Positions 1-64,000 of a DNA stretch of 64,000 nt are shown piece after piece. Within the stretch, counting starts at the first letter, position 1; the number at the start of each line of letters is the position of its first letter. A model generated the notes under the pieces. It was not told where the DNA came from. It saw nothing but the letters and a program-made list of their open reading frames with translations, and did no database searches. Both the position numbers and the translations under genes were made by a program. This DNA is from Owenia fusiformis (Eukaryota; Annelida; Polychaeta; Sabellida; Oweniidae), in contig CAIIXF020000010.1 in assembly GCA_903813345.2 (NCBI GenBank), forward strand, positions 8,858,349-8,922,348, read 5' to 3'.

Positions 1-3000
1 AGGATATTCTCAGTAGACAAGTTGACACTTTACAGAACTACTTCGACTCTTGTGCCTCAGCCATTTCCAAATCTACCATTCACGATGGTAAGTTAGAACT
101 AGATTTAAACTCATAAGGATACAATGTAAGATACTGTACATTTTGCATTTTTTCAAGCATCTTAAATTAACAAGCTAATGAATAAACTTCTTATATTAAT
201 TTTAAATTAGCCACCTAGTGTGGGAACTTGTAACTGGTTACTGGCATATGGGAATTTTGGGTAATTTTGAAACTAGATAGAGCTTTTATTTGATGATTGG
301 TTCAAATATTTGAAAGTATGTTTGGTTTTCACCTTTCCATGTCTGCCGGAAGTCTCTTGGCAACTCTTACTGGATGTCAATATCTAACTGCAAATTCAGA
401 TTCAAGTGTGGGTTTTGAATGCGAGAGAGGTTCATCACAATATTATCATAATTATATGTAATTATTATTATTATGTTTGTGTTGCAGTTGCCCATGATGA
501 CATAGATGAGGTTGATGACTATGATCAGCCATCTCTGGACCAAGCAGACAATGCTGCTGTTACAGACAAAGAAATATGTAAGTAAATATATAAAGGCAAT
601 CTATCTACATAGATTGAAATCTAATGAATTGATTCAATTTTTACCAGCATATCTGAATTTCTTATGATGTACCATGTTAGTGAATAAAAAAAATGGCTTC
701 ACCTGTTGTTGGCTGAGATCAACAGTTCATTTTCAAGTCAAATTATAATGAATGCAGGTCCATAGCTAGGGTTTTGAGTGAAACCCTTGGCGAAAATCTT
801 TTTCACAATCATGCAGTCTCACCATTCTGAGCATTTTCCATGTGATTTTGTTCCAAATTTGTCAAAGTGGACCCCACCTGGATTTTTTGGGAAAAATGAA
901 CCCCCCTTGGCAAAAGCTGGCTATGGGCCTGAAATGTGTCTTATTTTCCCGTGTGTCATTTTCCCCAGTCAATTACCAATGAGGGGTTTCATTCCTCTCA
1001 TAATCTTGTGTCATTGTAGCAAATGTCCTACGTCAACATGGTGCCCATGCATTGGACTTCAAGGGTGAAGCTTTCACATTCAAGGCTACAACAGCAGGCA
1101 TAATTGCTACGCTCAGCCATTGTATAGAGTTGATGAACCAGAGAGAAGAAGCTTGGAGAAAACGATTAGAGAGGGTATGATGCTTCTTTTTTTTATTTTT
1201 TGTTATGTAGGCCTTATACCCCACACAAGTCACTGTGTTAAGTTATAGAGGACAGGTATACCACACCAGAGTTGTAAATTTTCCAGGATGGCAGGTATTA
1301 TATTCCTTTTTTGATTTTGCTTTCTTACAAAATCTTTTATTCTATTTTGATTTGTAGGAAATAGAAAAGAGGAAAAAAGTAGAAGAAGCGTACAAGTCAC
1401 GATGTGCTGAGAGACAAATTAAACCTATTGTAATCGGTGGTCCAGATTATGAGGCAAGTCAAACATTTTTTATCATTTTTTATCAACTGTGTTTATTCAG
1501 CTTGAACCTTATTATAATCTTAATACAGTTGAGACTACACCTAGGTCTAAAACTTTTTGAACTATAAACCTTAAATGTGCTGTGGACCTCAAATCAGCAC
1601 CATTTTCTAGGTTAACAATTTTACCTGTTAACCCCTGGAGTGTTTTGCAGAATATTAATTGTTGCGCATTGGTGTTACAGGAAGGTCCTCATTGTGCCAT
1701 CAATGAGGATGAGTTCTTTGATGCAGTGGACGCAACACTTGATAAACTTGAGAAGGAAGAAGAGAGGGTTTGTATTCAGTTTACTTTCATTAAAACATTG
1801 ACCCATCCATATCTGCCAAACTGTGGTCCATTTCATTAAATGAGTTTACTTTCATTAAACCCTTGACCCACCCATATCTGCGAAACTGTAGTCCATTTCA
1901 TTAATTTTTTTATGATAAAAGAGAGGGAATGGTTGTAAAGGGGTACAAACTTTGGAAACAAAGGAATCCAAGAAAAAGTCAAAAATAGGGAAAGTGTTTA
2001 AAGATATACATAAACTTTGGTGCTCATTGGAATTCTAGCTGACTTCTTGTAAGGAAAATTTGGAGTTGTTTTTGATAACTATAGAACATTAAATACTTAA
2101 CTGGTCCAGAGTTCCAAGCGAGTAATGATTTAAACTCTCTTGACATTGTCACAACATAATAAAATATGATTTTATTTTAGAAACAAACCAGACCACTGAA
2201 AGCTGTAGACAGGCCCCCCATCATTTCTCTGGACCCCAAACACCCACTTTATAATGAGGTAAGTGAAAAATAGTGTGCAGCGTTGGGGCAACCATATCAT
2301 TGAATATGTAGTAATGGTGTAACTCAAACGGCAATACTCACCCCTCACTTTCCAAACATGTCTCAGACAATTGTTTTTAATTCAATACTTGGCTTCTTCA
2401 TATACTATTCAACCATATTCTGTTATGGACTTACAAGTAAGGTCTTATATTAATGTTTTGCCAATCTTTTGGCAAAATATTGCATTGTAATGACATCTAC
2501 TTAACTTTCTATAACCCAGTGGAATATTTTTTATTAACTGTATTCCAGATCAATTCGGTGATAGCTGAGCATATGAGGTATGCTGACATGGATCCTAAGA
2601 CCATGGAGGAGACATGGCCTCTCATATATGAGGAAGGAGACATGAGAGTCTATAAACGTGAGATCGAGGAAGATGGGATGATAGTAGACCCATTGAAGGC
2701 TATCCACACTGTCAGTGTAAGTCGTCCTCTCAAGTATTGATTTCATATTAACCTCTTTTGGTATAACATGTATGTAAATAAAGACAGGTCAAGATACGGT
2801 AGACCAAAATGGATTTTTAATGCTGACAAAAACCTATGCGTATGTGTTTGTCACTGCTTATTTTATGTTTCACTGGAATAACTAGCCATATGGAACTATG
2901 AACATTGATCATACACAAAATTTCAAAATATATTTTTGAAAAAAATGGAACTTTGAAAAGTTATACCTCTTTGTTCCAGGGAGTGACAGGACACGAGATA

Positions 3001-6000
3001 TGTCATTATTTCTACAATCCTGAAGTGAGAATGGACTGGGAAGGGACACTAGAATCCACCAAGACAATGGAGTATCTTTCAGAGGATTCTCTTGTCACTT
3101 ATCAGGTACTTAGGATATATTCATAGTCAGCTGGTATTCACATCACATTTTTAATAGATGTATGATAAGGATACAATTTGTGACATATCCATAAATATTT
3201 TGACTTCATGGGGATAAATATTCCTATTTAGCTATTGCTGCTGCTAAATGTATGATCCTTTGATGTGAGAGCCATTTGTTTATCTATTTACCCATCTCAA
3301 TAGAGGACTAATCATGTTTGAATATCCTAAAGGTACATAAGCGAGTGTGGCCAACAGCCCAAAGGGACACCTATTTCTGGTCTCACATCCGACATTGTCC
3401 AAGCGAAGATGATTCAGAATCGGCCGATTACTGGGTCGTATGTAACCATTCCACTGATTACAACGAGTCTAATTGCCAGGTAAATAATCAATGAATTTTG
3501 GTCCAACAATGACTGCTCGGTTGATTGCTTTAATATATTGTACATGGATTTTACAGTGGAATTAAATCTTTCATAATAACTTGGAATCAGTTGTTTCACT
3601 TTTCACTTATAACCAGAAGAGAACATATTTGAATGAATATAAAAATATTTGAATCAATGTTTTGTTTGTACATGTAATAGATGAGAATCATTATGCAAGT
3701 TAACCAAAATATAGACTCACACAAATGTAATTTTTTACCTAGTTGGTCTGAGTATTGTAAATGTATTAGGTAGTAAGCTAGGACACAAAAATGTTTTTAC
3801 CAGTGAACAAATTGAAACTACTTGTTTCTTATGTATTTTTATGTGATACTTCAGAAATTTGTTGTCTGACGCGCCATATCCGGGGCGAAAATTGCCAAAA
3901 TGGGTTTTTTTACCCTAATATAGAAAATAACAGGGGGTACTTTATTATCCTTGAATAACTTTTTCAGTTGATCCTTAATCATCACAATAACTTTACTGGA
4001 AGTTGTTAATATCATTCTTAATTAGTATGCAAAGTTTCAATGATCTGTCATTAATGGTTGTCATGGAAACCATGATCTTTGTTGAAAAAGTCCATAATTT
4101 TGGTAAAACCTGTACCTGTACATCATAAAGAATGGGCATTATTTTTCAAATCAACAGATATCAGAACATGTTAGTACTCTAAAAGTTATCAGGACAGTTC
4201 AGACATTTGTTTAAATATAATGCATATTGTTATTCACATGATTGGTAAGTGTCAAAGACCATACAATTACATAGGTGATCAAAAGTGGGCGTCGCCCTTA
4301 TAAGAGTAGATGATTACCATTCCCTTTAAATACAGATTTTAAGTTGACTTGAGATACAATTATAATGTACTTCTATTACCATAATCTATATCAAGCAATT
4401 CTGGTAGATACATATAAGTGTTGTAGGTATTACATCAAGCTAGGGATGGGGGGGGTCAGGGGGGGGGGTACAATGGGGGGGGGGGTAGAGGTACCCAGCC
4501 TTATATAAAACTCATATATAAAGTTTTAGTTTCATGTGGTACATCTTTTGGATCTTGTTCTGATTTATATCAATATATAGGATATTGCAATTTACATTAT
4601 TGGAAAGTGTCAAAGACCATACAATTACAATACAAATGTGATCAAAGATGGGCTTTGCCCTCATAATGATAATAGAAGACCAACATTTTCTATAAATATG
4701 GAGTTATGAGATACAATTATACTGGATTTCTATAACCTTAATTCATATTAAGCATTTCTAGAAAACACATTTAAGTATTGATGTTATTCCATCAGGCTTG
4801 GGAGGGGGGTGGGGCAATGTGGGGAGGGGGGGGGGGGGGCAAATCTAGTCAGCCTTAGTTATAAATCTCATCAACATAATTTGGGATCTTATAGGGTCAA
4901 TCTCCTGGGTCATCTTCTGATTCTTCCCCTGGTGTTAAGATATCAACAAACTCTTGTGGTAAAATATCTGTTGTTACCCATTGAACTTCCAGGTTTTTTA
5001 GAATCATTAAGTTTCTACCCATGCCCATCTGGTGCTGAAATATTAGCTTTTTCAAAATGGGCCATACGCCAGATAAGTGCCTGGTAGTTGGCCCTTGCTA
5101 AGTGAAGCATGGGGAGTCTTGACAAGGAGGAGGTAGAGTAATATCTGTTCCTTCATAGTCAGTTATTGTTTTAGTATGGGGCCTAAACTTCTCTTTAAAT
5201 AACACAAATCTGACTTTGTTGATGTGGGATATTTGAGGTTTCCCATACTAGTATACAGGGTGTTTCATATGTATGCACCCCCTCTAAACATACAAGTAGC
5301 AATTGCCACCGTATCATATTATATATCATTTTGTGCCTTATGGAAAGTTACATAGGATTCCAAAGTTTCAGAATCCAGGGGTGTCACTGACAAAAAAAAG
5401 TTATAATCTATCAAAGATTGTGGGTACCGGTCATTAGACGGCAATTTCTGGTGATTTTGAGGACAATTTAAAGGACAAATTTAGTTTCCGTTTTGCACAT
5501 TTCTTGCTATTGTCACCATGGCAGAGCTCAGTCCACATGTCTGTGGCAGTTATGCACAAAGATATATAGACAAGATTCATGCAGTGGCTTATAGGGAGGT
5601 CAGGAACCATGGGACCTTTATCACTAAAATTGGGTAGCAGACACAGTGAACAGATCCTTACAAAACTGCTTATAAATGACCCCCTACCCACATATTTTGT
5701 TGGATTGTATCTTTTTTCAGGGACACCTCTTTATTCTAAAACTTTCCAGTCCAATGTAACTTTTCATAAGGAACAAAATGATATATAACATGATAGGGTG
5801 GCAAAGCTACATGTATGAGTTAAATGTATGAGGTGCATACATATGAAACACCATTTATATGGTAAACAAACTTTTTCTACTTTACTGGTTGTTTCGTCAT
5901 TTATGTCTGCTAAGAGTCCTAGTTCTTTGAATGTGTCTGTATGGTTCTTCCTTTTGCCATTGTTTTAAGGTGTTACTTTGCCCCTCCGAACCAAGGCACT

Positions 6001-9000
6001 CACAGTGTTACACCCAGTGAAAGCGTGAAGTGCTGGGAGGGCTTCACATATTTTGGTATGAAAGGATGAGAAGAGGCTTGGCAGCAACTTAACCAAAGGG
6101 AGAAATATAAGAGTCCCAAAAAATTGGAATGAGTTCTTGAAGAATGATGCAAACAAGAAGCAACTATGCCAGTTAATGTTAAATGATTGGAAAAGACCAC
6201 AATATGCTAAGAAAATGCAAGGCCAAGAAATGTACTGACTATGAGACACAAAATTATGTTGATGAGATTTATACCTAAGGCTGACTAGCATTGCCCACCC
6301 CCCCCCCCACCCATTCTATCCCCCCACTTCAAGACTTATATGTGTTTTCCAGAAATGCTAGATATGAATTATGGTAATATAACAGAAATACAGTATAATT
6401 GTATCTTATAAGTTATACTCCATATTTAGAATTTAGAATAGAAAGACATCATTTCTCATGATGAGGAATGACAGGGGAATTGATTTAATTTCCAGGTGCT
6501 GGAAATGTCAGGGAATGTTAAAATTGGGTCAAAAAGAGACAAAAATGTCCGGGAATTTTGAAACAGTAGATATGCCAGGGTATTTTGTATCAATGTTGAA
6601 AATATAATGTTCCAGCAAAATACATTTTAGGCTATGACAGGATATCAATGAAATTCAAATTCTAACATTCAGTTTTTTCCACTAATTGGAAATATTTTCA
6701 TTAGGGTTGATTGGATGACAATCTATCTGGTATTGTCTATTTGTAAGAACATTGTGAACATTATACTGAAACCGAATAATAAAGAATATACATATAAAGT
6801 ATGTATAGATGGTTCAATACAATTGTGCTTTTCCTTGTAGTAAGTTAGTCTTAGGCCATTCATAGTTAATTATTGGTATATGTTTCATGTTTTGTTGAGG
6901 GTTTAATCTGAGGAGGGTGGGTGGTGAAAAACAATAACGATTCTGTGTAAAACTGTATTTATATGAGAAGCTGTCTTACGTCAGTCTATTCACCTGCCCA
7001 TCTGTCAAGGCAATAACTCAAATATCAGACTTTATATACTGATGCTTTGGTTATATGGGGCCTCTGCTCAAAAAGACACTCACCATTTTTGGTTCAGATT
7101 TATTTTGCAGATGGGCACATGACTCTGTTCAAGAAAAAAAGCTTGTTGCTACTCAAAAAGTTGATGTTTTCAGATGAGGTAATATTCCTGATAACACAAA
7201 TACCGATTATTTTATTTGGTATCATAGGACTATTCCGTATAGTGACGCTACTATAGAAGGAATTTCTAATATGGTGTCATGTCTTGGTGTGGATTTTCCC
7301 AAAGGGGTGAAGACAATAGTAATGCCAGGTTATTGTTATCATATAATGTTAACAATGATCAGTAGTTGACAAATTATAGTTTGAAATGCTCAGAATGCAC
7401 CATTTACAATGCAAATTTTTTAAAATTTTGGGAGGTGAACCCCAGTATTCACTTTAGGGTTTTGCTTCACTCATAGTGATGCAAACCCAAAGAATTTCAC
7501 CCCCTTGACATTTACTGGGATAAATTTCATTATAAGTCTTGTACAGTTGTTTGAGACTTTTTAGTAGGCTGCGCAAGAATTTCCTTTTTTGCCTGGAAAT
7601 GTCAGGGAATTTCATTATAAAAAGGTGTATGAACCCTGTTATTATGAAGGCAAACCCCACTTTTAAACACTTATGTTTGTTGTATTGTATGGTCTTATAC
7701 ACTTTACAATAATGTAAATTGCAATATCCTATATATTGAGATAAATCAGAACAAGATCCAAAAGATGTACTACATGAAATTAAACTTTGTATATGAGTTT
7801 TATATAAGGCTGGGTACCTCTACCACCCCCCCCCCCCCCTAATATACCCACCATCCCTAGGATGATGTAATACCTACAACACTTATATGTATCTACCAGA
7901 ATTGCTTGATATAGATTATGGCAATAGAAGTACATTATAATTGTATCTCAAGTCAACTTAAAATCTGTATTTAAAGGGAATGGTAATCATCTACTATTAT
8001 ATGGGCGACGCCCACTTTTGATCACCTATGTAATTGTATGGTCTTTGACACTTACCAATCATGTGAATAACAATATGCATTATATTTAAACAAATGTCTG
8101 AACTGTCCTGATAATTTTTAGAGTCCTAACATGTTCTGATGTCTGTTGATTTGAAAAATAATGCCCACTCTTTATGATGTACAGGTACAGGTTTTACCAA
8201 AATTATGGACTTTTTCAACAAAGATCATGGTTTCCATGACAACTATTAATGACAGATCATTGAAACTTTGCATACTAATTAAGAATGATATTAACAACTT
8301 CCAGTAAAGTTATTGTGATGCTTAAAGATCAACTGAAAAAGTTATTCAAGGATAATAAAGTACCCCCTGTTATTTTCTATATTAGGGTCAAAAACCCCAC
8401 TTTGGCAACTTTCGCCCCGGATACGGCGCATCAGACAACAAATTTCTGAAGTATCACATAAAAATACATAAGAAACAAGTAATTTCAATTTGTTCACTGG
8501 TAAAAACATTTTTGTGTCCTAGCTTACTACCTATATTCTTTCTGAATTTATGATAATAAATTGACTGATGCAAGTGATAGCAGATAAGAAATGGTATTTT
8601 TGACCTAAAGAATCAATAAAATTAAATTTTTTGATAAATGTATTTGGACATGTTTTCTCATCAGAATGGTGAAAATTATTTCACTCTAATGATAGTTAAA
8701 GCTGCTTAATAAGCAATATTCGAATTGGTTGTGACGTTATTGGCCCCCACGTGATCTCTCACTGGTCCCCATGTGGCCCGTTTTGGTCCATTAAATCATG
8801 GCCTCATAATGCCAAGATGTTTTGTTATTTGTTTACACAACAATCATATGGTTGGCGTTGTGATTACCAAGGAACCAATAAACCAAAACAATATATTATG
8901 TATGACGTTACTAATCACGTGCGGGCCAATCTGATTGATCAGTTAATTTTATTACATTTTTTGACCATTAGCAGTTATCTAACATTTTTATTATGGCTAA

Positions 9001-9628
9001 TTGCAAGAACTCTACCTTGGGCTTACAATGAAGAAAACCACATTTTTGTAGCTGCAAGTTGAGAAAACCTATTTCAGTTGTCCTTTAATCTCTTATGTTT
9101 TACTAGATGGTGGCTAAATGTGTCAGGGTGCTATTCAATGTGGCTTTGATATGTCAAACTATAGTAGAGCCCCCACCAGCTGGCAAGGAGATCAGCAGAG
9201 ACAATCTCAGGTGTAGAATACAATATTCTGCTAATGGTAAGACAACTTCAGCTTTTTTGTAAAATTCACTACACTGTACATATTCTTGAGGTGTCCCGTT
9301 CCTATGATTTACATGTATAAGTGACATTGTTTTCCTGAGATGATGAATTGCCAAATCTCCAACATACATGTTCTTTCAAAATACAATATCAAAGTCAATG
9401 TGTAGATCAGTTGCCACATTTTCAAATCAATTTCAATGTATAATGTAAAATGAATCTAAAACCTTTTAGCAATAACCAGTTTTTATCCTGTGTGTTTCAG
9501 TGAACCCAGGAGGTTGGGCCCCAGCGTCAGTATTACGAGCAGTCTACAAGCGAGAATATCCTAAATTCCTAAAACGCTTCACGCAATACGTCATAGATCA
9601 AACTAAGGATAAACCAATCATGTTTTAA
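1..9628 (+). CDS. CERT1: Ceramide transfer protein CERT (STARD11), 3' eleven exons, 5' partial
   Basis: Carries ceramide from ER to Golgi for sphingomyelin synthesis. Exons: 1-87, 488-577, 1020-1174, 1358-1453, 1681-1767, 2181-2258, 2549-2716, 2980-3105, 3333-3479, 9107-9236, 9501-9628 (TAA). The phases join into one open frame that follows vertebrate CERT as I recall it: [38 protein letters not shown], then the START domain from about exon 7 ([18 protein letters not shown]) to [12 protein letters not shown] and FLKRF near the C-terminus. The FFAT-like motif that binds VAP on the ER reads EFFDAVD, with Asp where the usual core has Glu. The PH domain and serine-rich region lie upstream of the window. 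Exon 4 uses a GC donor (GAG|GCAAGT). The 5.6 kb intron 9 is mostly transposon. Identity is very secure; exon edges were inferred by eye. Confidence 0.95.
755..931. mobile_element. Short TIR element, 'ggcccgtagccagg' family, copy 1
   Basis: A 177-bp segment in CERT1 intron 2 runs from 'caggtccatagctagg' to 'ctggctatgggcctg', which are imperfect inverted repeats of each other. The inside ('aatcatgcagt', 'tgatttt', 'aaccccccttggcaaa') matches the copy at 36575-36777. No coding capacity. It ends 89 bp before exon 3. Confidence 0.75.
1451..1459 (+). other. Non-canonical GC 5' splice site of CERT1 exon 4
   Basis: Exon 4 ends GAT TAT GAG and the intron starts GCAAGT. Joining here to the acceptor at 1680 gives GGPDYE-EGPHC, which parallels the vertebrate CERT peptide GGPDYEEGP. 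No GT at this position keeps the frame. Confidence 0.8.
4893..6291 (-). pseudogene. Decayed transposon-associated ORF inside the foldback element
   Basis: Minus-strand translation shows [17 protein letters not shown], then a stop, then [18 protein letters not shown]. After a nested insertion (5254-5857) comes [20 protein letters not shown] near 5030-5090. I recall this order, an 'LHAFTGCDTxSAFxGKGK' block then a 'RANYQALIW' block, from a large family of uncharacterised transposon-associated proteins in invertebrate genomes. In-frame stops and the insertion show that it is dead. It lies between the two arms, as cargo or transposase of that element would. Family assignment rests on memory. Confidence 0.6.
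5254..5857. mobile_element. Nested mariner-type non-autonomous element
   Basis: The ends 'acagggtgtttcatatgtat' (5255) and, in reverse complement, 'ggtgtttcatatgtatgcac' (to 5857) are terminal inverted repeats of about 25 bp. It interrupts the decayed ORF of the foldback element, so it inserted later. A 69-codon open frame at 5579-5788 has no recognisable similarity. Ends starting ACAGGGTGT recur at 56562 and 59281. Confidence 0.7.
6440..7640. mobile_element. Sequence interrupting the right arm of the foldback element
   Basis: The left-arm match jumps from about 6430 to about 7641, so these ~1.2 kb were inserted (or lost from the left arm). Near both edges are 'ggaaatgtcagggaat' motifs (about 6500 and 7598); similar text is at 57390-57510, suggesting a dispersed family. 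No gene recognised. Confidence 0.45.
8690..9090. repeat. Dispersed short element, copy 1
   Basis: Shares an ordered series of blocks with 18690-18965 in the same orientation: 'taataagcaatat', 'ttggcccccacgtga', 'ttttgttatttgtttacaca', 'gtgattaccaag', 'aatctgattgatc', 'tttcagttgtcctttaa'. It ends about 18 bp before the CERT1 exon 10 acceptor, so this element supplies much of the sequence upstream of that splice site. Confidence 0.7.
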
Positions 9629-10800
9629 TGTAACATTCACTCCATATGATCATATTGCAGTAACAGACTGGACTGTGATGTCAGGAAAGTGTGATGTCAA
9701 GTTTGTGATGTCAGGGCTGTGTCACTTGAAATGTGCACATATGTCAAGAGGACACAAATAATTTCAGGCTCACATATTGATTTCACATTTAATGCAAGAA
9801 GCCTTTGGGGTCACCCTATAAACAAAATTGACACGGTCTATATGTCACACATAATGTTGTGGTGTCACATATAAAGCTTTGTATTGTCACACATAAAGTT
9901 GTATGATGTCACACATAATGCTGCTGTGTATCACATATATTGCTGTGTGTTGTCACACATAATGCTATATGATGTCACAAATAATGCTGTTTTGTCACAT
10001 ATATTGTTGTGAACTGTCACACACTGCTGTGTATTGTTACATATAATGTTGTGTGGTGTCACACATAATGCAGAGCTTGTAAAGGGACCACTCAGAGTTG
10101 TATCAACAAACTTATTCACTTAACACATGTTACAAGTATAATAGATTCTCTCGTTGGACTCAGAAAAATATCAAATGAGTGACATACCTCTAAGTGGAAC
10201 CTCTGAATTTTGGAAAAAAGAAAAATAATGATATTGCAATCTCTGACCACCACTTGCCTTTTGTACAGGTTTAGTGAAACTTTGAAACCAGTTGAATTGA
10301 GTCAAACCTTGAAAGGTCAAAATAAACACCGGAACTCTCACCAAATCACTTTTGTTCTAAAACCCCATGTCTGAATGTTTTGTCTGTTCAAACTCAGTGG
10401 GGGGAGGTTATGTTAAAGTCAGGTATAAAGGCCTAAAAAGACACAAATATTTTGCCAATAAATGATATGTACCATGCACATATGTGTATAATACAAGAAT
10501 ATGGAACTTCTTCACTCAACATCAGGGGTATAAAGGCCCCTAAGCACAAATCATGCACAATGTTCTATGACTTCTAATGATCCCAATCAGATTATAACTG
10601 TATCTGATAAGTATCAAAAACACTTTGGAGAAAAAATGTGAGACCTTTACCTGTTTACAGTATATGGAGATGTAGTTGAAATACTGAAAGTGCTAGTGTG
10701 GTGAAATGTGGATGTATTTTACAAGTCAGTTTGAAAGGTATTTAGAGTAGAAGCTTCAGTTCTGATTATGACATGCTTGTAACAAACACCAAAATAAAGA
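9629..10800 (+). other. CERT1 3' UTR with degenerate repeats and poly(A) signals
   Basis: Between about 9697 and 10080 a degenerate unit of about 22 bp ('gtcacacataatgttgtg' type) recurs more than ten times. AATAAA motifs occur, the clearest at 10793-10798. The true 3' end cannot be chosen without transcript data. Confidence 0.5.
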
Positions 10801-13088
10801 TTCCAGTGTAAAAGAATTTACTCAACAGTACATATCAGATATCACCATCCTCCTAAGCAGGTGTCCAGAATCCGTACCTCCTTCTTCCCCCTGCTATAAC
10901 CAATTTGGAAGCGCCCGATTTAACTGAATCACGTGATCTAATTATGCGCAATGACTCATACATGATTTCTGTCGCAGTGTTGCGACAGCCAATCAGATTG
11001 CGAGTTCTTAATCGGGGAAAAGGTAACTGCTTATCGCAGGGGGTAAAAAGAAAGAAGTATTCTGGATTTTGAAGCCCTGTGATCGGAGGATGGATATCAC
11101 TGGTAGACTAGGAAATAATATGGGCCCATGAATATAATTTAGGATCACAATTTGCGGCCAATTTAAAGAGGCAATATTGTTCTAGACCCATCCTTTTGTT
11201 CTAGGCCTACTATTGTGTGGTAATTGTCAAATGGGTATTGTGAATTTTCTTGGGGACAAAGTGCGATTTACAGTATATTTTCAATTCAAATGTTTAAAGT
11301 ATCTAACTTAGTACAGTACTATGTATGTAAAAGTAAAAAAATTGCTCGTTCAATTCTTATAGTACATCGTTGGAATCTTTTTGTATCGTACATTGACATT
11401 TTCCGAATTTTTCTGTTTGTTATTTTTTAAATTTTTATATCTTTAAATAATCTGATAATTGTCTTTGTACAGGATATAGTATACAGAAGGGAAGACAGTG
11501 GGAGTGGGTAGAAATTACTAAATAATGTACACATCAATTAAAAATAACCAAACAATGTAAATAATTTGCACAGGACAGTAGCATTGGTGTAGAAATTGAT
11601 GTAATCAAATATAGTTAAGCTAAAATCTAATTCAAATATTAACCCAAAAGGTGTGAATCAATCATGTTAAATTAAGTATTTTTAAGCTGGTTTTCACTGT
11701 TGAAAATATGATTTGACTTATGACATATGTACAGTGTATGATAAAGGTGTTTAAATATTTAACTAGTCTTAATATGCATGTTAAGAAACAAATGCAGCTG
11801 AAGGTGCTGAATATTAAAATCAAAGTTGTTAGTAAATAATTGAAATAATTGATAAACTGATTCAGGGTAATTCAATTACCTCACTGTCTCAAAATAAATA
11901 CAACTTTACCTTTATACAGTTATAGGCATCAACTACTTTTCAATACGGTTTCTACGCTGAACTGACTGCTTGCTATTCTAGTATGAATTGATTTACACCC
12001 ACAAGGAAAATTGTCTACATGCATGATGTACAGCAGTTGATTTGAAGGTTCAATATCGAAATTCTCAACATGAAAATAAGGTAACGATGTATTGACTTTC
12101 AGCGTTTGAAGGCCAGTTTTTCTCATCCTTATGTGTTTTTCAAAATACCTTAACATTTTGCTTCATTCTTGTTTTGGAATTATTATCCAATATTCCCATT
12201 CCCAATGTGTTTCTATGGTAAGAAATATTTTCAATTACTAAACATGTATGGATCAGTACATTCGAGAAAATATTTTTTTGGGGGGATGTAGATATGTCGT
12301 TAGAATTTTTATGATGAAATATTGTGTGAGCTTAGTGTGGTTACTTACTAGTACGACAAATTTTATAAAACTTTGTACCAAAATAAATATGACACTTTAT
12401 AGTGTACACTATTACATGAATTCATTCAGATTGAGTACTTGTACATACAATCTAACTTAATAAATATGATATAATTATTAAATTGTTTGTGTTTGTAAAA
12501 TGAATTGAAAATGAAAGAACCTCAGAGCCATATACAATAAAACTTGCAAAAGAACACTTGTGTTTGCAAAAGAACACATTTTGTGTGAAATAGAATACTT
12601 ATGTGTTTACAAAAGAACACATTTGTGTTTGCAAAAGAACACTATTGTGTGTGACCCCAAATAAATTGAGAATGTAGTATACTTAAGGAAGGGTTGTACT
12701 GTTGTTAATTATAAATCCAACATAATAGACTATTTACTACTTTAGTAAATGAGAATGATTATCAAACAACTCATGTTTAGATTAATAATTAACAAGCGGT
12801 GTGAGTCACTGGTACAAAGAGCAAGATAAATCAGTTGACCTAAATACATGTTTATCAAAAGCCACCATTTTGTGTATTTTTCAAACAAGGAAATAAGTTT
12901 TAGTAAAAATGTGAGAATTTTAAGCTACATAAACCGACAAATGAACAAGCATTTACTAATTAAAGGATTTGTCAAAAAAAGAAGTATACTGATGTACTCC
13001 AAAGGATCTCGAATACAAAAGGATTACACTCGGATGAGGATTTAAAGAAATAGGTGTTTACAAAGCTGGATTTGAAGTCAACTGAAAT
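10801..13088. other. Intergenic stretch between CERT1 and the SRPBCC-like gene
   Basis: AT-rich, with only short unconvincing open frames. At 12545-12655 'aaaagaacac' recurs five times at roughly 22-33 bp spacing with 'gtgtttgc' between, a small degenerate tandem repeat. The promoter and 5' UTR of the next gene should lie at the right end. I see no other gene. Confidence 0.5.
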
Positions 13089-16031
13089 ATGTTGGGACTT
13101 ATAGCTGTAGCAGCTCTTGCTGGTGTGATAGGTGCTGCAGTGGCTTATTATTTTACATGTAGGACAAAGCACAAGGAAGTTAGTGTGTCTACATTCATCC
13201 AAGCACCACCAGAGGCTGTGTTTAACTTCATAAAGGAGCCTGATAACATGATGCATGTACACCCGTCTATGTAAGTTAAATAAGTTAAAAAGGTTTAGTT
13301 CCTAACTCTGAGACTAAAATACATGCACCCAATGCAACTTGCACCATCAATGGTAAAAACCTGAGCAAGAAACTAAAGATACAAAAATTGATTGTACAGT
13401 TAGTTGTTTGTCAAGTGCAAGTTATAGGCAGTTCTTAATTTAAATGCATTTTAGAATCAAAGTTTAGACACAGAATTGAATGTCTAAACAAGTTTATCGA
13501 AGATTTAAGATGCAACAATGTCTAATGATTCATTAGAATTGAAAATATTTTTTTCATTTTTTGCCATATAACTAAATTGAATATTTGTCCTGAGATGAAG
13601 TGAGAGCTGTGGAACTTTTAAAATGGAATGATGAGAGCGAAAAATATTGTAGAATTAGGTATTGGGGTATAGGGTATAAGAATGAGACAGAAAAATCCAG
13701 AAATTAAGTCATCTTACTACTGGAACAGTTGATACTTGTTCTGTTCAATCAAGGGTATATGAAGCTTTTACATAATGAAAAATCACAGAATGACTACCTC
13801 CATGATCATAGTGAATATTCAGTATTTACATATTATGAGCATGTTAAATCTGACTGGCTTCATGTGTGTGTGTGTGTAGAAAGAGTATAAAATGTATTTT
13901 TACGTACAAATGATGTAAAACATTCCAGAGACTTGCTGATGTGAGCACTTTTGCCGTGCACAGCTTAGACATTCATTCCATTGACTAAAATGTAACTGTT
14001 CCACTATCTTATGTAATACTATGCCATATTTTATATTACAGTATCCACATAGCAGTGACAGAGCGCGACGTGGACAGATATGGTACAGAGAGGTTGACCT
14101 TCACCCAAGAAGAGAGACTATGTACATTCTATGTTAATTCACTATCAATGCCTAAGGAAGGACGTATGGAGTATGAGTTCACAACACCAAGCAAGATGCC
14201 AAGCAAGTTAGCTGGAACAGGCTGGTTTAAAGGTACAAATATCCCTATACTGTGTATACAGGATGTCTATAAGGTTTCTACAATTCCAAAACAAACGTTG
14301 CGTAAAGTTTAAAAAGACTTCTGTATATCAATAGCCAGGAGAGCTGAAGTTTTTGCACTATAGTTTATATTAGGGGTATGTACTTTGTGGTTTTAGATAC
14401 TGAGTTAAAGGCCCCATATAAAGTTTAAACCACTTTGGCTTATATTGTAGTCTTACCCAATGTTATCAAAGTGTGATATGTGAAACTTTTTTTTTAAATT
14501 TCAAGAAGTGGTTTTTGATAGACTTTTTGTTCCAAAATTTGTGAATTTATTGAAAACCAACTTTTAGAGGACACTCATATCTCCTAATTAGCCACAATTC
14601 ATACCAATGCATAGCATTCATCCTCCCATGTTTTTTGCCGAAAAAATTAAGAAAATCAGTTCATAAATAAGCGAGAAATTAACTTATCAGTGCATGAAAA
14701 TGGTTCTGAGAAAAATGCATTTCAAAATTTTAATTCATATAGAAACCAATGGTACAATGATATCTAAAACATAATTTATTCTTCCTTTTAACCTGGTTAG
14801 ACAATCAACATTGGTTTTTTAAGAAAGTCTAACATATTTAGAAAAGATTGACATCGAAAAAAAAATTTCAATTTTTTCAGAAAGTTTTTGGTACCTTAGT
14901 GACATCACTAATGTTTCAAAATATTTTTGATATGTTAAAACATTGAAGTGGCCCATTAAATATGACATTTTATTATTGAAATAGTGTGTCCTTTGTTCAA
15001 CCTTATTTGCATTGGTGTTAAAAAGATAATCTTTTTTGAAATGCATTGAGAAATATTTGATGATTAAGAAATTTCAACTTTTTTTGAAAAATGGCGGGAA
15101 ATTTGAATATTTGAGAAATGAAATGCTCGCAACTTTTTTTTCAAAAATTTTTTTTTCATTCAAAAATCTCTAAAATCACTTTTTAAGTCCTGACAAATAG
15201 TAAATGAATGATAAAAAAATATTTTCAAACTTTAGACGGGGACTCTAATATTCTGAGGAAAATATGTTTATCCCATACTTGGATGTTTTTTTGAAGAGTA
15301 TAAAGCAGGTTTTTAAAATGTAGCTTGTTTTATGAAGAAGATATCAGAATTTAAAACATAATTGCTGGGACCTCTGTCCAGATATATTATATTGGCCTAG
15401 GGATAATTCGATATTCTGAACCTCATAAAGGATAACCTCTATGTATCTCATGGGTATCCTGTATCTAAATTACACACTGAATTGTCATATCCTGTTCCTA
15501 AACATTAAACCTGACACTTGCACATAAACCCTTTATGTATATGCATCTTGACCCCATTGAGTGCAATACAATGGTAATGTATCATCTTCAGGTGATGGTG
15601 TGATGTCTGTGGAGGCCTCAGCCCTAGATGGTCACTATGGCAGCCTGCTCACCAGTGAGACCCACCTTAAGACTCCCCACATGAAGGAGGCCTCTGCAGC
15701 TGACTACCTGTACGAGACACGCAACAAGATGCTGGAGAACGTGAAATCTTACATAGAGAATGGAGGCCAGCTTCCACCCAAGAAAGAATATGTTCAACCT
15801 CCTCCCCCTGAACCTGTTGAGCCACCAGCTGTTGATGACACAGATGTTGATGCAGAAGTTGCAGCTGTGACAGATGCAGCATCTGGAGTTATGGATGAAA
15901 CCACTGATGCAAAACCAGAGAAAAAGAAATCAAAGTTCAACTTTAAGAAGGATAAAAAGGACAAGAAACCAAAGGATGCCCCACCTCCACCACCCTCTGC
16001 AGAGGAGCTTTCCAAAGAAATTGACCTTTAA
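13089..16031 (+). CDS. Membrane-anchored SRPBCC/START-like domain protein, 3 exons
   Basis: Exons 13089-13270, 14042-14232 and 15592-16031 join in frame into 270 aa. Residues 1-24 form one hydrophobic segment (LIAVAALAGVIGAAVAYYF), a likely N-terminal membrane anchor. HKEVSVSTFIQAPPEAVFNFI then looks like the first strand and helix of an SRPBCC/START-type lipid-binding fold. The C-terminal third is low complexity: proline runs (PPPPEPVEPP), an acidic stretch, then a lysine-rich segment (KKKSKFNFKKDKKDKK) and a second proline run. The gene is complete, with ATG, GT-AG introns and a stop. Ligand and role are unknown; the fold call rests on the N-terminal pattern only. Lying next to CERT1, another lipid-binding fold, may be coincidence. 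Confidence 0.8.
14407..15246 (+). mobile_element. 840-bp TIR element, copy 1, in intron 2 of the SRPBCC-like gene
   Basis: Its ends, 'aaaggccccatataaagttt' and the reverse complement of 'aaactttagacggggactct', are imperfect inverted repeats. Nearly the whole length is repeated in reverse complement at 32661-33500. Open frames inside are short and match only between the two copies, so it looks non-autonomous. Confidence 0.85.
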
Positions 16032-16726
16032 ATACTATTCTCAATGAAAAAGTGAAACATGTGATACTTAGAGATGTGTAGATGTATCTTAATGTGGCAC
16101 TCCATGGGTGTATAGGATAGAGCAAGTTTTCAGATATTCTTCAATGAATTTTAATCTGCATTATGTATATAATATATGATCAGTAAACAACAAAACCTTC
16201 TCAACTGAGCTTAAAGCCTGATTTTTTCTTTGTCGAAGTATGCAAATGATTTAATAGGGACTCAGTTATATCTTTTTCGAGAAGAAAAACATCAGGGTCT
16301 AGATTTGAATCGTGTGGGCTTTGGTTACAGTATTAGTAATCTATGGCATGGTAGACACTGTGAAAAAAAATAAAAAAATATTCATGGACCAGTTGTGTTA
16401 GAAAATATTCTGTATAACAGTAAACCCAATAGGCCTATTAAGAATCAAATAATAAAATGTAGGTCCCCATAGATCTAGGGTCATGATTGGTGTATTTGTA
16501 CAATCCGCAAAATTGTTCAGGGTACATGTAGTTTTTCCAAATAAAAGCAATGGTGCATTGTGGGATAATTGAGAGATATATCTTTCCAAAATTCTAGGAG
16601 TGAACTCATTAATGTAAAGACAATCTGAGAATTTTAGGAATTTAAACCTCTAATGATCTGCACATATATTATAAAGGACAAAGGGCTATTCTCAGTTTAG
16701 AGAATTAAGTTCATCACTCTAATTGA

Positions 16727-17075
16727 GCGTTACCCTGCTTCGGACAAATTTGATTTTTTTTACATAGTATAGATTTGAATGTCTTCTTTTGAATAGTCAT
16801 AATTTAATATGGGTGATATTTCTAGATTTTTCATAAAAAATTATTAAGCGCAGTACATTGATGAACTTCTTTCTCCAAATCGAGACTTGTATTTTATTGA
16901 ATCGGTCTACTGCACCATTACCCCTGCTTCGGAAAATTGTGATATTTACATATTGTAGATTTAAATGTCCTCTTTTGAATATTCATTATTTAATTTGGGT
17001 GATATTTCTATATTTTTCATAAATAGATTACTAGTATTAGCCCAGGTCACTGTTCTCCAAACTGAGACTTGCTCT
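16727..17075. repeat. Diverged tandem duplication, about 185 bp unit
   Basis: 'accctgcttcgga', 'tagattt.aatgtc.tcttttgaat', 'gggtgatatttcta' and 'gagacttg' occur in the same order at 16731-16890 and 16920-17075. It lies in the 3' flank of the SRPBCC-like gene. Confidence 0.7.
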
Positions 17076-17671
17076 TTGTCTCATATCTTTGTGCATGTAC
17101 CTCATTTTCTATTTTCACATTTCAAGAAAATGTTATGATATACCATTATCTAATTTTTGCAAAATATTCACAAGATTATCTCGGCACTGATGAAAGGTAG
17201 AATCATATAAAGAGGGCAACTTTCCAAAATCATTCTGTCTCTATCTTTTTGTCTAGTTTGATTCATTTCTCAGCAAAAAATTTCTTTGAAAATATGTCCA
17301 AAAATGTCAAGGAAATACAGATAGATATAAATAATATCTGAAAAACAAAGATGGCTATCCACTTTGACTACCTTCAATGGAGAAGCAGTGATGATGACAC
17401 AAAACACTTGCGTAAATGAGTGAAAATATTAGATGAATTGTGATATATTCAAGTTTGCATCCATTTACATTATATTAACTATCATCTATCATTGTTTTAA
17501 CTTTTAAATCATCTTATTCAAAATTAAAATCAGACTGTAGTGAAAAATATTTCCCAATCACATTTGTATTGCTTTTATACCACACTGCTCATCTGTATAT
17601 ATGTGATTTACAGCTTATTGTATACTGTGCATGTATGTATATAAAAAAATAACCATTTTTATACATTAAGA

Positions 17672-17691
17672 TTTTATTTTCATTCAATAAA
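17672..17691. terminator. Poly(A) signals on both strands between convergent genes
   Basis: AATAAA at 17686-17691 on + suits the SRPBCC-like gene, and TTTATT just before it gives AATAAA on - for the large minus-strand gene, whose stop is at 18280. The two 3' ends therefore meet or overlap here. Confidence 0.45.
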
Positions 17692-18279
17692 TATAACAGA
17701 GAAATTCATGAAAATCTAGAATTTGACAACATATATTGCACTACATTAACTGGGGCTATTAAATGTTCTAAACTAAGTATACCCCCATTCTCATACAGTA
17801 ATAACTAGAATTGTACAATTAGAGAAAATGTTACTCTTATAATTCGATGATGCTGTGTAAAAACATCACTTTTTCCTGCATTGAACATTCTATCTTAAAG
17901 ATGATTTTATCATTATTGAGAAAGTTATTCCAAAATAAGAGGATTGCATTTTTGCACCCAGTCACTCTGTAATTGATTACTATTATTAGTTTAAATAATT
18001 CAATATTCTTACTATGATCCAATAATCAAATAGTAAAATCTCAGTCTGGACATATGGTGCTTTTCCAGATTTTATCAATATGTAAGGGAGCAAAAAATTA
18101 GAGAATTTGGTCATATGTTGTTTCTCAAATTCCTTGTCTGTGGTGGTTTCAGCAAAACTCCATGTGGACTTAATTAAGATATTCATTCAGCTAGTTTTTA
18201 TATAAGTTGCAGTCCCTTCTATGTTGAAGTTGAAACAGTAAAATCTATGGTAGATAAACCACCTAAAACGCTGTGCAGT

Positions 18280-21200
18280 TCATTCCATGGTTGAAGTTGA
18301 GACAGTATAATCTATGGTAGATGAACCGCCTGGTCCACTCTTTGCTCCAAGTGCAACATCTTCTTCATGGTGGTTGACAGTGAATATTTGTTTCAGTTTT
18401 GAAAGATGTGCAAATGCTCTGAAAAAGAATTTGAACAATATACTTAAATGAATGATTTAATAATAATTAGAACTATTTAACAAGGCATTAACAGGCAAAA
18501 TTTCATCACCTGCCATTTGTTACAGAAGCCGACCACTTAACACCAGGCCACCAAAAGCTGACCACTTAACACTATCCACAAAAAATTGAAGACTAAAACA
18601 ATAGGTCACCACTTCTGATATTGACATAAAAAAACAAACATGTCCAGGAAATTATATTCCAATACATAAAAAATATTTATTGCAATCATATTAATAAGCA
18701 ATATTTAAATGTTTTGTGACATATTCAATTTGGCCCCCATGAGACTTTTCACTGGTCCACATGTGACTTGTTTTAGTCCATTGAATTATGACGTCACAAT
18801 TCGAATATCTTTTGTTATTTGTTTACACAACAATTTTCCAGTTGCCCTGACATCGTGATTACCAAAGAACCAATGAAGCAAAATTATAAACTATGTATGA
18901 CATTACTGATCAAGTGGGGACAAATCTGATTGATCCATGATTTTATCATTTCAGTTGTCCTTTAACCTATACATACAAGGATCATGTACAATTTTACTAT
19001 TAACATGAACACTACTAGATGTTTGTCTTTTTTTGTATATTTAAACTTTTTTCAGCATTTGATTCTTACCTTTCAAGTTTTTCTTTCCCTTGTTCATTAG
19101 AGAAATGTTCTGACTGACTCTCACTATTCTCCACTGAGAAAATGTCCTGCAAGTACATATCATTTCAATATAAAAGGGCAATGTAAATTTTTAATTATAT
19201 ATAGTATAGCCTCTTTGAAACTAATATCAAAAATGAAAGCTTGGCAAAGCTCCTCTCAGTTGACTATGTTTAACAACATTATAAAGTATGAGCCTATAAA
19301 TGTCTTGCCATACTGCACAATACCATACCACAATGTACCATACCGTAGAATACTGTACCTTACTGTACTGTAAATCTACAACAATGTACTCACCATACTA
19401 TATTGTTCACCTCACTAACCATACCATACTTTACACCTACCAAAATGTACCATACTTGTCACGAACCTACTTTACAGTAGCATACCATTCCATAGTGTAC
19501 CTTACATAACGTACCTAATACTCCTCCTTTACAACATCATATTGTACCATACCATACTTAAATTTACCTAACCATACCATACATAACACACCTACTTATT
19601 GTAGCATACCATACTGTTTCATACCAAACCATGACATAACATTCTTTATTATGCACCTCATTAAAATACTCAAATCTGATTGGTTAAGAACTGCAGGGTC
19701 TATTGCCATACGTGGCAGCAAGATCTCGTTCTATCCAGTATTGAAGCAACGAGATCCCTAACCATCCCGTATGCCAGAATACCTATCCTAGAAAAAAATA
19801 CTTTCGACGAGTCCATTTGTCGATGACGTCATTTTCTTAGAATCTTTCCATGTTGAATTTGAGACGAATGCGAGGGAGAAATGATTTGCGTGATATGAGA
19901 CTGAGAAGGGGATTTCTATTCAATTTCCTGTGATTAACTGACAAAAGGTAGGTGGCGCTAGATAAGGCATCGGCCAAACTTATTATATATGGAGGGAATA
20001 CTAAGGCCAAATGAGAGAATAAATGGAATTTTTGATTGTCGAACACCAGGGTTTTTAGAGTATAGGCTCGGCTTCTGTTTTAGTAGACCCATTCTTTAAA
20101 ATAAAGTATTTCTCAAGGGAGGTGCATAATAAAATAAATACTGGATGACCATGAGGTGGATATGCCAGAATACTTATCCTCGAAAAGAAATACTAGGCTC
20201 GGCTTTGCCTCGCCTAGTATTTTTTCCTCGGATAGGTATTCTGGCATATCCACCTCATGGTCATCCAGTATTTGTTTAATACCTTACAGTAACATACCAA
20301 AGTGAAACTTACAATAACATACTGTTCCATATTATACTGCACTGTACTGTGCCTTACCATACCATAACATACCGTACCTAACCATACTCATCTTACCCAA
20401 CAATACCATACTGTAAATCACCTAACCATACCATCAAGTACATCTATTTTACCATATCATATGGTACAATACTATATACTACCATACAAAACTATCAGTT
20501 ATTACACGTTTCAGCATGTGATACGGGAAATATTCCACGAAAGTAAAAAATGTATCACCACGAAAGCGCTGAAATGTGTGATGACGATTTTATCACATAC
20601 TATGAAGAATTTAAGTGATTTGATTGGTAGCTTTCTTTTGACGTTCTACAGTTCCCAACTTCTAGTTCCCCAAATGACGAATTTCGTCATTTCTAAGAAA
20701 TAATAACATAGCCTAAATGTGACGTCATTTTGAATTAGGAAAGAATAGAATGAAGTTGTATGACGTCATTTCTTTACCATAGACAACGTGTGGTATGTGT
20801 GCTCGTATCATATGAAATTTATGTGATACAGGAAATACATCATAGAAAGCAACCAATCAAATCACTAGATTTCTACATAGTATGTGATAATATACCATAC
20901 CATGCTGTACCACTATATAATACCATACCTACACCTATTGTACCATAGCCTACTATTATAAGTAACATAGCCTATATGTGACGTCATTTTGAATTAGGCA
21001 AGAATAGAATGAAGTTGTATGACGTCATTTCTTTACCATAGACAACATGTGGTATGTGTGCTCGTATCATATGAAATTAATAATGCACCTGCTTTTAAAG
21101 GCATACCTTCTGTTTATCAGCAGTGATTGGTTCAATGTCAGCACTGGGATGGGAGGACACATCAAACAAGTTGCCATCAGTTGTGTCAAATGTGGACTGG

Positions 21201-24200
21201 ACATCTTGTAGTTTAAACAGCATCACTTTCAATGCTTCCATAGAACCTGGTTGATCAGTACCACTCAGTCTGGGAGAATAGGTCTGGAAGATAACATAAC
21301 ATAGAGCCTGATTGATCTGTACCACTCAGTCTGGGAGAATAGGTCTGGAAGATAACATAACATAGAGCCTGATTGATCTGTACCACTCAGTCTGGAAGAA
21401 TAGGTCTGGAAGATAACATAACATAGAGCCTGATTGATCTGTACCACTCAGTCTGGGGAATAGGTCTGGAAGATATCACAACATAGAGCCTGATTGATCT
21501 GTACCACTCAGTCTGGGGAATAGGTCTGGAAGATATCACAACATAGAGCCTAATTGATCTGTACCACTCAGTTTGGGAGAATAGGTCTGGAAGATATCAC
21601 AACATAGAGCCTGATTGATCTGTACCACTCAGTCTGGGAGAATAGGTCTGGAAGATATCACAACATAGAGCCTGATTGATCTGTACCACTCAGTCTGGGG
21701 AATAGGTCTGGAAGATAACACAACATAGAGCCTGGTTGATCTGTACCACTCAGTCTGGGAGAATAGGTCTGGAAGATAACATGACATAGAGCCTGATTGA
21801 TCTGTACCACTCAGTCTGAGGGAAAAGGTCTGGAAGGTTACACAACATAGAGCCTTATTGATCTGTACCACTAAGTCTGGGGAATAGGTCTGGAAGATAA
21901 CACAACATAGAGCCTGATTGATCTGTACCACTAAGTCTGGGGAATAGGTCTGAAAGATAACATAATAACATAGAGCCTGACTGATCTGAACTTCTCAGTC
22001 TGGGAGAATAGGTCTGAAAGATAACACAACATAGAGCCTGACTGATCTGAACTTCTCAGTCTGGGGAATAGGTCTGGAAAATAACACAACATAGAGCCTG
22101 ATTGATCAGTACCACTCAGTCTGGGAGAATAGGTCTGGAAGATAACACAACATAGAGCCTGATTGATCAGTACCACTCAGTCTGGGAGAATAGGTCTGGA
22201 AGATAACACAACATAGAGCCTGATTGATCTGTACACTCAGTCTGGGAGAATAGGTCTGGAAGATAACATGACATAGAGCCTGATTGATCTGTACCACTCA
22301 GTCTGGGAGAATAGGTCTTGAAGATAACACAACATAGAGCCTGATTGATCAGTACCACTCAGTATGGGAGAATAGGTCTGGAAGGTTACACAACATAGAG
22401 CCTGATTGATCTGTACCACTAAGTCTGGGGAATAGGTCTGGAAGATATCACAACATAGAGCCTGATTGATCTGTACCACTCAGTCTGGGGAATAGGTCTG
22501 GAAGATAACATAACATAGAGCCTGATTGATCTGTACACTCAGTCTGGGAGAATAGGTCTGGAAGATAACATGACATAGAGCCTGATTGATCTGTACCACT
22601 AAGTCTGAGAGAATAGGTCTGGAAGATAACATAACATAGAGCCTGACTGATCTGTACCACTCAGTCTGGGGAATAGGTCTGGAAGATAACATAACATAGA
22701 GCCTGATTGATCTCTACCACTCAGTCTGGGAGAATAGGTCTGGAAGATAGCATAACATAAAACCTGATTGATCTGTACACTCAGTCTGGGAGAATAGGTC
22801 TGAAAGATAACATGACATAGACCCTGATTGATCTGTACCACTCAGTCTGGGAGAATAGGTCTGGAAGATAGCATAACATAGAGCCTGATTGATCTGTACC
22901 ACTCAGTCTGGGAGAATAGGTCTGGAAGATAACATAACATAGAGCCTGATTGATCTGTACCACTCAGTCTGGGAGAATAGGTCTGGAAGATAGCATAACA
23001 TAGAGCCTGATTGATCTGAACCACTCAGTCTGGGGAATAGGTCTGGAAGATAGCATAACATAGAGCCTAATTGATCTGTACCACTCAGTCTGGGAGAATA
23101 GGTCTGGAAGATATCACAACATAGAGCCTGATTGATCTGTACCACTCAGTCTGGGGAATAGGTCTGGAAGATAGCATAACATAGAGCCTGATTGATCTGT
23201 ACACTCAGTCTGGGAGAATAGGTCTGGAAGATAACATGACATAGAGCCTGATTGATCTGTACCACTCAGTCTGGGAGAATAGGTCTGGAAGATAACACAA
23301 CATAGAGCCTGATTGATCAGTACCACTCAGTATGGGAGAATAGGTCTGGAAGATAACATGACATAGAGCCTGATTGATCTGTACACTCAGTCTGGGAGAA
23401 TAGGTCTGGAAGATAACATGACATAGAGCCTGATTGATCTGTACCACTCAGTCTGGGAGAATAGGTCTGGAAGATAACACAACATAGAGCCTGATTGATC
23501 AGTACCACTCAGTATGGGAGAATAGGGCTGGAAGATAACACAACATAGAGCCTGATTGATCAGTACCACTCAGTATGGGAGAATAGGTCTGGAAGATAAC
23601 ACAACATAGAGCCTGATTGATCTGTACACTCAGTCTGGGAGAATAGGTCTGGAAGATAACATGACATAGAGCCTGATTGATCTGTACCACTAAGTCTGGG
23701 AGAATAGGTCTTGAAGATAACATAACATAGAGCCTGATTGATCTGTACACTCAGTCTGGGAGAATAGGTCTGGAAGATAACATGACATAGAGCCTGATTG
23801 ATCTGAACCATTAAGTCTGGGAGAATAGGTCTGGAAGATAACATGACATAGAGCCTGACTGATCTGAACTTCTCAGTCTGGGGAATAGGTGTGGAAGATA
23901 ATCAAGCTAGGTCATGTGTGAGAACAAGGCATTAATAGGCAAAATGTCACCACCTGCCATTTGTTACAGATGCAGAACATCAACTGCCGAACACCATCCA
24001 CAAACAAAAAAGGTGGAGACTAGAACAATATGTCACCACTTCTGGTGGTGGCATAAAAAGTGATTTATCATTTAGTCTTGTATACAAGATTTACAATAAT
24101 GTTGAAACTATTATACCACTTTATGTTTTAAACATAGGCACTCAGACTTAGACATAAACATGTAAATTGTTGTATTTGGTGATCTCTTGACTTGTACTAA

Positions 24201-27200
24201 CCTTGAATGTTTCATGGGTCTTATACTGATGTTGCTCCATTTTGTCAGGGGTATTGATTGCAGGTGGTTTACTGAAAATAAATAGATGGATATTGATAAA
24301 TCTGGTCACATATAATATTCACATATGATCACATATTACCATTTCTTCAACTTTTAATCTGTAAATATCACAAAATTATAACACAAAATGAAAAGTTACA
24401 AGCCAAATATATTTCAGGAGAAGCTGTTTACAATGCTGCACCTGTGATTGGTCTTCCTTTATTGTTAGATCAGCGCCATAACTGTGCTCTCTTGACGAAA
24501 CGTCATAAAATGGGTTTAACATTGCCATTTGCTGATATTACGATGGACACATTTTCTGCCGCAATCGTTGAGGTCCTAGAAAACCCTCAATACAAGAAAA
24601 ATGCTGTAAAAGCACAGAAGCTGGTTCGGGACCAACCCATCAATGCCACCTATACCATACAGTATTGGTGTGAATACATTATGAAGCACAGGAGCACATC
24701 ACTTGAAATCTACTGCCATGTTTGAACTGAACTTCTTTCAGTACTTCTTGCTGGACATACTACTGCTAGTATTGATCATTGTGGTGATTTTCTTGGCTGT
24801 ACTATATTGCATTATTAAACATTTGGTATTGTATCTTTGCAACTGTAAGTCTCAGAAACTTAAGAAGTCATAAGATATGTAATTCTTATTCAAACATAAC
24901 TAATTCATGCTTTCTATAAACAGTGAACAAATTCAAATTCGTCGAAACAATACCCGGTCTGTACAAAGTGTTTTGTTCAGTGCACCAGAAGTAGGAACTG
25001 TAGTGACGATTTTGCAAAATTTTGGTGAGTTTTCATGTTTGAATCAAAATACCACTTCTGATCAGGTATTATATCAAGTAATAAATACTTCAGGGCTAGA
25101 AACAAAAGCTCTTTCGGTCATTCTGGTACAGAAAATATTTGTACCTAGTCCTGCGGTACTTGTCGATATAGCACCTGCTCTTTGGACTATAGTTCTGAAT
25201 TACAACTCAAAGAAGTCAGTCATGCCACAAGGATTATCTGTCATGCCCAATAGGCAAAAGCTACGCAGAGGAGCAAACATACTGTATTGAAAATGAATAT
25301 AATATATAATACATGTTATTGGAAAATGAAAATGTTGCAATGTTAAAAATTAATTCATCGGTGTTGGATTTCTTAATTAATAGAAGAAGCGTTTCCACCT
25401 TATATGAATATCTGAAATTAAAATGGATGAAAGGTTGTGCAAGGTTTAGATCGTGTAAATTGAATGAAAATATGTGATAAAATCAAATCACAATGCAATT
25501 GTTCATAAATGCAATAATAAATAATGTATGAAAGATTGTACATGTCTCAGTGTCTTCATTGTATATGTATCAGGTTCTTTCTGTTACAAATGTTATGACT
25601 TACTATGTTGTCACAGGTTTCTCCCTTGACAGCAACAGAAAATGTTATGGCTTATATGACAGAAAGTGTTATGGCTAAATATAACATCACAGCTCTCTCT
25701 GATTACAGAAGACTAATAATTTTAATATGCCATAGATTCCTCCCATTACAGGTAATGTTACTTACTATGGTATAGGTTTCTCCCAGGACCGGTCCCCCTC
25801 AAGCACTACAGTCGTGGATGGACTCTCTATTGCTTTCCCACCACCTGAGAAAGTAAATCAAAAATATGTTTGGTCATCTTAGGCCATTCAATGTTAAATA
25901 CTGGTACATGTCAACTCCCTTTACTTCTAGGATTTCGAATTTTCTATAAAATGAACAAAAATTTCTACTTGTAATTATTCAAAATTGTGATTGAAAACTA
26001 CATCTGTTTAAACTTTAGTTTAGTCTTCATTAAAAAGTTTATGTGAACCTAAAGTGGTTGTCATTTTATGGGCATTTATCTATGTACATATATGTTCAGT
26101 TATTTTAACTTGAATATGGTAGATACACTTTATTTGGCTCCTGTTTTAATTTGAAGGATTGGCGGATTCAATGCCAAATTAAAAATCCGTTTTTCAGTTT
26201 GGAATTTTTGTCCAGTGCACTTCAGAAATTAAACCCCAGGGGCCCCTTTACTGATTGTACTACACATAATTTACCCCAACCCCCAAATACAAAAGACTAG
26301 ATGTCCCAAAAAGTAATCTTGATTTTCATCTTTAAATATTCAAAATTGCATACCATGAGTAATGAGGTCTTTAGTAGGTGTTTCTACTCTATATATAATA
26401 TTGTCAGGAGTCTGTAGCTTGTCTGAACCCTGCCTTTCTGGGGGCTGCGTGCCTGAACTCTGCCTGCCAAGAGCCTGCTCTCTCGCCACCCTACAGAATG
26501 CATCCTTATAGGCCAGTTCTATAGTGTTCTCACTCCCTTCCTTAGTGTTATACCTGTCTTTATATTCTGCAAGTTTACTGTTTAACATATAAGGTTCAGC
26601 TGCGATATTTTCTTTATTCATGTATTGCTTTGAAAAGTCAGATCTCGTGTCTCTTGCTTGCACTTGGGATAACAGTTTACTCTCAATTTTACTAGTGGTT
26701 GGTTGAACATCTGAGGTTTTAACTACATTGGATGCTCTGCGGCTAATTCTGTCAATATTTGTTGGCCTTCCATGAGAGGAGCTGAGCAACAGATCATTGG
26801 TATCACCAGATGCCAAAGAGTCACCAAAATGTCTCCTTTTAAAGTTTGATTCTGGTTTGTTATTAGCTATATGTTCAGAGTCTTTGTATTGAGTGTCATA
26901 TGTGTTAGTAAGATCACCTATGCTGAGATCTAATGTTGTGTTGATATAGTCTTTAGACTCAGATATATTGTGTTTCTTTAGTGAATTAAACTTGCTGTTA
27001 GGCCATATTGGTGAGTCTTTGTGGTATGGTGCATACCCCTGTGTTGTACTCTGGATATTAGAGGGGCATATTCTCCCCACCCAGCTAGGAACTTTACCTC
27101 CACTAGAGATCTGATTTTTACTAAGGATTTGCTCCCCTACTTCAGATTCAATATCAGTTTTTGCCATATCATTTACCCAACTTGGAGCTGTGTTGATTTC

Positions 27201-30200
27201 TGATTTGTCTAAGCCATCGATCCAACTTGGAGGAGGTCTTGCACCTTGTTTACTTATATCTTTCTGAATGTTCTTTGCAGACTCTTTACTTTGAGGTTCA
27301 TTATGTAGTCCCCCTGAGATGACTTTCAATGTTGAGATATCAGCTGTGTGGGATTTTGATGACTTTTCAGCTCTTATTACATCAGAGGTACACTTGTCAG
27401 AATGTCTTTCAATATGTGGTGTCTCTGGAGATTTTGTAACATGAAGCTGATTAACCCATGCCCTTATATGGTCTGCATGGTCTCGTTTTGGCACCAGTGG
27501 TGAATCCACCCCTTCAGTAGTCCCAATTTCAGATTTTCCACCCAGCATTTCAATCCAGCTAGGTAAAGGGTGTCCCTCATTGGCGGCTAACTGCTGTACT
27601 CCAGTGATAACTGTCTCCAGGTCTGAACCCTCTAGATCAGCTATCCAAGATGGAGGGGTACGGCCACCTTTTAGTGCCTCTTCTAAAATAGTCTCTATAG
27701 CTGAATGATCTAAATCTTCAATCCAACTTGGTGGCTTGCGACCCTTGGGCCCAGTTGTTGGACCAAGTCTGGTGAGTGGAGAACTACCAGTGTTAATTAT
27801 TGTAGATTCTATGTCAGATCTTACCAAGTCTCCTATCCAACTAGGAGCTAGATGCCCTTCACCTGAATGATCTACAGTGTGAGATGTATTTTTCATATGT
27901 GGCTTCATATCCCTTGAATATGTTGTAGAGTTGTTTGTGGGTTTATTGCTTGAATATTTACTGTCTGAGTTGAACAAACTACAGCTGTGTCTAAGAAAAC
28001 TGGAATTGTTGTCTCTAAAACTAGAATCATTGTGCCTTGGGACACTGGAGTTGTTGTGTCTCAAACTAGAATCATTGTGTCTCAGGACACTGGAGTTATC
28101 GTGTCTCAAACTAGAATCTTTGTGTGTCAACCTCAAATCATTGTGTCTCAAGCTTTCTTTATGTGTCAAACTCGAATCATTGTGCCTCAAGCTAGAATCA
28201 GTGTGTCTTAAACTGTCATCACTATCTCTGCTTCCATTAGAGCCATAACTCTCGTACATTGAGTGAAAAGATGAAACTCCATTGTTAGAATCATCTTGTC
28301 CCTGTTTTCCATATCTTTGTCCATTAGTATCTTGTGTCCTTCTTGACTTTTTATAGCCATATACATGACTGGATGTCCTCTTTGAAGATTCTCTTTGTTT
28401 AGGCCTCAGATTTACAGCATCATTGTGGGCTAGAATGGTATCTGATTGAGGCCTATATGTATTGTGTCGCTCTAAGTTTGTACCATGTTGATCCAAATGT
28501 GCATTTTGTTGCCCCTGATGTGTATAATGATGCCCAAGGAGTAGATCAGTGCAGCTAGAGGAGAGAGAAGGTTGGGCAGAGGCACTGGGGAGAGAGGAGA
28601 GATCCACTGTAACATCAGTTAATAGCTTGGATGATGAAGCTACAGCATCTTTCACTAGAATACAGAAAAATATTTTTAAGGACAAAATGAAATTTTAATG
28701 TGAAATAAATTAATTGTGAGGGCCTTTTGAAATGCAAAATGGTCGTTTGAAGTGGCATTGATTTACTTTGGAATGGTAAAAAATATTGGATGCAATATTG
28801 CTAAATAGTCAATATTTTCTGACTTGTCTTGCAATCACATCACACCTCTGAACACAAAACAGTTTAGATTCCATTCAATACTATAGTACTAGAACATAAT
28901 TTTGCAAACTGGGGACCACTGTCATGGATGTGTTCACCCTCAAAATAAAATGATAATTGCTAACCTTCTTTTCTCTTTTTTTCTTCATTCAATAAGGTGT
29001 CGTGTGATCGGTCAATCATCTGCCGAAGTTCATAAAGCCTTTCCTCCTATAATTAAGTAATCATATTAACACTTTCGACATGAATATAAGAGGAAAATGT
29101 TGGCCATGTTGACGGATAGTTAAGAACGGTTTTAGGTAAAAACTGGAAAAGACGTATACCCGGGACCTATACTTTAAATTTTATCACTAAAATACTATTT
29201 TTAATAAGCATTATCACATGTCAACAACTTGTCAAAATTTGGTATAAAAATACTGAATAGAACTGGAGATATTGTCATTTCATTGATGTATGTAAATAAG
29301 GATAGTGGTGCCAAAAGGAGCCTATCGTCCTGAATGGTATTACGTAATAGGGCTCCATATGGAGCCTATCGTCTTGAAAGGGTTAAATGTACATTCTAAT
29401 GGTACAGCAAACCTGTCATATAGCGAACACCTCATACTATTTTGGTTTCTGTATAGATTACCCTCTCTGTACCTACCAACACTGAGCATTTTTTCTCAGC
29501 AAAAAAATGTTCAATATATACACAGGTTTTACTGTATTTCACATCACATAGTCCTCACAACTTCAAACATCACGTTATTAGGAATCTCAAAATAGTATTC
29601 CATATTTGTGACTCGTTCTGTTATACCTATCAACATGAAAAGTATTTTTGATTTCGGAAAATTAGAACATCTCCAATGGGGAAAAGGACTGGCTGTGATT
29701 TGTGAAAGACTGGAAGGGGGTGGTGGTTATTATAAAACTTATAGAAAAGTTGAATTTCATGACATACCTTAGCTGTGTGCCTGGTCCCTGTTTGTAAAGA
29801 TCTTTCTGCAGTTAGCTGTAGTGGAGATTTAGGAATAATCAGATCATTGACATCTCGATAATAGTGCTGTCTAGGGGTTGGCCCATCTGCAGTGGTAGGC
29901 CTACTTTTTAGAGTAGATCCCCCTCTTGGAGTCCGACCACCTGAGGCTCCGTGTGTCCCATCAATCTTAAGGCTGGTATTAAAAACCCTATTAGATGAGT
30001 GGCCAAATTGATTGGTGCCACTTCTTTGAGCAACAGGGGTTGAGATGGGTCCCTGTGAATGTTCAAAATGATTGATGTAGGCATTGAGGGCCGCTGAAGC
30101 AGAGTTGAAGCTCTGGTCCTCTACATGATAACCACTGGTGTCCATATTGTTATGAGGGATGGAGAGATTCACTGTGCTAGAGAATATACGACGTCCTGAT

Positions 30201-30223
30201 GGCCCAACTTGTGGGGAGAACAT
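18280..30223 (-). CDS. Large low-complexity protein with PSW(I/V) repeats, 8 exons
   Basis: Minus-strand exons in transcript order: 30223-29768 (ATG), 29046-28965, 28654-26354, 25844-25766, 24271-24202, 21246-21107, 19146-19070, 18418-18280 (TGA), about 1,115 aa. Phases agree except at 24202/21246, where the best donor (AAG|GTTAGT) leaves the next exon one base out. Using the donor four bases on (GTTA|GTACAA) restores the frame; a missed exon is the alternative. The protein is mostly polar and probably disordered. Exon 2 is charged and helical (EERLYELRQMIDRSHDTL). The 2.3 kb exon encodes about 12 SSLRHNDS-type repeats, then seven short PSW(I/V)xx(L/M) repeats, for example PPSWIEDLDHSAIET. 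I do not recognise the family. The 5' UTR exon appears to start near 30248 after an acceptor (CATTTCAG). Confidence 0.75.
18480..18640 (+). repeat. ~140-bp dispersed repeat with 'gtcaccacttctggtg' end, copy 1
   Basis: Runs from 'caaggcattaacaggcaaaa' through 'cacctgccatttgttacaga' and 'aacactatccaca' to 'ggtcaccacttct...gacataaaa'. Related copies are at 23925-24060, 34300-34725 (internally expanded), and in reverse at about 56318-56440 and 57157-57288. Non-coding, possibly a SINE or MITE. Confidence 0.65.
18690..18965. repeat. Dispersed short element, copy 2
   Basis: Collinear with 8690-9090 over about 270 bp, including 'ttttgttatttgtttacaca' and 'tttcagttgtcctttaa', with clear divergence. 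Lies in the last-but-one region of the large minus-strand gene (intron between exons 7 and 8). Confidence 0.7.
19290..20480. repeat. Cryptically simple ACCATACC-rich DNA with embedded inverted repeats
   Basis: 19300-19640 and 20280-20475 are strings of 'accatacc', 'taccatac' and 'tgtacc'; 20885-20955 resumes this. Between them (19640-20280) is an insertion-like block with 'ttattatgcacctc' at its left end and 'gaggtgcataataa' near 20120, and the hairpin at 20136-20273. No gene. Confidence 0.6.
20136..20273. repeat. Near-perfect palindrome of about 138 bp
   Basis: 'atactggatgaccatgaggt' at the left returns as 'acctcatggtcatccagtat' at the right. The arms continue through 'ggatatgccagaatac' and 'tactaggc' to a loop around 'tcggctttgcctcg'. 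Arms are about 60 bp with few mismatches, so the strand can fold into one long hairpin. Confidence 0.9.
20490..20890. mobile_element. Palindromic element with TGACGTCA motifs, copy 1
   Basis: 'cacgtttcagcatgtgatac', 'ggaaatattcca', 'gtgtgatgacgattttatca' and a far end 'accaatcaaat...tatgtgataat' also occur in this order at 45665-46170. Ends resemble each other in inverted orientation ('gtgatac.ggaaata'). Confidence 0.65.
20702..21078. repeat. 118-bp direct duplication carrying CRE-like palindromes
   Basis: 20702-20818 and 20962-21078 are nearly identical (differences such as aaatg/tatg and aacgtg/aacatg) and 143 bp separate them. Each contains TGACGTCA twice, giving four perfect 8-bp CRE/ATF consensus sites within 330 bp. 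The second copy ends about 30 bp from minus-strand exon 6 at 21107. Confidence 0.85.
21239..23900 (-). repeat. Minisatellite, ~61-bp unit, about 44 copies, anchored on a 3' splice site
   Basis: Unit on + strand: 'catagagcctgattgatctg' 'taccactcagtctgggagaa' 'taggtctggaagataacataa', with length variants from 'ggagaata'/'gggaata' and 'accactc'/'acactc'. A 61-bp period with no stops keeps all three minus frames open, which explains the many overlapping open frames; I do not regard them as genes. The first unit overlaps the first eight bases of minus-strand exon 6 and its acceptor (ATCAACCAG|GTTCTATG), and later units repeat a similar ATCAATCAG|GCTCTATG. Confidence 0.95.
23925..24060 (+). repeat. 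~140-bp dispersed repeat, copy 2
   Basis: Same order as the copy at 18480: 'aaggcattaataggcaaaat', 'ccacctgccatttgttacag', 'caccatccacaaa', 'tcaccacttctggtggtg'. It directly abuts the end of the 61-bp minisatellite. Confidence 0.7.
24418..24873 (+). pseudogene. UDP-glucuronosyltransferase C-terminal exon relic
   Basis: Begins right after an acceptor-like 'atatatttcag'. The first frame reads GEAVYNAAPVIGLPLLLDQ, the end of the UDP-sugar-binding signature, then a YKKNAVKAQKLVRDQP helix and YWCEYIMKH, as in UGT C-termini. Near 24690 the frame shifts: the remaining conserved part (GAHHLK, then FFQYFLLDILLLVLI as the transmembrane anchor and a short basic tail KSQKLKKS) continues in another frame to TAA at 24873. 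No other UGT exon is visible on the + strand nearby, and it lies antisense in an intron of the large minus-strand gene. A duplicated, broken fragment is most likely; a sequencing error in a real last exon with distant upstream exons is the alternative. Confidence 0.8.
24907..25290 (+). CDS. Unrecognised 127-codon open frame
   Basis: A stop-free frame of this length is unusual in such AT-rich intronic DNA. The product is polar with hydrophobic patches (APALWTIVLNY) and shows no motif I know. It starts 30 bp after the UGT relic on the same strand and could be part of the same transposed fragment, a decayed mobile-element ORF, or chance. AATAAA-like motifs follow near 25515. Confidence 0.25.
   Translation: MLSINSEQIQIRRNNTRSVQSVLFSAPEVGTVVTILQNFGEFSCLNQNTTSDQVLYQVINTSGLETKALSVILVQKIFVPSPAVLVDIAPALWTIVLNYNSKKSVMPQGLSVMPNRQKLRRGANILY
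29066..29386. mobile_element. TTAA-flanked short element (piggyBac-like MITE)
   Basis: TTAACACTTTCGACATG at the left and, in reverse complement, TTAACCCTTTCAAGACG at the right are imperfect inverted repeats, each bordered by TTAA. 321 bp with no recognisable protein. It sits in intron 1 of the large minus-strand gene, 20 bp upstream of exon 2. Confidence 0.6.
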
Positions 30224-30248
30224 TGCGCCAACAGGCTGGTTTCACAAC

Positions 30249-33200
30249 TGAAATGTACAAAAAATAAACAAAAGGTTAGTCTAGCTACAAGCTTTTGAGA
30301 GCCCCCCACTACACACTATATATACATACCAGTAATTTCCTAGGGGGGACACAATAAAAAGCAAAGATTAAAAGAAAGCTAGGAATTATGCAGACTGAAG
30401 CAAACAAATTTTAACTTAAAAACTGTCAGAGCACAATCCAGCTAATAATTTAGTTTTTCAACATTTATTTGATATTTATTTATCTAAAGCTATCATCGAA
30501 CTGAACTTATATTTGTTACTTATCAACTTTAAACTGCGTAGAAAGCTCTACTTAAAGTGACTCACGTCTGTGATTCTGGACTAAAACAATTTCTATATGA
30601 TCTATATCATCAAAACTCTGTTGTTAAGCCACTTTAAATGTGTAATATGTGTTAAGGGTACATTTTGTACTGATAGAATTATTTGTTACGATATGCTACA
30701 GAAGTTTTAACCAAAATAAGAGAAATAGGATCTTTAAAAGCTCCAACATTTTAAAGTAGAATAAATATTTGCTCTACTTCCTATCAGACTGTTATCAATG
30801 TATAGACATGTCAGAATTATATAAAGGCACCAAGATTAAGAAACATGTAAAGATGACCAATACAAACAAAATGCTGATAAAGGCCCCAAGAAAGTTCTCG
30901 AGACTTCAAAAGTTTTTTTGACATTTTTCAAAAAAATGAATTTTGAAAAAGTGGTCCTTTATTTTTTATTTATAATATTTATATGTTTTACAAAAGTTTA
31001 AAGTTATCAAACACTCCATTACTAATTGTAACACAGACATTATTTTCTATAAACTATAAAAAAAATTTTAATGTCAACCATTTAATTTAATTTATTTTAA
31101 TTTACAACCTTCAACATTATTTCAAAAATTTTCATTTAATTCACAACCTTCAATTGTATAGTTTCTTGTAGTTTTGAAATGCTACAAAATATATTTGTTA
31201 TGATTACAAAAAAGGTGACTAAAATCCAATTAATAATATAGCATTCAATCAAAAATATTGCAGATTTGATGATAAAATCACAACTTATAAACAATAGTTG
31301 TTTTCTAATAAAAGGACCGCTACAGGAATCACTTTTAAAAGTTAAAAAAATGTTATACTTATAACATTTTGATAACTTTGGGCAAGAATACAATATAATC
31401 TAAAGATTATATGGTGCCTTTTAACAGAGTAAATTGAAAATGCATCTAAAGGTTTGATGTTACATATGCTAACAAGTACAGAAACATGATTCAGAAGATT
31501 CTACAGATAACATGGCAGCGAACATTTTCTGTGACATTATTAAATATTTGAATATTATCACTTTCAGGATCATTTGGGCTCATATCATTCCTGGTCATCT
31601 CTATTTTCTAAAAATAATAAAATGAAATTGAAGATTTTAATATTGATGTTTTTTAAAACTCTTTTGTGGCTATTCACATTTCAACTTCAACCTGATAAAA
31701 CTTCGAAATTCTAGAAGATATCATAGATCAAGAAGAATTAAATATATATAAAATGGTACTTTGGACACATTTGTTTATAAGTTGTGATTTAATTAACGAA
31801 ATCACAATGTTTTGATTGAAGATTAACTGAAAAGTAATTATGTTCTTTTTCATGATAATCATTTTAAAAAAATGTTTGTTATATTCAATTAATACAAGAA
31901 CACTTTTTATGAATAATATTTGATAATCAAAAGAATACATATTTTCAAATTAATTAATAATAAAAACTTACCACAAATATGAATTGAGCAACAACCGTTG
32001 GAGTCCAAAAGCAAAAATTTGAATATATTCACAAAAATCACCAATGCAACCATATCACCAAAGTCAACAAACTATAAACTCTTTGAATCCCTAGAAAAAT
32101 ATCAGATTCTTACAACAATTACACCGTTGTGAGCTTTTCTAACTTCAATTTGCTTACGCTGGTATGTACAATGGTTAACGAGTTAATGGGTTTAGTCAAG
32201 GTAAATAATAGAATCTGTTGCATCAACAAAACCGAGCCTAAGACGGTAACGAGTTTGACCAGTAAATAAAAGCCTATTATTTATAGGTCAATGTTTAAAC
32301 AAGTCAGTTATAGCTGAACAAGGCATGGGACCTTTATGTCAACAAAACTGTATCAGAATACTTCTCCTTAACTTTGAAGTGTGTTTCTGAAGTGATGTTG
32401 ACCACCTTACCTAAGTTCAAGTGTTGACATTTATCTGGAATGATACCCCTAATTCAGATTAAATGTTGGTCTTGGTTGTATCTTTATGTAGTTAAAGACT
32501 TCTTTGTTTTTTAAATCAATTATTCAAAATCACATATTATTATATAGATAATATACATGTAATTGGAGACTGACTTACCATTTGTATAGAATTTTAGTCC
32601 TTCTGTGCATCAAATTTTATATTTTAAATGTCAGAGAATCACAACCTTTAGTGCAACTTTTAAAGTCCCCGTCTAAAGTTTGAAAATATTTTTTTATCAT
32701 TCATTTACTATTTGTCAGGACTTAAAAAGTGATTTTAGAGATTTTTGAACAAAAAAAAAATTTTGAAAAAAAAGTTGTGAGCATTTCATTTCTCAAATAT
32801 TCAAATTTCCCGCCATTTTTCAAAAAAAGATGAAATTTCTTGATCATCAAATATTTCTTAATGCATTTCAAAAAGGATTATCTTTTTAACACCAATGCAA
32901 AGATTGAACAAAGGACACACTATTTCAATAATAAAATGCCATATTTAATGGGCCACTTCAATGTTTTAGCATATCAAAAATATTTTGAAACATTAGTGAT
33001 GTCACTAAGGTACCAAAAACTTTTTGAAAAAAATTGAATTTTTTTTTCGATGTCAATCTTTTCTAAATATGTAAGACTTTCATAAAAAACCAATGTTGAT
33101 TGTCTAACCAGGTTAAAAGGAAGAATAAATTATGTTTTAGATATCATTGTACCATTGGTTTCTATGATAACTAAAATTTTGAAATGCATTTTTCTCAGAA

Positions 33201-33723
33201 CCATTTTCATGCACTGATAAGTTCATTTCTCGCTTATTTATGAACCGATTTTCTTAATTTTTTCGGCAAAAAACATGGGAGGATGAATGCTATACATTAG
33301 CATGAATTGTGGCTAATTAGAAGATATGAGTGACCTCTAAAAGTTGGTTTTAAATAAATTCACAAATTTTGGAACAAAAAGTCTATCAAAAAACACTTTT
33401 CGAAATTTAAAAAAAAAGTTTCACATATCACACTTTGATAACATTGGGTAAGGCTACAATATAAGCCAAAGTGGTTTAAACTTTATATGGGGCCTTTAAC
33501 CATTTTTAAATTTTGGAATGATCAATTTGAAAGTTAATATAATATAAATTGTAAGCTCAGTCATTTTTTTAAATTCTCTGATTTCGGAGATGATTGAGCA
33601 TTTTTGTATTTGTTCACAATTTTGAATGAGACTTAAACTCCAGTTAATTGCATCCTGCCATTGACTAGAAATTATGAAAACTTTTAAATTTTAATTGACA
33701 TCCAATTTACCTGTTTCTGCCAT
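30249..33723 (-). other. 5' flank or 5' UTR introns of the large minus-strand gene; possible first exon
   Basis: No convincing coding sequence. At 33723 a minus-strand ATG (ATGGCAGAAACAG) runs into a donor, GTAAATTG. A second minus frame near 31600-31490 (MTRNDMSPNDPESDNIQIF) follows acceptor-like 'tattatttttag' and could be joined to it. This might be an alternative short product or 5' exons of the gene starting at 30223, but the frames do not link to that ATG. The 840-bp element at 32661-33500 lies between. Confidence 0.2.
32661..33500 (-). mobile_element. 840-bp TIR element, copy 2 (inverted)
   Basis: Reverse-complement match to 14407-15246 over the full length, starting 'taaagtccccgtctaaagtt' and ending 'actttatatggggcctttaa'. 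Small indels and substitutions throughout. The two copies are about 18 kb apart in opposite orientation. Confidence 0.85.
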
Positions 33724-34299
33724 GATGAGGTTGAGGCTATAATTGTGGGCAAATCAAATCCAGCTCTCCTTATAATATTCTTTCGCCAAGTCACAAGATA
33801 TGCCACACTAACAGCCTTTCATTACTAATACAGATGGACCTGCAAAAAATTCATAAGATGAGAAAAAAGCAAGCAATTATTGAATCAGAGATGCCTTTGA
33901 TAAAAAATTCAGATAATATATTTTGCTCAACCTAGGCAAATAATGTGCACCTGTTTCCATCTAGAGGGATAATAAATATTTCCTTTACATTATCTGCCTG
34001 ATTATCCCCAAATCTTTTTTAGTATTTTTTTACTGTTACATTTGTATCATGTAGCAAATGTGACTCAGGCATAAAGCCAGCATAGCATACAACAGTCTAC
34101 ATAGAGGGTGGTCCAAAAAATGGGACACTCATATTTCAAAAATGAACATGTCATGGTTTTGCCATCAAACCAATCATATTCCAATTCAACATTTGGATAA
34201 AGTCTCTTAAGGCCGATAAACTTAAATTCTTTGTTTCCCATCAGTATGCATGTATGATTTGCTGTTTTTCCAGAAAACAAACACAAATTGTATCTTAGA

Positions 34300-34725
34300 C
34301 AAGGCATTAACATGACAAAAAATACATTTTTTGACCCTGAGAAAGTAATTGAAGGTGATATCCCAAATCAGATTTGAACTTCTGAGAACTTGTAGATGAT
34401 TATGAAAAAAATTGGTCAATTTGAAGCAAGATGAAAGAAGACCTTAAGAATGTTGCAAGTTGAAAAATACCTTTTTGACCTTTTTAACCTTTTTGACCTT
34501 GAAAAGGTCCTTGAAGGCCAAACCTTAAATATAAAGTCAGATTTTAACTTCTGAAAACTTGTAGATGATTTTGAAAAAAGTTGACGTCTGTATAAACAGA
34601 AATGTTAAGTTATTGGAAGTTGTAAGAATTTGTAACAGACTCCGATTCAACCAACCACTTACCGCTGTCAAAAAACCGAAACCATAACAATAAGTCACCA
34701 TTTTTCTGGTGGTGACATAAAAACC
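34300..34725 (+). repeat. ~140-bp dispersed repeat, copy 3, internally expanded
   Basis: Starts 'acaaggcattaacatgacaa' and ends 'agtcaccatttttctggtgg' like the other copies. In between, a ~150-bp segment is tandemly duplicated ('ctgagaacttgtagatgatt' at 34380 and 'ctgaaaacttgtagatgatt' at 34551). 33724-34299 to the left holds nothing I recognise. Confidence 0.5.
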
Positions 34726-34906
34726 CTAGGAACCCTGGGAATTGGCCTAATGACACAATGCCTGAAATGAGTACAATGTACATGTAAAAACTGTATTAAG
34801 TGACCCACATGTCTGAAAGACTGACATGTTAAGAGTCAATAAAAGATATATGTTATCTAAAATACTTATGTGACATACTGATAGCATTTGGGCCCAAAAT
34901 GTCAAA

Positions 34907-35934
34907 TACGAGGGGGTATCATTGATTAGTGAGAAAATTCTGAGGCAGCATCTTATATATATCCTCTGGGAATAGGGTATTGAATGAACATACTTATTAA
35001 TTTATTCCAATAAGCAACAGTGGTTACCATGGCAATGGTTGCTAGGGATCTATGGAGCAGCTACCATATAATTTTTAAAAACTGACAGTTATTTTTCAAA
35101 TTTTGTATACATATTGTCCTGAGGTGGTAGTAATGAAAACACAACCATTCAACCAATGATGATATTATATCTTGCATTTTATTTCAGACATGGCTGTGAT
35201 ATCAGAGACACTGCCACTTTGCATTACCACAGGGTGGAGCAGAATTTGTTGAAATAAGCATGACATCTAAAAAACTCAATGTGAACATAAAAGAATACAA
35301 TGCAATCAGGGAAATATCAGTATTAGAAACCTATAGGGGCCTACAGGAGGTGTATGGACAATAGATTAATTGTGAAGCTGCCAACAGTGTACTGGTGGAA
35401 TTCAATGCCTTTTGAAATAATGGAATCCACACCATATCTGATGCTTCCAGATCTGGTCGCAAGCCTGATATTGTGATCCCAGCAAACTGATAAAAGATAT
35501 GGTTTCTAAGGATGGTATATTCACTATAACTGAACTCTGTATGATGTCTGGACTTAAGTACACTTCAGTACAGAAGATTCTGACCCAAGAGCTATATGAT
35601 TAAATGGTTCATATTCAAGAGAGGCATCGAGATATAGGAGACTTAAAAAATAAAATCCTGAAGTAAAATCCTGAAGTTTTTTTTACATTTAATAACTGCT
35701 CCAGGGTACTGGTCATGATGTCCCATAGAAATATCTCAAAGGGTTAAGGTCTCGGGGTAGTTATCAGAAATTTACACCAAACAGGTTTTGGAGAAAACTG
35801 TCAGACAAACAGATGGAGACAGACAGACCCACCGAGGCCGTCAATATGGCCCACACTATTAAAATGTGCCCACACTATGTGGTGGAGACAAAAAGTTGAG
35901 TACTTTTCTCACTAATTAATGAAACTCCCTCGTA
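34907..35934 (+). mobile_element. Dead mariner-like transposon just upstream of the first sulfotransferase
   Basis: Ends are TACGAGGGGGTATCATTGAT at 34907 and its inverted partner, reading TACGAGGGAGTTTCATTAAT from 35934, both continuing TAGTGAGAAAA. This fits a TA target site. Around 35430-35600 the + strand reads SDASRSGRKPDIVIPAN, stops, then KDMVSKDGIFTITELCMMSG and LKYTSVQKILTQELY, like the DNA-binding helix-turn-helix part of mariner transposases. Stops and the missing catalytic domain show that it is inactive. It ends 49 bp before the gene's ATG. Confidence 0.8.
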
Positions 35935-35983
35935 TATCTCACATTTTAACTGTTTATAACATTTGTGAGTGAATTTACTAAAA

Positions 35984-38900
35984 ATGGCTAAAGATTCTAT
36001 AGATGTTGATGGTATTATGATGGCAGAATATGATGGCATGTACTGGCCACGATTCTGGCCTCGGAGCAGACCCCCTAAAAGCAACATGAACTGGGAAGAA
36101 TGGCATAGAGAGGTGCAGAAAATGCCATGCAGAGAGGATGATGTATGGACTGTTAGCATGCCAAAAGCAGGTGAGTATAAAATGTTTTTTTTTATCTAAT
36201 GCCTCCACCTAGGTGGATATCCACCTAACCATTCACCATGCAGGGTCTAAGCCTCTGGCTCTGTCATTATTGATTATTACATGCACTGCTTCATATGAAA
36301 ATACTGTGTTCGGATTGGCTGGAATCTGACACACCTTACCTAGCTATATGTGAATGTATTACATACCCAGCGAAGCATTTGTATTGAAGTCAATGGAGCT
36401 GAAGGTCGGCTATATATTCCTGTATAGCCACCAAACCTTTTACCATGACAATCTTATGACATCATGGGGACGTCATGTTTCATTTCTTCCTAATTTCACT
36501 CGCACACAGACACGTGGCGTCATTGATATAACGTAGCCATGATATAAAAGTATGTAATACAACAGTTATGTCCCAGGCCCGTAGCCAGGGGGGGTTCGCA
36601 GGGTTCGGGCGAACCCCCCCCTGGCCAAAAATTCTTTCAAAATCATGCAGTTTTTGACCATTTTGAGCACGTCTCAAGTGATTTTAGCCTAATTTGGGCC
36701 AAAATTGTCAAATGTGAACCCCCCCTGGAAATTTTTGAAAATTGAAACCCCCCTTGGCAAATCCTGGCTACGGGCCTGTGTCCGTATCATTGAATATATG
36801 CCTTCGGTCTGTCGTAATATAACCCTCGCAAGCTCGGGCTATATTGGTGACAGACCTTAGGCATATATTCAATGATAGGGACATAACTGCTAAATATTTT
36901 TGTTGTCGTTAAGTTAGTATAGTTCTTCTGAAATGAGAACATTGTTTTCTTCAAAACTATCCTCCATTATATGTTACAGGTCTTCATTGGTCTAGCCAGA
37001 TCCTGCACATGTTAATGACAGGAGATACAGAAGTAAGGTATGCTGAAACACATTTCTTTGAATTCAACACCCCTGCAGAGACCACTGCTCAGAGCTCTCC
37101 TAGGCTCATACAAACACACATACTACCAAAGTACATGCCAAAAGATGTATGGAGTAAGAAAAACAAGATTTTGCTGATTTTGCGTAATCCGAAAGATCAA
37201 CTTGTATCTTTCTATCATCATATAAGATCTTCAGAAAAATTGAAAACAGAGGATGATGGCATCAATAGATTCTATCAACGGTTTGTCAATAAAACATGTA
37301 AGTAGCACATGATGATGTCATTATTGGGTCACTGAGTGATCTGTCATGTTTTCTGTCAACTATGAGATTGAAGTTAATGAAATAAAATGGAAATTCCTCT
37401 CGTGAATTTTAATAGGAGAATCAAAATAATCTGGATTGTTTTCTCGCAAAAATTATGTTCTGTACATAAAGTGTTGCATACCTGACCTGTCATGTGAAAA
37501 AATAAAAATTTGAATATTTAAAAAAATAAAAATGAGAAGAATTCATTTTTTTAAATCAGGAGAAAATTGGGTCACCTTATTATGAGTTGTCAAGGGTATA
37601 ATATAATATCCTTCAAATATACTTAGATATTGACCCTTGACCTTGATATGACCTGAAGCAATATAGCATTGACCTTGACCTCTGGTCATCTACCCTATCA
37701 TTAACTGGCTAAGGGTCATAGCATGCCCCAATTAAGGTCCTTTAACTCATTGGCGCGTTATTTAATTATTTTTAAAAGCTACTGAGCGTTAATTAATTTA
37801 TTAAGGATTAGGATTTTCATGCCTACCAATTTGAAAGTGACATAAAATCTAAACCAACAGAGATAACACCACCAAATTTTTACTCATGATTAGAAACATA
37901 TGTATAAATCATATGTCAATGTATGAACTCATCACAATGAGAGGCACTGATGATAAAAAATCCTAAACATGTATATTACAAAAAAACATAAGAACCCTAC
38001 TAAATATTACCTTGGTGTACCCCAGCAGATTCACTGGCCTGTCCCCCAGCCACAGAGTTGTCAGGCCCATCATCGTTTTGAAATTTCATTTTCTGAGGCT
38101 TCAAATATTAGGCTTCACTTCAAGAATCGCTGAATATAGCAGCGATTTGATCATCATTACCCAGTCTAAATCGAGCGCTTTTTAAGTACCACAATGTCTG
38201 ATCACTTCCAGATTCGTATTTATTTTGAAATAAAGCAATAAATGACCAAAATAATTTTTTTCAATCATTTCTCTTCGCCAAATCAATTTTAAATCACTTC
38301 CGGTCAATGTGAGTACCGAACATTGGCACTGTAATACTAGGGCGACATCTTTCTAAGTCTGTTAAAACTTCCCTATAGCCTGGCGACCTGAAGTCGACAT
38401 ACGCCATGAAGCGTATTGGCGAAAAAAGTCGACTGAGCGCGCGAAAGAGTTAAATACCAAATACTTAGATGTTGACATTTGACTTTCAAATAACCTTGAC
38501 CTATTAACATTGACTTTGACCTCAAATCACCTAATCATTAGTCGCTAAGGGTCACAGCAGCTCTAAGGACCCTAAATCACTAAACCCTAGATACTGGCAT
38601 TTGACCTTGAAATGACATTGACCTCAGGTCAACTTATGGGATACAACAGCTCCAAATGCATAAAACCATACCAAGATATTGACCTTTTAATCACCTTGAA
38701 ACATAATGTTGACCTTGACCTCACCTCTCAAGGTCCCTAATTATGGGACGTCAATGGCCACAGCACAGATCAAGAATCTTTCAAAGCCAAACACCTGGAT
38801 TTTGACATTTACCTTCTTGGTATGACCTTGACCTCTGATATTTGTAGAATGCACCCTGACCCACTTTGTAAGTTGACCAAGTATGAGGGCCCAAGTTCGA

Positions 38901-41894
38901 ATGGTCTAGGAGTCAAGTCAGTCAGACAGAACAATGGTTCATAGTTAGATTTATAGTAAGACAAAGATTTTAAGGTAGTTTTACATGGGGATGAGCAGTT
39001 AAAAATTTATTTAATAAAGATTTGACAGGTATGTTATAGTGACTAAGAACAAATTTTGAGTTTCAAAGTGAAAATTTCTGAGTCAAATTGAAAAAGAATA
39101 TCTTTGTGAAAGAAAGACATTCCTAAAGATCCCAAATTTTCTCCAAAGCCTCAAATTTAATGTCTTCTCATACAAGTTAAATTCAACAGATGTTGTACAT
39201 GTGTACTTTTTTCTGATGTTCTAGTGCCTTATGGAGACTTCTTTGACTTCTATGATCTTTGGTGGAAAAAGTTCAAAACATGTGACCATGTAAAGCTTGT
39301 TACATACGAGCAATTAAAAAAGGTAAAGGAGAACATGCTGTGAAAACCAGTTAATTAAAGACACATTTTTAATAATCTGTTTTAGTAATGATTAAGGATA
39401 CTCTCTCGATGATCCTACCTATAATTTTCAATTTTTGCTTTATCTTGTAATTCCAAGTTCAATTAGTATCTTAATTTTTAGGAGTTTATCAAAACAGTCA
39501 GAGATATAAGTGAGTTCTTAGGTAAACCAATAACAGAAGATTTCCTGGAGAAGATGGCACATGTTTGTTCCATAGAAAACATGCAAAAGAACAAAGAAAT
39601 TCTTGATACACCAGATATATGGGAGGATGAAAAAGGCACAATGTATAGAAAAGGTATAATGGCCCCTGCAGTCTAAAGTGCATGATGCTAGAAATTTAAA
39701 ATGGCAGTCATACTTTTAATTAAAATTGTTGTTAACTTTATTTTTTCCAATTTATTGTTCTAAAACTAGTAAAAGTATGACAATTAAGTCAGTCCAAAAT
39801 AGACATCGATCTCAAAAAAGACAAAAATAAATAAGAAAGGGATTATCTCATAATCCATTTTTCATGTTTTTTTTATTTTTTCTTCTTGGAGATCAATTAT
39901 ATAATATCCCGCCGATTTTTTTGTACATTAATCATATCAAAAAATGTTGATTTTGTGCCAGATATATGACCTCAAATTTTTGTTTTTTGGATTATCCTAA
40001 TCCCAAAGGAGACTCACTTTTCCTTTTCAGAGGTAAATCATGACTAATAGAACATATCAATTTAGTTGTAAAAAATTGGAATAAAATGCTGCATTTTTGG
40101 TGAAAATTGGCTCACAATAGGGGAAAATTGGTAATGATGGGTGGATTAATGACAGCTTTACATATTTGTTTTTGTGGTCAAATAATTATTAAAACTTAAG
40201 TAAGAGCTGTCTAAAAAAGTTTGCAATAACTTAACTACGTCCTACTTGCCTTTTTGCTTTTTAAAACAATATAGCTTTTCTTCATTTTTTTAAAATCTAT
40301 AGATTGTTCAGATAGGCTACATTTAGGGGGAGAGTGTCAATCTAATATTTAATTAATTTGATTTCTGCACAACAATAAAACCTGGTCCTTTATAGTACAG
40401 AAATCAGGAACAACAATATTTAAGAAATCTCTCAGAATTGCTGCTACAGTTTGAACATTAGAAATAATGAAACTAGAAAAACAGCAACTCCATGGAGTAG
40501 CAAATCCTACCGAACAAAACATATTATGCGTGAAAATGTTGAAATGACGTGCACTTTGTGATAGAAGCATGAAATTTGGCACAAAGTTAGTTTATACCAT
40601 TGTGAACTAGGCATCATCATATAAAATTTGAACCAAATCCGTTCACTGGTATATGAGTTATCAAAGATTACGTTTTTTACGAATATGGGCCGCCATCTTG
40701 AAATTCAGCTGCCATCTTGAAAATTATTTCTTGAACAGAGCTACTGTGTCCCTAGGCATAATCATATAAAATTTCAAACAAATCTGTTCACTGGTATTTG
40801 AGTTATCAAAGATTAGGTTTTTTACGAAAAATTGCTGCCATTTTGAAATTAAGCAGAAATCTTGAAAATGTTTTGTCGAACATAGCTACTGTGTCCCTAA
40901 GCATCATCATATAAAATTTGAACCAAATCTGTTCACTGGTATTTGAGTTATCAAAGATTACATATTTTTACGAAAAATGGCTGCCATTTTGAAATTAAGT
41001 GGCCATCTTGAATATCTCTTTTTGTGCGATACTCCTTTGTCCCTAGGCATCAGCATATAAAATTTGAACCAAATCCGTTCACTAGTATAGGAGTTATCAA
41101 AGATTACGTTTTTTACTAATACGGGCCGCCATCTTGAAATTCAGCCGTCATCTTGAAAATTATTTCTTGAACAGAGCGACTGTGTCCCTAGGCATAATCA
41201 TTCATATAAAATTTCAACCAAATCTGTTCACTGGTATTTGAGTTATCAAAGATTACGTTTTTTACAAAAAATTGCCGACATTTTGAAATTAAGTGGCCAT
41301 CTTGAAAATGTTTTGTCGAACATAGCTACTGTGTCCCTAAACATCACCATATAAAATTTGAACCAAATCCATTCACTGGTATTTGAGTTATCAAAGATTA
41401 CATATTCTTACGAAAAATGGCCGCCATTTTGAAATTAAGCAGCCATCTTGAAAATCTCTTTTTGTGCGAAACTCCTTTGTCCCTAGGCATCAGCATATAA
41501 AATTTGAACCAAATCCGCAAACTAGTATTTGAGTTATTAAAGATTACATTTTTATGAAAAATGTCGGCCATTTTGAATTCAGTGGCCATATTGAAAATTC
41601 CTTCTCGAGCAGAGGTCCTACTATACACCCATAAGGCATAAGCCCATAAAATTCGAATCAAATCCGTGAAATGGTATTTGAGTTATCGCCCGGACAAACA
41701 GACGGACGGACGGCTTTCCTATATCCCTCTCGAACTTCGTTCAGTGGGATAATAAATAAATTTGAGTTTTTATTGTTTCAGGTCAAGTGGGTGACTGGAA
41801 GAATCACTTCACAGTTGCAACAAATGAACAGTTTGACAAAATTATACAGGAGAGAGTCAACAAAGACTGGGACTTTAAGATCATATATGAATAA
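35984..41894 (+). CDS. Cytosolic sulfotransferase (SULT family), tandem copy 1, 5 exons
   Basis: Transfers sulfate from PAPS to hydroxyl or amine groups of small molecules; cytosolic, with no signal or membrane segment. Exons 35984-36170, 36980-37297, 39225-39322, 39482-39653, 41782-41894 (TAA) give 295 aa, the usual SULT length. Visible motifs: 5'-phosphosulfate loop PKAGLHW (canonical PKSGTTW, so both Thr are replaced while Lys is kept), catalytic His in SPRLIQTH, 3'-phosphate site RNPKDQLVSFYHH, C-terminal RKGQVGDWKNHFT, and the KxxxTVxxxE dimer motif (KNHFTVATNE). The loop is preceded by SM here but TF in copy 2. The ATG chosen gives MAKDSID; upstream GTG codons are 5' UTR. All intron phases equal those of copy 2. 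Substrate is unknown. Confidence 0.93.
36562..36893. mobile_element. Palindromic element interrupted by a nested insertion
   Basis: 'cagttatgtcc' at the left matches 'gggacataactg' at the right. The arms continue 'atcattgaatatatgcc' and 'ggcatatattcaatgat' with 'ggtctgtc'/'gacagacc' and a loop 'ctcgcaagctcg'. The left arm is split after 'tgtcc' by the element at 36575-36777, and 'tgtcc' is repeated on the other side as a likely target-site duplication. Lies in intron 1 of the first sulfotransferase. Confidence 0.75.
36575..36777. mobile_element. Short TIR element, 'ggcccgtagccagg' family, copy 2
   Basis: Inverted ends 'aggcccgtagccagg' and 'cctggctacgggcct'. The interior shares 'aatcatgcagt', 'tgattt' and 'aacccccccttggc' type blocks with 755-931. 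203 bp, non-coding, with sharp ends and a 5-bp duplication, so it is the younger copy. Confidence 0.85.
37620..38880. repeat. Degenerate TGACCTTGACCT-rich region
   Basis: In intron 2 of the first sulfotransferase, 'gaccttgacct' and variants occur more than a dozen times (37630-37690, 38470-38880), spaced by phrases like 'ggtcacagca' and 'taccaaatacttagat'. It is a decayed tandem repeat, split in two by the element at 37742-38453. Confidence 0.7.
37742..38453. mobile_element. TTAA-flanked element (piggyBac-like), 712 bp
   Basis: TTAACTCATTGGCGCG at the left and, reading inward from the right, TTAACTCTTTCGCGCG form inverted ends bordered by TTAA. It interrupts the TGACCTTGACCT repeat region. 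No transposase is visible inside, so it is non-autonomous. Confidence 0.65.
40606..41700. repeat. Tandem array, ~146-bp unit, 8 copies with trimeric higher order
   Basis: Units start at about 40610, 40756, 40901, 41047, 41192, 41341, 41487 and 41635, each holding 'ataaaatttgaaccaaatc', 'ggtatttgagttatcaaaga' and 'tggccgccattttgaaatt'. Units 1/4, 2/5 and 3/6 resemble each other most (for example 'tttcttgaacagag', 'ttttgtcgaacatagc', 'ctctttttgtgcga'), so a ~437-bp trimer was duplicated. It ends with 'cggacaaacagacggacgga', a tail common in invertebrate retroelements. Lies in intron 4 of the first sulfotransferase. Confidence 0.9.
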
Positions 41895-43997
41895 ACCCAG
41901 GCTATTGACAGTATAGCACCGGTGTAAAGATATTTGTTATAAAATATAACAATTATGCAATTCATATTATTGTGAGTATTTCACCATGTGAGCTAATGAG
42001 AAAAAAATCCTGAATATTTGGTATATTTTGAATAATTTTGGTCTGAATTGTGAAAATGAGAATTTTGCACCAACCCCAAAAAAATCTTGGGGAGATCACT
42101 GGCATGTATCAATTGTAAAGGAAATCAATGTTTCTGATTTACATTTGGGGAAATATCAAGAATGGTGATGAATGTTTTATTTAATTTTAATTTTTTATAA
42201 TGGACTAGAGTAACATTCTCAAAATAATCAGAACTGTGCTTCTACTTAATTTTGCGCTACTTATTTTGGCAGATTTGCTTTTTTGAACATTTGATGACAA
42301 CTTAATTTGGCCGACTTGCAATATTACAATGTACTAATGGTACTAATTTCCATGGTAATAAAATTACAATTATGATTATTAAAACTTTTGGTGGCTACTT
42401 AATTTGGTGGACTTTGACAATCTGAAGTATTGCTAGATTAAAGGCAGATTCTGATCTATAGGGGGTGACAAAATTACAAGCAACATGTATCAATCAGAGT
42501 TTAGTGGATGCCGGAGCATCGATTGGATAACCGGAGGTGATAAGATTTCAACAATAAACGTTGAAACGATCGCTGAATTCAAATGATCGAACATGTAGGC
42601 TGAGATTGAATCACTGATCGACGAATGACCCGCTATACATTTTCATCGCGAAATCAGTTTTAAATGACTCTTACATTCCAATGTACATTCAATTACATAA
42701 TATATTCATGAATGATATTGCAACTCTAGAGAAACACTCGATCAGATCATTGAATTTCAAGTCATAGACGGGAAGTTTGCTTTGTTTATGCAGCTCAACC
42801 TGATAACGTTTTGATTGGTCAATCAGCCTGAAGTCACATGTCGTGTCGTCCACGCGATCTGTCAATCAATAAGGTTTCGCGATACCCCTGAAAGCGTAGG
42901 TATTATGGAAATCTCGAAACCGTTGAATATCTCAGCATAATATCAGCAGAGATGTATTGGATTGTACAAGGCGGTAATAATTCAAGATCAGATTAGTAAA
43001 AAAATACCGACTTGGGCAAGGCTAGTGAAGTTATTAATGATTCAAAAATGAGTGAAAAATGTTTAAATTCTCCCAAATAATAAGAATGGTAACCATTCTT
43101 ATCGAAAAAAAATACATTATTGTAAAAATCTTTAGTTTTCCTGGAAAATAGACATGACAAGGAATGACATTCTAAAATTGAAACAATTTTTTGTTAAGCC
43201 TGCTCACTATATATCTGATTCTCTCTTTAAATCATATGGCTGCCAAATTAAGTAGAAGTACAGTATATGCATGCTTTAATGTAATCAAATGTTCAAACAT
43301 TAATAAGCCTAACTGGAGGCAAGGAATGCAGGTGAAAACTTTATCAATAAAGTCTTTTATCAGTGTTTACCCCATTCACCAGGGATCTCAAGCAATCATA
43401 TCTACCTAAAATTGCATGTTATTTGTAAATTAGGGATGTGAACAAATAACAAGACATATCTGTAGTGCTGTGTATAAAATTATATTCAAAACTTTAATCA
43501 TTGCTTTTATTCAAGTTGAATTGCATTTTTAACAAAACAAGTGGCTTACACTCATCATATTCAAAGGTCAGAGTGCACTTGGGAATTTCTTTGAATTTTT
43601 GAAAGGTAAACCACTGAATATTCTAGTTATTTAAACATTCTGAACAATTATCAACCCTCAATTAATAGTCTGGGTACACTAATGGATCTTTTGTGCAAGA
43701 ATAAAAGAAGAAGATGAAGTATAGAATGAGTATGTTTATCTGAAAATTGCACATGGTCAGAAAATTTCATCAAAGTGCACCCTGACCGGGCCCTGACCTT
43801 AATCTACAAATAAGGCCATACAGCATAACATAGAATACAGTCTATTATAGTATTGTACCATGTGTTTAAAACTAATCATATTGCAGTTCACTATTTAGAT
43901 AAAAGTCCCTTTGTAGGGATATAATTTGACCGAGTACATTTACAGTCACATATAAAGGTGACACACTGACACACATTTGTGAGTGAGTTTGCTCAAA
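41895..43997. other. Spacer between the two sulfotransferase genes
   Basis: No coding sequence recognised. 'gtgaaaatgagaattttgca' near 42050 resembles part of the hairpin element at 47352-47680. 42440-42960 has more GC and CpG and may be a non-coding insertion. The last 40 bp before 43998 ('acatttgtgagtgagttt') match the 5' leader of copy 1. Confidence 0.5.
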
Positions 43998-46900
43998 ATG
44001 GCTAAAGATTCTGTAGATGTTGATGGTATTATGATGGCGGAATATGATGGCATATACTGGCCCCGATTCTGGCCTCGGAGCAGACCTCCTAAAAGCAACA
44101 TGAACTGGGAAGAATGGCATAGAGAGGTGCAGAAAATGCCATGCAGAGAGGATGATGTATGGACTGTTACCTTTCCCAAAGCAGGTGAGTATAAAATTGG
44201 GCCTAAAAATAATTTTTGAGCCAAAACTTGTTCCTCCCCACATGAATATTATTAAATTGCAAGCTGGTAACTATTCTTTTAATTTTGAGCCTATTTCTTA
44301 TGAAAGGAGAACAGAAAGTAGCAACATATTTCAAACAGTCATATGTCATGTATGTTGAATTTTGTATGTTTTCTGAGGATTTAAACAGGTACATATGTTA
44401 GGTCAATGCAATACCTACAGGTAACTCATAAAGATGATAAGATAATTTGGACTTTGAGACAGGGAACTTTAACAACCCACACACCTGTTTTTCTTAAATG
44501 TTGTCCTCAGATTTTCAACCCCTTCCACCCCTGGTTTTTTAACTACATGTATTGTTGCATCAATATGTTGCGTTTTGAGACACAGTTAACAAATCCTTTT
44601 AAAGGAATAAGTATTTTTTGGATACATTTAGTTAAAAGTAAAGTGGAAAACAATATTTCTAATGTTATTTTCCCATACAGAAAACTAGTGTGATCCATTG
44701 CTTTCAGCTTAACTTTGGTTACCCATAATGGATATCTTTAAAATCCCTGAAGGAATTACTTATTCCTTTATATTAAAGGGGCTAACTGCACAATGCAACT
44801 TCATCTCTATGAGTGCTTTTTCTGGAGTCAGTGCATTGGACTAACATATGCACATGCTTAAATCCTAACAAAATAGCCAAAATCCAACATGACTATCCAA
44901 AATCTGTTGGGATACTTTCCATCCTCCTTTGGCCTAAAATTTCAAAATTGGGGCCGAACATTTTTAACTCCCATCTTGATTTTCAGGGCCCTTCCTGCAA
45001 GGGGTGTGGAGGAGGGTGACATGTTCCCTGAATCAGTACAACTATGCTTTAAAGTTCTATTTTTGAATTTTCACTATTATATTTTGACATGATATTTTTT
45101 GCAGAACAGTTTTCTTTGAAAATTATTCTATAATATATACGCTACAGGTCTTCATTGGAGTAGCCAGATACTGCACATGTTAATGACCGGAGATACAGAA
45201 GTAAGAAATGCTGAAACACATTTCTTCGATATGAACACCCCAGCAGAGACCACTGCCCAGAGCTCACCTAGGCTCATACAAACACACATGCCAATAAACT
45301 ACATGCCAAAAGATGTATGGAGCAAGAAAAGCAAGATTTTGGTGATTTTGCGAAATCCGAAAGATCAACTTGTATCTTTTTACCATCATATAAGATCTTC
45401 AGAAAGAATGCAAGCGGGAGATGAAGGCATCAATAGATTCTATCAACGCTTTGCAGATAAAAAATGTAAGTATCACCCTAGATGATGTCATTATTGGGTT
45501 ACACTGACCTGGGTTTGTAGTGCGTTCTGTCAACTATAAGATTAAAGTAAATGATGGTGTGAATTTTAACATGAAAATCACATTAAACTGAATTGATTTC
45601 AAGGAGAATTGGCTTCCAAGGAGGTAACTCAATATTCCATATTTGGGTATCATTTAGTCAATTATTATCAGTTGTCACACGTTTCAGCATGTGATACAGG
45701 AAATATTCCATGAAAGGTAATATTGTGTCATCCACGAAAGCGAAGCTTGAGTGGCGATATATTTTTACCCAAATGGAATATTATTTCCTGTATCACATAA
45801 GCTGAAACGTGTGATGACGATTTTATCACATGTCTTGGAATGTTGAATTGAAGCATTTTGATTTGGTCATTATAATTGTGTTTAGTACTCTGTACTCCTG
45901 GTAACTATTATAATTTTGTGTGTTTTGAAAGTTTGCTTTGAAATAATATGATGTCATACTGTTGAATTCATACTTGTTAGTGAAATAATATGACGTCATA
46001 CTGTTTTCTTTAGCTACGAAGTGATATAATCAGAGATGTCATATCCTTACTATTGACTCCTTAGTAATACAGCCCACCGTGTCACATGAAAATTTGTCAG
46101 GTGTCATGTGATACAGAATATACGTTGTCACAATTGACCAATCAAAATGCTTAGAAACTCGTAACCATGTGATAATATGAAATACAAATGTCAAAATCAC
46201 GAATATCAGCCATTCTCCTTGCAGCTGTAGAAATATACCGGCACAATAGTATTTATTGCATCACATTGGAGAATAAATAATTTAGAGTCCCTGGCTTCCA
46301 ATCCTCTTTGGGTTAATCTCAAGCAACTTGCACATTCAGTGTTACGATTAGGAACAATATTCTGAGTTTCAGAATGAACATTTCTGAGTCCAATTGAAAA
46401 AGAATATATTTTTTCTAATGTTCCAGTGGGTTATGGAGACTTCTTTGATTTCTATGATCTTTGGTGGAAGAAGTCAAAAACATGTGACCATGTAAAGCTT
46501 GTTACATATGAACAGCTGAAGAAGGTAATAGAGAACATGCTGTGGAAACTGGTAATGCCTCAGTAACATTTGATCTGCACTGCCAATCTCAAACAGCATC
46601 AAACAGCGCTTTTATGAAACAGTGCTAGCAGTACTGTGCATCGCTGTTTTCAAAAACAGTACTGTACAGCGCTGTAAAAACTGTACTAAACTAAACTGTA
46701 CAATTAAAACAGGTGATGCGAGAATAGCATTATACATCACTCAAACTGCACCGGTGATGTTGCGGATTGGGGGTATATAGCAATGGTACAGGGGCTGTAG
46801 CTTCCCAAAATCAAGAGAAATATGCAACATAAGATATAGAGATACGCAGTATGATGTAGATTTTCTATATCAATTTGTGAACCTACGGTCAAGTTTGGTT

Positions 46901-48428
46901 ACTGTTGCAAATATGACTGAGTCTTAAATGAGACACATTTCTAAGATTATGTCTTAGTTTAGAAATCATTAATAACATTAAACAAAATGAACGAGGATAG
47001 TATCTGTGATGACCTATGATTTTGAAACCTTGTTTTATGTTGTAATTTCCAAAGTTCAGCCAGTAATCTTAATTTTTAGGAGTTTATCAAAACAGTCAGA
47101 GATATAAGTGAGTTCTTGGGTAAACCACAGACAGACGATTTCCTGGAGAAGATGGCACATGTTTGTTCCATAGAAAACATGCAAAAGAACAAAGAAATTC
47201 TTGATTCACCAGGAATATGGAAAGATCAAAAAGGCACAATGTATAGAAAAGGTATACAATTAAAAAGATAGTAAAAAGAAATTATTTAAAATCATAGCTG
47301 CCTACTCTTAATTTGATAAAATCAGTTTTATGGGGAGGGGGTTAATCTACTTCAGTGATTTCTCCAGCATTAAAGCAAGTGGGCCCAGCCCCCACCTGAG
47401 ATTTTGAAAATAGGCTTGCACCTACCTGAAAATCAATTTGCACCCACCTGAAAATGAGAAAAATTGACATATTTTACAGTGATCTCGGATTTTTTTTCAG
47501 ATGGGTGCAAACTTCTCATTTTTCACAATTCAGACATTGGTCAAAATAAGCCAATTTTACAGGTTTTTCTCATTTTCAAGTGGGTGCCAACAGATTTTCA
47601 GGTGGGTGCAAGCCTATTTTAAAAATCTCAGATGGGTGCTGCGGCCACTTGCTTTAATGCTGGGGAGGTCACTGTTTTAACCAATTTCGGTCTGAATTGT
47701 GAAAATGAAAATTTTGCACCCACATCAGAAAAAATCCAGGGGATATCACTGTACTATCTTACTAATTTAATTTTTGGACAACACTGACATGTAGTGCTAG
47801 TCCCTTGAGTTAGAGCATGCTACTAATATTTCTCTTTTAAAACATATTAGATTATCATTGCCATATCATTAAAGGTGGAGTGCCCGGAAATATTAACACA
47901 ATTGAACATGTTGAACAACTATTAATGTACATACTTTTTGTGGCTTGGTTGAATGGCTTAGAATCCCAGGTTCCGATGTGTCTCATCAAGAAGACAATAG
48001 AGTGACAAGGATTATGTCAAACGGAGTTTATAATTTTTGAGCAAATTTTCTTCTTGGATCGAAAATTTCATTTTAATTCGATTAACTTACGATAGGCAGC
48101 AAAAGGTCTAAAGATAGGTCACGTGACACAGAGCAACGAATCATATGACACGAAAACAATGATTCATTCGCCAGATGGTATAGATAAAAGAAGTCAATTG
48201 TACGACCAACAAAAACAGTTTAGGTATTTTGACAAAAGTAAGTTCAGGTCATAGCCATTCTTCGGGGCAGGTTTGAGGCACCAACAATTTATTTTTTGAG
48301 TTTTTATTGTTTCAGGTCAAGTGGGTGACTGGAAGAATCACTTCACAGTTGCAACAAATGAACAGTTTGATAAAATTATACAGGAGAGAGTCAACAAAGA
48401 CTGGGACTTTAAGATCATATATGAGTAG
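43998..48428 (+). CDS. Cytosolic sulfotransferase (SULT family), tandem copy 2, 5 exons
   Basis: Exons 43998-44184, 45148-45465, 46427-46524, 47080-47251, 48316-48428 (TAG), 295 aa. Every exon has exactly the same length (187, 318, 98, 172, 113 nt) and phase as in copy 1, and the proteins differ at few positions, so this is a local gene duplication. Motifs: VTFPKAG/LHW loop, catalytic His in SPRLIQTH, RNPKDQLVSFYHH, RKGQVGDWKNHFT and KxxxTVxxxE. The Phe before PKAG agrees with the family pattern, unlike the Met in copy 1. Divergence is clustered after the catalytic His (MPINYMP against ILPKYMP) and around SSERMQAGDEG, near loops that shape the substrate site in known SULTs. Poly(A) signal AATAAA at 48745-48750. 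Substrate unknown. Confidence 0.94.
45665..46170. mobile_element. Palindromic element with TGACGTCA motifs, copy 2
   Basis: 'gtcacacgtttcagcatgtg' near 45674 returns as 'cacataagctgaaacgtgtg' near 45795, with 'ggaaatattcca' and 'tggaatattatttcc' inside. The following 'gatgacgattttatcacat' and the far 'gaccaatcaaaatgc...catgtgataat' match 20490-20890. Intron 2 of the second sulfotransferase. Confidence 0.7.
47352..47680. mobile_element. Hairpin MITE with ~110-bp inverted arms
   Basis: 'ctccagcattaaagcaagtg' at the left and 'cacttgctttaatgctgggg' at the right. The arms continue through 'cccacctgagattttgaaaa'/'taaaaatctcagatgggtgc' and 'gcacctacctgaaaat'/'attttcaggtgggtgc'. Non-coding, intron 4 of the second sulfotransferase. 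Confidence 0.85.
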
Positions 48429-48744
48429 AGAGAAATATCTGATTTGTATGTTAGAATAAAACCAAAACAGAAAATTGGGGAGATCACTACATTTCAATTT
48501 ACCATATTCATAGCTTCTATCCATTGCCTAAACTCCAACAAACATTGAATCAAAACTAATTTCACTGAAAATCTTCAGTGGGCAGAATTTAATGCTAGCC
48601 CTTAAAAGTCTCAGGAGTGTGAACACTCTAATGCTGTATTTTTGGAGTTTGATGTTGCAAATTGTTTGGAAGGTCTATGACACAGCACAGTGATAACTGA
48701 ATGTGAAATGGTTATGACTGCTAACTATTTTCAAGACAAACAGT

Positions 48745-48750
48745 AATAAA
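48745..48750 (+). terminator. Poly(A) signal of sulfotransferase copy 2
   Basis: AATAAA 317 bp after the stop codon, followed by 'gattgcact'. Another AATAAA lies near 48886. Confidence 0.5.
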
Positions 48751-48759
48751 GATTGCACT

Positions 48760-51285
48760 TGCAGAGCGAAATGCTATATATAAATTACCCACTATGCCTG
48801 AATGCCAATCAGCTATTTTGTACTTCAAGATGCAAATAAATAAACTGTTCTATTTGCAATATTTTTGTATTTATACTTGAAAAATAAAGCATTTTTGAAG
48901 TGATGTAAATAAGGTGAAATCTCTCAAAAGGATTTTTTATTTTCTAAGGCAAAAGAGGAAATCTATAATTTTTTAAGTGTTTCTCTAAAGTACCCTTTAT
49001 TTATTTATTTAATAAAAATAAAGCTGGGTACTGAGTCCCCAGCCTGTAAGCTTGGCTTAGAGATCACTACATTGGCCCTGTGTGTGCTATACATTTTGAA
49101 TATTAGACCACAAAATCAAATGCATTTGTTTGGCCAATATGTCATCTTCAATAAGGGGGAATATCTAATGAAAGTAAAGTTGGACCAATTATCTCTTAGC
49201 TGTCATTAATCTACCCATCATCACCAATTTCCGCAATTATGGACCAATTTCACCAAAAATCCAGCATTTTATTCCAGTTGTCTGATTCGTTGTTCCCTCT
49301 TCAAAAGAGGAGATGTGAACGATTTTCCTAAAATATTTCCCATCTTGCAATTCGCAGAGGAACAAAGTCATACTTCCTTATTTTCCCCATAGAGGGATTT
49401 TCACACATGGGGATTTTCACACCTTTTTTTCAATCGATACATTTGTTCATATTCCCATACCGTACTACAGAAAAAATAATCAGAAACGATTGATCTCCTA
49501 TCAATCTTAATATTACAGATATTTTTTTCATTCTTTTGATTCGTAGCATGGTGAAAACGATGATTGAAAAGTGAGAATATATTTCAGAAGAAAACATTAA
49601 GTGATTTGTTGACTAGTTGCCATATTGGAAATAATAGTTTCATTCAACTTTCAACACTAAGTTCCAATCTTACCGCACTACAAACTGCAACATCGATGCA
49701 ACAACAGAATAAAAGTACTTCAAATCAAATTGCATTATAGAGTTACATTGAAAACCCACAAACAACTGAGCAGTTGACCAAAGACATGTCACTATCATTT
49801 AGGTCAATCAGTTCGGTGTCGGAAAGCAAATCTACTATTAGTCTCTCTGTACTTGTTTATCACTAGGTTGCTATAGCTCTTTGTGCTGCCACTTGTTGTA
49901 AATACTAGTTTACTTAAGCAAATCTACAGTATTAGTTTCCAAATTTTATCGTTCATTGTACAAAAAGATTGGGGAATATTACATAATTGATCTCTAAAAA
50001 GAAATGGAACCTAGTGCAGATAACCCATTTTATGAAATTTCCCGAAATTTGAATCATTGGACAATGGACATGGTCGAAATAACCCAGGGCTCTCGCCAGG
50101 CTTTTAGACTGTGGCGCAGCAACCCACTCTATTTAGCTCCTACCACACTCTACAGTGTCTCTACTGACAAATCATGATTGTTTCCACAGTCTTAACTTGA
50201 CTGAATATACAATAATAGCACGTAAAAAGGATAAAATATAACATAAATATGATTTATCACGATTGAACGGTAATGCTGAAGATGTTTGCACCACACCCTA
50301 AATAATTCCTGGTGAGATCCCTGTAACCCCATGGTCGAAGTAGGCCCTGGACGAAGCACAGAGCTGGAGCCAGATCCAGCCCCTATTCTATTGGGAGTAG
50401 GCTCAAAGGATATATGTGAAGATGAGACACGTGCCAAAAATGCCACATCAAAAAAATGACCACCCAAAAATATGACCCTCGTACTGACCTTTATTTTTCC
50501 ACCTGTCAGGCATTAATTGATCAATATTTACCCTGTTATCTCTTCTTTATGTATTAGTTTGAATGGTTGCATGATACCCACGCTGTAATTCGAATTTTCC
50601 CGGGACATTTATTTCAAATTTTCAGAGCGTAAAGATAATGGAGTGCTTCGGTAATTTCAAGCAGTGTCTGATGTTGTTCATCACTCAAATTACATCACAT
50701 CGCAAAAAACAGCCAACAAAAGTAAAAGATCCCGTAGCCTAGCAAACCGTTGTTATTGTTTCTACAGGAGTTGAAAGAAACGTCATGGGATTTCTCGGTA
50801 ATCTCTGATGTGACGTCATCCGGAGTGGCGTCACATTCTCAGAAGAGGTATTTGACTTCGGGAATAAACATTAGAACAACGGATATAGCCAAACACTCCA
50901 TTAAATATACGCTCACTTATTTTATGCTTTTATCAACAGACACTTTCTTGGATGTGTGGCTTTAGTGATTGGAGTTGAAGCTAACAACAGTACACATCGT
51001 TTGAGGTATGAAATGTGGTATTTATTGATAAACTGACTCCAAAATCAAGGAAAAATAAATTTTTCGAAGATCGCGTGTCTTGTCCTAGAGTATATTTTAC
51101 TGAACACAGCTGGCTCAAAAGCCAGCTGAAGCACCGTTAGAATATACCGTCCTGTGAAGCGGTTTTCTCCAACTTCCAGCAGACGCGCTGGAATAAGAAA
51201 CGGTATTTAAGAAGATAATTGAATGTAACTTGCCCTTTTCATCACGCGTGGTGACAATAAGTCCTACTTCTTGTGTAATTGCAGT
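48760..51285. other. Intergenic stretch between sulfotransferase 2 and XPA
   Basis: No gene recognised. It contains 'ttatttatttatttaataaa' at 49000 and one copy of an ~85-bp sequence at 49838-49925 that recurs in two pieces at 52560-52606 and 53008-53065. One CRE-like site, TGTGACGTCATC, is near 50808. Confidence 0.4.
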
Positions 51286-51289
51286 TAAA

Positions 51290-51562
51290 ATGGAGAAATT
51301 CCAAATCTGGCGCGCACCATTTTTTAACTATTACGCATGCGTGCACATGCGCATTGTACTTTTATGCGCATGGGTATTACCGCTGAGAGATCACGTGACT
51401 ATATCATATTTAGCTAGCGCGAGTTATTTTGTAGCAAATTTTTACTTTCGAAAGTCACGAGATCTCGCGTGACCTAAAATGGCTGGAATCTAAATTCAAA
51501 AATTTTGTTGTCTACAAGAACATTGATTTACTACAACAACAGACTGTTGAAGGAACAAAATA
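51290..51562 (+). promoter_or_regulatory. Probable XPA promoter and non-coding first exon
   Basis: 51300-51480 is much richer in CpG than its surroundings and contains TACGCATGCGTGCACATGCGCA-like sequence (20-bp core ACGCATGCGTGCACATGCGC), resembling tandem NRF1 sites, an E-box ATCACGTGAC, and 'tctcgcgtgac'. Downstream, 'aacaaaataag|gtaacaac' at 51562 is a good donor. XPA exon 1 has an acceptor ('tactaaatacag') 25 bp before its ATG, so an upstream 5' UTR exon is required. An upstream ATG at 51478 encodes only MAGI before a stop. Confidence 0.4.
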
Positions 51563-52559
51563 AGGTAACAACAAATAAATTATGTATTGATTCAAATATA
51601 TAGCGTATTATAAACGCTACTCAGTACAGCGTTTAGTCAAAATGGGCTCGATTCATTCTTTTCAAGTTCACATACATCCAACTTCCCAGAGCTGACTTCT
51701 GTCAGCTCGGTAGAGTAAAGTATATTTATTGAGCCTAGACCCAGAGGAGGTAATCTGGCAGAAGTCCGTGGGATGAAGTAGCCCCAGGACGAAGTGACCC
51801 CATACGTCGAACGGAGGAGAAAATTATCATTAGATCAAAAATAAAATGATATAAAAATCGATACAACTTAGCAAAATCATAGAAGAGGCCTTAGAAAGTT
51901 CTGGCACAGATCTATTATCGCCCACGGAAAATATTGTTTTTCTTTATGGCAATATTATGGGTTATTCTAGAAGGCAAAGGGTACCAAATGATGTTCAAAA
52001 ATACGAACATATACTTACTGACAGCGAGAGGGAGTTCTAATTTCAATTGGTCGATCAAGATAGAAGCAAAAAGCAATTTGAATCGGAAAATGGCAAACTT
52101 TTTATATTTAAATTTTGCGCTTACTGCGGAGTGATTTGACGGCTTAAAATAGTTCCAATATGACCAATATACATCAAAATAAGAATCATATGCATTAAAA
52201 ATTGCAAAAGTATATACATAAGCATAATAATGAACTATTTCATTTGCAAGAAAGATATATCATTGACCATAGTAAGCTTTCCTGCGAAGTTTTTGAATTT
52301 ATTTTCTCAAGCGTCACTTTATCCTGTTTAACGTTCTTCGAGCATAAAGTTACAAAATTTTCATACATTTCACTTTTTCGACTAAAATCATCTTTATCAG
52401 CATATTGGTGAGTAATCACACTAATTATCAAATATATTTACTCAAATTATGTTCAAGTACATCAGGATATCTTATCAAATTCCAGGACAACGTACGTCGT
52501 GGGGGTCGTAGCATATGATTACAGTTGTTGTTGGTATCCTGGTGCTTTTATGTCACCTA

Positions 52560-53065
52560 CATATATTAGTCTCTCTGTACTGGTTTATCACTAGGTTGCT
52601 ATTACCATATGCTATGGCCACTGAGTGTGGCCATAGAATTGATGTAAATATAATAAACTCATCTTCATTGATCTTTACACGCAGTCCTAGTTCCTATGGT
52701 ACATTCGTCTAGTTCGCAGGATACTTACTCACAAAAATTAAAATATTTTATAACAAGTGCAGCCATCTTGTCTTTTCGCTATAGCGGAAATAAGGCATGC
52801 TTTCAAAATGGAGAACGGGACGACATCTATTTTAAATGAAAACGTTCAATATCTCATCAACAAGACAAGCCGTTACCATTTCAATTCTTGAAATATTAAC
52901 AGGACTGTTTTACGAATATTACTTAAATTTATTGAACAGATTTTACAATAGTTCACGGTGATCCAGATGGAATTACTTCTAGCCAAGAATTGGCTAGAGA
53001 CTCGAGTAAGGTTGCTATACATGTAGCTCTTTGTGCTGTCACTTGTTGTAAATGCTAGTTTAATT
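52560..53065. repeat. Repeat copy split by a ~400-bp insertion with 9-bp duplication
   Basis: 'tattagtctctctgtact' to 'ggttgctat' (52561-52606), then, after about 400 bp, 'ggttgctat' again and 'agctctttgtgctg' to 'tagtttaa' (53008-53065). At 49838-49925 the same sequence is continuous with a single 'ggttgctat'. The 52607-53007 insert has no clear inverted ends. Confidence 0.65.
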
Positions 53066-53616
53066 TAAGTTCCTAAAATCCACTAGATAAATAAAGTTCA
53101 ATAAAACTTAATTATTCTTAAAATCTTCCAGTGTTCTTAATAAAACTTTATGAAGCTAGTCTTTATCCGTTTGTTTAGGTCTGGCTTTAAGTCTCTGTGA
53201 AACCCTGCTAACAATTAAGTGCTCTGTATATTCATTGTAGGTTGAATGGTTTAACTTCTGGGAAGTAATTAGGCTAAACAGCCCTGTCAACCCTCACGCA
53301 TTAGACATGATTGTCGTCACGCATTTGGTGGAAAAATAGAATTCATACATCAATTTAGTGTGTTTGATAAAATGTAACACAAATCACGCATTATGTTGAT
53401 ATTTTTAAAAATGTTTTTTTTACAAATTGCAGATACGGTAAAAGAATGAACACCGAAAAAAAGCGAATGCATTCCATTCGGAATTTGCACGCGATTTCTG
53501 TATATATCATGCATTTGTTTCGAAAATATTGCACCTGTAGAGAACACTGACTTGATAACTCAATTTTTTATTATGTCCTTTACTAAATACAGGAATTAAA
53601 ACAAGTGGGCACAACA

Positions 53617-56600
53617 ATGGCAGATGAGAGTAATGATGGTGGCAAACTAACTGAAGCTCAGAAGGCAAGGATTGAGAGGAACAAGCAGAAAGCGCTGTCT
53701 CTGAGGCAATCTAGAGTTACAACACAACCTTACAATGTGCCAAAAAGCACTGGAGCATCAAGAGGTACTAAACAGTAAGTAAATGTACAACACATTCCAG
53801 TATAGAGATGTTATGGAATAAAATAAAACGGAGCAGTTCGGTTTGGAACATTTTGTTTCGGAACGGAACAATTTCGTAATAGTTTGGAGTAGAGTGACTG
53901 CCTGTTCCATTCTGAGAGCATAATTCCATGGGTCGGAACAAAATCGGGTATCCGTGACACCTCTAATCCAGTATCTTATAGACTTTGCAATACAGTGCAG
54001 TATGATACAATCCACTACAGCAAAAGACTTATACACACATATTATTTATTCACAGTATTATATAAGTAATATAATGTATAAATAATATAATAGCTATATA
54101 GCTATATGCATGTGATTGGTTATGTTTTGTAGGAGTTTCAAAGCATCAAACATCACTGTGGACACACATGGTGGGTTCATGTTAGATGAGGAGTTAGAGC
54201 AAGAAATCTTCAAGGTGGTGAAGCCTTCAGGTAAATATTCGCAAGTGTTGGCATATATGATGGGAATTTAAAATAAAATGGGATTCTGACAATATTGGGA
54301 TTTCGACAAATGTGTTTTCATGCTCAATCACTAAATTTCATCAAGCTTTGAACTTGCTTAGGATATTTTAAGCTTGATGAAGCTAGATGGCTTGACTTAG
54401 GGGCCGGGCTAATACATTTATTTCAATGTCCGTCAAAAAAACGTTATTAATTTAGTTAGGTCTTGACCACCCCCCTTCTAACACAAGTCGAAATGATGAT
54501 TTCCTGCACTGTACCACTACAACCCCAGCATACAATATCTGCTATTGCTTTAAACAACACAATACAAATTCTCTTTACTATTGAGTATATTTAAAGATCA
54601 TATCAGGCCATAGACATGAAAAAAAAAAAAGTTATAAAAAAAATAACATAAAATGTCATACTGAATAGTTTTGAATGAAGATTCTAAAAACTGAGAAACT
54701 GAAAATTGATGTCCGTCACCTAATTAAACAGCATTTAATCTCCTCCAGCCCTCCCCCACTAACGTAATTGATTATATTTTTTGACCCTGCCCTTCATGAT
54801 ACATTGATGATAACATGGAAAATCCCAGGAAAGCACAAATTAAAAGAAATCCCATTTAAATTAGCCAAAATTATCTGATCCGAGGCATCATTTACTTAAC
54901 TCAGTTTTACACAAAATTATTTTGTGATGCACAATAATATACTTCTTCTTATTTTCAGCTCCAGCAGGGCTTGGTGATGTCATGCTTTGTGATGAGTGTC
55001 ATAAGCAGTATATTGAGTCCTACATGTACACACATTTCAGTGTCAATGTGTGTGATGGTTGTAGGTGAGCATTTTACCTTATACATGTTCTCAAGCTGTA
55101 GTTTACATACGTTGAAGGGGACTCACCAGTATCAAAACAAATGAGCATTTTACTTTATACATGTTCTCAAAGCTGTAGTTTACATACATTGAAGGGGACT
55201 CACCAGTATCAAAACAAATGAGCATTTTACCTTATACATGTTCTCAAGCTGTAGTTTACATACGTTGAAGGGGACTCACCAGTATCAAAACAAATGAGCA
55301 TTTTACCTTATACATCGTTCTCAAGCTGTAGTTTACATACATTGAAGGGGACTCACCAGTATCAAAACAAATGAGCATTTTACCTTATACATGTTCTCAA
55401 GCTGTAGTTTACATACGTTGAAGGGGACTCACCAGTATCAAAACAAATGAGCATTTTACCTTATACATCGTTCTCAAGCTGTAGTTTACATACATTGAAG
55501 GGGACTCACCAGTATCAAAACAAATGAGCATTTTACCTTATACATGTTATACATGTTCTCAAGCTGTAGTTTACATACATTGAAGGGGACTCACCAGTAT
55601 CAAAACAAATGAGCATTTTACCTTATACATGTTATACATGTTCTCAAGCTGTAGTTTACATACATTGAAGGGGACTCACCAGTATCAAAACAAATGAGCA
55701 TTTTACTTTATACATGTTCTCAAGCTGTAGTTTACATACATTGAAGGGGACTCACCAGTATCAAAACAAATGAGCATTTTACCTTATACATGTTATACAT
55801 GTTCTCAAGCTGTAGTTTACATACATTGAAGGGGACTCACCAGTATCAAAACAAATGAGCATTTTACTTTATACATGTTCTCAAGCTGTAGTTTACATAC
55901 GTTGAAGGGGACTCACCAGTATCAAAACAAATGAGCATTTTACTTTATACATGTTCTCAAGCTGTAGTTTACATACATTGAAGGGGACTCACCAGTATAA
56001 AAACAAATGATCATTTTACCTTATACATGTTATACATGTTCTCAAGCTGTAGTTTACATACATTGAAGGGGACTCACCAGTATCAAAACAAATGAGCATT
56101 TTACCTTATACATGTTATACATGTTCTCAAGCTGTAGTTTACATACATTGAAGGGGTACCAGTATCAAAACAAATGAGCTCTGTTGCCACTTGTTAGACT
56201 AACGCTCACCTAAAAATCTTCGAGAAAATGAGACAAATTATGAAATGGGCAGATTCTATCCAATTCTGGGCTGAAATGTGAAAATGAGTATGTATGTTCA
56301 CTGTTTATTCTTATATCACTATCACAAGTGGTGTCATCTTGTTAATAGTGTCCAACTTTTTTGTGGATGGCAGATGGTGTTTGGCATTAGTTCAGCGCCT
56401 GTAACGATTGACAAGTGGTAACATTATGCATGTTTATGCTTTGTTTTTTGTCATCAAAGTCAATCTATATATCAATGGGTTTATAATTATGAAGTTAAGG
56501 TAAATGTTTTTTAAATATGTGTTTACAATGTATATGTTTTTCATGTCTAAGTATGCACAAGTACAGGGTGTCAAATAAATATGTTCTCCCCTGAATTTCC

Positions 56601-58484
56601 AAAGTATTGAACTTTTGTGCATAAAAGTGCATCTAGTTGAGCTAGTCATCTGAAACTACTTGTGGAGTTGCTCCATGAAGCTTAGGTTTTGAATGATGTG
56701 CTCAAGAACAATTCAGAGATCACACAGACAAAAATGTTATGCAGCATTATAAGAATGTTAAAGATAGAGGGGGAAAACATATTTATTTGACACCCTGTAC
56801 AATGTATGCAAATAAATGAAACTCAAAGCTTAAAAAGAAATACTTGTACAAACATTCACATGAACTTTTTGGATTTTTAGGGATCGAGATGATAAACATA
56901 AGTTGATAACCAAAACCGATGGGAGAAACACATACCTCCTGAAAGATGAAGACTTTGACAAAAGGGAACCACCACTCAAGTTCATCATACGTAAAAACCC
57001 ACACAATCCTAGATGGGGGGAGATGAAACTATATTTGGAATCTGAGGTACATGTAGAGATAATTTTATGTCATGTTGATTGAAATATCCTTTACCATAAC
57101 ACATGTTACAATGTTCAAGTCAAAGAAACACAACTCGTCAATGGACGATGTGTTTTATGTCACCAACAGAAGTGGTAATGTATTGTTATAGTCTCCAACT
57201 TTTTGTGTTCAGCATTTGGTGTTTTGTATTGGCATTCAGTGTCTGTAACAAATGGCAGGTTGTAACATTTTGCATGTTAATGCCTTGTATATCAATGAAT
57301 AAACAAATATAATTAATATTTTTTAAGATTATGATTAATGTAAGCTTGCAAGGGGCTCCTGCATACCTGGAAGTATGTAGACTTCAAAATGTCAGGGGAA
57401 ATTGAAACCTTGAAATATCTGGAAATATCAGGGAGATGTTGAAGGAAGGCCAAAAGGGCCTAAAATGCCAGGGAATTTTGGAATCAAAAATGTGTCAGGG
57501 AATTTTACATCAGTCAAAAATTGATTAACACTGGTCTGTTTAATGGAGTTGTTCATTTAAGACACATGGATTTCATGCAGCCAATGGGAAGCAAAAAGTA
57601 TTTGGAAATCTAATTCTGAAAATACAGTACCAACCCAATTATTTGATTTTAAAAATAGAAATTCAAAAATAACAATTATAGGAGATGGAACCTTAAGGTC
57701 ACGTTTACTTTATTGAATTATGCATTAACAGGTGAGGAAGCGGGCACTTGAGGTGTGGGGTTCTGAAGAAAAAATAGAAGAAGCTAGAGAAACTAGAATG
57801 GAAAACCAACAGAAACTTAAGCAGAAAAAGTTTGATAAAAAAGTTAAAGGTGAGAAATGAAAATTCTAGATTGATATTGAAATATAAAAATGCATCCCAT
57901 AGTTTTGAAGGATAAAAAGGGACTTATTTGAACCTCATTTTTAAAATCAGGACTCACTACCTTACAAATATGGTCCTATTTTTAATGGCCTTCAGGAATA
58001 TCAATAGATGGCCAATATTAGAAGTGATTTTGGCAATTTCTAGGTCCATTTTTGGCTTCACTTTGAAATTCAATTTCAATTGATTTTAGCTAGAGATACA
58101 GACCTCCAGAACTGCCCTTTTGGCATTCATTGTTTTGCCAAAAATTTTAAGAATCTTTGACTAGGATAAAATCAATGAATTATAAATACTCAATTTTATA
58201 TATTCCAAACCTTTAAAAATATTCTCCCAACATTAAATTCCGGAATTCTGAAAATTCAAGTCAAAATTCTGAAGTTCAGTCTGTTTCCATTCTGTGGCAG
58301 CACTAGTTATACCCAAACTCTTGCTTTTTCAGATTTACGTAATGCAGTGAGGTCCAGCCTGTGGACCAAGGACATTAGTACACATGAACACTCATATGGT
58401 GAAGAGACGTATGATGAGGAAGAGGACATGTATAGTAAATCTTGCACATCTTGTAGCCATACTCTGACATATGAGAAGATGTGA
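53617..58484 (+). CDS. XPA: DNA repair protein XPA, complete, 6 exons
   Basis: Nucleotide excision repair scaffold in the nucleus: verifies damage and recruits RPA and ERCC1-XPF. Exons 53617-53774, 54133-54230, 54959-55064, 56881-57046, 57732-57849, 58333-58484 (TGA) give 265 aa (human 273), with six coding exons as in vertebrates. In order: N-terminal [17 protein letters not shown] helix (RPA32-binding type), HGGFMLDEE (ERCC1-binding GGF region), a C4 zinc finger CDEC-x17-CDGC (C-x2-C-x17-C-x2-C) with the last Cys next to the exon 3/4 junction, [33 protein letters not shown], basic DNA-binding helix [16 protein letters not shown], and C-terminal [14 protein letters not shown] (TFIIH-binding end). 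All key Cys are present, so it looks functional. Intron 3 carries a minisatellite starting at the splice donor. Confidence 0.97.
55066..56175 (+). repeat. Minisatellite, 76/85-bp unit, about 14 copies, starting at XPA exon 3 donor
   Basis: Unit: 'gagcattttaccttatacat' 'gttctcaagctgtagtttac' 'atacattgaaggggactcac' 'cagtatcaaaacaaat' (76 bp). Some units have an extra 'gttatacat' (85 bp). The first unit begins with the intron's own second base (TGTAG|GTGAGCATTTTACC); later units read ATGAGC there and so lack a GT donor. Copies are nearly identical. The array ends near 56175, after a final unit with a small deletion. Confidence 0.95.
56318..56440 (-). repeat. ~140-bp dispersed repeat, copy 4
   Basis: Reverse orientation: 'atcacaagtggtgtcatctt', 'tttgtggatggcagatggtg', 'ctgtaacgattgacaagtgg', 'taacattatgcatgttta'. 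Lies between the XPA minisatellite and the MITE at 56562. Confidence 0.55.
56562..56799. mobile_element. Mariner-type MITE, 238 bp, in XPA intron 3
   Basis: Terminal inverted repeats 'acagggtgtcaaataaatat' at 56563 and the same sequence in reverse complement ending at 56798, each bordered by TA, followed by 'gttctcccc'/'gttttcccc'. No coding capacity. Ends 81 bp before XPA exon 4. Confidence 0.9.
57157..57288 (-). repeat. ~140-bp dispersed repeat, copy 5
   Basis: 'atgtcaccaacagaagtggt', 'tagtctccaactttttgtg', 'gtgtctgtaacaaatggcag', 'taacattttgcatgttaatg' are the reverse complement of the copies at 18480 and 23925. XPA intron 4. Confidence 0.6.
57360..57530. repeat. Dispersed 'tgtcagggaatttt' repeat
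   Basis: 'ctggaaatatcaggga', 'aatgccagggaattttggaa', 'tgtgtcagggaatttt' closely resemble 6480-6600 in the CERT1 foldback insertion ('tgtccgggaattttgaaa'). Non-coding, XPA intron 4. Confidence 0.5.
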
Positions 58485-59280
58485 TGAACATTGGGCAGTG
58501 TACTTACACAGGTTAAGAGTCATGTGATATTACAAAGACGAGCCTCAAGTTTAAGTCACAGATAGGTGTCTCTAGTAACACACCCGTAGCTGTGGAGCTA
58601 GTAGATACAGAGATGACAAACGGTTGACTGCACAGAAATCCATACCCATTTTTTTAGCTTCAATTCAACATATGGAAAGATGTGATGCACAAAAGGTATC
58701 ACTGGGTATTTGTGAATTAACAATGTGAAGCATAGATACAGGTGTATGGACTGTGAACACATTGTAGCCAAAATTGTGAGCACACCCTGTACTGGGTAAT
58801 AAGTTAGTAGACACAGTAGTGTCATGGAGTCATACAGAAAACCATACTCACCTTGTAGCCGCACTCTTACATACTAGAACACAAGACGGCACAGGCAATG
58901 TAATTTAATACACCCCTGGGTAACATGTTAGGCTAGTATATGTACAGACTGAGGCATTCTCTATATAGTGTACTCCCACCATGTTTGAATAGATAGTAAA
59001 ATCTAAATGACAAATCTGTTTGGTTGAAAGACTTAAAAACCCACTCAGGGTGTTTGATTGGTCCACAACTTACACAAAAGGATGTGGTATGTGCTTGTAT
59101 GTCGGTCTATCAGTGCATAGGGCTCCTTTTAAGAGGGGTTTCTGCTGATTCTGTTCTGGTGATAGATGTAATGGTAGTTGTCTAGTGTCTACTATACATT
59201 GCTGTATACACACTTCGATATTCGGAAACTAGTTTTACTTGATATGATCTCACTCATGGTGCAGAAAATACTCAAGTATG

Positions 59281-59441
59281 TACAGGGTGTCCCGGAAGTA
59301 TGGGGACCCCCCTAGGTGGACATATACCAGTGTTTTCATAGTATGTGTCATATATCATTTTAAAGCTTATCCAAACTTACATTGATTTGCCAAGTATCAT
59401 GGTATCATAGGAGGCCCCCCATACTTTCGGGACACCCTGTA
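59281..59441. mobile_element. Mariner-type MITE, 161 bp, downstream of XPA
   Basis: Inverted ends 'acagggtgtcccggaagtat' and, from the right, 'acagggtgtcccgaaagtat', continuing 'gggg', bordered by TA. Lies in the probable XPA 3' UTR, before the AATAAA at 59660-59665. Confidence 0.9.
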
Positions 59442-59659
59442 CATTCATATCTATAGATTCTAATCACTCAGGAATTTCTCTTTCACTTTGTATACTATTA
59501 CTAACTAAACTGCCAAAGTGTTCCAATTGAAAATTATATTTTTACATTGCTTTACTTGTCTTTGTTGATCAGAGTAAATGTATGGTAATGTACTGTATGC
59601 AATACATGTATCATTGTATTTGAATAACTGTTCTAAGATGAAATATACATGTTATCATA

Positions 59660-59665
59660 AATAAA
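59660..59665 (+). terminator. Candidate XPA poly(A) signal
   Basis: AATAAA about 1.2 kb after the XPA stop. Use of this site is unproven. Confidence 0.35.
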
Positions 59666-59669
59666 TGAT

Positions 59670-62460
59670 GTCAAATCTTCTAAAATATAAAATATTGTAA
59701 AAGTATATGAATCTCCTTTGTCATCTTCTTAAAATATGAGGGTTGTCCAATAAATACTGATATAAATGCTCTCTCCTTAAAGCCAATTCCTCCTTAAATG
59801 AATATCAACATTGATTTAACAGTCTTATTACTCAAACTTGGAACTGCACAATAAATTTAAGTCAATGTAATTCTTGTCGTAAGATTTGTCTGCTATAGGC
59901 CTAGGGGATACAAGTTATCTTTTTGTAAAGAAGAGATCTTGAGTTACTATTTTTTACAAAACAATGTTATTTTTTGTCCATGCTATGGGGCCTGTTGGCT
60001 TTGAGTCAAGAACACAGACTTTACAAATATCAATTTCAAATTCATTCACTTCTCTCTTATATGATTCAACAGAACAATGTTCATATTCATGTTGTATAAA
60101 GCACCGTATTCAACTTCTTAGTCTAATCTTCTGATCTGAGTAAATCAAATATTTTTCTCTTTTGGTTTTCAAAATGAAGTACTTCAAAAAATATTTATTT
60201 AGTTCTCTTGTATGTCAAACCTTTTGTGCTTCGTTTGTTTCGTGTGTTATTTTAACTTACATTCTATATGTCAATAAAGACTGCACGAAAACTTATCAAA
60301 CAGAGTGATTCAGATAAGCTTATAGGTTGTGGAAGTGGAGTCCCGATATTTTTGTTATTTTGGAGCTATAAATAATGGGGGACAAGATGTTTATCATCTT
60401 CTATTTGCGGTTTTCCTTGAAAAATTCAGAACACAATTCTTCAAATGGGCTTAATGTTGGTAAAATATTTTGTTGTGGAGAATGACTATGGCATGGGAAT
60501 TTATTCCAAACATTATAGGGCAACATCTTTTTCTGAATGTCTGAAGATACAATGAAATCAAAGTAACAAATGCATATATTGCTTTATATAATATATGAAT
60601 CACTTTTTTTATTCATCAGTTTAAATATTTACAATTTTTCTTTCAATAACCAATAGCAAAAGGCGGAATAATCAGCAATTTCAAAGTTTGTTTTCATTTT
60701 TTAACTTCATTGTCAATAGACTAGATCCAAATAGAAATATATTGATTTACGTCATTAAATATTCAAAATTTATTCAAAATAATATCATATTTGAAATCTA
60801 CATGTAATATCACTTATAGAAGTGTTCTTTAAAAAGTTATTTATAAACTGTGAAAATTCAATTTTCTTTGAAAATGTGACTTCTAGGTTGGGTAGATTCC
60901 ACATTCATCCCATGTTATGTTATGGCCATTATAACATTTTACCCTGTATCTTATTAACGACTAGTATCCAAGCCTAGTGCAACATACCACAGTGTTCGGG
61001 AGAGACTGGCCTAGCCTGCTATAACAATCTTACCATGGGTTGTCCACCGAATTTTTGAGATAAATAAACTTGAAGACACTAACCCCCTCTATCGTCAGAT
61101 TTCTCAGAGAATTCTGGTAAAATCACCAAGGTCAAAATCACTCCGCCGCCAGATTAAAATGAGATTTCCCACTGAACTTTGACATGTTTTCAGATAAATC
61201 AGGACCTACCTTATAAATATTTAGTCCCAATTCACTTCCCAAACGCCAGATGGCGCTCCAATGGGGTAGGAAAGGAGAAAACTGACTTTTTATACAGAAA
61301 ACCAAATCACTAACGGTAACCGCTAGTGTCCTTACTCAGGACTATATCCGGAGTGATCTTGACATAATACACGTATAAGTCCCGGGAGTAGGGAATTTTG
61401 AAATTGACTCACTAGGTATACATCAAGTGTAGTGAATCTGACGGCCCTCCACCACTTCCTACTTGGGATCTCATGCAAACCTTTGAATATATATGTACAC
61501 ATCATCATTGCTCTAAACATATTATTATTCTAAATATCAATATCGGTCATAACATTCCGATGTCTAACTAAACAGTGACAACTCCACAGTATAGAATACA
61601 GTATTCGACTTGTAAACAAAAATTTTTTATCACAAATAAATTCAAATTCAAAAAAGTCATGCAACAAATCATAAACCATAAAAAAATAACTGTAAATTGC
61701 TTTAATCTGGCACCTGATACTAGTAAATTCTTGTAATTTAGAAAATAAAAATAGATTATTTTTTCTCACATCAGCTTTGGCTATGTGATAACATTTTTTG
61801 TTTTGTGATTTACCAAAATAGCAAGAAATACACACAATTTTTACAGTTTGCAAGTGATTTAGGTCACAATTCAAATATCGAAATATTTATTTCGATGAGT
61901 GAAGAAAATCAACTGAAGTCAAAAGGAATATACACCAAATCAAAATAAAGTAAATACCAACAAATTATTACTGTAATCTATGATTCTTGCATCAAGTCTC
62001 TAGAACACCCCCTCCCTCAATTCAGCTATTTACTTCCAATTCCATTCACCTGTGCAGAGGTGTATGAACATAATGGGGGAGGGGGGGGGGTTGACTGCTA
62101 ATCAAATCAGGTGTGACGGATATGAAGATATTTTGTATGTTCATTTTTCTAATTAAATTGTCCACACTGAAAATATTGAAAGCTGAGCTGTGTCCCAAGA
62201 AAATGGGTCTCATCACATCTGATGATACGAACAACAAAATTTGAAATTTGAGAGGAAATACATCCCTAAATCCTTTCTCAATCTTTACATTTGTATCCAC
62301 AAGAATGTTGATAATTCATGCAATATCTAGTCCTTTTTCACTGCAATTGAATGGAGAAAATGTCTAAAATGTCAACACTCAGATTTCCCATTGTCATCAA
62401 TGACATTTTTTGTCTCCAAGTGGCGGATTCAACGAACTTATTTTATAAATACATTTCCTG
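59670..62460. other. Intergenic stretch between XPA and SDHAF4
   Basis: Very AT-rich. Open frames are short and unconvincing. There is a short G-run at 62074-62091. The right end should hold the SDHAF4 3' UTR on the minus strand. I see no gene or clear element. Confidence 0.4.
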
Positions 62461-62463
62461 GGG

Positions 62464-62741
62464 CTAAAAGTCAGTAACACGTCCTTTCCGCTCCCAATCA
62501 CCGTAACGAGTAGGCTCAGGGCCTTTTGGTCCATCGATCTCACCAGTCTCAGGGTTCCTGTTTTCAGGAAAAGGCTCAAATGCTGGAGTTGTCATAGTTT
62601 GAGGAGCTTGTTTTTCTTTGTCATTTTCAAATGGGTCATCAAGTTTTCCTGTTGGTGTTGTGGCTTTCTTGAGTTTTCCTTTCTTTGCGTCTGTACTGTG
62701 TTGACTAAGAGGACTGTAGGAGTATTGAGATGCCGAACATC
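62464..62741 (-). CDS. SDHAF4: Succinate dehydrogenase assembly factor 4, last exon
   Basis: Mitochondrial matrix chaperone that binds flavinated SDHA during complex II assembly. The exon starts at 62741 after acceptor TTGTTTTTCAG, with one codon base from the previous exon, and ends at TAG (62466-62464). It encodes about 92 residues: a polar, Lys-rich linker ([15 protein letters not shown]), then [18 protein letters not shown] and the diagnostic C-terminus [19 protein letters not shown], nearly the vertebrate pattern ([15 protein letters not shown], then DF at the end). The upstream exon with the mitochondrial targeting peptide was not found; it should lie right of 62741, perhaps beyond the window. 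Confidence 0.93.
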
Positions 62742-62769
62742 CTGAAAAACAACAACAAAAAACCATCAC

Positions 62770-63216
62770 CCTGGACTGACAAGCTTAAAGACAGAGCTTT
62801 GATTGCTAGATTTTGTTGGAATGGTTATGACCTTCAAGATCAGACAAACATGAAAAAACCTACAGATGAAGAAGTCTTGGAACAAAATAACACCAGAATG
62901 ATATAGCCTGGCCCATGGTTATCTACTATTATTAACACAATAGGTATTAGGTAAGTGAAAATTGATTGGTATCCCCTAAACCACATTCACAAGTCACTGA
63001 TATATTGCTATTACTGTAATATTCACCTGCATTTTTAGGTCATTTAACCAGAGTGTGCCACCAGTATTAATTTTTCTCTAAAAGCTGAGAGTAAAGTAAA
63101 ACATATATCATCATCAAGTTTAGAGGAATTATAGGCTTTCTAGCCCAAATGTCTTCCATCTGTTCTATAAACCAGAACAACGGCAACGCTAAAGCATAGC
63201 GAATCCCATCAAACAT
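62770..63216. other. SDHAF4 intron or upstream flank
   Basis: No coding exon recognised on the minus strand here. AT-rich with no repeat that I could link elsewhere. Confidence 0.35.
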
Positions 63217-63955
63217 TTTTCAAAACGGGCACATTCTACCAAAAGTGTCATTAGACAGTGTGCAATGCTTATAATATTCACATACCAAATATGAACAAAA
63301 TCGCTCCACTACTTTTCGAGTTATAGTAAAAAACGTTAAAATGGCGGCCATTTTGAAAAATGGCCGCCTTCTACCAAAAGTGTCATTAGACAGTGTGCCA
63401 TGCTGATACGTATTCACGTACCAAATATGAACAAAATCGCTCCACTACTTTTCGAATTATAGTAAAATAAGTTAAAATGGCAGCCATTTTTCAAAATGTC
63501 CGCCATTTTTCAAAATGGCCGCCTTCTACCAAAAGTGTCATTAGACAGTGTGCCATGCTTACAGTATTGACATACCGAATATGAACAAAATTGCTCCACT
63601 ACTTTTCGAGTTATAGTAAAATACGTTAAAATGGCGGCCATTTTGAAAAATGACCGCCCTCTACCAAAAGTGTCATTAGACAGTGTGCCATGCTTATACG
63701 TATTCACATACCAAATATGAACAAAATCGCTCCACTACTTTTCGAGTTTTAGTAAAATAAGTTAAAATGGCAGCCATTTTTCAAAATGTCCGCCATTTTT
63801 CAAATCCGCCTTCTACCAAAAGTGTCATTAGACAGTGTGCCATGCCTATAGTATTCACATACCAAATATGAACAAAATCGCTCCACTACTTTTTGAGTTA
63901 CAGCAAAAATCGTAAAATAACGAGTAAAGGCCGCCATTTTTCAAGATGGCTGCCA
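63217..63955. repeat. Tandem array with alternating dimer units and ggccgccatttt motifs
   Basis: Five units of about 135-160 bp: 'ctaccaaaagtgtcattaga', 'cagtgtgccatgct', 'accaaatatgaacaaaatcg', 'ctccactacttttcgagtta', then one or two 'tggcggccatttt' blocks. Units 1 and 3 end '...cggccattttgaaaaatg', units 2 and 4 end '...cagccatttttcaaaatgtc' with an extra block, so the array is built of dimers (about 290 bp). Likely intronic to SDHAF4. Confidence 0.9.
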
Positions 63956-64000
63956 TGTGCTTTTTTAATATCTACATTTCTAGCTTTATTAATGTCCTAT

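Follow-up and report, generated by a model that had tools for sequence, protein, structure and literature searches.

The closest described relatives of the array analyzed here are the amphioxus "mirages," minisatellite-like tandem duplications of an intron-exon boundary in Adh3 and in the globin genes BflGb6 and BflGb9. In that report, either end of an exon may be copied, many copies retain their AG or GT, the copies undergo concerted evolution, and RT-PCR suggested regular splicing (PMC3087553). In ABCA7, retention of one VNTR unit shifts the reading frame and leads to an early stop (PMC5954066). For CBS 844ins68, the more distal site is strongly favored; the source text calls the site a donor, but the title of the reference cited there (Romano 2002) refers to a 3' splice site. 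The array belongs to a known but little-studied class, the mirages of the amphioxus workers.

In 2007, Zhuo reportedly described introns derived from tandem arrays. According to a further report, which describes ITR-driven intron changes, new introns may result from variable repeats where exons and introns meet (PMC2812944). Among the literature matches listed, in a search with most subscription papers outside its coverage, no acceptor-copying array with tens of units was found.

The DNA analyzed here is a stretch of 64,000 nucleotides (the window), in which a minisatellite overlaps the start of an exon on the minus strand. The earlier note on this DNA had proposed that an intron-exon boundary was amplified, placing dozens of decoy acceptors upstream of the true one. 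This proposal held in a stronger form than claimed, with decoys that carry the true acceptor together with its local context.

Results

Gene model of the LAS2-like gene

The phase-consistent model of the minus-strand gene has 1126 open codons spread over eight GT-AG exons, whose end phases run 0/1/1/2/0/0/2. Exons 1, 3, 5, and 6 were derived from open frames and splice signals, and exon 8 was picked out by its likeness to what we take to be the human LAS2 protein. Candidate exons were scored by splice matrices and by codon usage trained on 1297 codons of the window, a training set to which exons 1 and 3 of the gene itself contributed. Phases misfitted in three gaps, and in each the top-scoring candidate had exactly the phases needed at both ends (29046-28965, 25844-25766, and 19146-19070). 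The exons are as follows (a slash in a sequence marks the splice junction).

29768..30223, minus strand: coding part of exon 1, with the ATG at 30223
28965..29046, minus strand: exon 2, 82 nt, best-scoring candidate of its gap (splice matrices and codon usage)
26354..28654, minus strand: exon 3, 2301 nt (open frame, gene model)
25766..25844, minus strand: exon 4, 79 nt, best-scoring candidate of its gap, joining exons 3 and 5 in phase
24202..24271, minus strand: exon 5, ending in phase 0 (AAG/gttagt) (frame scoring, gene model)
21107..21283, minus strand: exon 6, 177 nt in length and phase 0 to 0, with the initial 45 nt lying in the last array unit (gene model)
19070..19146, minus strand: exon 7, 77 nt, best-scoring candidate of its gap (splice matrices and codon usage)
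18280..18418, minus strand: exon 8, carrying the stop codon (gene model)

Comparison of the C-terminal part of the model with the presumed C terminus of human LAS2 (C18orf54) revealed 51/159 identical residues (pair E value of 1e-12). The Pfam LAS2 family (PF15792) gave no match with the exon pieces, the full 1126-amino-acid model, or the genome itself; it was likewise silent in 14 control genomes and with the presumed human LAS2 C-terminal fragment. Pfam analysis of the exon pieces and the full model gave no informative match. The gene is called only "LAS2-like" because the name rests on a presumed human sequence and is unconfirmed by Pfam. No paralogue of the exon 5-6 peptide was seen among the matches listed, a set of best candidates, since 24/24 fell at the LAS2-like locus.

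Three further repeats or open frames were noted within the gene. Coding exon 3 contains tandem repeats at 27986-28214 (minus strand) with TRF periods of 21, 45, and 39, all frame-preserving multiples of 3, unlike the 60- and 61-nt units of the junction array. An open frame at 24300-24725 (plus strand), antisense in intron 4, matched Pfam UDPGT (UDP-glucuronosyltransferase, C-terminal part; 5.6e-16) and may be a fragment of a gene or, alternatively, an exon belonging to a different gene. In intron 6, near exon 6, a 119-nt direct repeat (20704-20822 and 20963-21081) has copies that are 97% alike.

Anatomy of the junction array

TRF analysis revealed a minisatellite at 21239-23901 with a period of 61, 43.9 copies, and 93% matches, which agrees with the array of about 44 copies of about 61 bp that had been placed at 21239-23900. 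Alignment of the units on the minus strand resolved 44 units, namely 43 decoys plus the one copy that is continuous with exon 6. The unit length of 61 bp described earlier is right as an overall figure, but the decoys are not uniform (61 nt, n = 23; 60 nt, n = 19; 64 nt, n = 1). The exon-joined copy was trimmed at 61 nt by the unit-splitting script. The array and its surroundings are arranged as follows.

21239..23901, minus strand: minisatellite, 44 units of about 61 bp (TRF and unit alignment)
21284..23901, minus strand: portion of the array within the intron, made up of 43 decoys, of which 42 have an intact acceptor AG (unit alignment)
23842..23901, minus strand: outermost unit, adjoining the native intron, the sole unit with its acceptor AG lost (CCAC) (unit alignment)
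23902..24201, minus strand: remainder of intron 5, 300 nt of unique sequence; yTnAy motifs lie 42 and 29 nt upstream of the acceptor position in the outermost unit

Given the gene model, each unit combines 11 nt from the intron with 45 nt from the exon and a filler of 5 nt. The overlap of the array with the start of a minus-strand exon, as described earlier, was confirmed: 42/45 of the first nucleotides of exon 6 equal the array consensus, and the low edge of the array (21239) is exactly the 45th base of the exon. The identity between exon and array alone excludes a chance overlap. The unique 300 nt of intron 5 presumably represents the ancestral intron. An origin of the whole intron from the tandem array was considered and rejected; the intron 5 donor, at 24201, is separated from the array by 300 nt, so the two splice sites did not both come from units.

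The decoys diverge from their own consensus by a mean of 4.4% per column, and 34/64 columns are invariant. Thirty-five distinct sequences occur among the 43 decoys. Seventeen singletons were counted in the decoys, of which three are inserted bases of one unit and one lies in the outermost unit; the exon-joined unit carries changes that are rare in or absent from the decoys. When a two-unit probe was compared with the 498-Mb genome, all 25 matches listed fell in the array at 21239-23901; this search scores best candidates only, and weaker copies elsewhere are possible. GC content per 2 kb across the window ranged from 0.29 to 0.43 and was mostly near 0.35.

Identification of the exon 6 acceptor

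The start of exon 6 was determined by phase. The AGs and the upstream stop that bear on it are given below.

21284..21294, minus strand: true acceptor TTATCTTCCAG, phase 0 (gene model)
21247..21248, minus strand: AG taken as the acceptor by the earlier note, out of phase in the model, stop after five codons
21326..21328, minus strand: TGA in the first decoy, which closes the frame of exon 6 on its upstream side

The phase-fitting acceptor, TTATCTTCCAG/ACC, starts exon 6 at 21283, which is 37 nt upstream of the site ATCAACCAG/GTTCTATG chosen in the earlier note. An exon start at 21246, with just 8 exon bases copied into the unit, is extremely unlikely. An AG is present at this position, and a transcript that skipped exons 4 and 5 would join exon 3 to it in phase. 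However, the site needs an upstream phase of 1, whereas exon 5 ends in phase 0; the resulting model stops after five codons (THETFK/VLWKH-stop), and the site is weaker than that at 21283 (4.1 versus 6.6 bits, generic acceptor matrix). A start at 21246 would also leave out residues encoded upstream of this AG (LSG...G), across which the human LAS2 protein, as we presume it, aligns. With exon 6 starting at 21283, exon sequence accounts for 45 nt of the unit rather than 8. Two further points need correction. Units had been described as lacking stops, but a TGA is present in one unit frame, and the TGA at 21326-21328 closes the frame of exon 6 upstream. An exon-side difference (GTT against GCT) had been suggested as a possible reason for tolerance of the decoys, but that site is not the acceptor in the model, and 6 of the 43 decoys are identical to the true acceptor from -25 to +3.

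A third AG, with an exon start at 21269 (CTCCCAG/ACTGAG), scored 8.4 bits and thus exceeded the acceptor at 21283 (6.6 bits). It lies 14 nt inside exon 6 and is out of frame in the gene model. For this start to fit, exon 4 must be omitted and exon 5 translated in its alternative open frame; the resulting chain is also phase-consistent (phase 1 for exon 3, phase 1 to 2 for exon 5, and phase 2 for the acceptor). We consider this arrangement very unlikely. The exon 4 candidate is clearly the best of its gap (25.7, with the next at 16.0) and fits both phases, frame B of exon 5 is less coding-like than frame A (2.4 versus 7.2), and the presumed human protein aligns through exon 4 and through frame A of exon 5. 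The AG at 21269 is retained in 38 of the 43 decoys (column 24 of the unit alignment), and the mirage reading therefore stands even if that AG is the true one. All three candidate AGs lie inside the unit, so the acceptor was copied by the array whichever of them is used.

Strength, conservation, and frame of the decoy acceptors

The acceptor AG was intact in 42 of the 43 decoys in the unit alignment. From the mean column divergence, 39.3 intact AGs are expected, and the probability of at least 42 is 0.11. The decoy AGs are thus neither kept nor purged beyond the neutral expectation, and selection against them was unsupported by these counts. The AG lost in the outermost unit is suggestive of selection against the copy next to the native branch site; we do not claim this, as it is 1 case in 43 and edge units diverge anyway. 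Of the 42 decoys scored with the generic acceptor matrix, 30 matched or exceeded the true site. Local sequence therefore gives the spliceosome little basis for choosing the true site over the decoys. The motif yTnAy was absent from positions -50 to -12 of the true acceptor and of 34/43 decoys.

In the gene model, splicing to any of the 43 decoy positions, the AG-less outermost one included, leads to an early stop more than 50 nt before the last junction. Units whose length is not divisible by 3 yield early stops by default, and such stops are no evidence of design or function. They do allow a reading in which the decoys are used often enough to matter: mRNAs with early stops would be destroyed, so that array length would set gene output like a rheostat, or exon 6 would be skipped in frame. 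The uniform stops and the 30 decoys that are at least as strong as the true site are consistent with this reading. Skipping of exon 6 (177 nt, phase 0 to 0) would preserve the frame and leave 1067 codons. A parallel is offered by ABCA7, in which one-unit retention gives an early stop and in-frame skipping of exon 19 increases with VNTR length (PMC5954066). However, the stops are what such units yield by default, the decoy AGs bear no sign of purging or special upkeep, and RT-PCR pointed to regular splicing of the amphioxus mirages (PMC3087553). We regard appreciable decoy use as unlikely, though far from negligible, and prefer the reading in which the decoys are passively tolerated.

Recurrence of junction-copying arrays in the genome

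Two samples of exons were examined. The first comprised 40 short kinase exons of 129 matches, picked from the table before sequence inspection; the second comprised 40 myosin exons of 84 matches, taken in approximate list order with near neighbors and most of one exon cluster omitted. ABC transporter matches and 25 higher-scoring kinase loci (L007 to L031, analyzed by TRF only) were left out of the junction count. Junctions were placed by splice matrices, with one exon per locus, and 154 of 160 were placed (78 kinase and 76 myosin). Placement was checked by eye in six pieces and L110, besides L061 and L106, which were hand-corrected before the final count and were matches before correction too. 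A hit was defined as a 40-nt junction-spanning window with a copy at least 80% identical within 800 nt.

A tandem copy was found for 6 of the 154 junction windows (3.9%; 95% confidence interval, 1.4 to 8.3). The kinase sample contributed four junctions in 3/40 exons, and the myosin sample contributed 2/40 exons. The six junctions are listed below.

L036, acceptor, kinase exon (region 725-1406): 86-bp unit, 3.8 copies; 3/3 decoys lead to a stop
L036, donor, kinase exon (region 725-1406): duplicated in a 71-bp unit; the donor decoy leads to a stop
L046, donor, kinase exon: 54 bp; one copy with an exact GTAAGTA at +54, in frame and open
L061, acceptor, kinase exon: 51 bp; 4/4 decoys lead to a stop
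L106, acceptor, myosin motor exon (4-865, exon-oriented): 32-bp unit with ATTGTATTTCAG/ATGCAACCCATTC, 27 copies including the true one
L110, acceptor, myosin exon: 260 bp; two further acceptors lead to a stop in the frame of the exon

At L106, a stop follows from each of the 20 intact decoys in the piece analyzed. Units of 26 bp form a second array at 1033-1525 of this locus, starting about 10 nt past the last exon base (1023).

Intron windows at six fixed distances gave copies in 63/924 cases (6.8%), and exon-inner windows gave copies in 2/154, both from the same arrays. By Fisher's test, junctions did not differ from intron windows (p, 0.21), whereas exon-inner windows did (p, 0.005). Twenty of the 63 intron-window matches lay beside the six positive junctions; beside the other 148 junctions the frequency was 43/888 (4.8%), and comparison of the junctions with this value gave a p value of 0.84. 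The intron windows are mutually non-independent, and the p values are therefore rough. An enrichment of arrays at junctions was thus rejected with either intron set. These results indicate that junction-copying arrays are recurrent in this minisatellite-rich genome, that they are not preferentially made at junctions, and that they are tolerated more as in an intron than as in an exon.

The sampled loci also bear on two other explanations of the LAS2-like array. It might have existed first as an intronic minisatellite, with exon 6 later acquiring its start from the last unit, and the junction of exon and array cannot by itself tell the direction. This order of events is most improbable: the exon copy is in frame with the protein, two of the three positions where it departs from the consensus are synonymous, and the presumed human protein aligns through the exon-copy segment (TYSPRLSGTDQPG in the protein). 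The other sampled junction arrays (six junctions, five exons) lie at exons matched to kinase and myosin models, and these exons presumably predate their arrays. An assembly artifact might instead account for the copy number or even for the whole array, given that a single assembly is the source and that long arrays are error-prone. Against such an artifact, to which we attach hardly any probability, stand the 35 distinct sequences among the 43 decoys and the similar arrays at other loci.

Other features of the window

An XPA zinc-finger exon was found at 54959-55064 (plus strand; Pfam XPA_N, 2.9e-10), followed by a 76-bp array at 55066-56179 that begins at intron base +2. This array was examined as a copied donor and rejected, with GTGAGC present only at the real donor and ATGAGC (13 copies) or ATGATC (1 copy) in the repeats; unlike the array at exon 6 of the LAS2-like gene, it does not copy a splice site. 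Two similar open frames lie at 36937-37305 and 45120-45485 (plus strand), the first of which matched Sulfotransfer_1 (Pfam, 1.7e-19); they possibly form a small sulfotransferase cluster. TRF also revealed arrays at 40607-41687 (units of about 145 bp) and 63234-63908 (about 136 bp), both with motifs like ATGGCCGCCATTTT or ATGGCAGCCATTTT, which perhaps represent one repeat family.

Discussion

The array at exon 6 of the LAS2-like gene is likely a mirage, in which the exon-proximal copy of the acceptor is used and the decoys leave with the intron. A stretch of about 56 nt, running from the last bases of intron 5 through the 45th nucleotide of exon 6, would have been duplicated in tandem, with the expansion to 44 units following later through ordinary repeat turnover. 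The copy that adjoins the exon body would have stayed a working acceptor, and the 43 upstream copies would have become intronic sequence that is removed with the intron. The exon-proximal copy would probably be chosen because pairing it with the downstream 5' splice site gives the shortest exon, and the decoys would then be nearly neutral. The operation of the array is most likely passive. Proximal choice and near-neutral decoys would also allow splice-junction duplications to persist at a frequency that is not clearly lower than for intronic duplications. Several observations speak against this explanation. Under a strict rule of the first AG after the branch point, the decoys would be favored, because yTnAy is absent at the true acceptor and the native branch context lies by the outermost unit. 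In addition, the higher-scoring AG (21269) lies 14 nt inside exon 6. In the well-studied human parallel, ABCA7, one repeat unit is sometimes retained and skipping depends on length, and the LAS2-like gene itself lacks a Pfam LAS2 match.

The choice of an AG by the splicing machinery has mostly been studied with few competing sites. The array provides 43 natural decoys with a local context nearly identical to that of the real site and can be used to ask how cells choose splice sites. Splice choice at such ladders bears on exon proximity versus the first AG after the branch point. If the decoys are ignored, this would explain how a genome can fill with such arrays; if they are not, array length is a source of expression differences. 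The sample suggests that there are many more exons like exon 6 of the LAS2-like gene. With junction duplications common (6/154) and surviving at about the intronic rate, thousands of exons may bear decoy ladders, part of which may act as length-tunable sinks for early-stop transcripts and make array length a heritable, perhaps somatic, output dial; this extension is speculative, and we think it rather improbable.

Comparison with the described systems revealed several shared features. As in the amphioxus mirages, the tandem unit consists of an intron end and an exon start (given the gene model), the extra copies lie outside the exon body while the authentic copy is joined to the exon, and the AG is retained in 42/43 decoys. 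The array differs from that of amphioxus BflGb6 in gene and in size, with 44 units in one assembly versus 3 and 6 units in the two BflGb6 haplotypes (PMC3087553). Like the 25-bp VNTR in intron 18 of human ABCA7, it contains the real splice site within the repeat unit; unlike that repeat, which lies at a donor and has units that begin at GT without an exon share, it copies an acceptor and part of the exon (PMC5954066). The 31-bp VNTR of CBS, c.1444_1467+7(16_21), is similar in that its unit spans an exon end and an intron start by coordinates, with 16 to 21 copies; it differs in lying on the donor side and in its shorter unit (PMC2630376). CBS 844ins68, in contrast, has two copies only. Like the tandem-array introns (those attributed to Zhuo 2007 and the ITR cases in PMC2812944), the array shows tandem repeats supplying splice sites, but there a new intron arises, whereas here an old intron was enlarged. 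To the known mirages, this locus and the accompanying sample add the number of decoys, an estimate of frequency with controls, and, probably, a host other than amphioxus. This suggests that mirages are a broader phenomenon than their occurrence in amphioxus.
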